The position numbers were made by a program, and so were the translations under genes. Below the pieces are notes generated by a model, which saw nothing but the letters and a program-made list of their open reading frames with translations, was not told the DNA's origin and did not search any database. Below are positions 1 through 64,000 of a stretch of DNA of 64,000 bases, one piece after another. Numbering within the stretch: the stretch's first letter is position 1; each line of letters starts with the position of its first letter. Origin of the DNA: Patiria pectinifera (taxonomy: Eukaryota > Echinodermata > Asteroidea > Valvatida > Asterinidae); contig CM057134.1 in the NCBI GenBank assembly GCA_029964075.1, forward strand, positions 20,004,905 to 20,068,904, read 5' to 3'.

Positions 1-1560
1 AATTTAGATTCTGATAGGCCTACAGCGTTATGATTCGAGATCGATCTGACTGCTAAATCTACGTAAATGATCGTAGCGTGGCAGCAGTATACTACCCTGC
101 CTTGTACACTACGCAAAGGGCAATGCGAACACGGAAGTGTACACATGAAATTCCGTCATATTTTGCCGGCGCCTGTTGACATGATTGCACAAACCGTGCC
201 GGCCCTACCCCCGAATTGTTCGTAGGCCCTATAGACACATGCCACGGTGCCTGCTGTGCCTATTGGGTAATCCGGGCTACATACGGTGTAGGCCCTACAT
301 GTACAGTATGTGTCTAATACAAACAGGGTGTCCCCAAAATAGGTAACCCAAGAACAAAGGGATATGATAAATACGTTGTGAACTTAATGACATTTTATTA
401 TGCTTTATAAAAAAAAACTATGGAGGCAGTTTTAAAGCTTAAAGTTGCTTACCACAATAAGCATTGATATCCTCTGGCCATGCATCAAAGAGTTTCAATA
501 TTATTGAACTATATATGAAAACCCTCTTGGGACATCGACAATGGGTGCGAACGTAATCGGAAATTAAGAACAAGGTACTACAGTTTCCTTTATAAGAACG
601 TCAAAGACATCGATAAAAAAAACAACTGTGTCGCACGCGCTCTGTATCATGTTACGCGATATGCGCCCGGCTGTTGTTGTATTACAAAACACTGCATTCG
701 AATTGACCAATCAAACCATTAGTCCTGATTTGGGAATGATTTTTTTTTGGGGGGGGGGGGGGTGTCAGAGGGGGGGGGGGGGTCCACATTGTTTTTAATG
801 TATTTCTATGCAAAAAAAGTGAGACAGAGCTGTGGGGTGGCTCCGCGCCTGGAACAGTATGCCCCTCACTTTATTGATAGTCGAAGCTCATCACCTCCGA
901 AATTGCACCGTGGCCCGTTGCCATGGTTGCAATTGGCTTGAATTGCGAACACATTGCACCGTTGTGATTTGAATTCAGGCGGGTGCAATTCGGAACTGCA
1001 TGTGCGTACATGTATATCACGTCCATTATCACCTGCAACACATCCCATAACGGAAGATTGCTTGCAGTATTGATCCAGATTAAACTGCATGTACCCAACC
1101 TCGTCCCCAGTGCTCTTTTTAGTTCCAACCCCCAACCACGTTTCCAATAGTAAGCCCTGGATGGGAAACTTTCTTTCTGAATCCTGATTCGATACCGCAA
1201 TTGGCTAGTAATGGATTTTTATCGTGTACTTGGTGCTATTATTCACAACGTACCTGTTTTCGCGATCATTCGTCCACGCCTTCTCGAAAATACTTATGTT
1301 CCTTTCCAATTTGCTCATATTTATATGAAATATGATACTGCATGTTGTCTCGATAAGATCGTAACAGTTTGATTTTAAAAATCGAGTTTTTGCAACTCAC
1401 GCCGTGCTCGCGCTGCGACGAATTGACTCTGTTTTTACCCCAGACACCGCATACAAAAACAAACGCTAATGTAACGCATATCCAGGCACCAGACTGTTCT
1501 CATTTGCATACTTGTTCAAAAATCTTGCACATGCAAATGATCCAATACCAGGGTGAGAGA
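1..1560. other. Intergenic, no gene recognised
   Basis: I see no supported gene here. Short open frames on both strands overlap each other and have no recognisable domain. Two G-runs separated by a few bases lie at about 749-783. The AT/GC mixture and lack of paired splice signals fit intergenic DNA. Confidence 0.5.
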
Positions 1561-1719
1561 GCAGGTAGTGATGGGCGCGTACTGCTCGACACCCTGGGGA
1601 CGAGGTTGACATGTACCTGTCCCCATTTTAAAGTCCGAAGGACAATTGAAGGACCGGTAGCCAGTTTATGGCAACCTCGACCCCAGGGTGTTGAGCAGTA
1701 CGCGCCCATCACTACCTGC
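1561..1719. repeat. Inverted repeat (hairpin), 48-bp arms
   Basis: The left arm at 1561-1608 starts GCAGGTAGTGATGGGCGCGT. The right arm at 1672-1719 is its reverse complement with about two mismatches over 48 bp, around a spacer of about 63 bp. The arms are GC-richer than their surroundings. It is probably a remnant of a foldback DNA element; no clear target duplication was seen. Confidence 0.75.
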
Positions 1720-2731
1720 TTACTATTGGAAACGCGGTTGGAAATGAGGTAAGCACTGGGGACGAGGTTGAGTCTATGGGGCAAAGGGCAAATTTCGGGA
1801 AGACTGGTTCCCGCCGTGCATGTTCTTCGATAAATATACGACGTGATCGGGAACCACTCTAGGGATGGGAATTTAAAGGGGAATTCCCATTTGCACACGT
1901 GGCCGCCGTCTAGGCACAGTTCCTGGAAACGTTGTTTCATTTCGATGAATTGTTTTTTCCTTTTTTTTCAGGAAATCATAAAAAGTCGAGACCGAGATTC
2001 TTTCTCCATATCAAGTCCTCACTTGTTAATGTTTGTCTATTCCTGCATGGTTTGCCATTGACTTGGAAAGACAGTTCTTCGTCTATGTTGAATGAATTGA
2101 ACTGATGTTGAGATTTTGAGTTTAGCCTTAGCAGCTTAGGCCTACCCGGAAGTCACGGTGGTAAGTAACGTTACTTCTAGTACTAGAAGTAGTACTTGTT
2201 CCACTCTTATTCCTCCATGCTTGTTCTAAAGATTGTTGTTGTGTTCTTATTCCTCCACCTTCAGACCATAGACAGAATGAGCTGTATAATATTTCTGGAA
2301 AGAATGTTCTGATGTTGCAACCTGACGGCCGGCGCGGCCGGGCCTGACGTAGTCCGAGTAACTAGGACTCTACGGATTGCTTTTTTAACATTTGGGCATG
2401 GTCGGGCGATTAGCAGACCATGTCCAAATGTTAAAACATTTGGACATGGTCTACATGTCTACATTGCAAAAATGTTGGTAAGACATGAGTCTGGGACTGA
2501 GAAACATTTCCCAATTTTGTTAGGACATATGACTGTAGGAAATACTTAGAAAATGTTCTTGACTCTCCATAGACTTTGTACACAACCGCTGAAGTGGCGT
2601 CATCAGTTGCAACATTCTTTCTGAAGTTTTTTGGTATAAATACAGCTCTGTGGTTCAGACCCAAATATAGGCCTACTATTTTTATTTCAAAATTTAGGCA
2701 TTGTCACTCATGTCAGAGTCTGTCCAGGACC

Positions 2732-3197
2732 TAGCCCCATAAATATGGCCTATTTACTGGACTGCCTCCGTAAACATAGGCCACACACCGACCATGTACA
2801 AAAACGTGTCGACGGAGCCAAATTTTGATTTTCACATTTAGGCTTACTTTGTAGGTTTTTTTTGCTTTAGAAGCATTCTCACCCTCTATATAGGCTAATC
2901 AGAAAGTGCTGCCTTTTTCAGATGTCCATTTTTCGTGAAATTTCCAGATTCATTTTTACACGTTTTCGTATCAAAATTTCAACATGAAATTTCACAAAAA
3001 TTAGACATCTGAAAAAGGCAGCACTTTCTGATTAGCCTATATAGAGGGTGAGAATGCTTCTAAAGCAAAAAAAACCTACAAAGTAAGCCTAAATGTGAAA
3101 ATCAAAATTTGGCTCCGTCGACACGTTTTTGTACATGGTCGGTGTGTGGCCTATGTTTACGGAGGCAGTCCAGTAAATAGGCCACATTTTGGGGCTA
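2732..3197. mobile_element. Foldback/MULE-like MITE with 9-bp target duplication
   Basis: This is a near-perfect palindrome with arms of about 210 bp (2732-2942 and 2984-3197) around a short unpaired centre. The left end reads TAGCCCCATAAATATGGCC and the right end, reversed, TAGCCCCAAAATGTGGCC. The element is flanked by the 9-bp direct repeat TCCAGGACC at 2723-2731 and 3198-3206. Long inverted termini with a 9-bp target duplication are typical of Mutator-like (MULE) elements, so the family call is inference from structure. It encodes no transposase. The near identity of the arms suggests a young insertion or arm homogenisation. Confidence 0.85.
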
Positions 3198-3206
3198 TCC
3201 AGGACC

Positions 3207-3960
3207 GTACGGCAAGGTCATTATTTTTCGGGGGGGGGGGGGGAATTTCTTGAAAAGGGCACTTGCACATCCGTGCTGAAATGTAGACACATTTTTTTCT
3301 CCGAACACTGGCCTCCATAATACCGGGCAAAAATCAAATAAGGGGGGGGGGGGCCTGTACCATTTATTGACGGGGGCGCTGTTCAAAACCGACAATTATG
3401 CACACTAATGGACAATGTATGGTCATTTTCAGGGCGATACATAGGCAACATTTTTAAAAAGGCACCAGTAACGGCCGATGGCACAAAAAAGGGCAAGACT
3501 TTTTTTCAAAAAGGGCACTAGTTTCGTTTAAAAAAAGGGCACTTGCTAACAAAAGAAGGGTACTCTTTACAAATATTTGTGGGGGGGGGGTAAATATCAA
3601 AGGGAAGATAATTTTAGCAGTCGGAAGCATCTGCTATAAGCCCACGTTGATGACGTCCAAGTACGGCTCTAGTACAATCGTGAATTGGAACAGCTAAGAC
3701 CTGTTTTCTGACGAGGCATCTGGTTTTGAAGAGAGAGGAAGAGAGAAAGAGTTTTGGGAGAGAGGGGCACATTTTAACAAAGATCCTCTCCAGAAATAAG
3801 GAACGATGAGAAGCTTGAGAATTTAACAACAAAAGAAGCATCCACGCATTGTATATCTAAGATAGTGGATATATTGCCGGCGGCAATCCCTATCAACAGA
3901 GGGTGCTGTACTCTCTAAGATAGGGCTGAATTATAAGATATATTAAATTACCACCAACGG
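3207..3960. other. Intergenic with poly-G tracts
   Basis: No gene is seen. Runs of 10-14 G occur near 3230-3243, 3343-3352 and 3581-3590, interspersed with several copies of an AAAGGGCAC-like phrase (about 3255-3545). This looks like a decayed low-complexity repeat. Confidence 0.4.
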
Positions 3961-3964
3961 TTGT

Positions 3965-4045
3965 GTAGCACTTGTGGCCTAGTGGATAAGCAACGGATCT
4001 CATGAGCGCGATGATCCTGGTTCGATCCCCGCTGGCGAAATTGTT
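3965..4045 (+). repeat. tRNA-like SINE head
   Basis: An internal pol III promoter is visible: A box TGGCCTAGTGG at 3975-3985 and B box GGTTCGATCCC at 4019-4029, spaced as in a tRNA. The body downstream lacks the long tail seen in the other SINEs of this window. The same A box recurs in the SINE at about 4500, so a SINE-derived copy is more likely than a working tRNA gene. Confidence 0.6.
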
Positions 4046-4497
4046 ATGGTTTTTCTTCCCCATCCCCCAAAAATAAGAATATTCTTCTTTTATTATTTTA
4101 ACATGTCTCAAACATTTTATTGCAGAGTATTACATTTCTTTTTCAGATTTGTGGCTCTGGATGATTTTTTTTAATGGGAAACAAAGTCCGAAATTGTAAA
4201 ATGGTCTGATTCCCATCTTGTGAATACGAAGTTACAACAAAAATGTTGGTATGGAGCCAGACTAAAATTTGTCACCGGAAAATGTCTTCAGTAAAAAAAA
4301 AAAGTATTAAACTGCGCATGTTCAGTGCATATCCGGCAAGCTAACGTTTACTAAAGGTTTGCTGTCTCCGGCTAAATATCCACTGCCTATATCTAATGCT
4401 TTGGAAAACCAATACATGCCAAGCAGCTTTGATTTTTCGGGGAGCGTGAGAACCGTACCGTCATGTTAACAACAAACAGCGCACCTTGTTTTCTGGG

Positions 4498-4859
4498 GGA
4501 GAGTGGCCTAGTGGTTAGGATTCGTGACACCTGATCAGAGGGTCAGGGGTTTGAATCCAGCTGCTGGCCATATGTTGTGTCCTTGGGCATCCCATCCAGG
4601 GGAATAGAAATATTCTCAGTCATTTTATGTACAGGATCCTGCTGCCTGTGATATGTTGTGTCCTTGGGCAAGCCACTTTATCCCCACTTGCCTCTCTCCA
4701 CCCAGGAGTATAAATGGGTACTGGCATTAGCTGGGGAGTAACCTGCGATGGACCAGCATCCCATCCAGGGGGAACAGAAACATTCTCAGTTGTTTCACGC
4801 TACTGAAACCAGAGATAAACACCGGCCTGATGGGCTACATTGGCTCGTGACAGACTTTA
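4498..4859 (+). repeat. tRNA-derived SINE
   Basis: The A box TGGCCTAGTGG (4504-4514) and B box GGTTTGAATCC (4548-4558) form a tRNA-like head. The body carries TTGTGTCCTTGGGCAAGCCA and GGCATTAGCTGGGGAGTAAC, with part of the body repeated, and the element ends near GGCCTGATGGGC. The same family, longer and more repeated, lies at about 36.76-37.53 kb. Confidence 0.75.
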
Positions 4860-5844
4860 GGCCTTTTCACACTATCTCCGTTTCGAACCGTGTTGAAACC
4901 TACCCGGATCCAACCCGGTTCAGCCCGAGTATTTTTCGACACGGATCGGAGAGACGCGACGTTCACACTGTCCTTTACGGGAAAGGCCGCTACGTGAACC
5001 GTGTAACGTTCAATCCGGCTACGGCCCACGTGTATTCACACTACAAATTCTCGACACGGATCGCATTCGGCACAGGGCGCTGCGATGATTTTCTCAATCC
5101 CATAATGCATTGCGACGCACGCGGCTGCTGCACGCACGAGGCTTACGGACAGGCCGGTGTTCAGCGTGAATTTACTACTCTGTGAAATACGGACTCATTG
5201 GTAGTATTGCGCATGCCTATTAGGAGAAGGACCTGTCACGTGAAAGGGTTTGGCCAATAATAAGAGAGTAAAGGAATCCGATTTGGGAGTCCGATTTTTG
5301 TACGACACCAGCGCAGCTGTGTGCAATATTTCCAAAATGGCTCCGGTCATTTCGCGTTCGTTAGACGATTCGTTCTATTTAACATTAGAAATGTACTTTT
5401 TTGGGGTACATTATGCAGACCTAATACAAGCCCAGACTCGGTAAAGGATGCTCCATACACCGATACATTATTGGATGATAATTAGGGAGCAATTGTTTCG
5501 TGATCGGTGTTGTGACGGCGATAGTGGTGGAGGGAAATATTATGCACGGCGTGTCAGATTTTCGGTAAAATGTCGGCCTCAACTCAACACGGATCGGCCG
5601 TGAGTAACTCAACCCCGGGCGGTTCACACTATCATTTTCGACACGGTTCAGGCCGAAAAATGCAATTTCGATCCGGGTTGAGATTTTCAACCCTGGTCCC
5701 TCCCAGGGTTGATTTCGATCCGGCTAGAGCACGCTACCCGGGTCGGAACCGGGTTGAAATGTTAGAAGTGGGAAAAGGGTTGAAAAAAATCTCGGGGTTG
5801 GAACCGGTTCCAACCCGGAGATTTTGGACAGTGTGAAAAAGGCC
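4860..5844. mobile_element. DNA transposon with GGCCTTTTCACACT inverted termini
   Basis: The left end reads AGGCCTTTTCACACTATC. The right end, reversed, reads GGCCTTTTTCACACTGTCC. Sub-terminal GC-rich sequence with ACCCGG and GACACGGATC motifs is repeated in both halves. No transposase frame is recognisable, so it appears non-autonomous. Target duplication is unclear. Overlapping open frames inside are a by-product of the GC-rich termini. Confidence 0.65.
5172..5262 (-). repeat. Dispersed repeat copy (partner at 43.1 kb)
   Basis: Reversed, this stretch matches 43072-43170, sharing GCATGCGCAATAC, ACCAATGAGTCCGTATTTCA and TCACGTGAC. A weaker relative may lie near 56730-56800. This copy sits inside the surrounding TIR element. 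Confidence 0.6.
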
Positions 5845-6518
5845 AAACTTTTACTGAACCCCATGCGCACGGGAAGCGGTCATGGCCGCGGCCGCTAATC
5901 CTCATTGGAATGCAGTTGCCAGCTGTGGTATGCCGTGGCAAACAGCTAGTGGGTAGTTCCACAGCTGCTGCTTTTGTGCAGTCCCGCTACCACACAAAGG
6001 CTGTGCAGTCATGCGGGCCACTTGCTCTATGTGTGGAGGAATGTCCCCATTACACCCCGTGCTTAAGGGGTTAACAACAAACAGGATTTTTTCTGTTTGT
6101 TGCCCTCATCGACTCGATCTCCATTCTGAGCACTCTGGCTTTTAGCAGAGGGGGTGGCAGAGGAGCTTTTTCACTTTTATTTTATTATGGCCGACTCGGC
6201 CCTTACTTAATTTTCGATGTTGTAGATTGTTTCAAATATATATAATCTATAATTCCACATTCATGTGACTGATCTTGAAAAGGAAATGCCTTTTGGAATC
6301 AGGTGAGACACTTTGCACATAATTATGATGTGACACCATCGTGCACATCACTTCCCTGCCACTTCCTGTTCAAGTAGGTTTCATTACCAGAAAACGAAAC
6401 TACTGGTTTAAAGGTAGAGTTCAATTCAATTCAACTAAATTCAAAATACTTTATTTATCCTGACAAACGCAATTACACATGTATGGTTGAACAACTCACT
6501 ATAAAAAAACGCTCTTAA
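5845..6518. other. Intergenic, no gene recognised
   Basis: No supported gene or clear repeat was seen between two mobile elements. Short AT-rich stretches dominate. Confidence 0.35.
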
Positions 6519-7007
6519 AGGGAATGTACAACATTCGCTTTTGCTTCAATTTTCAGAAATAAATGGATTTGGAGGATTAGTATGTTATAGAAAATATTGT
6601 TGAACTGACATGTTTCACGTTTTGGGCTTGTAGATGCTGGAAAAACCAAGAAAACCTATCATGTTCTTGTACTAGTCTGGTTCCCTGACCCCAATAAGAT
6701 GAAACGGAGCACTTACATGTAATACACTTTAGGGAATTGTAAGGTCAGAGAATCAGTCTAGCAGGCTTGTACCCCTTCAGAGGTGTGTAATCAATTGCAA
6801 AGAAAATTCAGAAAACAGTTTTTGAAAAAGGCCAGTTTTTTTCCAACGCGTTGGAAAAATGCAGTTTTCTTGAAATTGTCGGCACACCAGGAGCCACGAT
6901 TTTACAGGATGCTTTAATAGACTGTCATTCCTAACAATCCAGTAAGGTATTTCGTGATAATTTCATCATTTCGTTTTTTTGATGTTTGCAAATGTTGTAT
7001 TTTCCCT
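6519..7007 (+). mobile_element. MITE with TTAA target site (piggyBac/Kolobok-like)
   Basis: TTAA flanks both sides (6515-6518 and 7008-7011). The left terminus is AGGGAATGTACAACATT and the right, reversed, AGGGAAAATACAACATT. TTAA target sites are characteristic of piggyBac and Kolobok elements; which one applies cannot be settled here. A diverged copy in opposite orientation lies at about 19.6-20.2 kb, sharing GATGCTGGAAAAACCAAGAA and a GACAGCACACCAGGTGCCA-like core. Confidence 0.8.
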
Positions 7008-7011
7008 TTAA

Positions 7012-7960
7012 GTAATTACAGGTCAAATAAATATATAGGCCTGTAACATTTTAAACAATTACAAACTACTAATAGATTGAATACTGATGTAAAACTTCTC
7101 TTAAGATATTTTTTATACTTTAACTACGATGATGAATGTACACATGATGACAAATAAAAAATGACATATTAATTTATGGACCTATAAAAATACAAATATC
7201 AATTATTTAAAAGTCTAATAGCCACTGGAATGAATGGAAAGTTGTTTCTGTTTTACATGGGGGCATCTAACACGGCATCCAGCTGCAAGAAACTGAAACA
7301 TGGTTTTCAGCACGTGATCATTTTCCCAAGTACTTGTTGTTCGCAGAAATCTCTGAGGCTCTCCGATAATTTTAGACCCAAGGTTAACAAACTATTGCAA
7401 ACTGTTCCTGTTTTTCGCACATAGGTTAAAATACCAGGAAATAAACTACAAACACAAAACGCTTTCATTGAACGACTGAAAAAAAGAATCGGAATGGTTT
7501 TGTCAACAGAAAAAGTCTTCAATTTACGTAAAAAAATATAACTGCAGTTGGCATTTCTTGACAATAACACATGTGTTTTCATACCATCTAAGCCAGTTGC
7601 AGCTATCAAAAAAGTAACCGACCAGATTGTGAAAAAGCTTATTTGGTTTAATGAAGATAGTAATGACACTCAACTCCCTGTGAAATTATTACATATGGCA
7701 TGCTGTCATTTTGAAGAGAACAACAAAAGGTGAAAGGTCATTTCCAAAAATGTGTCAAGTGACACATCTTTTGGAAATTCCCTTGAATCTGCCCCATCCC
7801 CATGTGTTCTAATTTGTAGCTGGTTTGCAATTGGGCGAATCTGTGCATGGGTGACAACCAGCAGAACGAGAATCATGTCCCGAATGCTGATTTCGGGATT
7901 GTGTCACGAGAAGGCGCAAACTTTTCAAAATATGACTTTGGCCACTTTGGAATTGAAATA
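7012..7960. other. Intergenic, AT-rich, no gene recognised
   Basis: Overlapping short frames occur on both strands with no recognised domain. I can support no gene here. Confidence 0.35.
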
Positions 7961-8558
7961 GAGATCCTAAATATTGTGTTAATATTTTTTTCTGTTTTTT
8001 TTTCTCAAAATGTACAGCATTCACAGTGCTAAATAATTATCAGGTTCATTATTAAGGCCAAAAATAAATTTCTGCTTCCGATTACATGGCATTCAAAAAA
8101 GGGTAGGTACAGTAGGTAGGGATTTTTTTGGGGGGGGGGCAAAATTTGTTGGTGTATGCAAGATTTTGAGCAATGATCATATACTAAATTAGTCAAAAAT
8201 GCACAACACTTGAGCTGAAATTGAATACTACAGGGAGTGCATTTATTTCTCAAATCAGAGATCCTAAATATTGTGTTAATATTTTTTCTGTTTTTTTTTT
8301 CTCAAAATGTACAGCATTCACAATGCTAAATAATTATCAGGTTCATTATTAAGGCCAAAAATAAATTTCTGCTTCCGATTACATGGCATTCAAAAAAAGG
8401 GTAGGTACAATGTAGGTAGGGATTTTTTTGGGGGGGGGGGCAAAATTTGTTGGTGTATGCAAGATTTTGAGCAATGATCATATACTAAATTAGTCAAAAA
8501 TGCACAACACTTGAGCTGAAATTGAATACTACAGGGAGTGCATTTATTTCTCAAATCA
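7961..8558. repeat. Recent tandem duplication of a ~300-bp block
   Basis: Copy 1 (7961-8257) and copy 2 (8258-8558) both run from GAGATCCTAAATATTGTGTT to TTTATTTCTCAAATCA and differ at only a handful of positions, mostly homopolymer lengths. They are adjacent head to tail. An assembly artefact from heterozygous haplotypes is an alternative explanation. Confidence 0.9.
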
Positions 8559-8664
8559 GTTATAACAAGTGTTGCACAAAAAACTGTTGAATTTATAGAT
8601 TTTGGAGAGAGAAAAAAATTGATAACAAAAGCTACATTTAGGCCATTTTGTCTAGGTGCAAAGT

Positions 8665-10014
8665 TAGTCTTGATCCAAGACTGGATTTGGATAATGTTCG
8701 TTTACGTACAGGCCGCCTAGCACGCTATGCAGCCGAACGACATCAATGGTAGAGGGCGCTATCGACGTGGCGAACCAAATCCAGTCTTGGCGATTGGGGC
8801 AAACCTACCCGGAAATTCCGAGCATACATGTACCTCACGCGCGGTATTAGCATGAATAATAGAGCATGCGCATAGATGCAAAAGCCTCGCTGTGCAGACT
8901 GCCGCCTTGAAATGTTTAGTCAGTGGTGAATGGTCGTTGGACACGTGATTTGTGCCGGTAACTTTCAACACGCTTCGCGTGCGGAGCCGGTCTCGCGTTG
9001 AGCCTGACCGCCAGGCCGTGTCGCGGAGTGTGGGCGATATGTGGATGAACGCCAGCCAGACGGGCAAGCATTTTTGCTGCGAACACGGCGACTACGGCAA
9101 GCTCAGAAATTGGTTGACGGTTTTGAATTTGTAATTGAGCAGGCGGTGCAAGTATTAAACCTTCGGTGTGCCGGACCCCTGCGTACACGGACCCAATACG
9201 AGTAGATATTGCTTTGCAAATTGCTGAAACATCGACGTGATGAGATTGAGAAATAAGATCTTGGCAGATGTTTCAGTAGTAAGACCTATTGATTCTTTGA
9301 TTGGGAATTAATTTTACAAATGGTTTATCCATACATTTCCACTAGCTTCCTAATAAGTCGACTCCTTATTTTCAATACACCCACTGGAAAAGCCACAATG
9401 CAAACCACACACTAGAGCAAGGACCCAGCACACACTACGTGTACGTCTAGGTGATATATACCTAAACATCATAATAATAATAATGATTTGGGAGGCTAAT
9501 CATCCTTACTCGCAGCTGGTATGCTGAATTGCGAAGGACGCGGCTACAACGTGGTCGGGCCGCTGGCACGTAAAGGCGCCAATGGCTGCCGGCCACATCG
9601 ACCCATAAATGACCACGGAGCACAGCCTGAGATGGAAAGTGTTTGATTTTTCCGGAGGGAGGAAAACCGGAGGGCCCGGAGAAAAACCCTCGTGGCGCAG
9701 GAGAGAACCAACGCACAACTCTACTCACATGCGATCCGTGGCCAGGATTCGAACCTTTCATGGTCACCTTGGTGAGAGGCGAGCGCTTTACGCACATACC
9801 ACCCATGCCACCCTATGCACAGCCCACGCTGTATTATTCATGGTAGTGCACGCGAATGAGGTATGCTCGGAATTTTCCGGGTAGGTCTACCCGAATCACC
9901 AAGACTGGATTTGGTTCGTCTCGTCAGTAGCGCCCTCTACCGTTGATGTCGTTCGGCTGCATAGCGCGCTAGGCGGCCGCCTGTACGTAAACGAACATTA
10001 TCCATCTCAGACTA
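8665..10014. mobile_element. 1.35-kb TIR element with 9-bp target duplication (MULE-like)
   Basis: The target duplication GTGCAAAGT flanks both ends (8656-8664 and 10015-10023). The termini are inverted over about 200 bp, sharing GGATAATGTTCGTTTACGTA, CAGCCGAACGACATCAA, GTAGAGGGCGCT and AACCAAATCCAGTCTTGG. The interior contains a minus-strand SINE and no recognisable transposase. A 9-bp duplication with long termini suggests a Mutator-like non-autonomous element. It ends only about 210 bp before the first identified exon of the kinase gene. Confidence 0.85.
9480..9830 (-). repeat. tRNA-derived SINE nested in the TIR element
   Basis: Read on the minus strand, the B box is GGTTCGAATCC (about 9745-9755), preceded by a GCTCGCCTCTCACCAAGG tRNA-like stem region. 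It is followed by a CT-rich body with TTTTTCTCCGGGCCCTCCGG. It lies wholly within the 8665-10014 element, so it inserted later or travels with it. Confidence 0.65.
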
Positions 10015-10268
10015 GTGCAAAGTATGTGAAAAGGCATGAACAGTGTTAATATCAAGAAACAACCTACATATAAAATTTAGAACAATGGACCGTCATTATA
10101 ATGATAAATGTATATGAAGGAAACAAAGCATCTGTAAATTAATTTCTCCTGATTTTGCCTTTGTGTGTTTGTACATTTCTGGATTTTAAAGCTGTTTTGT
10201 TTTTCTTTTTTTCTTTTCATTCAGATCCCTGCACTGTTGATTGAGAATTTGGTCTGATTGGACCCACC

Positions 10269-10453
10269 ATGGCGTCCGTGTTGCAGACAGATGCCAGTCA
10301 CCACGGGTCCATAGTGTCTTACGAAATTCCAGAAATAAAAAAAGGCGACCTACAGTGCCTAAAAAAGCTTGGGGAGGGCGGCTTCGGAGAGGTTTTCAAG
10401 GCACACCATGATCCATGGAGTGAAGAACTAGCTGTGAAAGTTCGCAAGAAACA
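10269..10453 (+). CDS. RIPK1-like exon 1 (coding part)
   Basis: It encodes the N-terminus, the Gly-rich loop and the AVKV lysine. It ends AACA|GTATGT. The exon itself starts at 10225 after TTCATTCAG, so 10225-10268 is 5' UTR. Confidence 0.88.
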
Positions 10454-13400
10454 GTATGTTACATAAAAAGTATACACTGTACAGCTTGTCCCCCAAAAAG
10501 TGTTCGTCTGGCGTCTGCCTTATTTTTGAAATAACAAAACCATAAGGTCAATTTTTAAAATGTTTAGTCGTGCAGATACTCCTAAGCCTTGGCCTCAGTC
10601 CCTATGAGTTTCATTTAATTTCAGTCACGCATCACTTGAATTAAACAACTTTCATGATGAGTAATTGTGCAACTTTCCGTTTGCCAATTATTTTTTTTCT
10701 GGTTTGAAAATCTTGGCATGTTTGCATTGCACCCCATGCCTCCCCTTCACCGGTGCCCACAGATCAACTGGTCCCAATTTTTCAATTTGTCCTTTCACGC
10801 AGATGCAAATTGGTCGCTCACAATCTTTCGCTCTTGTGCTCTTTATTCTGTTCCGTAGTTTGTCGGACGACGATAAGAAAATTGCACTGAGGGAAATCCA
10901 ACGAATGATCAAAACCACCAGCAATGAACACATTGTCTCGATCAGAGGCATTGTGACAAACGTGAGCCCCTACAGTTGCTGTATCGTCATGGATTTTATG
11001 GAGCACGGGTCACTGAAGGCCTTCCAGAACAAACTAGATCGATTCCCAAATGCAGTCAAAGTTGAAATGATCAAGGAAATCACACTTGGAATGAGCTTTC
11101 TACACGCACTGGAAGAGCCCATCATCCATCGCGACTTGAAGCTGGAAAACATCTTGGTTAATTCGCGGCTAAAGGTCAAGGTACATTGACTTCCAACCTA
11201 CATGTAAAGCATCATTCACAAATACCTAAGACAGTTTACCCATTCCCATTGGTCGAGAGCATGTCTCGTGGCCGGTCTTAAACGGATGAGTCAGTATTTC
11301 ATAGTCCCTAATGCACAACTTGCTAACCACAGCTGCATCTGCGCATCATCACACAGGCACGCACCAGTCTCCATAAAAGGAGTTGTTTACGTCTTACTCA
11401 CTAGCTTGACACTCCATTAAGCTAGAGGGGCGTTTCAAAAAACAGGAAATGAAAATGTTGAACAAAATCATTGGAAATTGTTGAGTTTTGACTTGTTTTG
11501 ACTTTTGGACTGAAAAGTGTTGATTTTTTGACCGAAAAGGTATTTATGAATGTGAATAAGTATGTGCTTGGTCGGTATTAAACACTATGTTTAAGACTGG
11601 TTGGATTCTGGAATGTTAATGCAGCATTCCAGACTCCAACCAGCTTTGAGTCAAAGTGCGCGTGGCTAACCCCCCTAATATGAATCATGCATGTCATGCG
11701 GATATTATGAACCAAATGCCACCAACAAGCCATTTTGTTAGGTGATGCCGTGCGGGCGGGCGGGCGCACGCCGCCACGTTCTTAAAAACAAGCCTTTTAG
11801 CACGCATTTTAGTCAATAGTAATGAATTATGCATAACAATTTCTCTACCAAATCGGTAGATAAAATGTAAAGAAAAAAAACATAACCATTTTCCATGAGA
11901 TAGTGAAGGCCCTAGTGGCTTTGCCACTTGCACTGGTCTTGTTTTTGTGTCATTATCTTGGGCGCCACACGTTCGGGGATAGCCACACGGGCTTTGACTA
12001 GAGGGTAGCACTCACGTGATCTTCTTTGTGATTGGTTTTGACAGATTTCTGACTTTGGTTTGGCAACATGGTGCACTGCAACAAACCGTAAAGAAACAGG
12101 AGGAACAATCACCCACATCCCGCCAGAACACCTTGAAGACATTAACGCAGAGGTCACAACAAAGTTTGATGTCTACAGGTAAGTGCTTGTTCTCAAAATC
12201 AGTTTTGTCAGAGATTTGTTTTCATATACAGTGGAACACCGCTATAACGAACATCGTTGGATCCACAGAAAGTGTTCGTAATAATGATCATTCCGTAAAG
12301 CGATTTTGAACTGCCGGCCCCCTTTTGAGCAGTAGTAAAGTGACATTTCTCACATCCTGCGGCCGCACGAGGAGTCGTCATGAAACTTTAGCATCGGGTG
12401 TTTTTATTCCTTTTATTCCTTGGGGAAACAATAGCCATCTGTCGCTCTTATACATTCAAACACGACGTAACTATGGGTCGTTTGATGCTCGGTAATTAAA
12501 AGTGGCCCAAATAGCTTTTAATACAGCTGGTAGTTTTTTGTGAATCTGTTGACTCTTTTCAACAACTATGTTCGGTACATTTTGAACATTAAAAACGAGA
12601 GCCAAGGATGATGTTTGGTATAGCCGAATGTTCGGTATAGCGGCGTTCCACTGTAGTAGGACAGAATTTGAATTTATAAAAAATAAAAAATTGTACTTCA
12701 AACAACTATGGCTATTTTATTTAATATCATGTATGTGATTTATCCATTGATCTTCACTAGTAAGACTGGATAGGACAAAGCACCGTCCATCTTGTGCACG
12801 CACACTTATTCATCGGTGAGGGATGGAAAGTTTTAAATGCGTTTGTCACACACAGACCATACAGCGTTTGGTCGCAAACGTTAAACCCGCACTGTATTAC
12901 CCAGCTGTTTGTGTCCGCGTTTTTGGAATCTTCACTGAGTGCAAGTATACGCATGTCCTATCCAGTCTGCTAATGGAGATCAATGGATTTATCCCTCTCC
13001 TGAAAATGACCGTTGTTCTTGTGTGTTTTACACTCGTTGCTTTACAGCTTCGGCATAACATTGTGGCATTTAGCCTCTCGTCGACAGCCCTATGAAAGTG
13101 AGTTATCATTCTTTTAAGTTCGTAAAGCGAGAAGTTTTGTGTGCTTTATGTGTTTCCACATATTTTAAACAAATAGATTTATTAAGGGAATAAATATGTG
13201 TTTGGCTGGTTTTAAACAAGATGTTTATTTAAAGACGGCTTTGGGGTCTGGACGCTGATAATTACCCTCACTTTGTATAAAAGTGGCCAAACACACATTT
13301 AGTCATTAATGGATACCTTTTTGGTCAAAAACATAGAAGAAATAGATAAAACCTTGCAAAAAGTAGAAACATTGACAAAATTCCGCCAATTTTTTTTTGT

Positions 13401-16400
13401 TCACAAATTTCAGGTTGGATTGCTATCCATGTACGGGGCCATTTCTAGAACAGCAAGCATGAGGTTGCATTCCTCATTAAAAAAATACAACCCAAGATGA
13501 CACCCTCAAAGAAGCTACATGTACATGTACTTTGAGGATTTTTAAATATCAAACATTGTTTTCAGGCATTCTTTTACCACAAAATGGGGAGAAAAGCGAG
13601 ACAGCCTCAGCAGATTGTTTGACGTTTTCTTGATATTCTTAGCTACCGGGCCGAGTGCGTAGCCATATGATTTTGTGAGCAGATTTGTGAAACTTAAACC
13701 ATGAAAACGGTGTTGTAAAAAAAGATTCACATTTTCAAAATCTTGTACGTACCAAGGGCCTGCTTGTACTGAGAGTACGAGGCAAGTAAAGTTTGTCAAT
13801 ACGTCTTGTTTTGGAGAAAAGTCAGATACGAATCTCGCTAAACTGCGTTTGTTGTGGTGTATTTCGGCCACAAGACTGGCCCTTTTTTGTGTACGTGTGT
13901 GAGTTGCTAGCCTGACTTCGTTATGTACGTACGCATATGGCTGTACTAGTTGGTTGTGTGTACAAAACTGCCAGCTGCATCACTGGTACACAGTGAGGTA
14001 GCTAGTGGCCAGGGGGCGAGCAGACGAAATTGTCTTTTAACTTTTTAGTCTTTATTCAGCCATGTTTCCTTCCCATCACTATCAGACGAATTTAACTGAA
14101 AATGATTTTATATCATTTTTTGAACTTCAAATTCCTTTTTTTTTTTTTAAAGAGCACAGGTATATAAGAGAAGTAGTCCAGAACAATATACACTGCATGG
14201 CAATGTAACCACTAACCTGTTTGTAGTAAGCAAATATTTTCCGTGCTTAGCCAATTTCTCTTAAATTGCTGTCTGATTACACTATTGTGTGCTCAGATTG
14301 CCTTGGAAATGATGCCTTTATAAAAGTATGCGTCACCGGTGGTCAGAGACCAGCTATGAAATGGATCCCCGATAATGAGCCTGACATTATCAAGCAACTG
14401 ATCGAGGAGTCTTGGCACCAGGACCCAGACAAACGACCGGACTTTCAAGGTGGGTTTTTATCAAAATATCTGGGATGCACAAGCAGCAAACAGTGACAGA
14501 TAGTCTATTTTGTTTGTGAACAGGATACTTCACTGTGTGGTACTGCAGAGAATCCTCACTTTCTTTGTACATAGATCCATGCCTAATTTTCGTTGAAATA
14601 ATGATTTTTGTTTTCTAGTGTTGTGGTTTATTTTTTTTTATTATGTTACCTATTAGGTGGCATTACTATTTTGCTCATGGATAAGGTTGTCTACTCCATT
14701 AATATTGGTATTCTGTCACAGAGATAACTAGGAAGGTTCATGATGAATTCCTGAAAAACTACAAAAGGGACGTTAACAAGGGCCGTATTGATATCTTGGA
14801 GCAGTTGGAAAACATGTCATCCAACCAGGTAACTAATTCGGGCACAATGCAGTGCACTACCCAGAGTTTGCCATGGAGAGTCCACTTTTCAAGTTTACAG
14901 GTACCGTAACAAAACATGGCCCATTTGAACGAGTGTCATCAGACAACTTGAGCTAATTTGTTATAGATTGGTGCATAGCGTTCTGCCGCCTTACAAAAAA
15001 CACCATGTTGATAAAAAGAAAAGAACAGGGCAAACTATATACTCGAATCATACGCTTACGAAACTACTGACCGGAAAAAATTACAATTTCAAATGTCGCA
15101 CGCTGCAAATTTGTCGACCATCTCCCATAATGCACTGGAAAAAATGAAATCTCCATGGCTAACTCTTGGTGGTGAACTGCATTGTGAAACGCCTGAATTG
15201 CTAAGAAGTTCAGACTTATTGAGAACCTATATGTGACCCACTCCACAAAAAAGGGTATTAAGTCGCGCTGAGCATTATTGTGTAATGGCCCGCACAACAT
15301 TGAGAAAATGTGATTTTCATTTCCTACAGTGTCAGGTTTCATTCACAGAAATGTTGATTTTGATGAACAAAGTGAAAAAACAACCATTTTATGTTCATCA
15401 TTCTGTTGTTCTACAACAAAGCCAGCTATTTCAAAGCCTGTTTTTTTTCAGTTGTTTAATTTGAACTCCAAGGAAGTAATTAGTATGCAAATTCGTCATA
15501 TCCCCAGAACAGGAGGGGCTATGGAGCTCTATTATGTACCAAACGAAAGTTTACATTGTGGGCTTTCCAACCATGTATGTAACTCAATTTTACTTTTTTG
15601 CGACATAATACCCTTTTTTGTGGAGCCAGTCACATATAGTCCTGTTTGATGTGGATGTTCTGGAATGCTGTCAAGGTCCTCTGAATGGCACAGCTAGGTT
15701 TATGACACCTCGCCCACCGATTCTGCCTTTTCATTGGCTGAGAGTGCATCACATGGTTATAGCTATGTTTACTCTCTCTTGCTGCAGGTGCACAGCTCCA
15801 AAGGGAGGGGGGTTGGGGGTAGGACACCCTCTGATTCGCTCTTTTCACACTTCCGCCATGGGCATGCAGAGCCTCGATCTGGCAACTTTACACAATGAAT
15901 ATAGCCGGTTCAGTGATTCCCGTGTCGGGGTTCAGATCACTGAACCGGCTATTTTTATTGTGTAAAGTTGCCAGATCGAGGCTGTGCATGCCCAATGGCG
16001 GAGTGTGAAAAGAGCGAACACCAAAGAAAACATTGTAACAATAAGTGCATCAGTAACAATGTGCTGCATTACCTAGGTCTGCCTGTCCGCAACAATCAAA
16101 ATTCCTGGACTATACAACGCATAGAGCCAATGTAGCAACCAGAAGTCTGTGTGCTATGCATTCGGATGTGCATATTGTTACCGTGGGCTACGTAGTTGGG
16201 TTCAAACATTTCATGAAAGTCTAGTGCAAGTCAGTTTTCAACTCATTTCATTGAAAAAGAAGTACATTTTTATTGGATTTTGATTTAATTATCAGTTGAA
16301 AATCAAGCAGAATCTGTGGTTAATGAGGCACTATAATAAGTATTGACTGCATTTTCTTGTGTGGTAAAATTAGCCTCCCTCATTGATCCATGGAGCATTT

Positions 16401-19400
16401 TTATTTTCACTGTTTTAGTGCCACACAAATACATTGCACATCTGCTAACACTAAAACGTGACATGAACATGTACTCCAATTATATAAAAAAGTAAAACAT
16501 ACCAATATATATACAAAAATATTTGCATCATTAAAAGTTAAAAAAAAGTAACTTGAAGTGAATTAAATAATAGAATACTTCAAAGGGATTCCTATACTGT
16601 GTGCCATCATGAAACATTATTTAGAATGCAAACTTCTGTTGGGAAAACTAAACAGCGTAAGATTGGAACTGGATTTAATTAATATATATTAGTTGTTTGA
16701 TCGCATAGGCTGGAAGAACTTACGTGTTGGATGAAACTTGTTCTCTTCGAGAGACTCGGCCCGTTTCTTTTCTTCGGTAGAAAGTACTGAAGACTTTGAA
16801 GACGTTGTTGTCTTTCTTCCAGGATGATGCGGATGAAAGTTGTTTATTTCCATGGCAACAGAACTCCGGTCCAGATTTGACACACACAGACGCAAGATCT
16901 CGAGCCTTTGATCTGCCGAGTCCAGCCCCGTCAAACGACAGCCCACTAACTCTGCAGTCTATAGATCCAATCAACAGACAGAAATCAAAGGACCTCGGTT
17001 TCCCTGTGGCTGTCTCTGACCCACAAGCTGAGGGACAGCAAGATGGTGTGAGTGATATCGAGACAAAAATGAAAGTCATGACGGTTAACAGTAAGTAACT
17101 TCAGTTGGTCTTTAACCTTTCACCCCTCATTTCATACCTGTAGTCTGAGGTAGGTGTGGTTCAGATGTTCAGGAAATATAGGCCTGTTCAGTTTTTGGGG
17201 GAAGATGGGGTAGCACCCGGTCACTGTTTTAAATTGTTCGAATTAATGGGGATATCACAGTTTTGTTGGACAATCAATCTAAAAAAAAAATGGTACAATC
17301 GAAAACATTAAAGAAAAAAGACCTGGCTTTCCAATACTTTTTGTTTCATCTCATTTGCTTTTGTCAATCCAGAGATAACTACAATTTACTGCAGAACACA
17401 AAAATCGAGTTTGTTTCTTTTGCCCAGTTGCAATCTTTTGTGAGCTTCAAGACAGCATGGCACAGTACTCGAAACAACTCTGCCCATGCATAAAAGTGGC
17501 ACAAAATCGATTTTGGTGTATCGCACTAAATTGATTATATCTCTGAATTGACAAAAGCAAATAAGATCAAACAAACACTATTGGAAAGCCCAGTCTTTGT
17601 TCTTTAATATTATGCCAAGTAAGAATGATTTATTCTGAAATTTCATATTTAACCAATTTTTTTCTGATTGTACCATTTTTGTTGAGACAGGCTGTATAAT
17701 AAATCTCCGTGAGGTTTCCTCTAAACAGTACACAGCATGAACTTGAAACTTTGAACAAACATCAACCCTGAACACGAGGTGTGCATATTACTATGACATC
17801 ATCATGACATCATCAGGCATCAAATTACAAGCGGTTTTAGTTCAAAACAAGTCCATCTTTCATTCACAACTCGAAGCATTTTTGTTGTTACAAACTCAGG
17901 TTTATCGGGCAGGTAATAATTCCATTGGCCATTGCACTGTGCAGTCGTAAATGCTTTTATTTGAAAACAGAAAAAGTTTTTTTAAAATTCAGCCTCTCCA
18001 GTTTTGAAAAAAAAATGCTTCCTGTTTTTTCTCCCACATTACTCCCGGTTTATGATGTAATTAGTGAAAAATGTGAAAACTGAACATTGATTTTGTTTAC
18101 AATGGATACATATGCAACATAAAGTGAAAGAACCTCTGAAAATAAAAAATTACACAAATGTATTAGTGTATGTATTGATTACACCTTTAGAACTTCCCTT
18201 TTGATGGTGTCACAGCATTCGGAAGCCCATTGTCAACAGTGTTTATCTGCACTTCACACTCCGCCATTGTATACGGATCAAATCATTTGAATGATGGTAT
18301 ACAAATATTGAGTGGCTCAGCGTGGAATGGGAGGAATATTATCGCAAGGTAAAATCTGGAGTGAAATGGAAAAGTCCAGATTTTACCAAGCGATAATGTT
18401 CCTCCCATTTCACAATTTAAAGCCACTCAATATTTGTTTTATATAACTGACATATAGATCCTTGTCATTTGATATATTTGGACTTTTATTTCAATACAAA
18501 ACTGGAGGAAAATGTATTTCTCTCTTTGAAACCACCCCTTAACGAAAATGTTTGAATCCAACGCCGTAGCGCTTGCTCTTTGGAACAATACGCGCTACGC
18601 GCACACCAGCATGCATTTGCACACAAATACCGCGTCATGATCCTAACTGTTGAATAGTATTTCCCATTCCCCATGGGCGGATAGTACTTTTTGAGCCGCG
18701 GCGTGAATGGGAGCAATAACAAATGCCACGTGATGTGAGTTCCACCAATCAAATGACAAGGATCTGTATGTCGGTTATATAAATTGAAATGAACCAAAGA
18801 AAAGCAGTATGCTTTTCAAATTCTCCCAACAATAACTTCCCATTTGATGACATCATCATACCTAAGCTTTGTGAGGTTATTTTATGGTTGTCCAAATCAG
18901 GATTGTAGGCAATTTAGGACAAAATATTAACAAATTAATTTAAACTTTAAAACAAAATAAGCTTTCATCAAATTAGGTTTTGCCCTTCGTCGACGTATAA
19001 ACACTGTATACTCAGTGTGTTAAAATAAAATAAGCTTTCTTATGACATACCATACCAGTTTCGGGATGGTGATGTCAGCAGACCGTAAGTTATTGTAGGG
19101 AGAATTTGAAAATGGGATTAGATTATTTTTTCTTTTAAAGTACAAAATAATGATATCTTTTTTATTTTGTATTTTCTTATTTTGAACAAGGTGATAAGTA
19201 TGGTGTGCCTGACACCACGCCACATGAGCAAGCCACCCCTACTGGCTGTAATGGAAGTGTCTCCAACATGTCAGAGGATGCTGCGGGAATATCCACTGGA
19301 CAGGTCCATTGTATGAATAGTGATGCTGCATCCCTGCAACCTGGTAGTTCTGCCACTATCCAGCCTCAAGCACAAAACAGTGGATTTTCTGAACAAAGCA

Positions 19401-22400
19401 AGTCTGAGAGTCCCTTGGTTACTAATTTACTTAAGAAAAAATTAAAGGAAACATACAACCTTTGCAGACATCAAAAAAACAAAACTAAAAAATATTATGA
19501 AATAGATACAGCTGCGTTCTGCGCCACTTTTCATGCACGAGTCAATGATCTCCATGTAAAGAATTGTTTTCGACAGTTGTTTATGTAGCAAGAGGGTTGT
19601 TTAAAAGAACATGAAGTAAACTTGTTGAACAGAATCGTTGGAAATATATAGTTTTTGCATTGTTTTCATTTTTAGACCGAAAAAGTTTGATTATTTTTTA
19701 ACTGAAAGGGTAATTATGATTGGGAATAGATATTTGCTTGGCCGGTATTTAAACTGTGTTTTACAACATAAAAAAAACCCCCAATACTACCAAAGTAGTA
19801 GGATTACCTTACGGGACCTTTAGTGAATGACAGTCTAAAGCATCCTTTAAAATCATGGCACCTGGTGTGCTGTCATTTTTAAGAAAAGTGGTATTTTTGT
19901 GTCAATGTTGGCCGACCAGTGTTAAAAAAGTGGTGTTTTTTTCAAATACTGTCCCAAATTGTTTGCAATCGATTATGTACCTATGAACGGGTAGGAGCCA
20001 GCTAGACTGGTTCTCAAACCTTACAATTTCCCGACGTCTAAAAATTGCTGTGGGGTCTTGGAACCAGACCTCAGGAACATGATTGTTTTTCTTGGTATTT
20101 CCAGCATCTACGGACGCAAAACTTCAAACAAGTCAGTGCAACAATTTGCTAAAAAATACACCCCAAATCTATCCATTTCTGAAAATTACAGCAATTTTTA
20201 AGCAAATGTTGTATATTCTCTTCTGTTGCTGATTTTGTTTTCTAAAAAAAGGTGGCCTTTCGCAACAAGGGCAACAACAACATCCAGAGCAACCATTGCA
20301 ACAACCTTCAACACATCAAGAACAACCGCTTTCTCAGCGGCAATCTTACTCCGACTCTGTTTCTTCTTCCATTCCACAGGTATACAAAATAGTTTCTTAA
20401 TGTACATACATGTATATGAGTCCAATTACAAAGCAATCAATCAGATTTGGTGTTGGAAAGGTTATCGCCAAAAGAGTGCTTTTTGAAGAATGTTTTCTTG
20501 CATATCCATGTAGATGAATAACATTTTGTACTCCTTGTGCCCAGACTTGTATAATTCGAGTCACCAAACATTGTGTCCGAGTCTGAGTCCCCTCTCCCGC
20601 GTCTGTGTCCGAGTCCAGAGTCATGCAGATCGAGTCCGAGTCATGTCACAAAGGTTGAGTCTGATTTCAAGCCGCGGAAAATGGGACTCAAGTCAGACTT
20701 GAGTCTGAGTCCAATTCACTGGTCATACAACTCTGCTTGTTCCATCCTGATTCAGTGCCATATACTTCAACTACAATTGACAAGAATGATCCTTATTTTC
20801 CATTGGAATGGGTCATGGAAAGCCTCAACCTTTGCAGTATGTTAACTGAGCATTTCTCAATAAGTGGAATCTCACAACAACATATTTTGTACTACCAGTT
20901 ATGCCTTAAATTGTTAGCAATATCTTTACTCTGTTTTTTATTTGATGTGTGCAGAATGTTCCGAGTCCTCATGCAGCGAAGCCCGAACGTACTTACAGCA
21001 ATGGTATGTGTAGATTTTCCACTCCAGTTTTGCAAAAAAAAGACATAATTTTGTCACTCTGTTGTGTACAAATAAACGATGTCAGGAGAACTTACATTGA
21101 CCTGACCGAACCTGACCTGACGCTTGTGGATTAAACTGTTTATCTCACTGACTAACTGTCACTTGTGAATTAGACTGGTTACCTTTCTCACTGACTGTCA
21201 CTTGTGAATTGGACTGGTTACCTATCTCACTGACTGTCACTTGTGAATAAGACTGGTTACCTATCTCACTGACTGACTGTCACTTGTGAATTAGACTGGT
21301 TACCTATCTCACTGACTGTCACTTCTGAATTAGACTGGTTACCTATCTCACTTACTGACTGTCACTTGTGAATTGGACTGATTACCTATCTCACTGACTG
21401 TCACTTGTGAATTGGACTGATTACCTATCTCACTGACTGTCACTTGTGAATTAGACTGGTTACCTATCTCACTGACTGTCACTTGTGAATTAGACTGGTT
21501 ACCTATCTCACTGACTGACTGTCACTTGTGAATTAGACTGGTTACCTATCTCACTGACTGTCACTTGTGAATTAGACTGGTTACCTATCTCACTGACTGT
21601 CACTTGGGAATTAGACTGGTTACCTATCTAACTGATTGACGCTTGAGAATTAAACTGGTTACCTAGCTCACTGAATGAATGTCATTTGTGAATTAGACTG
21701 GTTGCCTATCTCACTGAATGAATGTCATTTGTGAATTAGACTGGTTACCTATCTCACTGACTGTCACTTGTGAATTAGACTGGTTGCCTATCTCACTGAC
21801 TGACTGTCACTTGTGAATTAGACTGGTTACCTTTCTCACTGACTGTCACTTGTGAATTAGACTGGTTACCTATCTCACTGACTGTCACTTGTGAATTGGA
21901 CTGGTTACATATCTCACTGACTGTCACTTGTGAATTAGACTGGTTACCTATCTCACTGACTGTCACTTGTGAATTAAACTGGTTACCTATCTCACTGACT
22001 GACTGTCACTTGTGAATTAGACTGGTTACCTATCTAACTGATTGACGCTTGAGAATTAGACTGGTTACCTATCACACTGAATGAATGTCATTTGTGAATT
22101 AGACTGGTTACCTATCTCACTGAATTAATGTCATTTGTGAATTAGACTGGTTACCTATCTCACTGACTGTCACTTGTGAATTAGACTGGTTACCTATCTC
22201 ACTGACTGACTGTCACTTGGAACATACACTGGTCTGGGACCGGCGTTACGAGGCTTGCGAATGTGATGTAGCTTGTACTGTACACCACATGTGCATTAGT
22301 CTGGCGCTGCATGTTGCATGTTCTTTCATGCGAGCGTCAAAAGTGGATTTCTCATTCCCGTCGTGCATGTAAAACAGCTTTTTTACGAAGTGTTTAAGTC

Positions 22401-25400
22401 ACTCCGAATCAATTGAATAAAAACTTCTGCACTCTGGGACCAGCTTCAGTAGGCTTGCCTATCCTTGAATTTATGATTTGTTGGGGGGTGAGTTCAGTTT
22501 GTAATTTGTTTTAATTAATTTTTGTTTTTGCTCACTGCTTTCCCCAGCTAACCCGATAAACATCAACGTCAAAGGTGATGGAAATGTTGTATCAGTAGCT
22601 CAAAGGGGCGGTGTAATCCACATGGGCAAGCCTGGTAAGAAAAATAAAAAGAAGTCCAAGAGAAAGAAACCCACTCCCCCACCATCTTCCTCTTCTTCCT
22701 CTGCGTCTGATTCGGACGAAACAGATTCCGTAGCTGGTAGAGCACAGGCAACTCCTCTAACCAGTAAGTGTGCTTTAATAGAAGGGGTGTCGGACGCTTC
22801 GCCCCATTTCCACGTCGCCCCATGTCACTTCGCCCCTAACCACTTCGCCCCATCCCCACCTCGCCCCATCCCCACTTCGCCCCATCCCCACTTCGCCCCA
22901 TCCCCACTTCGCCCCATGAAGATTGGTTCCTCCAAGAGTGAAATTAGGATGTCAAAGGTATTGTCGTTCTCAGGTAAGTTGGAGACGGGTTGGTATAGCC
23001 GGGTTGGGAACAAAGTTGGATCTTTTACTTCAAGCTTTTTTTCTCGGTTGGAGAGTGATAGCTTGAGAGGTTGGTTATGAATTGTTTATTTGGTCAATGT
23101 TGGTGGGCTAATTCTTTCCGTTGGTTAGCAATTAGTGAATCTGTTGGAATTGTTTTTAAACCAATAAAATAGATGAGGATTTTTTTTACATGTAACACTA
23201 ACAGCTGGGGCGAAGTGGGGATTGGGCGAAGTGGGGATGGGGCGAAGTGGTTAGGGGCGAAGTGACATGGGGCGATGTGGAAATGGGGCGAAGTGTCCGA
23301 CATTCAATAGAAGATAGAGCATTGCAAAACAACAAAAGGATTTTTAGGGGTTTTTTTTTGGGGGGGGGACCAGTAAGCAGAAGATGAGTGCAAAAATTTT
23401 CAGTAACTTGACCTTCAAGAATTGAATATTGGGTTTGTAGTAAGAGTAGTTGTTTTTAAATCTTTGGAAGCAAGGTAGTGTAATGTACCAGAGGGTGCAC
23501 TACTTGACAAAAACCCAGTCAAAGTCTCATGAGTCTTATTACGTAATGAACACTCAACTAAACCATAACTTTTGTGTTTCTCTGAAGTACTGATTCACTG
23601 TCTCAACTAATTAACTCCGGTTGATTTTGTTTATTTTACTCCATTTTGAATGCTTGTCATGGTGCTGTTTTGTTTTGCGCTAAGTCCTGATTTGAAGCAC
23701 CCTTGTACTTGTTGGAGTTTTCCTATCAGAGTTTTTGGCATACATAAACATAAAGGACCCATGTAGTGGATGTTTTGAATCTCAAATTCTCTCCCTTTTA
23801 AAAAAAAAATGCCATTCCATTATTAGCTTCTTGGGCCTTTTGTTGTTTTTGTTCATTTTCCCCCAGATTTTAACCTCTGATTAAAAACGTTTCTCTTGTT
23901 CATTTACACATGTATCTTGCTTTACATGGACAGCAAATCATTAGGCGCATTTGATGTCATAAGCAATCTGTTGCTTGTCGATTGGGGCGGGGGTTTCAGG
24001 ACACAATCAGAATAACACACTCAGGCCCTGATATTTGCTGAAACATTTCTGTTATTGCTCAACTTATTAGCACAGAAACACACTTACTACTTCAAAACAT
24101 ATGACTACAAAAACTACAGAAACTTCTAGAGGACAAGCTGGCTTCCGAGAACAGGCTTTCCAGTCCTTTTGGCAGGGGCGTCTGCCCAGATGCAAACGTG
24201 TGATTGTGCCCTATCAGCCGACCGGCTCACACGTTACACTGGCCCCTTTGAGGGCTCTTATTTGCCCCCAAATTAATGGTACAGGGCTCGCCCGAGGGTG
24301 AGGTTGGAGAGGGGGCGGGGGTTTCAAGCAAGAGAATGAGCTCTCGTGACCTAAATAGATGGTGGCATTCTTTGCACCTCTGTTTGCATAAAGAATTCAT
24401 CCTAGAACTCTGGGGGACGTTCTCTGGATATTTAATGGGTGGGGGAGCTCCCAGCACAGCAGGCCTCCAAGGAACGGTTGGCCTGCCACGGAGGGGGTGA
24501 CAAAATACTGGTCGTCCTGGATAGGTTGCTAGTAGTCTCCCTGGTACCTCATATGTTTGCCTGACCACTCGTCTGGCAAGTGTTCACAGAGAGGCTCAAC
24601 CATTTCTGTGGCACAATCCCTGGCAAAAAATTTGGCTTGGATGGCACACGGGATGTCTATGGCCAAAAAAGACCCATCTGGTAACAGCAACCATGTAGAT
24701 GCTGTGGCGGTAAGACCAGTGTAAGCCATGGTCTGTAATTGGTCGAACTGCAGTTCATGAGGCCTGCCCTGGCTGTCGCCCTCGTTGGTCTGAGGATTTG
24801 GGCCATCCGAAAGGGTAGCAGGTGCCGTCACTTCATGGGATCTCTCGGGTGGATCTCGTTGGGAAGATGGTTGTGGCCGCTCCAAAGGGATTATAGTATT
24901 GTTGCCTTGTTGTGGCCATAGCGGGGGCCGCGCTGACTGGTGATGGCCCCTCTCGGTGGGTGGCTGTTTTTCTGGTCTTTCTCGTTGGTCTGAGGATTTG
25001 GGCCGCTCCGAAGGGTAGCGGGCGACGTCATTTGGTGGGTATCTCTCTGGTTAATCTCATTGGGAAGTTGGTTGGGGCCGCTCTGAAGGGTAGCTGGCCC
25101 TGTCACGTGGTGGGTGTTTCTCGGATGGATGTATTTGCTTCTGAAGGTGGGGACCACTCAAATGGGGAGCGGGCCCTGTCGCTTGAGGGTGTCTCTTGGG
25201 TGGATCTCGTTGGGCTGATGGTTTGGGCCTCTCCGAAGGGTAGTGCTGTAGGGCTGCCCCCTTCTACAAACTTTTTTGTGTCGACCTCGGATATCAAGTT
25301 GTGGAATGAATGGCCCTTCCCACACTCATATGGCTAGTTGTACTCACAGGATGTTTGTAGGTGTCACCAGAGGTATGTTTTCTTGAAGAAGGCCCTGCCT

Positions 25401-26585
25401 CAAAGTGTGCACCTTATGGCATTCATTCTGTCGGGGGAAGAAGAAAGGTTAGTAAGTAGGTGGCAATTTTTTTTAGGTTAATGGGTCAGCCACACCGTGT
25501 TTGTTGTTGGGCCCCTCCGCAACCTGCATTGGCTCAGGTTCTGCCCCCCTGATATGTTGTTGTTTTGGCTCCCCCACCTGTCGTGGTTCAGGGGATGTCG
25601 TGTCCCCCTCTGGCTTTGGCTCTCCCTCTTCTTCCACTGACTTAAGTTCCATGGTTACACTCACGGGTACAATTCGGGCCCACTAGACTGCTTGCACTTC
25701 GCCAAGGTAGGGTTTAAGACGATTATAGTGCACATCCTTGGGTTTGGAAAGAGGCGACCTCTGAATCCTATAAGTCACTTCTTCGATCTGTGACAAAACG
25801 ATGAGCGGCCTGTCGCACCAGCACTGTAGTTTGGGAGCTCGTCCCACTTTCCTTCGGGGGATGAAGAGCCAGACGGGGTTTCCAGGTTCGTAGCAAGTTC
25901 CTTGCATCCTACGGTCGTAACACTTCATCTGGTGCAGTTGGCTCGCTCTCAGGTGACTTCTGGCAAATTTGTAGCTGCTGAACATACTCATGTAGGTCAA
26001 AGGGGGCATCCATTCCCTCCCCTGAAGCCTTGAATACCAGGTCCAAGGGTAGACTAACTTCTCTGCCGAGCATGAGCAAATTTGGTGTCATCATCTTAAT
26101 GCTGTCGTATTGGGTAGAAGAAAAGAACAAAACAAGGCCATGGTATACGCCAGTAGTCCGACCGGCCCAAACACTTCCCATCTTTTGTTTTTTTTAGCCA
26201 AGCAAAAGTTGATTTAAACAATGTGTACATTGAGTGTTTAATTTTTCAAAAGCCAAAACAGAATTCACTTTGAATTCCCCGTTGAATTTTTTTCTTTTTT
26301 CAACTTTGCTGTACTCCAGCTTCCAATGAGCCCGTCACAGAGACCGATATCCGTGATATCTCCGAGCACATCGGTAAACAGAGCAGAGCTCTTGGAGGGC
26401 AACTTGGATTGAAACAAGCTCACATTGAAAACATCTGCCTTGATCATGAAAAATATGGCCAGCAAGAAATCACCTTCCAGATCTTGCTGAAGTGGATTAG
26501 AAGTAAAAGTAAAGCTGCCACTAAAGCGGTGCTGGCTAAGGCGCTGGACAAAGTTGGTCTGCGGGACGTCGCTGATACGTTGTAA
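10269..26585 (+). CDS. RIPK1-like: RIPK1-like receptor-interacting Ser/Thr kinase with death domain (12 exons)
   Basis: The coding exons are 10269-10453, 10859-11180, 12045-12178, 13048-13097, 14297-14449, 14722-14828, 16823-17090, 19191-~19343, 20252-20379, 20955-21003, 22548-22763 and 26320-26585. All are joined in phase, giving about 676 residues. The start ATG sits in CCACCATGG. Kinase motifs are the Gly loop LGEGGFGEVF (~34-43), AVKV Lys57, a likely helix-C Glu74, HRDLKLEN (152-159) and DFG (172-174), then HIPPEHL and SFGITLW. A Gln/Pro/Ser linker (~318-516) is followed by INVKGDGNVV (~522-531), a Lys-rich run, Ser/acidic sequence and a death domain (~590-676). Kinase, linker, RHIM position and death domain follow RIPK1, a cytosolic adaptor kinase of death-receptor signalling; function here is inferred by family. 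The exon-8 donor is uncertain. An upstream non-coding exon is likely because an acceptor precedes the ATG at 10224. Confidence 0.88.
10859..11180 (+). CDS. RIPK1-like exon 2
   Basis: The acceptor is TTCCGTAG and the donor AAG|GTACAT. It covers helix C (ALREIQRM), the hinge (VMDFMEHGS) and the catalytic loop HRDLKLEN. It completes the codon split at exon 1. Confidence 0.9.
12045..12178 (+). CDS. RIPK1-like exon 3
   Basis: It opens with ISDFGLA (the metal-binding DFG) and contains the activation segment GGTITHIPPEHL, then FDVY. The acceptor is TTTTGACAG and the donor CAG|GTAAGT. A pogo-like MITE sits 50 bp downstream. Confidence 0.9.
12229..12653. mobile_element. pogo/Tigger-like MITE (TA target site)
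   Basis: The left end is CAGTGGAACACCGCTATAAC and the right end, reversed, CAGTGGAACGCCGCTATACC. Both are flanked by TA. CAGTGGAAC-CGCTATA termini are typical of pogo-class Tc1/mariner elements. It lies in kinase intron 3 and has no transposase. Confidence 0.82.
13048..13097 (+). CDS. RIPK1-like exon 4, 50-nt microexon
   Basis: The acceptor is CTTTACAG and the donor GAAA|GTGAGT. It encodes FGITLWHLASRRQPYE, kinase subdomain IX, and restores the reading frame between exons 3 and 5. It is too short to stand out as an open frame. Confidence 0.85.
14297..14449 (+). CDS. RIPK1-like exon 5
   Basis: It encodes the C-lobe segment with IKQLIEESWHQDPDKRPDFQ (subdomain XI Arg). The acceptor is GTGCTCAG and the donor CAAG|GTGGGT. 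Confidence 0.9.
14722..14828 (+). CDS. RIPK1-like exon 6
   Basis: It encodes the end of the kinase domain and a charged helix (EITRKVHDEFLKNYKRDV, then ILEQLENM). The acceptor is TCTGTCACAG and the donor CAG|GTAACT; the phase fits both neighbours. Confidence 0.85.
15230..15636. mobile_element. MITE with TATGTGAC inverted termini
   Basis: Inverted ends of about 38 bp share CTCCACAAAAAAGGGTATTA; TA flanks both sides. It lies in kinase intron 6. The superfamily is not certain; Tc1/mariner is possible from the TA. Confidence 0.72.
15835..16018. mobile_element. Foldback hairpin element
   Basis: Two arms of about 85 bp are reverse complements, sharing GGCATGCA, CCTCGATCTGGCAACTTTAC and ATAGCCGGTTCAGTGAT, around a loop of about 10-15 nt. 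It lies in kinase intron 6. Transcribed, it would form a long hairpin. Confidence 0.8.
16823..17090 (+). CDS. RIPK1-like exon 7, linker
   Basis: It is 89 codons of low-complexity, Ser/Pro/Asp-rich linker with no catalytic motif. The acceptor is TTTCTTCCAG and the donor AACA|GTAAGT. Confidence 0.82.
17282..17690. mobile_element. Diverged TIR element
   Basis: ATGGTACAATC near 17290 and its complement near 17670, and TTTGCTTTTGTCAATCCAGA near 17357 with its partner near 17540, mark inverted halves. The boundaries are approximate. It lies in kinase intron 7. Confidence 0.55.
18301..18437. repeat. Inverted repeat, ~60-bp arms
   Basis: The left arm starts ACAAATATTGAGTGGCT and the right arm ends AGCCACTCAATATTTGT, with GGTAAAATCTGGA near the turn. 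It directly abuts the next TIR element. Confidence 0.72.
18438..18783. mobile_element. MITE with TTTATATAAC inverted termini
   Basis: The left terminus is TTTATATAACTGACATATAG. The right, reversed, is TTTATATAACCGACATACAG. Both continue into ATCCTTGTCATTTGAT. The target duplication is not resolved. It lies in kinase intron 7. Confidence 0.7.
19191..19343 (+). CDS. RIPK1-like exon 8, donor uncertain
   Basis: The acceptor is TTTGAACAAG, in phase with exon 7 and opening SDKYGVPDTTPHEQ. The frame stays open to 19588. Phase demands a donor splitting after one base: CTG|GTAGTT (end 19343) or AACA|GTGGAT (end 19379) both fit. Neither is a strong site. Confidence 0.6.
19620..20230 (-). mobile_element. 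Diverged minus-strand copy of the TTAA MITE
   Basis: Reversed, it matches 6519-7007 in blocks: GATGCTGGAAATACCAAGAA, GTCTGGTTCCAAGACCCCA, and AGCACACCAGGTGCCATGAT with TTTAAAGGATGCTTTAGACT. The ends are decayed and the boundaries approximate. It lies between kinase exons 8 and 9. Confidence 0.6.
20252..20379 (+). CDS. RIPK1-like exon 9, Gln-rich
   Basis: It encodes 42 codons dominated by Gln, Pro and Ser (GLSQQGQQQHPEQPLQQPST). The donor is CACAG|GTATAC. Gln-rich linkers are prone to length variation. Confidence 0.78.
20555..20715. repeat. Degenerate GAGTCC/GAGTCT repeat
   Basis: Phrases of GAGTCC, GAGTCT and GTCCGAGTC recur through this part of kinase intron 9. It is a low-complexity tandem repeat with no coding evidence. 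Confidence 0.55.
20955..21003 (+). CDS. RIPK1-like exon 10, 49 nt
   Basis: It is a small exon encoding NVPSPHAAKPERTYSN. The acceptor is TGTGTGCAG and the donor AATG|GTATGT. The following intron carries the 39-bp minisatellite. Confidence 0.75.
21125..22225. repeat. 39-bp minisatellite array in kinase intron 10
   Basis: The unit contains TGTCACTTGTGAATTAGACT, then GGTTACCTATCTCACTGAC (39 bp). A 43-bp variant adds another TGAC, and a few units read GAATGAATGTCATTTG. There are about 27 units with small substitutions. It occupies most of the intron between the 49-nt exon and the RHIM-position exon. Confidence 0.92.
22548..22763 (+). CDS. RIPK1-like exon 11: RHIM-position motif and basic stretch
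   Basis: It encodes NPININVKGDGNVVSV, then GKKNKKKSKRKKP and a Ser/acidic tail. The acceptor is CTTTCCCCAG and the donor ACCA|GTAAGT. The beta-prone, Asn/Gly-containing motif sits where RIPK1 has its RHIM, but the canonical Ile-Gln-X-Gly core is absent. Confidence 0.82.
22785..23305. mobile_element. TIR element with CACTTCGCCCC repeats, 8-bp target duplication
   Basis: The target duplication AATAGAAG lies at 22777-22784 and 23306-23313. The termini are inverted: TGTCGGACGCTTCGCCCCAT left, TGTCGGACACTTCGCCCCAT right when reversed. Both run into tandem CACTTCGCCCCATCCC units. An 8-bp duplication fits hAT or P-like elements; the family is uncertain. It inserted just 21 nt after the exon 11 splice donor. 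Confidence 0.82.
24780..25262 (-). repeat. ~75-bp tandem repeats within decayed retroelement region
   Basis: About five degenerate units share CTCGTTGGTCTGAGGATTTG, GGGCCGCTCCGAAGGGTAG and GTGGGT. On the minus strand they read as a repeated peptide resembling THQMTSPATLRSGPNPQTNE. It lies downstream, on the minus strand, of the Gypsy pol fragment. Confidence 0.7.
25472..26181 (-). pseudogene. Gypsy/Ty3 retrotransposon pol fragment (integrase C-terminal end), frameshifted
   Basis: Minus-strand peptides are characteristic of Gypsy integrase ends: TPNLLMLGREVSLPLDLVF (about 26050-26110) and, in another frame, PGNPVWLFIPRRKVGRAPKL and YRIQRSPLSKPKDVHYNRLK (about 25700-25900). The frame changes near 25.9-26.0 kb, and no reverse transcriptase or RNase H part remains upstream. 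Paired LTRs were not found. It lies antisense within the last kinase intron, just before death-domain copy A. Confidence 0.8.
26320..26585 (+). CDS. RIPK1-like exon 12A: death domain, terminal exon copy A
   Basis: It encodes an 87-residue death domain with GGQLGLKQAHIENI, LLKWIRSKSKAATK and LAKALDKVGLRDVAD, then TAA. The acceptor is GTACTCCAG. It resembles the RIPK1 death-domain pattern of helix 2-3 (LG, Q, I) followed by a KW motif. Confidence 0.88.
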
Positions 26586-26819
26586 GACAGACTTCCTATT
26601 TGGATTGTTATTCTCTTCTTGTTTTAATATTGTCAACGTTATACCACTTTGTACATAATGGCAGCTGTAATGCAACTTTCAACCGCTCTCATTAACTCAT
26701 TATGGCATTGCAAAATAATTCATTGCCAATCTCTGTCACATTTATATTGCCCTTCCATGTATTGCATGGCAGGAAATCATTAGGCACACCTGATGCCATA
26801 ACCGTTCGTCTGGTTCTTG

Positions 26820-27085
26820 GTTCTTGGTTGGTTCTTCTCCTAAATAATCCACGTGGGAGTTTATACAGGAGGCCAGAAACACCGGGGCAAACCCCTTCTC
26901 TTAGCGATAAGTGTTTACTGGGTTCTTTTACGTGCATTTATACAACACACGGGACCTACGGCTTAACGTCCCATCCGAAGGACGAAGCAATAATGGTTAA
27001 GTGCCTTGCTTAAGAGCACAAGTGTCCGCCGGCGGGCTCGAAAAAGTGAGTCCGGTGTTCTTAACCGCTAGGCCATCACACTCCA
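26820..27085 (-). repeat. tRNA-derived SINE between the two death-domain exons
   Basis: Read on the minus strand, the A box is TGGCCTAGCGG and a B-box-like TTCGAGCCC follows. The body then has CTTAAGCAAGGCACTTAACC and TCCTTCGGATGGGACGTTAA. This type of SINE body is common in marine deuterostomes. It separates the duplicated exons. Confidence 0.75.
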
Positions 27086-27271
27086 TGGGTTTGTCTTTAG
27101 AACAGCAAAAGTTGATTTGCACAGTGTGTGTATTGATTGTTTCATTTTTCAAAAGCCAAACAGAAATTATGGCAATAACAATCCCCTCAAGGAACCACAA
27201 CATACAATAAGTGCGGAATTCATTACGATGCCCCGCTGAATTATTTGTTTTTACAACTTTGCTATTTCCAG

Positions 27272-27537
27272 CTTGCAATGAGCCCGTCACAGAGAAAGAC
27301 ATTCGTGGCATCGCCAAGTACATTGGGAAAAACTACGAAGATCTTGGAGGGCAGCTTGGGTTGAAACAAGCTCAGATTGACAACATCGTCCTGGATAATG
27401 AAAAATATGGCCACAAAAGTATTGCCTTCAAAATCATGCTGAAGTGGAAGCAACGTGAAAGTAAAGCTGCCACTAAAGCGGCGCTGGCTAAGGCACTGGT
27501 TGAAGTTGGTCTGCGGAGCATTGCTGATATGTTGTAA
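27272..27537 (+). CDS. RIPK1-like exon 12B: duplicated death-domain terminal exon
   Basis: It has the same length (266 nt), acceptor phase and stop position as copy A. By my count about 57 of 87 residues match. Its motifs are GGQLGLKQAQIDNIVLD, IMLKWKQRESKAATK and LVEVGLRSIADML, then TAA. Flanking intron sequence is also duplicated (CAAAAGTTGATTT and TTTTTCAAAAGCCAAA precede both). It can splice in frame from exon 11 and so would give an isoform with a different death domain. A fused downstream gene or an unused exon cannot be excluded. Confidence 0.8.
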
Positions 27538-27908
27538 GACAGATTTGCTATGTGGGTTGTTGCTCTCTTTTATAATCACAGTTTACAATAAGCCAATTTG
27601 GTACTCCAGCTGTGCATGGATGTGCTTATGTGTCGCAGCTAGGTCATTCTGGATAGTCTAACGCTCAGCGAAGGTGCCTGAACCCGCAAGGAGGTGGTCG
27701 CTCAATGATCGTGCATTATGTGAGAGCAGCGTAACATCGCGGTTACAAGACATATGATGCCAGCCATTTTATCCTGAATGACCTGGACTGAATCATCGAG
27801 ATACCAAACTGGTTTATTGTCGACTGTCGAGTTGTGAGGAAAACCAATGGTGCTGTACATTCTTGAGGCTGTAAAAAGTACATGTACCACATCTCAGCAA
27901 TTCTACAA

Positions 27909-28057
27909 TGGGAGACTTTTGAGACGTTGGTGGCAGCAGACATACTGGTCCTTTTTCCATTGTTTGCTTCAAATTGAGCATGCGCCCCTTAGCTTAAACA
28001 TGACGTTAACAATTGAAAAGGACCGACATGTTTGCTGCCACCAACGTCTCCAAAGTC
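27909..28057. repeat. Inverted repeat, ~60-bp arms
   Basis: The arms share GAGACGTTGGTGGCAGCA and GGTCCTTTT, reversed on the right side as TGCTGCCACCAACGTCTC. The spacer is short. It is probably a foldback element in the 3' flank of the kinase gene. Confidence 0.7.
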
Positions 28058-28097
28058 TCCAGTTGTTTTGTTACAACAGGTTTGTAACTCGCCATGC

Positions 28098-28103
28098 AAT
28101 AAA
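28098..28103 (+). promoter_or_regulatory. Candidate poly(A) signal for the kinase gene
   Basis: AATAAA lies 561 bp after the stop of death-domain copy B. A hAT-like element begins 20 bp downstream, where cleavage would be expected. The assignment is by position only. Confidence 0.35.
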
Positions 28104-28122
28104 TATATGAAATCACTGCAGC

Positions 28123-28619
28123 CAGGGTGACCGTCAGGTCAGAGCCAAATTCTGCTAAATGCACATCAAAAATCTGTCAGATTTATCAAAAATCTGCCAA
28201 ATTCTCCAGAAGTACACTATAAACACGTACAATCACATGCAGATTGGTAGTATTGCCAATAGTAAGTAAGATTCAAATTACATAATAAACAATCTAGTCA
28301 CATAAAGGTGTGAAATTATTGGTAAATTTCGGGCAAAGCGCGGATCAGGCCACGACGAAGTCCGTTTCCCAGTGAACCTCAGCACCTAGACCAGCCAACC
28401 TGTCCCATTATGGAAGGATTTGTTTGAAAGGATTGAAGCTTTTTCGAACAAATGTACACTTTTTGGATCAAATTTGCTGTTTTTCTGTCAAATAACCATT
28501 TTTGCAGAATTCCGCCAGAAATCTGCCAAAAAAATCCATTCCATCAAATTTTCTGTCAAACACGTTTTAAAAAAAAAATCGGTCAAAGTTAGCCAAATTC
28601 GGCCAAAACGGTCACCCTG
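28123..28619. mobile_element. hAT-like non-autonomous element
   Basis: It starts CAGGGTGACCGT and ends ACGGTCACCCTG, flanked by the 8-bp duplication ACTGCAGC (28115-28122 and 28620-28627). The interior repeats AAATCTGCCAAATTC-like phrases. CAGGG-type ends with an 8-bp duplication fit hAT. Confidence 0.85.
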
Positions 28620-29485
28620 ACTGCAGCGTAACATTTCGATCACCGTGAGCTGTCCCGCATGCCATTGAGATGTTGCAGGCCAACACATGCGCAAGGCAGT
28701 GAATAATGAGGCAATAACAAATAAGAAAATAAATCAAGCAAAAAAGAATGCAATTTTCTGCAAGGCTCCTTTTATTAAAGTAAAATATTTCACCAATAAC
28801 TGGTCCAGAATTGTATTTTATGCGTAACTTAACAAATATTATGAGCTTGATAGAAATTTTTGAAGCTTTTGTAAATATTTTGTAATCTCCTGGATAGTGT
28901 ACGCACAAATAAAGCCTCTGGCTTCATATATCCAAGTCGGGAGGTTTTCTGCAATGTTAAGTTTGGGTTTATTTCATTTTTGAGCATGCTTATACAATGA
29001 TTGAGGTACATGTATATGTAGTTATAATAAAGTGGAATTCACTCGCACAAAAGTCTGGTTTGACCCACCCATTGTGTGGAATTTCTTAATATCATGAGGA
29101 ATGATGACATTATGTGATGGAACTTGCAGACATGAATGCTGTCTAGTTAGAAAACTGTATTTGTACAGTTTGGACGCAGACAGGCATTCAGTGAATTCAA
29201 GTTTTGAATTATGTCCAGCTTTAACCTGGTTCCAATAGAGGGAAGAATTTGTGAGAATATTTTTTATTGTGAATAGAATATTTTTAATCGCTGCATTTTG
29301 AGTGTGCGAGCTTTCTTCCGTTTGGATTTTGACATTGTTCATTAGTGGGCGAACATAAATACTTATCGATTGTACTTGCAGCATATTTTGACACATATAT
29401 TACTTACTAAGTGTATCGTGTGGGGGGAAACAGTACATTCATCATAAGAGGTATCAGCAATTTGTCCAAGTCATATGTGTGTGTG

Positions 29486-29633
29486 CAGTGGCGTAGCCAC
29501 AGGGGGCGTAGGGGTGACAGCCCCCCTGAGATTTTGAGTTTCTAAAAAAATTATCATTGATCTACATGACGCCCCCCCATGAAATGTTCCAGGGCCCCCC
29601 CCCCCCCCTGAAAAATTCCTGGCTACGCCACTG
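29486..29633. mobile_element. Short hAT-like MITE
   Basis: It starts CAGTGGCGTAGCCA and ends TGGCTACGCCACTG. The 8-bp TGTGTGTG lies on both sides, though within a GT-rich tract. Inner runs of G and C pair across the centre. It is 148 bp in all. Confidence 0.8.
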
Positions 29634-29641
29634 TGTGTGTG

Positions 29642-30650
29642 ATTCCAAAAGTGCTACCCTAGATACCCGGGTATAATACGAAACAAAAGGCTGTTTCCAA
29701 AGGTCTCCACAAGGATATTTTTTAAGGTGTAAAGGTCTCCACAAAGGTTTCACGTAATGGATTATACATGTACTAAAAAATAAAGTAGTAATTTCCAAGG
29801 TGTACAGTGTACTTATCCATCTTAATTTAAAGTAGTTTGTGTAAGGGGCATTTGGTAATAACTTCGACCAAGGAATGTAATTCTGGTTCAAATATTCGTT
29901 TTGAAAATAGCTTTCGATCCTCTAATCCGTTTGTACACAAGAACGTACAAAGCGATGTCTCCACCAGGATACACATTTTAGAATTGGTGTACAATGTGTG
30001 TGTGAACTAATTAACTGTATTGACGATTTGTACTTTTGCAACTAGCATTTGTATATCAAACGGCTTCCGACGATTTCTTTTAACTATTTTACAGTGTTAA
30101 TCTGAGAAATGTGCCCATCTGCGCCTTTGAAATAAAATATATATATACAAAATTAAATATACATATACAATTGGAAAATTATTTTGAAACTCCCCCCAGT
30201 TACCAATATAATTGTATCACTGTAATACATGTATTTGTAAATGGGTCGCTTATTCATGTTTATTTTTTTCGAGAACAACTTGCAACGAACGAACGAACAG
30301 CCAAAAACGACAGTGAAATATTGATGTCGAAATGAAACAATTAATCCCGTATTATTTTGAGATAAAGTCAACGCTTATGCAAATAATCTCGCGGCGCTGA
30401 AGTAAATGTACAACTAGTGTGGCAAATAGGGACATGTAATCATTAAACGAAAACCGATAACTATGCAGAGAAATTGTCCATCTGTCTTTTTCCGTTGTGA
30501 GGCAGTCAGCTAACGCAGAGCTCGCGCTGCCACCGTCCACTCGTTTTGATTTACCCACTCGCCTGCTGCTGAATCGCGGTGCTGCATGCAATTACGCATC
30601 AAAAAGGTGACTTTCAAGGGTTGTTGGTCGTCGTCGTCGTCATTGTCGTG
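29642..30650. other. Upstream flank of the first transporter gene
   Basis: It is AT-rich intergenic sequence. It must hold the promoter and any 5' UTR of the transporter starting at 30651, but I see no convincing TATA box or transcription start. The open frame continues upstream of the ATG to 30579 without another ATG. Confidence 0.35.
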
Positions 30651-32402
30651 ATGGGGGATGTGAGTTGCTGCGGTCAGATCAGGGACAACATCGTCCGGAC
30701 AAAAGTAGTGACCACAGACCTGAGGTCCACCCCACTACAGAGATGTCTGTCCACTGTAGATTTAACCTTTATTGGTATTGGGTGCATGCTAGGGTCTGGT
30801 GTGTACGTCCTAACGGGTGAAGTAGCCGGTGAGATGGCCGGTCCTGCTGGGTCCATTTCCTTCCTCCTGTCTGGAGTGGTAGCTTTCCTGTCTGCTATTT
30901 GTTACTTAGAGTGCGCCACTCAGCTTCCAGAGACCGGTGCTTCCTACCTGTACACCTACGTCACACTGGGGGAAATGATGGCTTTCATGATCGGTTGGAA
31001 CGCCGTGGTCGTTCGCGTCTTCGCCACGGCTTTAGTCTCGCGGGGATGGAGCGCCTACTTCGATGATGCCATCGGTGATCACATCAGTAACTTCACCGTG
31101 GCGTTTGTGCTGAATGGTGAGGAATGGTCCATCCCTGTCCTGGCTAGATACCCAGACTTTGTAGCTGGTCTGGTCGCCCTCTTTGCTTGCCTCCTGGTTG
31201 CCGTGGGAACGGAAGTCTCTGCTAAGGCAAACATGTTCTTTGTTTTCATCAACATCGTGACCATCGCGCTGGTGTTCATCTTCGCAATGATCCATGCGGA
31301 CTTCTCCTTCTTGACCAAGCACGGCTTCTTCCCGACCGGCTTTGGTGGCGTCATGACAGGCGCCGCGGCCTGCTTCACAGGGTACTGCGGCTTCGAGGCC
31401 ATCGCTTTCAGTGCTGAGGAAGCCAAGAACCCCAGTAAGGGCCTACCCATCGGCATTATTGTGGCCTTCTTGGCATCGATCTTGTGCTATGTGGCTGGCA
31501 CCTTCTCCATCACCGTGCTCTCAGATTACCAAGATATCAACCCAGGATCTCCATTTGTGACAGCCTTCGAAGCAATCGGACTTGACTGGATGAAGTATCT
31601 GGTGGCTGTAGGCGCCTTGGGTAGCATGACCGGAGGACTTATCAACTGTGCTTTCTGCCTGGCTCGAAGCATCTACGTCATAGCTAGGGATGGTCTTCTC
31701 CCTGCCTTCCTCTCTAAGACCAATGCCAGGACACAGACTCCCGTGGTTGCTACCTTTGCTGGGGCAGTCCTGACCGTCATTGTCAGTGTCATCATTGACT
31801 TCCTGGTCATCATCCAGTTCTTGTCCCTTGTAGCCTTCGTTGAGTTTGTCATCGTTGGCATGGCGGCGGTGATTCTCCGCTACCGCCCCCCAGTCCGATC
31901 CGGCTATTCCGCCATTGACGGCAGCGACAGTAGTACTAGTAGCTGCGACAACGACGACGACAATCACGAAGATCATAACGACGGGGAAGCCGACACGGAG
32001 ATGTCCGGGGAATACCCTCGCCGGCTTGTCAAGAAGAAACCACGCGATCGGGACACGGACAACCACAATTCTACCAAACACGGCGAGAAGTCCCCGTTGT
32101 TGGGAAACTCATCTGGTGGTGGACTGCACCGAGCGGCATCTGCCGCCAGCTCCTTCTCTTCATCGGGTTCAGCTTCCCGTCGATGGATCGACAAACATCC
32201 CACCCCTACCGTCATCATCTCGCTGAGCCTCCATCTGCTGTTCGAGTTTATCGCGATGGCTCTCTTGACCTACAAGATGGCCGAGCTCCAGGCTATGGAC
32301 GGAGCCGTCGTATTTGGCGTCGCTTTCAGCGCCGGGCTGGCAATAATCTGTTGTTGGCCACTGTTTGTCTTACCACAGTACAAGGAAGGAATTCCTTTTA
32401 AG
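30651..32402 (+). CDS. SLC7-like gene 1, exon 1 (1752 nt)
   Basis: One uninterrupted exon encodes 584 residues and most of the membrane domain. The donor is AAG|GTAATT, phase 0, after GIPFK. Confidence 0.92.
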
Positions 32403-35400
32403 GTAATTATTTGTTATGTTTCAGTCCCGATTGAGGTCATCGTCTAGATCATATATTATACAGCAACCTGGAATTTTAAACAAAAGTTTATTGGCTTGCC
32501 ACTTCACTCTTGGCCTGAACAAGTTAGTTCCTTCAACATAAATTAATGGAAAGAATGTAGTATCCAGACGCCACTTCAGTGGTTGTGCACAAAGTCGATG
32601 GAGAGTCGAGAATACTTTTAAGGTATTTTCTAACAAAATTAGAAATGTTTCTCAGTCCCAGATTCATGTCTTTTCAACATTTTTGCAATGACTGACTCTC
32701 ATTGAGATGATACATGAGGAAAAAAGAGTAGCGTCAGGATGCAACATTTTTGTCCAACAGAATGTCCTTCATAAATTGGTTGAGCATAAATTGGTAGACT
32801 TAGGTGGCACTAATTATTCTTTTCAACTACATGTATACCTAAAGTAACCATCAATGAATTTGTGCTCTCAAAAGAACTAGAAAAGAAATTCGTAATTTAA
32901 TGTTTCGTTTAAAATGTTCTGGGTTTCTTTTCAACACATTAAGGCCTAAATGATTATTTTTATGTCCGAGAATGAGCAGAATTAATTGTGGGTGTCTTAT
33001 TTAGTAGGTCTAGGCTACTTCGTTCATCTATTTTGCTGATGGTACTCGGTTTCGTTTATCTTCTGAAGGATGCAAGAGTATAAAAAGGTTAACATGTTTG
33101 TCCATGCTCAGGTCCCTTTAATGCCGTTTGTGCCACTCTTTAGTCTGCTCTGCAACGTCGTTCTCATGGTTCGCTTTGACGCCATTGCCTGGCTGGAGTT
33201 CCTCATCTGGACGTGTGTAGGTAAGTCTGGGTACTCGACCGGAACGTTAATACAAGGAATGTTATGCTCTGAGACCGAGGTGATCTTAACCCTTCAAGTG
33301 TTAATTTCTCTGAGATGGTTTCCTCGGAAATGATTTTTTTTTTCAGATTTGTTGTATTCAAGTAAACAAAACACACATTCATACTTGAGACATGGTTGAA
33401 GTTGAGCCCACTCTTTGAGTGACCGGCTTTCCCTGTTACATGCACGGTCAATGAAAAATCAAAGATTTTTTAGTTACCTTGCGTCAAAAGTTTGACATTT
33501 AAATTTTGACATTTAACAAAGTTGAATTGATCATTTATTAGTACTACAAAAGTTATGAACTTTCTAATGAAACATCGAAAGAAAGAAAAATCGGTCCATG
33601 CAAATTTTTCAGTTCAGCTTAAGACTTGACTCAAGTCGTGAAACGGGCGCAACATACTGAGCCCTTTGTACACTCTAAAAAATAAATTGGTTACGATTAC
33701 CAATATCAGACGTCTTTTAACCAATGTTATGCGTCAATAATGTGTCCAACTCACTTTGTGGGCACAATGACCAAAGGACCTTTGGTTAGCTATAATAACC
33801 AATATTTCTGGATAAATCATTCAACCCTGATCACGTGAAAGCTACGTGAAAGCATGGTTTAACCAATTATCTTGGTTAAATTAGCCATTACGAGGCCAGA
33901 CACAATTAACCATTTGTTATGGTGAATATTCAACCAAAGCTTTGGTTAACTTAATGTAAACGATTTAACCAACCAACTTTGGTTATCGCTGACCTATGCC
34001 ATTGGTTACTTTAACCGACAAAATGGTTAAAATAACCAATTTTATTTTACCACTTTTTTGGTTAATAATTGACCAAGGCTTTTACCAAAAGATTGGTCAA
34101 GGTGACCAGTATGTCTTAACCCATGAAAATGGTAACCAGTTGACCAACCGACGGCTTTAGGTCTTAACCAATGTACAGTTTAAAATAACCAAAGTGACAT
34201 GACGAAATAAGTTTGGTTATTTTTAACCAGCTTTTTTCGACGTGTATATGGAATCATTGCCTCTAAATGCCAACAAAAAAAGTTAAAAAAATACATTCCT
34301 TCAAAAGTCGTTCGGAATTTTTTTTTTATTTGAAAAATCACTGGATGCTAACTTTAAGTCATTCTTTTTTTAAATTCTCACTCAGACTTTCTGTGTTAGC
34401 TCTTCAACAAAGAGAAAAGGTCATGTTAAAGTCATTCCAGTAGGCCATTCATTACATATTTTTGAGCATATTTACAGTGGTTTTTTTCCAAGTCTAATTT
34501 GCATGTCGGTTATTGTGCTTATGTCATATTATCGACGTTGACCCTTTACTAGTAATATCAGTTCAATTGATCACTGAGAAGCAACAGCTGTTGTGGGGTT
34601 TCAATACAAGATAATTTGGCCACTGAAAATTATATTCCTGTTTATCATGCAAAAGCTTAGATTTTTTGGTTAGTGGTTGACATATCTAAATTTCTCTTCA
34701 TAGTGATCCAATCCATTTCCTTCCTTATACATTTTTTTTCTTTATCCTAGTCCTTTAAGAGAATTTGTTTCTTCTGGAAGTCTCTCTCTTCTATGTTTTT
34801 GTATTTCTTGTTACACACTCTAAGAAGTCCCTCTTCATATTGACCCGGAGTCCGGGATTTCATTTGGCCTAACCCTTTTCCGGGTCCAAAAAAATGGCAA
34901 TTTCCCGGGTGAAAATGACACTTTTCGCCAAGGCGGAACGTCATTTTTGAAAAAGTGTCACTTTTGATCCGGAAAGTGGAGTCGTTTTTGACCGGAAACG
35001 TGTAATTTTTGACCCGGAAAAGTACCATTTTTGACCCGAAATAGTGTCATTTTTGACCACGAAAAGGGTAATTTTGACCCGCCGGAGGAGTGTCATTTTT
35101 GACCTGAAAGAGTGTCACTTTGACCCGAAAAAACTTATTTGTGACCTGGAAAAGAGTTGAGCCATATAGAACCCGGAATCCGGGTCAATCTGACCATGGA
35201 CTTTTTAGAGTGTGTTGAGTGCTTTTCAGCCTATAAGTGGCAAATTTCCTTTAAAAATAATGGGGAAAATTAAAGTATCTTCCAATTTCAGGACTGATTC
35301 TGTACTTCACCTACGGAATGCATCACAGCGCGGAGGGCAAGCGGCGTGAGGAGGCGGCCCTGCGGAGTGCCCTGGCCGCCGCGGCGCGGCTACGGCCCGC

Positions 35401-35587
35401 TCCATCACGCGACGCGGTCATCACCCACTACGACCCAGAGACCGAGAACGGGGAATTTGACGGCGAGGCTGGGGAGCGAGAGCGCATGGCCAAGGCCCGG
35501 GCCCAGTCCCTGGCGGTGGTGGTCACGCGAGACGGTCGGAGCTATTCAGCAACACCGACCTACGGCAGCACAGATGCATTCGTCTGA
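30651..35587 (+). CDS. CAT-like SLC7 amino-acid transporter (3 coding exons)
   Basis: The exons are 30651-32402, 33112-33220 and 35292-35587, in phase, about 718 residues. It is a multi-pass plasma-membrane amino-acid transporter of the APC/SLC7 CAT branch. Visible are CLSTVDLTFIGIGCMLGSGV (TM1 with GSGVY), CYLECATQLPETGASYLYTY, ACFTGYCGFEAIAFSAEEAK and NPSKGLP, then GSMTGG and ARDGLLPAFL. An acidic, Ser-rich cytosolic loop (~420-515) with a SPLLG dileucine-like motif precedes the last membrane helices. The C-terminal tail is charged. It departs from classical CATs at [10 protein letters not shown] (here CYLECATQLP), so substrate is unclear; SLC7A4-like is one possibility. The ATG has G at -3 and +4. 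Confidence 0.9.
33112..33220 (+). CDS. SLC7-like gene 1, exon 2 (109 nt)
   Basis: The acceptor is ATGCTCAG and the donor GTAG|GTAAGT. It encodes VPLMPFVPLFSLLCNVVLMV and then WLEFLIWTCV, the penultimate membrane segments. It has the same length and phase as exon 10 of the second transporter. Confidence 0.9.
33671..34244. mobile_element. Element rich in TTAACCAA/TTGGTTA with CACTCTAAAAAA terminus
   Basis: The left end is CACTCTAAAAAATAAATTGG and the right end, reversed, CACGTCGAAAAAAGCTGG; TA flanks both sides. The interior is packed with AACCAA and TTGGTTA phrases in both orientations. It lies in intron 2 of the transporter. Confidence 0.65.
34814..35214. mobile_element. MITE with CACACTCTAA termini and GACCCGGAAA internal repeats
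   Basis: The left end is CACACTCTAAGAAGTCC and the right end, reversed, CACACTCTAAAAAGTCC. The interior alternates GTCATTTTTGACC with CCGGAAAA in about 20-bp steps. It is the only clearly bounded member of a family with five copies in this window. It lies 77 bp before exon 3. Confidence 0.75.
35292..35587 (+). CDS. SLC7-like gene 1, exon 3
   Basis: The acceptor is CAATTTCAG. It encodes LILYFTYGMHHS, closing the last helix, then an Ala/Arg/Glu-rich cytosolic tail to TGA. It is strikingly GC-rich compared with the flanking introns. Confidence 0.88.
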
Positions 35588-35649
35588 ACAGCTAGGCCTG
35601 GGATCATTGCCTAGGTGAACTGAACCCGAAATGGTTATTTTTAGGACAT

Positions 35650-35772
35650 TTTCTTCAGTGACTGTGTCAGTCGGGGAGCGACTCAGCCAGTGAGTCATTG
35701 ACTCAATCAGTCAGTTAGTGACTCAGTCAGTCAGCCTGACTCAGTCAGTTATGTCACTCAGTTGCTCAGAAG
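35650..35772. repeat. ACTCAGTCAGT low-complexity repeat in 3' UTR region
   Basis: Repeated GACTCAGTCAGTCAG-like phrases begin about 65 bp after the transporter stop codon. Confidence 0.6.
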
Positions 35773-36592
35773 AAAAAAGACTTGCCCTTCATACGGCTCA
35801 GCAAAAAAATACCTTATCATTTCCTATTTCACACAGATATGTATTGAGAAAACATCTCCCACCATAGCACGTTTACATTTTAAAGCAAAAATAGACCGAT
35901 AAGTCTCAGGCGGGCTTGATTTTGTAATAATTTCAGCTGGCAAGCTGGCTTTAGTTACGTTTTCTCGTCCACAGCACGAACCAAACCATCCGGAAGTCCA
36001 TGCATGCAAGTCCCTTTTGTGCACTAACGAATATAGGTTTGTTTTGCAACTTCATCCTCTAAAAAAAAATGGCTCGGAGAACCACCATTAAGCAGTATTA
36101 CTTATATCTTGTTGGATTTTCAATTTTAGGTAGATTTTGAGGACCTGAGTAAAAACAAGCACCCCCCCCCCAACCTTGCGTGCCCATCCCCTTCCATTTC
36201 TAAACATTTACCAGTCATTATTGCTGGTTAGATTTGAACATGCGACATGATTTCTTTTCGAAACTTCTTTCTACTATTTCATTCAGCCATTGCGCATTTT
36301 AAATTTTCTTTTTCTTTTGTGCCAAACTTCTGGGGTTTTTTGGTTCATTTTCTTTTTCTTCGTTTTAATACAGTATTTAGGTGTGTCTGTGTTGTCCAAG
36401 TCTTTTGAGTTTACGTGAATGCTTTATCTGCCAAGGGGGAAAAGTTATGTCGTTAACAAGTACATTCTAATAAGGCTTTTGTTGTCAGATCAACTGTATT
36501 TCCATACTTGCGATGTTTGTTCAGTGGTTGTTTTATTTTCATCATTGTTAATGGCGACTCAGTTTTTAATGACAGTGATTGTTGTTTATTTT

Positions 36593-36598
36593 AATAAA
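36593..36598 (+). promoter_or_regulatory. Candidate poly(A) signal for transporter 1
   Basis: AATAAA lies about 1.0 kb after the stop at 35587. It was chosen by position alone; closer alternatives may be used. Confidence 0.3.
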
Positions 36599-36755
36599 CC
36601 ACAAATTAAAGAAATCTACCTGATATCTCATAAGTACATTCGTGTCATCATTGCTTCCAGTTTGAATTTTTGCATAATTGCACCGGTTTTTTATGAACTT
36701 TTTGTTTAAATTAATTAAAGACGAAATGTATACCGGAGTAAGTGTACTATTTGGG

Positions 36756-37540
36756 TCGTGTGGCCTGTGGTTAGGGTTCGTGATCCAGGATCAGAGGGTC
36801 AGGGGTTCGAATCCTGCTGCTGGCCATGTGTTGTGTCCTTGGGCAAGCCACTTCACTTCCACTTTGCCTCTCTCCACCCAGGAGTATTCATGGGTACCGG
36901 CATTAGCTGGGGAGTAACCTGCGATGAAACGGTATTCCGTCCAGGGGGAATAGAAATATTCTCAGTTAAAGTACAGAATCCTGCTGTCTGTGATATGTTG
37001 TGTCCTTGGGCAAGCCACTTCACCCCACTTGCCTCTCCACCCAAGAGTATAAATGGGTACCAGCATTAGCTGGGGAGTAACCTGCGATGGACTGGCATCC
37101 CATCGGGGGGGGGGGGATAAAATATTCTCAGTTGTTAAATGTACAGAATCCTGCTGCCTGTGATATGTTGTGTCCTCTGGCAAGCCACTTTACCCCCACT
37201 TGCCTCTCTCCACCAGGAATATAAATGGTACCGGCATTAGCTGGGGAGTAACCTGCGCCTGGATCGACTGGCATCCCATCCAGGGGGAATATAAATATTC
37301 TTAGTTGTTAAAAGTACAGATCCATGCTGCATGTGATATGTTGTGTCCTCGGGCAAGCCACTTTATCCGCACTTGCCTCTCTCCACCCAGGAGTATAAAT
37401 GGCTACCGGCATTAGCTGGGGAGTAACCTGCGATGGAATCCCATCCAGGGGAATAGAAATATTCCTAGTCGTTTTATGCCAAGGAAATCGGAGATTAGCG
37501 CCGGCCTGATAGGCCATATTGGCTCGCGAAGACCTTTACT
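36756..37540 (+). repeat. tRNA-derived SINE with body tandemly amplified about four times
   Basis: The tRNA-like head (A-box region TGGCCTGTGGTTAGG, B box GGTTCGAATCC at about 36806) is followed by four units of about 170 bp. Each contains GATATGTTGTGTCCT, GGCAAGCCACTT, CTCTCCACC and GGCATTAGCTGGGGAGTAAC. It ends GGCCTGATAGGCCATATTGG, as in the 4.5-kb copy. Confidence 0.82.
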
Positions 37541-39687
37541 TTCTTACCATTTAATGCAGAGCATTGATTATGTTATTAAAATTCAGAACGTTTCGTAGTA
37601 GTGCAAACACAAAGACACGTTTTGTGTCATGTGGGAAGTGATAGATTTGTTAAACCGATCGATACTATAACCAGTAAGGTCGCCATGATGAACATTTCGA
37701 ATGTCTCATTGTGTCGACACCGTATTTTATTATCTCTCAGAAATTTTGGAAATGTTTCATTTCCGAGAAAATGTGACCACTATAAAAGTAAACAAGGGAA
37801 ACAAATTGAAACTAATGGAAAATGTTCTGAAACTTGGGAAAATTGCTGGTAACTGCAGCCAATTGAAATGCATGTTGAACTGCGTAATATTTGCACCACT
37901 TTCTCTATGATTTTGTGAAATACGCATAATGCCAATAGCCAGATAACGAATCTAAATGCACAAAACTAGGCAGACAACTAATTAATGCGATGCTATATGC
38001 AAAACAAAGTGGAATTTGACCTCTGTCATATTGACTTTCTGTTAATGATATTTTGTTATCCCAGGGAGTGTTGATTAAGGCCAGATTGATTGTCATAATT
38101 TATTCATTTCGTGAGAAGATACCATACTTCCATAGTGAATACCGGATTGTGTTGGTGATATTAAGTTACTGCCTTATCAAGCCGTTTTGGTATTTCGCAA
38201 TAAATTCGAGTGCGGCATTGTTACAACCGGTCTTGTCTGGATTGAACGATTTTTTTTATTACAAATCAGAAATTTTGAAATCCTTTTTTTTTTAATTGCG
38301 CAAGCTTCAATCGGCACTGTTACATGTGACAAAGATCTGAACACTTGGGACCAAAGCGTTTGACTCCCAGAATGCAATGCAGCTTCCGGTGTGCAATATC
38401 CCATCACAAATCACTATACAACTTAAAATAAAGTATAACGTTGAATTCCGTCCAAATCATCCGTTTCGGTACTCGGCTCAAGCGCAATCTACCGTAGCTG
38501 TAGGCAACTCGTCCGACGGGGTTTTTAGCCGACAAGGCCCATGAACTTCCCACACGACATACGGTAAGTGATTTCTCGTGCTGTTATTATCTATAACTTG
38601 GGCAATTGTACGAGCTCTTCCTTTGTACAAAATGTACTGGCTGGAAAATATGAATAACTGGTTTTTTTTGTCCCAAGCGACGTAAACATTTCATGCTGGC
38701 ATGATTAATAAATTGAATTGAATTGAATTGAAAAATGGGGTCTAATAAATATTTGCGGGTGTGTGTAGGTTTGTTTATGCATTCGATATGGGACGTGGAG
38801 GACAATAGTATGTTCCACAATTCCCGAAGTACCACAATTGACGATCGTGTAAAAAACATATCACCAGCATAATGGGAGGTCTTCCTAAAAAGTTATAAGA
38901 GGAAATATAGGGGGTCCACTGATCTTTATAATTATATTGAAACTGGTCTTGGGTACCGCCTGATGCTTCCGGTTAGCCCTACTTTTGAAAGAAACTTGAA
39001 GCTGTGGCACACACACACACCAAGGTTGGTTTGTTTATGGTGTAAATCGAGGATTTTCTATTGTTCCTCTTCCCTTTTCCTTTGTTTAGGCCTATACTCT
39101 AATAACTTTTTGCAACAGCTCCAATTGGTTTTGTACACGTTCAAGTTTTCTAACATCGAGTTCGTCCTCGATTTGGTTCCTGTCCTCAATTCATCGATGA
39201 TGTTGCACGTGTGTGTCCACACATAAGTGATTTACCTGCAATCGTGGACCCATTGTCCCTCTTTTGTTTGTACTTAAACTTTTTAGGATGACGTCCCATA
39301 TGTTTTGTACCACGACCGTCACCTTCGGGAATTGTGGACCCCAATTGTCCTCTATTCTTCAACGTCCCCCATTGAATGCAGAAACGAATCGAACTCAGTA
39401 ACTCACACGCATTCCTTGGTGTCTGTCTACCTTAATTGGAGCTTGAGTATAACAGATTTTAATCACATGATCAAATTTATTATACTCAACGCAAACATAT
39501 TGCTGAGGTGTACGGTGTACAAATTTCCCTGCTTTCCGTGTAGGCCTAATGTCGCACGATTGCGGACGTTGTACGAAGCATCTTATCTGAGGCGGCAGGA
39601 TTCTAAGGCAGCCAATCAGCGTTTGCATCCTAAGGCAGCCAATCAGCGTAAGGGAGTTGCCGCCAAATTGCTTTGGCCAATCCGTAA
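37541..39687. other. Intergenic with a dispersed inverted repeat
   Basis: No gene is supported. About 38756-38857 and 39296-39412 are imperfect reverse complements (sharing TGCATTCRATRKGGGACGT-like and TTCCCGAAG blocks), perhaps the termini of an old element. A GAATT microsatellite lies near 38710. CTAAGGCAGCCAATCAGCGT is directly repeated near 39603 and 39632. Confidence 0.45.
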
Positions 39688-40055
39688 GGCCAAAAAAAAT
39701 AAGTCTCCGGTTTCTGGTATGGAGCTTGTCCAAAAAGTGGTGCGGCGACGCGGCTTTTTTTTTTTTTACCTGACTTTTTTGCTTCAAATGTCGGCTGATG
39801 ACTGCAAACCCCGATGTGCAACGACTAAACTAAGTGGGATATATGGGAGTCCCAGAGACATAAAGAGCTTATTCCCATCTAAACCCCATAAAAAACGTTA
39901 AAATTGTGCAGTAGCAGGATTCCAGTCAAACCAGTGAGTTTGGCGGTTTTGAGACATCATCTTTCATTGAAAAAAAAACTTTTTCATTTTGCCGACGCGC
40001 ATGGCTACGGCGACGCGCGCGCATACCAGAAACCGGAGCCTTTTTTTTTTTGGCC
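39688..40055. mobile_element. Harbinger-like MITE, copy 1
   Basis: It starts GGCCAAAAAAAATAAGTCTC and ends in the reverse complement, including CATACCAGAAACCGGAG. The 3-bp duplication TAA lies at 39685-39687 and 40056-40058. A GGCC-type end with a 3-bp TWA duplication fits PIF/Harbinger. The interior has CGACGCGCGCG blocks and no transposase. Confidence 0.82.
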
Positions 40056-40213
40056 TAATGATGTGTGATTTGCGCGAGGTTGTGTAACTTGTGTTTTCTG
40101 TGCATTCTTTGTCACGGCTTCAAAATATAAACATGGAAGTTATGAAACGAAGGTCAGGTAAGTGTCAGGTCTGGGAATCAGACTACCATTTTATTATATA
40201 TCTCTGCTCTTTA

Positions 40214-40555
40214 GGCCAAAAAAGGCTCCGGTTTCTGGTATGGAGCTTGCCCAAAAAGTGGTGCGGCGACGCGGCTTTTTTTTTTTTTACCTGTTTTTTT
40301 GCTTCAAATGTCGGCTGATATTATGGGAGTGCAAATATTATGGGAGACCAGAGAGGCCACATAAAGCTTGTTCTCGATCATAACCCCATCTAAAAACACG
40401 TTAAAATTGTGCAGCAGCAGGATTCCAGTCAAACCAGTGAGTTTGGCGGTTTTGAGACATCATCTTTCATTGGAAAAAAACTTTTTCATTTTGCCGACGC
40501 GCATGGATACGGTGACGCGCGCGCATATCAGAAACCGGAGACTTTTTTTTTGGCC
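40214..40555. mobile_element. Harbinger-like MITE, copy 2
   Basis: It has the same termini and interior as the copy at 39688-40055 (GTTTCTGGTATGGAGCTTG, TCAAATGTCGGCTGAT, GGATTCCAGTCAAACCAGTG), in the same orientation. The 3-bp duplication TTA lies at 40211-40213 and 40556-40558. Confidence 0.82.
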
Positions 40556-40558
40556 TTA

Positions 40559-42150
40559 TAATCTTATTATTATTATTTTTTTTTAACGTCATCTATTATG
40601 AGGGTAAACTCCAATCAGTGCAAGGCACTGCTTTCCATGGAGGCCCTCAAGTTAATGAGAACTATGAGACCCATTAGGCTATGTAGCACCTTTATAAGGA
40701 TTTACAAGGTGCTACAGACTACCATTTTGCGTGACGGTCCGTCGGCAAATTTTATGATGGTACCCCCCCCCCCATTCAATATGGTCGAGCGACGCCCGTG
40801 TTCTCACTCGTCTTAACAGGTCCCTGGTTTCTTTGGACATTAGAAAGCATACTTTCGCAATCCATGATCCACCGTAACCGTGAAACAGTCGACCCGGGCA
40901 CTTATTGGCGAGTTGACGTCTGTTGCACGCTTTGCCTCCAGATTAGATCTTATTCATTTTAATTCTTCCCCCATTGGTATTTATCACAGATTCTGTATAC
41001 CGTACAGAAGTTGGATCACTGCGTTGGTGTTCGTCTTGATCTGCCTCGTTGCTATCCTCATCTATGTGGCAGTGCAACATCTGCTCCTCTGTCAACCGAG
41101 TTACCGTCAAATGCTCGTCTCTTAGGGCTTAAAGGTATTGGAGAAATGTGCACTTGTGATTTTACGAAATGCAACCTAGAAGGTCCCCTTTTCCGATTTG
41201 ACCCGAAGTCCGGGTTTACCGGCCTGACACTTGTCACGGTCACAATTGACATATTTCTGTCTCAAAATGACTTTTTTCGAGGTTTCGGGTCAAAATGACC
41301 CGGGAAATGAGTCAGAGAAGTGTCATTTTGATTTTTGACACGGAACAGTACCAATATGGACCCTGAAAAAGTGTCGGGCTGAAGAGAACCCGGATAACAG
41401 GTCAATGAGAAAGGCGTCATGGACACAATGGACACTTTTCTGGCTCAAAATGACATTTTTGCTGAGGTTAACGAGTCGGCAAAGTGTCATTTTGACCCTA
41501 AATAATGTCCTAAATAATGGTGCAAGTGATTTCTAGCAATAGCGTTTCACTATTTTTTTTAATGCTTTTGTGTCCGCAGATGCCAAAAAAATCAAACACA
41601 ATAATCTTGTTCGTATAATTATATATTGCCGACCGTCGAAGTGCAAGTAACTGAATTTGTCGAGATAAAAAAAAGGGTTTTAGATTTTGGACATACATGG
41701 AATTTTTGTGCTAAACTTTATTTCGATGCTGTGTAAAGGATGTAGTCTTTCATGACTTATATATAGCAAGCGACATTTATTACAGACACTTTCTTGCAGA
41801 AGGAATGTCAGAAGAAAACAAGAAAACAGCCCCTTTTCAGCTAAAGCAATTGCATATCGCCTCGCATGATGTACCCACAACCTTTCTGGCGATCGTCTTA
41901 ATTCATGGGATGGAATGTCTTAGCCGGATACCGGAATGTTTTTGTGTTGTTTTTGTATAATAGTTTGGTATTTAAAGTGTGATTGGAATTTACAATCCAT
42001 CAGAGTCGGTAAATTTGGTGACATAGTTGGTCTACTCGAACTCGCAATACAGGATTCTAACTAACAAGACAGCCCAACCGGTGGTGCAGTTGTCGAGACG
42101 CCGATACCAGCAAATAGGTGGTGTGGGGTTCAGACGAAGCCTAGGGCAAC
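40559..42150. other. Upstream flank of transporter 2
   Basis: No other gene is supported. GACCC(T/G)-AAAGTGTCATTTT repeat phrases occupy about 41195-41520. A short frame at 40880-41125 could encode one hydrophobic stretch but has no further support. Confidence 0.35.
41195..41520. repeat. GACCC/GTGTCATTTT repeat family member
   Basis: Phrases such as TGACCCGAAGTCCGGG, GTCAAAATGACCCGGGAAA and AAGTGTCATTTTGA recur at about 20-40 bp spacing. It is related to the element at 34814-35214, but the ends are not clear. Confidence 0.6.
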
Positions 42151-42385
42151 ATGGTGCTACGTGCCATCGCGCGGGCTCTGACCCGCAAGAAGAACATCAC
42201 CGAAGAAACCCAGAGAGAGAGCCACCTACGGAAGTACCTGTCGACCCTTGACCTGGTGCTGCTGGGGGTGGGGAACACCCTAGGGGCCGGGGTGTATGTT
42301 GTCACCGGTGTGCTGGGCAAACTCACGGCCGGACCCGCCATGATTATCTCCTTCCTGATCGCGGCCATTGTCGCCACACTGTCTG
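42151..42385 (+). CDS. CAT gene exon 1
   Basis: The start is GCAACATGG. It encodes the cytosolic N-terminus and TM1 with [13 protein letters not shown]. The donor is TCTG|GTAAGC. Confidence 0.92.
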
Positions 42386-45300
42386 GTAAGCAATTCGATA
42401 TATGTTTCGATGAAACTCGATTTAGGTTTTTCAAAGATTAGACTGGAAGAGATCGCTCCTTTTCACACGTCATGTTGAATTCAAGCAAGAAATTAAAAAA
42501 ATGCTGTATCGAGTGTTTTAGTTTAATACTCGGACCGTACTCGAGTACATTTGTGGTACTCATAGTCGTACTCGTACTCATTAGAATGCACTCGTCGTAC
42601 CCGTACTATAATACCCGCGTACTCGTACTCATAACCATACTCTTGACAAAGTACTTGTACTCATACTTTAAAGCCCGCCGCACACGAGATCGGTCTACAT
42701 GCTGAGCACTTTAGGATGCACGTTTTCTTACTTTTATCCAAACACAAACAAAAGTGACTTCAGAATCTTGTTTGTTCTTCCCAGCTCTTTGCTATGCCGA
42801 GTTCGGGGCACGCGTTCCCAAGGCTGGCTCCGCCTACGTCTACACATACATCTGCATGGGAGAGGCCTGGGCGTTCCTGGTGGGCTGGAGTGTCTTTCTC
42901 CAAAACGCCATTGGTCAGTTTTAGCTAGAGGGCTTACCTAGTATCTTTGTACCTGTCTTCTTGTTTTTATTCTACTCTACTTTGTTACAATTTTAAAGCA
43001 GTGCAATTTCCACATTAGTGGGGTGTTTTGTTGATGATCCGGTGTCATATGAAAATCGGACTATTTCCCTTTAATTGGTTAAACTCTCTCACGTGACCGG
43101 TCCCTCTTCTAATTAGCTATGCATGAGCATGCGCAATACCACCAATGAGTCCGTATTTCATAAAACCTAAATTCATGCTACACCGGCAGTCACAATAGGA
43201 GGGCGCTATTTTAAATACAAAAAGAGCTTGCCCAAACCAGTGTCCTTAGTTATATTGTCCACCACATCCAAAAACCGTTGTACATGTACTGCGTTTAACT
43301 GCCACATTTCTTGACACTTCTTCTTTTGATCTGACCACCATTACACAGGAGCTGGTTCCGTTGCGCGCAGTGCCAGTGCCTACATAGACGATTTAGCTGG
43401 TAACCGTATAGAGGCGTTCATGTTGTCTACTCTGCCAATGGAATCCGGCATCTTGGCAAAGTACCCGGATTTCATCGCTTTGGCAATGTGCCTAGCATTA
43501 TCAGGTAGGCAGCATTAAAGTATCATTGCGACACCTAACGGTGAAGTGACGACGTGAGACAATTAAGCTCGAGCTACATTGCACAAGAAGCCAAGCTTTC
43601 AGAAAGGGGAACTTTGGCTCAGTACTGGTCGAAGACGAGAAAAGGTGTGTTTAACCGAGACAAGAAAGAAAATTGAGATGAACGTTTTCCCTTTCCAGTT
43701 GCTCTCGCCTTTGGCGCCAGAATGTCGTCCAACGTGAACAACGTGTTCACCGCCGTCAACCTATTCATCATCATCTACGTCATCGTCTGCGGCCTGTTCC
43801 GATTGGACGCCAGCTACTGGCACATCCCAGCCGACCAGTTACCCAAGGGGCCTTGCAAGGTGTTGCCTGGCAACCAGACGTCCGAAGAGCAATGTGAAAG
43901 CTACGGCACTGGGGGTTTCATGCCGTACGGTCTGAGTGGAGTAATGGTTGGTGCAGCCATGGGATTCTATGGCTTCATCGGATTCGATGTCATCTCAACA
44001 GCGGGTGAGTGTCTGGAATCTAACAAGAAAAACCCTGGTTAAATTAAGCTTGAATTCAGCTATCACAAGAAAATTAAAATGCAAGATTTCTACAACTTTT
44101 TTGGTAACTTCTAAAGTAAGGGTCCCACGAGTTTTCTTCGTTTGACCCCATTCAGGGGTCGTTGGTGCAGGATGATCGCAGGGCGCCCCAGTGACGCGAG
44201 TTGAATATAGCCACATTCTCGTGAATCAGACTAGTTTTTAGATACCTAGAGGGTTCTCAAGGCTCGTTGCATTGTGGGAATATCAATATGCTAATTGGCA
44301 TACACCGGGAGGAATTCGGCCCGGTGTATGTTAATTCCACAGGGTAGTACCGGTCCCTATATAATTGGTGTTCCCTAACGTGGTGCACTTCGAAACTTCG
44401 ACTTTCCACATCAGTGTTCCAGGCTAAATTTCTTTGCTGACAAACTTCAAATTCATACAGTGAAATACTGGTACATTTACCTTATTAATGCTTGCTTATT
44501 TAATCTCTGTGAACAATTTCGGTTTCATGAAATTTAATCCAAAATTCAAAAACGGTGGTGTAAATTAGGCACAAATCGGCTGAGTGTTCCCCAACGTGGC
44601 GCACTTTAAGAAATCTCAGAAAATTTCAAATTAACATTTAAGAATTTCTGTAAGTTGATAAATTCTGATAAACAAATATTATCTCTACTTGCATACCCAA
44701 CTAGAAGTTTGTCAGCAAATTATTTTCTATTTTGGGGGACATTTTCAAAGGGTTCACTGTGCACTTCGAAATAAAATCGGAAAATCACGCCGAAATAAAT
44801 GTTTCTTCTAATTTTGTAACGGGAAGATAAACTCGTGATTTATGAACGGAAGTGTTTAGAACTTGATGAAATTTCACTTTCTGTGAAATTTCAGTTAAAA
44901 ATTTTGCTCTAGCTAGGAGCTACAGGCGAAAAATCAAAGTGAGCCACGTTTAGGGTACATCAATAATACATGCGGAGTTAGAATAGATGATGAAGGGACT
45001 GGGAACTGGTCTTCACCAGATAAGTGGTATCGAAAAGGTTACACTTGCAACCTCTATCCCACAGCCGAGGAGGCGCACGACCCCCAGAGATCCATCCCCT
45101 TGAGCACCATGGCAACGGTTTTCTTCGTGTTCCTGTCTTTCTTCTGTGTGTCCATTGTGCTGACCATGATGTGCCCTTACTACCTGCTGGACGAGAGGGC
45201 GCCCTTGCCTGAAGCCTTTGGGCGGATTGGCTGGACGGTGGCCAAGTATGTCGTCACGGTGGGCGGCATTGTGGGATTGATGACCAGGTATTTTTTCAAA

Positions 45301-48300
45301 CTAGTTTTAATAATAATGCATATTTATAAAGCACAGGTATCCACCTATAGTGATGCTCAAGGTGCTACATCATTATTACCCAGGGGTGCGTTATGGCGGT
45401 CATAACCAAGAATTGGTTCGGTTGTTTCTCTTTGGGTGATTGGTTTGGGAATTTTAGTACTACATCATCATGCGTAGTTCTTACCAAATTACTATTGCCA
45501 AAGAAATTCACCAACAAGAAACAACCGAACCAAATTTTGGTTATGACCGCTAAAACGCACCCCTGCTCATTGGGCCATTGAAACATTCCAAATACCATCT
45601 CAGCTCCCTGGGGAGTATACAGCTCGATGCTGCCATCGGCGCAAATCAGCTAAAATCTCTGCCCTCACAGGTATACCCATTTACTCCTGGGTTGGGAGAA
45701 TCAATAAGTGACACAGTGCCTTGCCCAAGGGTACGCACACCATAACCCCAGGCTGGAATCGAGCCCACAACCTGCAGAATGACCAGTCTGAATATTTAAC
45801 GGGTATATAGCCAATATACACCAAAGATGTTAACTTTCGCTGAGAAAAAAACCACATGTTATTGCCAAGATCCATCTTTAACTGGTCCGACAAAGATCCA
45901 AATTCTTTGTAAACAGAGCACACCACAAATTTGAAGACCACGGTTAACACGGGTGGAGCGTTCCTTCCTCCATGGTCCGTATATCTGCACAACGAGTCAT
46001 TTTCGTCTGCATCATAAATAAACTTTTACCAATTAGCTGAAGACAAAAGTATCGTTCTTTTTCTGGATTTTCCCCCCCAGTTTGATTGGATGTATTTTCG
46101 CCCTTCCGCGGTTTATCTACTCCATGGCCTCCGATGGTCTGCTCTTCGAATGCTTGGCTACCGTGAGTGAGCGCTTCAAAATGCCCGTCAACGCCTGTAT
46201 CTTCTGCGGCGTGGTAGCAGGTATACTAGTGCAACCCGTTATATGCTTCGAGGTTTAAAGGGATATAACGTCCTGGAACGCGCCCAGTTTTAAACAATAT
46301 GATATTCATTGGAAAGAACATTTTAAAGTATGATATAAGCATCCACACAACCATCCTTTAAAAACTGGGCGTTTTGTCATGGTTATTTTTGCGTGGACGA
46401 ATTCCGGGGATCAGTGTTTTACGTGAATGTTTCAACTCTATTTTGCGATATCTAGGTGTCATGGGCATGCTACTTGACATTGGTTCACTGGTCTCGATCG
46501 TGGCTGCAGGAACTCTCATGCCGTACGGACTGGTAGCCGCCAGCGTGATGACACTGAGGTGCTTTTCTTGCCATGTTATTTCCTTAATTTCATGGATATC
46601 CGGTTCGTAAGTGTGACGTCATTTCAATTTAAACCACGCCCACTGCACACGGAGTAGCATTGGAACCACTAGAACTAGGAGTAAAGTGGCGTGTTTAACC
46701 AATGGGCACTAGTAATCGTGCGTTTGCGTGTATATACATGTACGTATGACGCAGTCACTAACTTACCGGATAAGTGCTGACGTGGAGCAGTAGAGGGCGC
46801 CATTCCCCGCTTCTCCATATTGGTCCCGTTGTAAACCACAGCATACATTGGGCTAATGGTATTATTTTATTTAATAACGATAACTGTGCAGATACGAACC
46901 AGATTACGAGTCTATTGCAGCCGCAACTCATCTGTATCCTACGGTGGGTGAAGGAGAACACGCGACGTTTATGGACTCATTTGCATCCCTCCTCAATCAA
47001 GCTGTGCAGCCACGGTATGCCGAGGCCACCGTACTCTCGTCAAGGGTGGTGACTTTTGCAGTATTTCTATTAAGTAAGCAATCGATAAGAGACATGTTTG
47101 TCATCTTTGCCCTAGGACTTAATTAACTACCCTTTCAAATAGTTGTTAAAATATAGCACCCTCATTTTGCAGTCTACTCCTTCAGAACCGATCAAAGAAC
47201 ACGGACACTGAATATTGTTGGGAAACTAATGATTTATGCAATTTTGGAACTGTGATACTGATGTCACATTTGTACAGTTTACTTCAATGAATGGTCGTTT
47301 ACTGTCTTACCGGTATGTCGCCCTCTGTTGGTTAAAATTGGCTTGAGGCTCTTGAGCCGTCGAAGAATTTCAGGAATATTCAGATTCAATATAATGTCGG
47401 CCAAGCTGACTAACACTGCTTTGCTTGATTTCAGCTCTTAATTTCATTGGTATATCGTCAGTCATTGTGTTCGCCAGTGACTGCCTGCTGAACAAGGAGC
47501 CATGGGCTTTGGCGGTGACGTCATTAATGAGCGCCCTCATCATCATCCTGTTGATAGTTATAGCCAGACAACCGCAGAGCAATGCCGTGCTCGCATTCAA
47601 AGTAAACACAACTTAATTGAACACATTCAATTTGCCCGTGCTAATAGCGACGATTCTGTCATTTTCTGCCAATAAATAATGGCGTTCAGTTTGACTGTCT
47701 TATTCATAAATACAATTGAAAGGAAAAAAGGTACGAAGCCTTTTTCGAAATTCTTGAATAGACCGCCCTCGTGTGTTTAAGTAATCTTTAGGAAGCAAAT
47801 CAGCAACTGAAGTATTCGTAACTTAACTGTATGGAATACAACACAGAAAAATGGCGAAAAGTAACAGCGCCACCACACGCTTGATAAAGAGACATTAATT
47901 TGTAGCGTCTGCATCTGCTTTTCAAAATATTTGTTTTCTTCTTTTTCGTTTTTTTTTTTAATTTACTGCAGATTGTAGGTGAGTATCATGCATTATTCTG
48001 ACCCATATTAGCCTTTAAATGCTTGTCCTTTAACCGATATTATTATTCAGGTCTTGAACTGCATTGACCATCAGTCCAAACCCATGATCATTTTGCAGGT
48101 CCCGATGGTGCCCTTGATACCGGCAACCAGTCTATTCATCAACATTTACCTGCTTGTACAGATAGACAGACTGACGTGGGTCCGTTACCTGACCTGCATG
48201 TGTGTCGGTATGTGCTCAAATGCTTTTTTTTTTTTTGGACAATCGCAGGGATAGAGAGTTCAAGGAACAGCTTCATCTGGAGACGAGATTACTGTGTTAT

Positions 48301-48985
48301 ATGTCTTCCATTTGAGAAAAAAAACCCACCTTAACTTGTTTGTATAGATTTGGCGTGACAGCAGTGAATACAGCCATCACTATTTGAGAAAATTTTAAGC
48401 AAAGTCTGGCGCTATTTAGAACGTAAATCTAAGATTGACCGTTCACTGTTTGAAATCATATCCCACACTACGGGTAGTTTCAGACTTACACGCAATGACG
48501 TTTCAGATAATTGTTTATTTGAAGATTATGTGTGACCAGAATGACAACTGTAGCTCATTTTTTTGGGACCAACATTTTGTACCCCGAAATTTCTTCGCGT
48601 GGTATTTACAAGAAGATTTGAAATTTCCACGGTAATGTCTAATTTGTGTGAACTTTCATATATTCAAATTAAAATTGTTTTCCCCCGCCATTTAATTGTG
48701 GCAGCTCATGCCGTATACGCCCTACTTTCGCTCCGCTAAAAGTGTCCTTCCAATCTTGGTCTGTTCGTAGGAGTTGTCATTTATTTAGCGTATGGGGTGT
48801 GGAACAGCAAGCAGCGGGGCATGGACCCGATGACTCGGCGACACAAGAAACTGGTGACGTCAGCGAGAAATGGCGAGAAAGCACAGGAGTTGGAGCAGAG
48901 CGGGAAGCTTGGCAGACTGGATGAAAACGGCGCACCCGCAACTCACGCATTGTCGTCTGCGTTCGACATGTCCCCAGTTTTATAA
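42151..48985 (+). CDS. Cationic amino-acid transporter, SLC7A1/2/3 (CAT) type, 11 exons
   Basis: The exons are 42151-42385, 42785-42913, 43349-43504, 43699-44004, 45065-45287, 46081-46220, 46456-46558, 46892-47073, 47435-47601, 48099-48207 and 48771-48985, all in phase, giving 654 residues, the usual CAT size. It should carry Arg/Lys-type cationic amino acids across the plasma membrane (family inference). Markers are [67 protein letters not shown] then [28 protein letters not shown] and [15 protein letters not shown]. An extracellular loop carries a GNQT glycosylation site and two Cys. A charged cytosolic tail follows the last helix. Confidence 0.93.
42530..42672. repeat. Degenerate GTACTC repeat in CAT intron 1
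   Basis: TACTCGTACTC and its variants recur across about 140 bp of this intron. Confidence 0.65.
42785..42913 (+). CDS. CAT gene exon 2
   Basis: It contains [10 protein letters not shown], including the TM3 Glu known to be needed for CAT transport. The acceptor is TTCCCAG and the donor ATTG|GTCAGT. Confidence 0.92.
43072..43170 (+). repeat. Dispersed repeat copy in CAT intron 2
   Basis: It matches 5172-5262 in reverse orientation, with shared TCACGTGAC, GCATGCGCAATAC and CCAATGAGTCCGTATTTCA blocks. Confidence 0.6.
43349..43504 (+). CDS. CAT gene exon 3
   Basis: It encodes [14 protein letters not shown] and a membrane segment. The acceptor is TTACACAG and the donor TCAG|GTAGGC. Confidence 0.92.
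43699..44004 (+). CDS. CAT gene exon 4
   Basis: It is the largest exon, with TM helices, the extracellular loop carrying GNQT and two Cys, and [10 protein letters not shown]. The donor is GCGG|GTGAGT. Confidence 0.93.
44371..44956. mobile_element. Possible TIR element in CAT intron 4
   Basis: TTCCCTAACGTGGTGCACTT at the left has a partner at the right which, reversed, reads TACCCTAAACGTGGCTCACT. A third internal copy (TTCCCCAACGTGGCGCACTT) lies near 44587. The ends are imperfect and no target duplication is evident. Confidence 0.5.
45065..45287 (+). CDS. CAT gene exon 5
   Basis: It encodes [13 protein letters not shown] and [16 protein letters not shown]. The acceptor is ATCCCACAG and the donor CCAG|GTATTT. 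Confidence 0.93.
45300..45790 (-). repeat. tRNA-derived SINE in CAT intron 5, interrupted
   Basis: On the minus strand a B-box-like GGGCTCGATTCC is followed by CCTTGGGCAAGGCACTGTGT, then CAACCCAGGAGTAAATGGGT and an AT-rich tail. A MITE at 45381-45565 splits it. Confidence 0.7.
45381..45565. mobile_element. 185-bp MITE nested in the SINE
   Basis: It starts CAGGGGTGCGTTATGGCGGT and ends in the reverse complement CGCACCCCTG. The inverted arms are over 60 bp (GGTCATAACCAA, TTGGTTCGGTTGTTTC). The CAGGGG end suggests hAT, but an 8-bp duplication is not clear. Confidence 0.72.
46081..46220 (+). CDS. CAT gene exon 6
   Basis: It encodes [20 protein letters not shown]. The acceptor is CCCCCCCAG and the donor GCAG|GTATAC. 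Confidence 0.92.
46456..46558 (+). CDS. CAT gene exon 7
   Basis: It encodes [20 protein letters not shown] and [13 protein letters not shown]. The acceptor is CGATATCTAG and the donor TGAG|GTGCTT. Confidence 0.9.
46892..47073 (+). CDS. CAT gene exon 8
   Basis: It encodes the cytosolic loop after YEPDYES, ending in a new hydrophobic helix. The acceptor is CTGTGCAG and the donor TTAA|GTAAGC. Confidence 0.88.
47435..47601 (+). CDS. CAT gene exon 9
   Basis: It encodes two membrane segments and ends at AFK, phase 0, the boundary shared with transporter 1. The acceptor is GATTTCAG. Confidence 0.9.
48099..48207 (+). CDS. CAT gene exon 10 (109 nt)
   Basis: It encodes [20 protein letters not shown] and then [10 protein letters not shown]. 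Its length and phase are identical to exon 2 of transporter 1. The donor is GTCG|GTATGT. Confidence 0.92.
48771..48985 (+). CDS. CAT gene exon 11
   Basis: It encodes [16 protein letters not shown] (last helix and boundary), then a Lys/Glu-rich cytosolic tail to TAA. The acceptor is CTGTTCGTAG. Confidence 0.9.
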
Positions 48986-50018
48986 TTTCATTTCCAATAT
49001 CTTTTTGTTTTCTTTTAGTTCTCTTTTATTTTTGCAAGTTCATGGAGTGCATTCGCACCTTATCAATGCTTGTGTGCGATGAACGAATACGATATAGCGC
49101 CACCAAGCAACTTAATTATGCTGCTAGACAAGAGAAAGGAAGCTGATTGGATCAATATTCGCCTAGTTATAACTGACCGGAAGAGGGCGTAATATACGTC
49201 GCCCGCACACTGACCGCATGCTCTCGCTTCAGAACTGTGTGCTGCGACATTTCTAAAAACAAAATTGTTCTATTTGCTTTGGACTTTTAATTACTTTGTC
49301 AGTTTCTACAAACATTTGTTTATTATCCTTTTGAATTACTTTTTTTCGATATTTCATTTGTAAACAACTCATCAAATTAGTACGCTTTTTTCTTAAAATG
49401 TTTACTAGTTTTTTTTTTCATTTTTAGTGCTTTGATGGCGCGATTGCAGTTTTTTTTCAGTTCGACGCATTGTTTGGTGATCCATTGCTTATCAAACACA
49501 TACTGCTAGACGCAGTGGGTGATATTTAGTGCTGCACTCTATTAAGCAAAATTTAAATGAAAAAAAATACGTCAGCCCTCATTAAAAGAATCCTCACAAT
49601 TTCAATTTCTAACAAAATTTGCCAGACTTTTTCATAAGATATACGAGTATCAGATTATCTGCAAAGTTAACATAAAGTTATTTCGAACAACAGAAGTAGA
49701 GATATCTCTGTTATAAATCTCTGTTCTGTTGCAAGTCGTGCACACTGTCACCTGAAATGGAATATTAAGAAGATTTTAACGTAGAGGTTTCTATATTTCA
49801 GTATGAAAATAATTTGCACGCCATAGTTTTAAGTGTGATGGCTAAACTGTACATTCGCTCGTACCCCGTACGCACGGGACGCTGGGAAGGGCTAGCTGAT
49901 GAATTCACGCTCTGATTGGATATAGATTTTGCATGACCTGTGACCTGCACTAGTCACCACGGCCACGAAAACAGCATCACTTTTTTTTTATTCCCGTTCA
50001 TGGGGGGGGGGGAACACG

Positions 50019-50190
50019 CCAATGTACGCTAACCATGGGCAAACTACGTCCGCAATAATTACGAATTGTATAATGTTGAGTACATGCACTGTAATATATT
50101 ACGTTCGCGCGCGCCAATTTACGCCGATGATGGGCAAACTACGTCCGCAATAATTACGAATGGTTGAACATGTTAAGCACATGCATTGTC
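50019..50190. repeat. Two-copy tandem repeat, ~95-bp period
   Basis: GGGCAAACTACGTCCGCAAT with its continuation AATTACGAAT occurs at about 50037 and 50132, with flanking GCCAAT-TACGC and CACATGCA-TGT sequences shared. Confidence 0.8.
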
Positions 50191-50310
50191 GGAACGAACA
50201 CGTATAGGCTACACATCGATTTCGACGAATAGTATAGTAGGTAGGCCTAGATGATGTGTTGGAAGTTTTGAAACAGTGAATGCCGTACATACTACTGAGC
50301 GGGTATTCGC

Positions 50311-50316
50311 AATAAA
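50311..50316 (+). promoter_or_regulatory. Possible poly(A) signal for the CAT gene
   Basis: AATAAA lies about 1.3 kb after the CAT stop codon. I found no nearer canonical AATAAA by eye. Weak support. Confidence 0.2.
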
Positions 50317-50559
50317 TTTCTTCCCCGTGAGTATACGTTCTTCATTAAGTTTATAAACTGATTGTTTAGCTGTTCATACTTTCATTTGTACATTCATTCT
50401 TGGGAGTGTGCTCAGTATTTGAGGTATAGTTACTGGCCCTGCTCCAAGTATATTGAGAACAAAATCCACTGCTTTGTTCAGACAATCAGTTATACAAAAC
50501 TAATATAGGCCTATAGGCATAATGTTAGTTAGAGATAGCTCGGGAATTCGACGATATAG

Positions 50560-50880
50560 GTGCCGTCGCGCCGAGGGGGGGGGCAGGCCCCCTAATTGCC
50601 TAGTGCCCCCCATTGGGTTGGTAAAAATAAAAAAAATCTGCGCGTTGTTTAAATCATTACCTCAAAAATAGCAATTTCTGGAGAAGACTTCAGACCGCTT
50701 CAAATTTCAAATGTGGTGGCACCATTTTGGCATCATCCTCCTCCTGCGAAAGGGAAATTTTCCAAAGGGGGGGTCCCCCCCCTCCTCCCCCTCCCCATCG
50801 ATCCGCCATCCCTAAGTGCCCCCATCAAATCAAATGCTGGTGCCTCTGTGCCCCCGACTGAAAAGTCTGGTGACGCCACT
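50560..50880. mobile_element. hAT-like remnant
   Basis: The right end reads GGTGACGCCACTG, which reversed is the CAGTGGCGTCACC type of terminus. The interior has long C and G runs, as in the 29.5-kb MITE. The left end is degraded. Confidence 0.4.
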
Positions 50881-50999
50881 GGATATAACGCTGGAGTGCA
50901 AACTATGATGTATCCGTAGGTTCAAGATGGCGGAGTCCCTAACTCCTAAAAAGACGGACGCCACAAAAACCTTTTCCCAAAGCACAACAGAAACTCTAC

Positions 51000-52549
51000 T
51001 TGTTTTATTTTGTATTGGTATAATTTGTTAACAACGGGAGAAGTTAACTACCCGTGGTCTGCATGTGTTTCAAAAAGTATAACAGCTATAACATCCAGAT
51101 TACGTCCATGCAGGTAGGTCTTTATCAGTCCAAAAACGAAAAAGGCAAGCCGCGGTTCAATTACTTTCAGTGCCCTCTTGGAAAACAATGTGCTCTCCCT
51201 GGTGGCTGGTGCCCCCAGATATTTCACCCCAGTTAAGGCCCTGACTCGATGAGATCGACTTGACTACATCACTGATAGCCAGTGGCCATCCCGTACTCCA
51301 ACGAATAATTTCAGCCCCCCCCCCAAAAAAATTATAAATATAATCAGTGAAATCAATGAAGTACTTGCAGCCCGCGAAAATCGCGACTTGAGCAGAGCTG
51401 CGTACAAACTTGCAAGCACATCTGCCGAGAAAAAAGAAGACTTTTCGAGTTTTTCAAACCCGTTATGTTAGACGACCACAAAATTGATGAACAAGCAAGA
51501 AAAAAAGTGCAATTGCATCAACACTACCGATGTATTTATTTCAAATAAAGCACTCGGCCAGCGATCTGGATTGGCCCCTTCAGTCTACCGCGGCCCGGCC
51601 ACTCCAAAATCTTCACATACTTCTTTTTCTTCTTCCTCTTTCCCGATATTTTGCCCGATTTCGGCTCAAAATAAAATTGATGCGCCCCACAAGTGAGCAA
51701 CGAAGGAGGAGCTGTATAGCGAGTGTATCGAATCATAAGTCAAGGGCTTCGAAACTGGTCGCGATCCTAGCCCTCGTTCGCGTATTGTGCGGTAGACAGC
51801 CTGAACATACGCGTACGGTGTGGTGTGCTTTTGAAGTGGACCACAGCTCGAGCGTGCAAGCATCATCATTACGGGCCAGCCACGGTGAAGTGCCGGGCTA
51901 AAGTGCTCACTGAACGCGTAGCGCCATGATCTGTTTGAGCAGACGACACGGCCATTCAATGCAACCAAAAAAAAGGAGCGATAAATACAGGGATCTCTCT
52001 GAATCATGACTGGTCCTGTGGTCCATTCAAATTTGGTTGTCTTTGATTTTTGAGACTGCGCGGAGATTCAATCTCACAAACTTTTGGAATGACCAAGTGG
52101 AAAGCCCAGCATTCTGCAAAGCAAAATAAAATTCAAAGTAAACTAAATACACTGAGAAATAATTGAAGCCGCTGTTCAGTTTGTTTAAGGGTGCATTCGA
52201 TTACCTTTATTTGATGCTGTCGAAAGGTTAGTCTTGCTCGTTCTACTTGAGCGAGCAACCTGACAATTAACATTCTTAATATCTTTAACTTCTTCCACAT
52301 TCGATTAGAAAAAGTATTTAAAAAGGTAAAGGAGTTTACTGAGCATCAACTTTATTCCTGTTAACAAAAAGCACGTGTTATTCCGATATCTTGGTCATGT
52401 TCCCCCTGTTAAGAAACTGCTTTTTTATACCGCGTAAGGCGCGAATGTTTAAAAAAAATTAACGACAATTTGAATTACCGCCCTTGGATTATTTCAACAA
52501 AACGGCATCAAGCAATTAATCAGGTCGATCAATTATACCCATAAGTCCG
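51000..52549. other. Intergenic, no gene recognised
   Basis: Short frames overlap on both strands, with no recognisable domain and no supported splice structure. Confidence 0.35.
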
Positions 52550-53060
52550 GCAATTAAAGCCTTTGGAGCCATCCCTGACGCCCTGACTAGGTCTGCTCTG
52601 CTGCCTAAGCGCGGGACTCGGAGCTCCGACACTACCCACCCCCCAAAACCTGACACTGCAATGAATAAATCAACCGACCACTCACGGAAATGCCCTCTCC
52701 AGCACCGAAATGGGGTAAGCGACACCGGCGGGCCTGTGCCTGGCAGCGAGCCGGCGCGCACCCGCCATTCTCCGCGAGATTGCAGCCGGCATCTCCCACT
52801 CTCCTCTCCCGTTGTACCGTTCTCCTGAGCTCGTTGAAGGAGGAAGATGATGCGGGAGGAGGAGTAGACGAGGCAAAGCACGATGCGACGGGTTGATGTA
52901 TCGATGACACCTCCTGCCCACTTGAAGTCATCTCCAGCGTGCTTTACGGTGACACGAGGGCATATGCCCTGCTCGCGTTTTCGCCTGCACTCCTGATATA
53001 TTTTCACATGCTACTCCTCCGGCCTATATGCCACCGTCAACAACCACCGAAACGTTGTCA
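52550..53060. other. GC-rich island
   Basis: CpG-containing sequence stands out against the AT-rich flanks, and several frames on both strands stay open at once, including a 163-codon frame on the minus strand (52516-53007). Simultaneous openness in several frames argues for base composition rather than coding. It may be a promoter/first-exon island. Confidence 0.35.
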
Positions 53061-53683
53061 TGCAAAGAAACGGCGTCATTTTGAAAGTACGCGGCATGTC
53101 ATTTTAGAGATTCGCTGTATGCATGATAACGTGGCACTGACTTGATATTGCATTGGAAATTAAGGGTGCAGAATGTGTTACAGGGTGTAGAGGGGGGGGG
53201 GGTAGCCTGCATGACTTCTATACCTGGACCCTCTTTCTAGGGCAGGCGCTCAGATTTTTTTTCCGCGAGCACTTGATTCCAACTCGCTGCGGAAGTGCCG
53301 GGACTTCTCGAGGTGTGAACGTGAAACGACGAGATCTCATGCGTGACGGATGGGTAATGGATGCCGAGGCCTTTCACTTGCAGCCGACCGTCTTCAAGTT
53401 TGTCCTTTCCCCTGACAAACTTTAGTGCCGATCCTCAATTTTTCCCGTTTTTTTCTGGTTCTTTCTTGCCGCGCTCTTTTCTTGTGCGAATCTGCATGTC
53501 CGATGGGGCGGAGTAGGCAAAACCGCTGGTAATAAAACGCATGGTAATTCACAACTTGGTACGGCAAGTGTTAGAGATTATTTTAGGATGGACACCTCGA
53601 TTATATTTCAGCAACAACTTGCAGCCGAAAAGGAGCGTTGGTTACATGAAAATGCATGTTAGCGCGCTAGTCGCTACACCCGA

Positions 53684-53800
53684 GGAGGCCCCCTCCAATG
53701 GCTGAAAGCATTGCGCTAGCTATTGTGTAGATAATCCGTCATGAGGCAGTTGCTATAACTGGCACAGTGCTTTCACCATTGAAGGGGCCTCTGAAAATGT
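53684..53800. repeat. Small inverted repeat
   Basis: GAGGCCCCCTCCAATGGCTG at the left pairs with the complement of GTGCTTTCACCATTGAAGGG, then GCCTC, at the right. Confidence 0.5.
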
Positions 53801-54566
53801 GCACAGCGTGCTCGAAATTGGTTGGTTATAGGCTTTTATAGCCAGTTTGGATTATGAAGGTACAGGCTCCGAAAGTAATATGGTACAGTCATTCCTTGCG
53901 TGCAAGCGGACACACCTCAGATAGAGCAAGGGTCGCTCTAGGGGGAAAGCCCAACATAAGGTGTAATTTAAGTCCTGTCTGGGACAGAAAAGTCAAGGAC
54001 CTGCCGCAACAAGAACTATGTGCGTGCTAAACAACATGGTTACAATGAGGCTGGGTACAACAATAATTACACGGTAAAGCAAACGTTTCCCGGGCATCTT
54101 CGGTTCCATGCGTGTCTTTCATCTAATAATGGTTTGGAGCACGTTTAATGTCTCCAAATTTGAACCACTTGCAACATGTAAACGCTTCTAATGAAATGCG
54201 CGCTCGAAACCCCAAATGCACATTAACGGTGCAGCGCTGTAGCACGTGGGGGTGTAAGCTAAATGCAAATTTAAATATAGACGCCTATATCCGTGTAATA
54301 AGGACTCAGTTAAAAGGTTACTCGCCGACTTCGCGCCATGTTGTTGGCATTTTAGGCCTGTTGTTGCAGTCGGGTATACGGCTCTCCTATCTCGAAAGCA
54401 TAATACTAGCGTCGGCCGTGCTACGGTAATCATTCACTGATTGATATTTTCATTGCTGATTTTCGTGAGATAGCGGAGCGTGGCACGCACGGGTACCGGG
54501 CGACGAGCCGTTGGCCCCGGCTATTCAAGCAGACACGTACGGTGGCGGGTCCCGGCAGCCGGCGCA

Positions 54567-54672
54567 ATGTGGGGGTTTGTCAGAGCTACACAGACGAGCA
54601 TGTACGGCCTGAACCAGCACCGCTATGCTTTTAAGGGTACGGGAGGACCACATGCTTTTTCAGACATTAGCC
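54567..54672 (+). CDS. Candidate 5' coding exon of an unidentified gene
   Basis: An ATG at 54567 opens MWGFVRATQTSMYGLNQHRY, then AFKGTGGPHAFSDIS, and reaches a strong donor AGCC|GTAAGT. It is 35 codons plus one base, and GC-rich compared with the flanks. I do not recognise the protein and found no partner exon downstream. It may be the first exon of a gene extending past this window, or chance. Confidence 0.25.
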
Positions 54673-55159
54673 GTAAGTTCGATCAACTAATATCTTTATC
54701 GTCAACTGCATTATGTTTCTGTAATTTATATCATTCCAAGGGTTGATTCAACGTTTCGGTCTGTTCATAAAGGTCGTCATTATAGATGAGATGCAAATTA
54801 GCCCGGAACATGAAGAAGTACATTATGTGTGTCGCAACATGATATGCTTACTGTGATACATCGCTGAATAATACATTGTCTACCCATGATTTTGTTTGTT
54901 TTGTTTTTGTCTGTTTAATTGTGTTTTTTTTTTTTATTGTATATGCAAATCATATGGTGGTATTTATTTCTTACATATGTGAAGTTTTCATTTCATCTTG
55001 TCTGCCTATTTGTAATGTGAAGTATTTTTTGACGCAGTTTGTACCTCCGCTTGTTAATTGTTTCACTTACTTTAAAGACTTTATTAAGACTAATCGTGAA
55101 TGACATGGTATAATTCTCCTTTGTCTTTGGCTTTGAATCCTCGTTGAAATCATCTCTCG

Positions 55160-55855
55160 GTCTTTTTTTCGGGCCATTTTGACCCTAAAAGTGTCAATTT
55201 TGAACCTGAAAAGTGTCAATTATGACCCTAAAAAGTGTCCTTGTTGACTTTAAAAAGTGTCAGTGTTGACCCTGAAAAGTTCAATGTTGACCCTGAAAAG
55301 TGTCGATGTTGTGACTGAAAAGTGTGGATGTGGACCCTGAAAAGTGTCAATGGTGACCCTGAAAAGTGTCAATGGTGACCCTGAAAAGTGTCAATGTTGA
55401 CCCTGAAAAGTGTCAATGTTGACCCTGGATAGTGTCAATGTTGAACCTGAAAAGTGTCGATGTTGACCCTGAAAAGTGTCAATGTTGACCATGAAAAGTT
55501 CAATGTTGACCCTGAAAGTGTCAATGTTGACCTAGAAAAGCGTCAGTGTTGACCCTGAAAAGTGTCAATGTTGACCTAGAAAATTGTCGATGTTGACCCT
55601 GAAAAAGTTCAGAGTTGACCCTGAATAGTGTCAATGTTGACCCTGGATAGTGTTACTGTTGACCCTGAAAAGTGTCACTGTTTACCCTAAAAAGTGTCAA
55701 TGTTGACCCTGAAAAGTGTCGATGATGTCTGAAAAGTGTCAATGTTGAACCTGAAAAGGTTCACTGTTGACCCTGAAAAGTGTCAATGTTGACCTTGAGA
55801 GTGTCAATGTTGATTCTGAAAAGTGTCAAGTTGACCCTGAAAAGTATAGTATGGG
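55160..55855. repeat. 22-bp minisatellite array
   Basis: The unit is GACCCTGAAAAGTGTCAATG plus TT, in about 31 copies with single-base changes and a few shortened units. It is the expanded form of the GACCC-AAAGTGTC motif seen at 34.8, 41.2, 56.9 and 62.1 kb. Confidence 0.92.
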
Positions 55856-56849
55856 GGTGAAAAGTTGCTTGTGTGCCACATGGGCTCAAGTACTGTATTA
55901 AAATTCAACTTTACGCCCAAAACCTCACACACAAGACTTACGGTAGTGATGACCCCGCTTTACGCTGAGAAAATTGTCCGAACTGGGCCACACACGTGCG
56001 TGTCCCTGGCCCCAACCCTTCCCCTTCCCTCCCCCCCCAAAAAAAAAGTCACGAAGGGAAGAAGCCCGGCGCTAGGATATGATTCTCCAAAACTGAGCAG
56101 AATATTGCGATCAATCACTGTCAAGTGCCTCATTAATTAGTTTTACCCCAAAATGTGCCTTCAAAAGTAGTCGACAGCAAAACAAAGAGACCGGCGGAAG
56201 GATTTGAATCTCTTTTAATTGTGAGATGCCTGTCATTACCGTTGTACCGTATGCATGATTGAAAAAAGTAACTAGTAAGATATTGCCTGTAAAATGGTCT
56301 ACTGTCTTTAAAATTGATTCTTTTTTTAAACAAATTGATCGATTGATTAATTAGGTTCTAAACAACAGACAGCATTTAGGTGATTAAACAAGTAACTAAT
56401 AATTCACAGTGCTTGTCAAATTTCTACTTTATTTCAAATGATTTTTTTAATCAAGATTGTTCAATTGATGGATTGATTAAGTTTGAAACAACAACAGGCA
56501 CGTAGTTGATCTTCACGCCGCTTTTCTTTGCTAAATTAAACGATAAGATTTGTCGATTTCCAGTACGTATCAATACATTCCCAATGAGCAACAGTGACCG
56601 ATGTTAGAATATTGAGCATGATCCGCTCCATACGGATTTGCCTTTATTGAAAAATAAAGCAAAAATGGGCTGCATAACACAAGGTAGCTTCATTTTCATT
56701 CTTAAAAGTCCCGGTATAGTGTGAATTTCGGACCCATTGGTTGCATTGTGCATGCCTTAGTTGACAGAATTAAGACATAAGTGACAGGTCACGTGCGAGG
56801 TGTTCACAGTCCATAAAAGAGACCAGGTTACAAAAGGAGTCCAATATTC

Positions 56850-57100
56850 ATATGACACCGGGTCAGATTCGACCCAAATCCGGGTCAGATTTGACCTTTT
56901 GCGAGTCAAAAGGACACTACTCGGAGTCACTTTACCGGGCCACTTGACACAGAAAAGTAGCACTTTGACACAAAAAAAGTATGTCATTTTGACCAAGAAA
57001 AGTGTACTTGTTTGCACAAAAAATTGTCATTTTGACCCATCAAAGGAGTGTCAGGTAACGTCTGACCCGGATTCAGGGTCGAAATAGACTCGGGACGTTG
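56850..57100. repeat. GACCC/GTGTCATTTT repeat family member
   Basis: It contains CACCGGGTCAGATTCGACCC, AATCCGGGTCAGATTTGACC and TGTCATTTTGACC, and closes with GACCCGGATTCAGGGTCGAA. It resembles the interior and ends of the element at 34814-35214. Confidence 0.6.
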
Positions 57101-57411
57101 AAGAGAATACATAAGAACCAGTTTGAACGTTTTGAAATGTACCAATCATCACAAATTCAGTGTCGTTTCAAATTTTGAAGCAGCTACAATTTACTCTTAT
57201 TGGCCAAACTTTCGAATACAGCCTCTCTATCAGGAACCCTTACTGAGTTCACGATTGAGAGACCTCTTTTGTAAAACAAAGCAAAAAGCATTGTTTGTCA
57301 TTTTTTGCTATGCTTCGTAGACTTTTGCTTAGACCATGGAGGAATAAGAAATATCTCCATGCTTAGACGTATAGTTTTATCTCAGTCGTTGAACGCAAGT
57401 ATAGGCTATAT

Positions 57412-58095
57412 ACAGGGTGAGTCAAAATAATTTTCTTAAAATCAAATCAAATTTGATTCACCAATGAAATATGCTTTACAAGAGCTTGTTCTTCCACTCA
57501 TCTGAAAAAAAGAGAATTACTGGAATTAATCCATGCCATCAAACGTTATGGGATAATGCATGTTTTACTAAATTGACCCGTTTTTATATATGTCAATGGA
57601 ATGCCATTGGAGCTATTGAGCTGAGTGAGAATGACAGATTACACACAAGCATTCAAATACAAATGAGATTTTAATCATTGAAATCAAGACTTAAACATTA
57701 TGTTTACTGTAGGACCGTGTCTCTGTGTGTTTTGAATATGAGGATCAAGTCAACTCTTTTTCCCCCTGAAATATTGATAGCGATTTTTTTGTTTATGTTT
57801 TCCTTTGCATGTTTTCGTTCATTCATCGAGGTGGGAAAACGTCCATGTTTCATTGTACTCAATGGGTATTCATCAGTTCGTAGAACGGTAAATGATCAGT
57901 GGTGGGCAGCCGAGTTTTGTGATCTTTTTATTGAAATAGACAGGCCTAACTTGGGAAAAGAGTATATAAGTTACGTGAAATGTTCACAGTTACAAGTCTG
58001 TACTTTATCCCTTTGTTTGCTTTTATGAAATGGAGCAAGCCAAATATTTTAACAATATTTTTCAAATTCGGTCACTTTCTTTTCGACTCACCCAC
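57412..58095. mobile_element. Possible DNA transposon with CAGGGTGAGTCAAAA end
   Basis: The left is CAGGGTGAGTCAAAATAATT. The right, reversed, is TGGGTGAGTCGAAAAGAAAG. The interior of about 680 bp has short frames but no recognisable transposase. The target duplication is unclear. Confidence 0.5.
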
Positions 58096-61000
58096 GTACC
58101 TATTTAACTGGCCTCCATATCAATGACAGGGAAAATATGTTGTCGATTCTAAAAGAAAAACCCTGTTTGGGTCAAGAGAGGGGGTCAGAGAGTTCATCAA
58201 AGTTCATCATTGGCCAGATATTAACATGATAAAGAGTTGATAAAGACACGACGTGTTTTCAGTATATAATAGCGTTACTTTACAACAAATGCATTCTTTT
58301 GTAAAAAATCTAATCCGTGAAGTCCAGATCTGTCAAATTAATTAGACTGTAAATTAACAAAGATGTAAGCCTACCGCTGCCAATTCATCGTGATAATGAC
58401 AAGTTCAGTCCGATTTTGAACAACACCCCGAAATCGCCAAACACAACACCGGGCCGCGTGCAGATCAAACGGCCTCGATCCTTGTCGACGTTTTGTTTAA
58501 TCACAATCAGCGAGTATTGAGTCAGTCTTGGTCAGAAAATGATTTCACACCGATCGGACAAACTGTATATGATCTCTTCCGGTCAATAAACGCCGGGCTT
58601 GACCGCAGAGCACGGACACGAGAGATGACCGCGCGCTGGCGTTGAAGGCAGCCGCCGGGGGAAAGAGTCGCAAACTTCCCCCGAGGCATCGATCGCTGGG
58701 CCTGGTGCGCTCACTAACGAACCTTTGATAAATATGAGATATTGTTACAGAAAAATGAGCACAGTGTGGTTTACAGAGGAAAAATATTCCTAAGAAACAC
58801 AGCGTGTGTTCTACGCCATCATTGTCCAAAAAAATGTAAATTGGTGTGGAATTATTTGAAGATACAAAATATGTATTGAAACAGGCGAATTATCAGGAAC
58901 AAGTTTGGATGAGTGTTAAACTGTTTTGTGAACTGGTAATGCAATTGAAGTATGTCACAATGTATTAAATATAACATGCCGTAACTACAAGCCATGCATG
59001 TCGGCTTTTTGATTGCCCTGATTTTGTTGTTGACAAGATCATGCTATGATGTTACCGTTCTCAGTCACGTCATAATCGTACAAACACTAAATATGAGATA
59101 TTGTTAAACAAACTTGCAACCAGCTGACCCTATAGCTGTAGCCAGCTTAGTGCAACTTTGATTATGTTCTAGTCAAATTTGTTTAAGTGTATGGCTCTCT
59201 TTGCTGGGACTCGGGCCGATGCTACTGCACAAAAAACGCACAAAAAAATTCCCACCAACAAAATTCAAGCAGAAACGTTTTCTTTTCAGGTCGAGGACTC
59301 GGGCAACCGAGGACATAAAATTTCAGTTAAAGTTAAATTTCAGTTAAGTTAAATTTCAATTGAGTTCGTTTTCCCCCTCAAATGATAGCATTGTACTAAT
59401 ATTACAATTTCTCTTGTTTTTCAATTTGTATCGGCCTTTGACCATGTATATACCATGGCATAGTACTCCTATAAACCATGTAGGGTTCAGTTATAAGCGC
59501 TTCGCAGTTATAATATGAAGTCTTGTCTCAGAAGTAGTCTAGTTTAATTATTCTAAGTTAAAATCATGTTTTTTCTCTGAATTTACATTATAATGGTCAT
59601 ACACATTCTCTTTACATGATGATTTATTCCTTAAAGTTGGTATACGTGCTTTTTCAAAATTTCGATTTTTTTTTTCTTTTTCGAACGAAGTTTAAAGGAA
59701 TATAATGTCCTGTAAAAATACATTTGCTTGTTTGTTTTTGCAGGCCTTTATACAGTTTTAAAATTGGTTTTAAATGGCGCGGTCCAGTTCAAAAATTGCG
59801 CACACTATTCAGAACGAATCAGGAGCGTCCCGCTCTTAATTCAAAAGTTGAAATTAATTAATTGACTGTTTGTCATGGGCCGATTTTTTTCGTGCGATGT
59901 CTCGTTGGAAAGCTCATAACTAAATGCTGGAAATTATCAATTCAATTTGAAAATCTTTTTCAAGGTGCCACACCCAAAAAGCACGCATACACCAACTTTA
60001 AAACAACTTTGTCTCCACTTTTTAACATGGGGCCAGTTATATAGGATCGTTTGCTTTGCATTTTGTTCGTTTCTGATAATAATACCCCTCCAAATCCAAA
60101 GAAGAATGTCAGAAATCTAAGCTGTTGAAGTTTCTGCTCAGTGGACATAACAGTTTTCGAGAAAACAGTGAAAAACTATGCACAGCCTTTTGATCGCGAA
60201 ACATGATTTCGCCCAGCACTCTTTATTTCTCCAAATCAGTGAATTTAGTGATCGTTGGAAATCACCTACATTTCTTGATTTCTTCTAAATGACTGCAAGA
60301 CAGACGGACTAATTCCACGGGGTATTTAGTACCAGTACGATCTTGAATCCATGTAATGTATTTAAAAATAATTCGGTATGTTTTATAATTTTGGGATAAA
60401 TGCAAAATGATCTTATATGCCTTTAAGCTATTAGCTCTGAGAAGAATTGTGCGCAGGACTTATTAGTTTAAATATCTTCATTCATCTACGCAGTGAAAAA
60501 AAAAACATGGCTGTATTTTCTGAGTTCCCCCTCCTCCGAGTGAGCTAGCCATACCCCGGTACATCACCCGAAATACATCGGGGGAACCATGGGCCCCTTC
60601 CCGGTGCCCGCATCCGCCGTGCCAATGTCACGTTCGGTGTTTTCCGCTAGCCGCTCACGCACGCGGGTTATGGCCTCAAGTTCATGGCATTTTGAAGCAT
60701 GAGCTATTTTGTGCACTTTGTCGGCGCATGGACTAGCAGCTCACGAGATCCTTGTAAAGAGGGAAGGCGATTAAGTCGGAGAGGAACATTCCCCATGCAG
60801 GGGCGGATCCAGGTTTGGCTCAAGAGGGGGCGGGAGGGGGGGGTGTTTGCTTTGTAAAAGGGGGTGTTAGCAGACATGTGCTATTTTTGTTCCGAGGGGG
60901 CCCCTAACACCCCGGTAGGTCTGTCACATGGTCTCCATGAAATTCAATTCACGCTTTCATCTTCTCGACTTCATTTACTTTTAACGTATTGTCACTGTGT

Positions 61001-62055
61001 ATGTAGTTGCATTGTGTATAATCAAATAGGCCTAAACGAAACCACCCGTAGACTATGCATGACCGATAAGGATTTAACCAGTTATACGTATTTTTTTTCA
61101 TGACGATTATCCGATAGACGTAGGGTGTCTGTAGTGCATCACAAACGTACGTATGTAAGTTGCCGTCCAGAGAGATGCATTTTCGAAACCCAAGGCGGGA
61201 TGTCGCAAAAAAAAGTTATTTCACGAAAATTTGGAAGAAGAGGCTCTTTTCTTCCACTTCCACTTTGCTAAAGCTACGCATGCAGGATCATTTGCTTTTT
61301 TGTGCGTTGTTTTCTTCGTTTGAAGCAATGTTCAAAATCTTAAGTAGGGTGCAACCCATATGGTGCAACCACATGTAAACATAATCATACCTTGAGAGAA
61401 CATGGTCTCGTAACTGGATTCCTTTGCTAACGCACGTAATAAAATATTCCCGCGGGCACACTTTTTAAAATCACCTTCAATTATGTTTTCTTCGGAACAA
61501 TACCATTTCAGGCCGAGGAAATCACATGGCATTTTGGTACCATCCTATCTTTACTTTGTGAGCAAGGTTTTCCTCGTTAATTCGGTAGGTCCTGGTGATT
61601 TTCCATGTCTACGTGCCTTTAAACGAAAATCTCTGACTTGTAAAATGGAAGACACCGACGGGGGTATAATTCTTCTCGTCCCTATGCATGTTGTGGTTGT
61701 TAGCCCCTGAAAAGACAGATTGGTACAAGTTACGTTACTGGTGCAAGGTGGTACTCACCCACATGTGCTGCGTGCAGGACGGTAGAGGGCGCTTTAAGAC
61801 TATCTTGCTTGGGAGTCAGTGAAGGACAGATTGAATGTGCGCGCTATTCCCTGTCCTTCAATGTTGGTGCTGTTTGTCATTTACACCGTTGAGGGGCTAG
61901 TAATACCCAGCCCGTCTATTGTCGATTTTGACATCGAATGCAGGTTTCATGGGATACCGGGAACCATTCTAAGGAGTAGTAAGCTGATAGGAGCATACAC
62001 GTAATTTGTAAACTCTGAATTGGAAAGTTTAGGTTATAAGTTATTCTGTTTAGAG
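58096..62055. other. Intergenic, no gene recognised
   Basis: It is largely AT-rich. GC-richer patches lie at about 58380-58720 and 60530-60770. The latter has a short minus-strand open stretch (see findings). A possible hAT-type terminus CAGGGGCGGATCCAGG begins near 60798 without a recognised partner. Confidence 0.35.
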
Positions 62056-62292
62056 TTACCGGTATTCTTAATTTGACCCGGAAACTTCGCCATTTTTTGA
62101 CCTGATACTTTTCCGGGTCAAGTGACACTCCTCTCGATCATTTCCCGGGTCATTTTGACCTGGAAACTTTTGATAAAAGTGTCACCCCGACCAAAAAAAG
62201 AATCATCTTGACCCTGGATGTATCACTATCAGCTCAAATTTGACCCGAGGATTTCGGTTCAAAATCTGACTCGGGACTTTTAAGAGTGTAAT
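62056..62292. repeat. GACCC/AAAGTGTC repeat family member
   Basis: It contains TTTGACCCGGAAACTT, TTTCCCGGGTCATTTTGACC and AAAAGTGTCACCCCGACC. It ends CGGGACTTTTAAGAGTGTA, matching the GGACTTTTTAGAGTGTG right end at 35.2 kb. Confidence 0.6.
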
Positions 62293-64000
62293 ACCATAGA
62301 GCTAGGACCCAATCTGTATAGTATTTTTATTTCCCATAATATACAGGTCATCACCGTAAAATCACCGTAATTGTCTGCATGACATAGTGGAGAGGGCTCG
62401 GTGGGTTAATGTCAAATAGCAGCCATATGTCGAGGCTCTCGTTGCTATGCCTTGGTATGACGTCGGGTACCTCAATTTGGAATCCTCGCAAAGACAGCAC
62501 CATGGCCCTCGGTTTCAAAGTTAGTTTGATTTCGTCGATACATGAATTCTGTTACCAAACATTATTGACATGTATCCGGAAGACGGAATCTGGAGAGGGA
62601 GGATTCTAATAGGAACTGTGTTTTGAAAATGGTAATAATATTAAACTTCAAGTTATTAAACTGAAGTGAAGATTTCACGCTCGCTGACGGATAGAAAAGA
62701 ATCAATGACATACAAAAAGAACGAAGAAAATAAATAAATATAGAAAGAGTGAGTATTGATGTTAATCTGTTCTCAACGCATCTGGATCATGTTCCCGCCT
62801 AAACTGATTCAACGCAACAGTGATACGGTTCAAGAGAAGAGATAAAAACACCCAACGCCACCGCGTTCGTTGGAGACTGTTTACAGACACGCTGCACCGA
62901 AATCGGAGAAACCCAGCGCCAAAACGATCCCGCCTCGTTGACAAGCTTTCTCTGCGGGGGATGAATTCGATGAAAATTTGTTTCTCTTCCCAACAACATC
63001 ACTCCTCAATTTTCCAGATCTCATCACAATCATCCGTGGGTCTCTCTCTCGGCGCTCCAGACACGAACGACACCGCGAATGTCACGACCCCGGAGTCTCA
63101 AGTTTGGCTGCTGGAATGCCGTAATAAACAGGGGCCGTGGTTTACTCTTGTATACACTCCTCAGTATAATGATACCAGAAGAGAATACTGCGTGCTGGAA
63201 TTACTCTCGTTCGAAAGAAACATGCGTGATTCCTTATTTTGAAGTGGAAAAATTTACTTTGGATGAAATGTTGAACACTCCTGATGGGAAATTCGGAATT
63301 GAAATCCAGACTCTTGCAAAACGATAATTTGGACTAACGTCAACTTCACACAGTCTAATAATTATTCAACGCTGAATCGCTTTGGGAACTTGACACTGGT
63401 CATTGCATGCAGAGTCATAACCGCCAAATATCCTGCAAACCATCGTGCGTATCTAATATCAACACTATCAAAGTACCCTAACTTGACCGACTCGAAGCAT
63501 ACCGGTACCGCAAATTGATCCTCGGCGGGTCTTAGTATGATGCTTAAAACTCGGGTGCTCACCTGTAGTTAAGCCTACACCATGTACCAGGACAGTGATT
63601 GCAGCGCTTGCCAGCAGCATTCTGAGCTTCAGTATTCCCTAGGATGATTTACTAGGAACCTTCCCCATCCTGGGAAATTCCAACACCCTGTGCTATTAAA
63701 CTGTGCACTAAACAGCTGGACTCCACCAAACCCTTGTGTTGGAGCTTGGCTGGTTGTGGATCGTTAGGGTTGATGAATCAATGTCACAATACTCCTCATT
63801 ACAGTAAATACACAGTAAATGCGGCAAAATGTCCTGCCCATGGACACAAATGTGATTCTTCTCAGGGGAGCAATTCCATGCACCGTCAGCTTTGACCCAC
63901 TGGTCCCGGATTTAAAAACAGACTCTTTGTGCGTCTGCATTAGGCTTATATTCTATTTGACCAAATGCCAGAATTATGACAGACAAACTTCACTGTCCTA
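62293..64000. other. Right edge, no confident gene
   Basis: A 140-codon frame at 62820-63242 (+) has no recognisable domain, and a second frame overlaps it. A 65-codon minus-strand stretch near 63.7-63.9 kb is Cys-rich but unsupported. I call no gene. Confidence 0.35.

Follow-up and report, generated by a model that had tools for sequence, protein, structure and literature searches.

A RIPK1-like kinase gene of Patiria pectinifera with a tandemly duplicated death-domain exon and two candidate endings

The kinase gene

The window analysed here is a stretch of 64,000 nucleotides from Patiria pectinifera (assembly GCA_029964075.1, contig CM057134.1, positions 20,004,905 to 20,068,904 of the forward strand). 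Its + strand carries a kinase gene whose model, confined to coding exons and starting from the ATG, joins 11 upstream exons in consistent phase from the ATG at 10269 to a donor after 22763. Exon 1 (10269–10453) encodes the start, the glycine loop and the AVKV lysine, exon 2 (10859–11180) HRDLKLEN, exon 3 (12045–12178) SDFGLA, exon 4 (13048–13097) FGITLWHLASRRQPYE, and exon 5 (14297–14449) the end of the kinase domain. The intermediate region starts in exon 6 (14722–14828) and continues through exon 7 (16823–17090), exon 8 (19191–19343), exon 9 (20252–20379) and exon 10 (20955–21003; 49 nt). Confidence is lower for exons 8, 9 and 10: the donor of exon 8 is weak, and restoring the phase was part of the reason for picking exon 10. 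Exon 11 (22548–22763) contains an IHMG motif and a basic, serine-rich linker, and ends at the donor common to both of the endings described below.

Joined, exons 1–7 run without a stop and encode a kinase domain that contains the lysine, HRD and DFG motifs and matches Pfam PK_Tyr_Ser-Thr at 173.4 bits. The N-terminal domain is of RIP type: among the best 60 of 1167 PDB matches, RIPK1–4 make up 32 of the top 33 (133.5–141.3 bits; the remaining one is named EGFR), with scores so nearly equal that RIPK1 and RIPK2–4 are not separable by score. The phase left at the donor (CCA/GTAAGT) fits the acceptors of both terminal exons, and with either one the predicted protein is free of internal stops and 676 residues long, similar in length to vertebrate RIPK1 (671 residues in human). 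The original prediction of a RIPK1-like kinase with two fitting last exons is thus borne out, with a RIPK-family kinase upstream in phase and both exons fitting one donor.

RIPK1 has been defined by a kinase domain, a RHIM tetrad (V/I-Q-V/I-G) and a death domain (PMC12119088). The tetrad is absent from both joined proteins and from the three + frames of 14829–22763, and Pfam gave no RHIM match. The only RHIM-like site found is IHMG at protein residue 540, which closes a glycine- and valine-rich stretch at the start of exon 11 (22548–22634); this stretch matches neither Pfam RHIM nor any solved structure at E<1. With only IHMG and no Pfam RHIM, we did not accept a canonical RHIM in exon 11. Because IHMG lies near the position of the human tetrad (IQIG, residues near 542; PMC12119088), a diverged RHIM in this region is possible. 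We call the gene RIPK1-like because the canonical tetrad is missing.

We note several other features of the locus. An in-phase donor-like GTAAGA lies within exon 11 at 22635, and its use would remove the basic, serine-rich linker that precedes the death domain. About 27 tandem copies of a 39-nt unit (21123–22219) lie in the intron before exon 11. Thirteen bases after the common donor, the following intron contains a foldback element (22777–23313), bordered by an 8-base duplication, AATAGAAG; its 97-nt arms (22788–22884 and 23206–23302) are 96% complementary and composed of 16-nt units, and it could fold next to the splice site serving both endings. Further along the intron before exon A, the - strand carries retroelement remains (25686–26087; Pfam Integrase_p58_C, 31.6 bits, cut-off 27). 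Two amino-acid permease-like stretches lie downstream on the + strand, the first (30573–32444) being one open frame 624 codons long, the second (43677–45402) consisting of two shorter pieces, of which one scores below the Pfam cut-off.

The paired terminal exons

Terminal exons A (26320–26585) and B (27272–27537), both on the + strand, each encode a death domain and end in TAA. As had been predicted, the two are of equal length and phase: each measures 266 nt from acceptor to TAA, begins CAG/CT and holds 87 open codons. The claim that about two thirds of the residues match also stands, 57 of the 87 being identical. The alignment has no gaps; 53 of 261 coding bases and 39 of 87 codons differ, nine of these codons synonymously only. 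A repeat search of the window returned a direct repeat of 300 nt (80% identity, offset 952 bases) spanning both exons. The intron before each exon is duplicated as well, as the original prediction stated, since a 70-nt intronic repeat (83%) precedes each one (26188–26257 pairing with 27091–27160). A tblastn search of the window with A finds B at E=1e-33 and otherwise only matches with E of at least 5.4; neither domain as query brings up a third copy there. Searches of phage records returned nothing, and none of 134 pattern matches in viral contigs was confirmed by tblastn; both were remote chances. A haplotype or assembly duplicate would be unlikely, given 80% identity and many gaps in the flanks. 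The exons are adjacent and homologous, share a phase and have their own acceptors and stops, which is the make-up of tandem duplicated alternative terminal exons. Judged from the sequence, the exon duplication is genuine and the pair is probably functional.

Both copies are C-terminal death domains of the RIPK1 type. Pfam Death scores A at 38.8 bits and B at 40.7 bits (cut-off 22.6), and the best PDB match of each is the RIPK1 death domain (E=1.8e-7 for A, 8.8e-8 for B). Confidence is low in the AlphaFold models built from two-row alignments (mean pLDDT 51.3 for A and 49.3 for B). In a Foldseek search with model A only, the human RIPK1 death-domain filament ranks first, as a weak match (E=0.064, rmsd 9.6).

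It had been proposed that core positions are kept and surface positions changed. The trend is visible, as residues differ at 4 of 21 core positions (those hydrophobic in both RIPK1 and THOC1) and at 26 of 66 others, but the contrast is not significant (Fisher p=0.12). NG86 dN/dS is 0.12/0.21 in the core and 0.25/0.34 at the other positions. Charge is altered at 15 of the 30 differing residues and reversed at four (positions 15, 22, 62 and 77). Position 21 is serine in A, tyrosine in B and tryptophan in RIPK1 and THOC1. The counterpart of K599 of human RIPK1 (numbered by counting from R603 in the human sequence) is residue 22, where A has arginine and B glutamate. In the PDB alignments, the R603 position is occupied by glycine and the K627 position by isoleucine in both A and B. 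According to PMC12297241, the substitutions K599R, R603Q and K627R disrupt homodimerization of RIPK1. The arginine of A need not behave as lysine, since K599R itself disrupts dimerization of the human protein, and assembly cannot simply copy the human one because of the glycine and isoleucine in both copies.

Constraint on the copies and a possible choice of ending

The explanation that we favour, if not strongly, is that the terminal death-domain exon of a RIPK1-like gene underwent tandem duplication and that a single kinase uses the two copies as alternative endings. The donor at 22763 would join A, or skip A to join B; both messages would end at poly(A) sites beyond B, and exon B would form 3′ untranslated sequence in A-type messages. 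That there are two isoforms appears likely. We hypothesise that their death domains differ in partners or in assembly strength.

The foremost competing explanation, which we regard as unlikely, is that one copy is a decaying duplicate, unused or noisily spliced, leaving a single working death domain. The comparison of substitution rates proposed with the original prediction did not demonstrate purifying selection, since dN is close to dS (dN/dS of 0.22/0.30 by NG86, 0.19/0.26 by LWL85, 0.25/0.21 by YN00 and 0.24/0.25 by maximum likelihood), and is compatible with the relaxed constraint expected of decay. Overall identity alone also fits neutral change: in neutral simulations (3000 unconstrained runs each, with 53 or 26 changes), 8.9% and 7.3% of the runs with 53 changes attained 57 matches in 87. 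The loss of the aromatic residue at position 21 in A is a further point for decay. On the other hand, both frames are open, without a single indel, both acceptors are kept, and both copies pass the Pfam Death cut-off. Stop-free copies made up 16% and 18% of the runs with 53 changes and 39% of those with 26.

The residues that were kept are more telling than their number. Scored against the human RIPK1 death domain, B reaches 115 and A 107; neutral copies of A averaged 52.6 after 53 changes and 77.5 after 26, and attained the score of B in 1 and 8 of 3000 runs, respectively, which speaks against decay of B. Neutral copies of B attained the score of A in 1 of 3000 runs with 53 changes, again counter to decay, but in 114 of 3000 with 26 changes, which decay of A would accommodate. 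With THOC1 as the yardstick, the score of B was reached in a fraction of 0.0003 (53 changes) or 0.006 (26 changes) of runs, and that of A in 0 or 0.015. The identity of the residues kept therefore argues that B is maintained as a death domain, with weaker support for the maintenance of A.

None of ten poly(A) hexamers tested occurs in the 686 nt between the stop of A and exon B. The next hexamers lie within exon B (27460 and 27472), and the first AATAAA after it (28098–28103, + strand) is a candidate shared poly(A) signal. The empty interval changes how a choice of ending must work, because A-type messages probably extend across B and terminate where B-type messages do. It is also in keeping with a different and improbable explanation, that A is always the coding end and B merely 3′ untranslated sequence, either left unspliced or joined to a donor close to A's stop codon. 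Donor-like sites suited to such splicing exist: a GTAAGA overlaps the stop codon in each copy (at 26582 and 27534), GTGAGT occurs at 27046, and splicing from 26582 to B would yield death domain A ending in TFLQ. Against this account, B scores far above neutral expectation as a death domain and has a good acceptor, for which a 3′ untranslated stretch would have no use. We rejected a tandem protein containing both A and B, as splicing from the donor-like site where A ends would put B out of frame.

That B is part of a separate downstream gene that acquired a death-domain copy, to which alone it is spliced, is a very improbable account foreseen in the original prediction; we found no point in its support, only 686 nt separate the stop of A from B, none of five open frames examined within or spanning this gap matches a Pfam family, and the next clear coding stretch after B is the permease at 30573.

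Under the favoured explanation of two alternative endings, it is conceivable, although doubtful, that choosing the last exon would switch the upstream wiring of the kinase, and that the opposite charges of isoforms A and B at the K599 position would direct them into separate assemblies or let one block the other, with splicing setting their ratio, for example upon immune challenge.

Relation to known systems and meaning

The predicted protein resembles vertebrate RIPK1 in its N-terminal RIP-type kinase, long intermediate region and C-terminal death domain matching that of RIPK1. It differs in having neither the V/I-Q-V/I-G tetrad nor a Pfam RHIM, in the residues at the R603 and K627 positions, and in its two death-domain exons. 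The RIPK1-like kinases of Acanthaster planci and Branchiostoma likewise combine a kinase with a death domain (PMC11507063), whereas a doubled death-domain exon is not described for them in the portion of that paper drawn on here. The same source reports the RHIM as absent from the starfish Ap-RIPK1 and the lancelet Bl-RIPK1. According to part of PMC12119088, lancelets, zebra mussel and Lingula have retained the RHIM, and that study found no RIPK1 of this kind in echinoderms, so that the two papers disagree.

Tandem alternative terminal exons are already a known kind. In Drosophila, PGRP-LC and pip have tandem duplicated terminal exons that are chosen in a mutually exclusive manner (PMC9013439). 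The present gene shares the duplicated terminal exons, with a choice that we infer from sequence, and belongs to another protein family. The excerpted account of PGRP-LC and pip deals with competing RNA pairing and with 3′ regions that are variable or untranslated; here a crude and insensitive pairing test (30 plain shuffles each, long strands) gave nothing beyond the shuffles. None of the literature matches listed (titles and abstract starts) describes duplication of the death-domain exon in a RIP kinase. The statement in the original prediction that no such RIPK had been described agrees with this literature search; gene predictions in animal sequence databases may list both isoforms already.

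RIPK1 selects between survival signalling and cell death through the death-domain partners that it joins. If our explanation is correct, a single kinase that naturally occurs with either of two death domains would amount to a built-in swap experiment, and would provide matched natural variants at K599, a position reported to matter for assembly. It would also mean that the choice of partner can be set by splicing instead of gene duplication.
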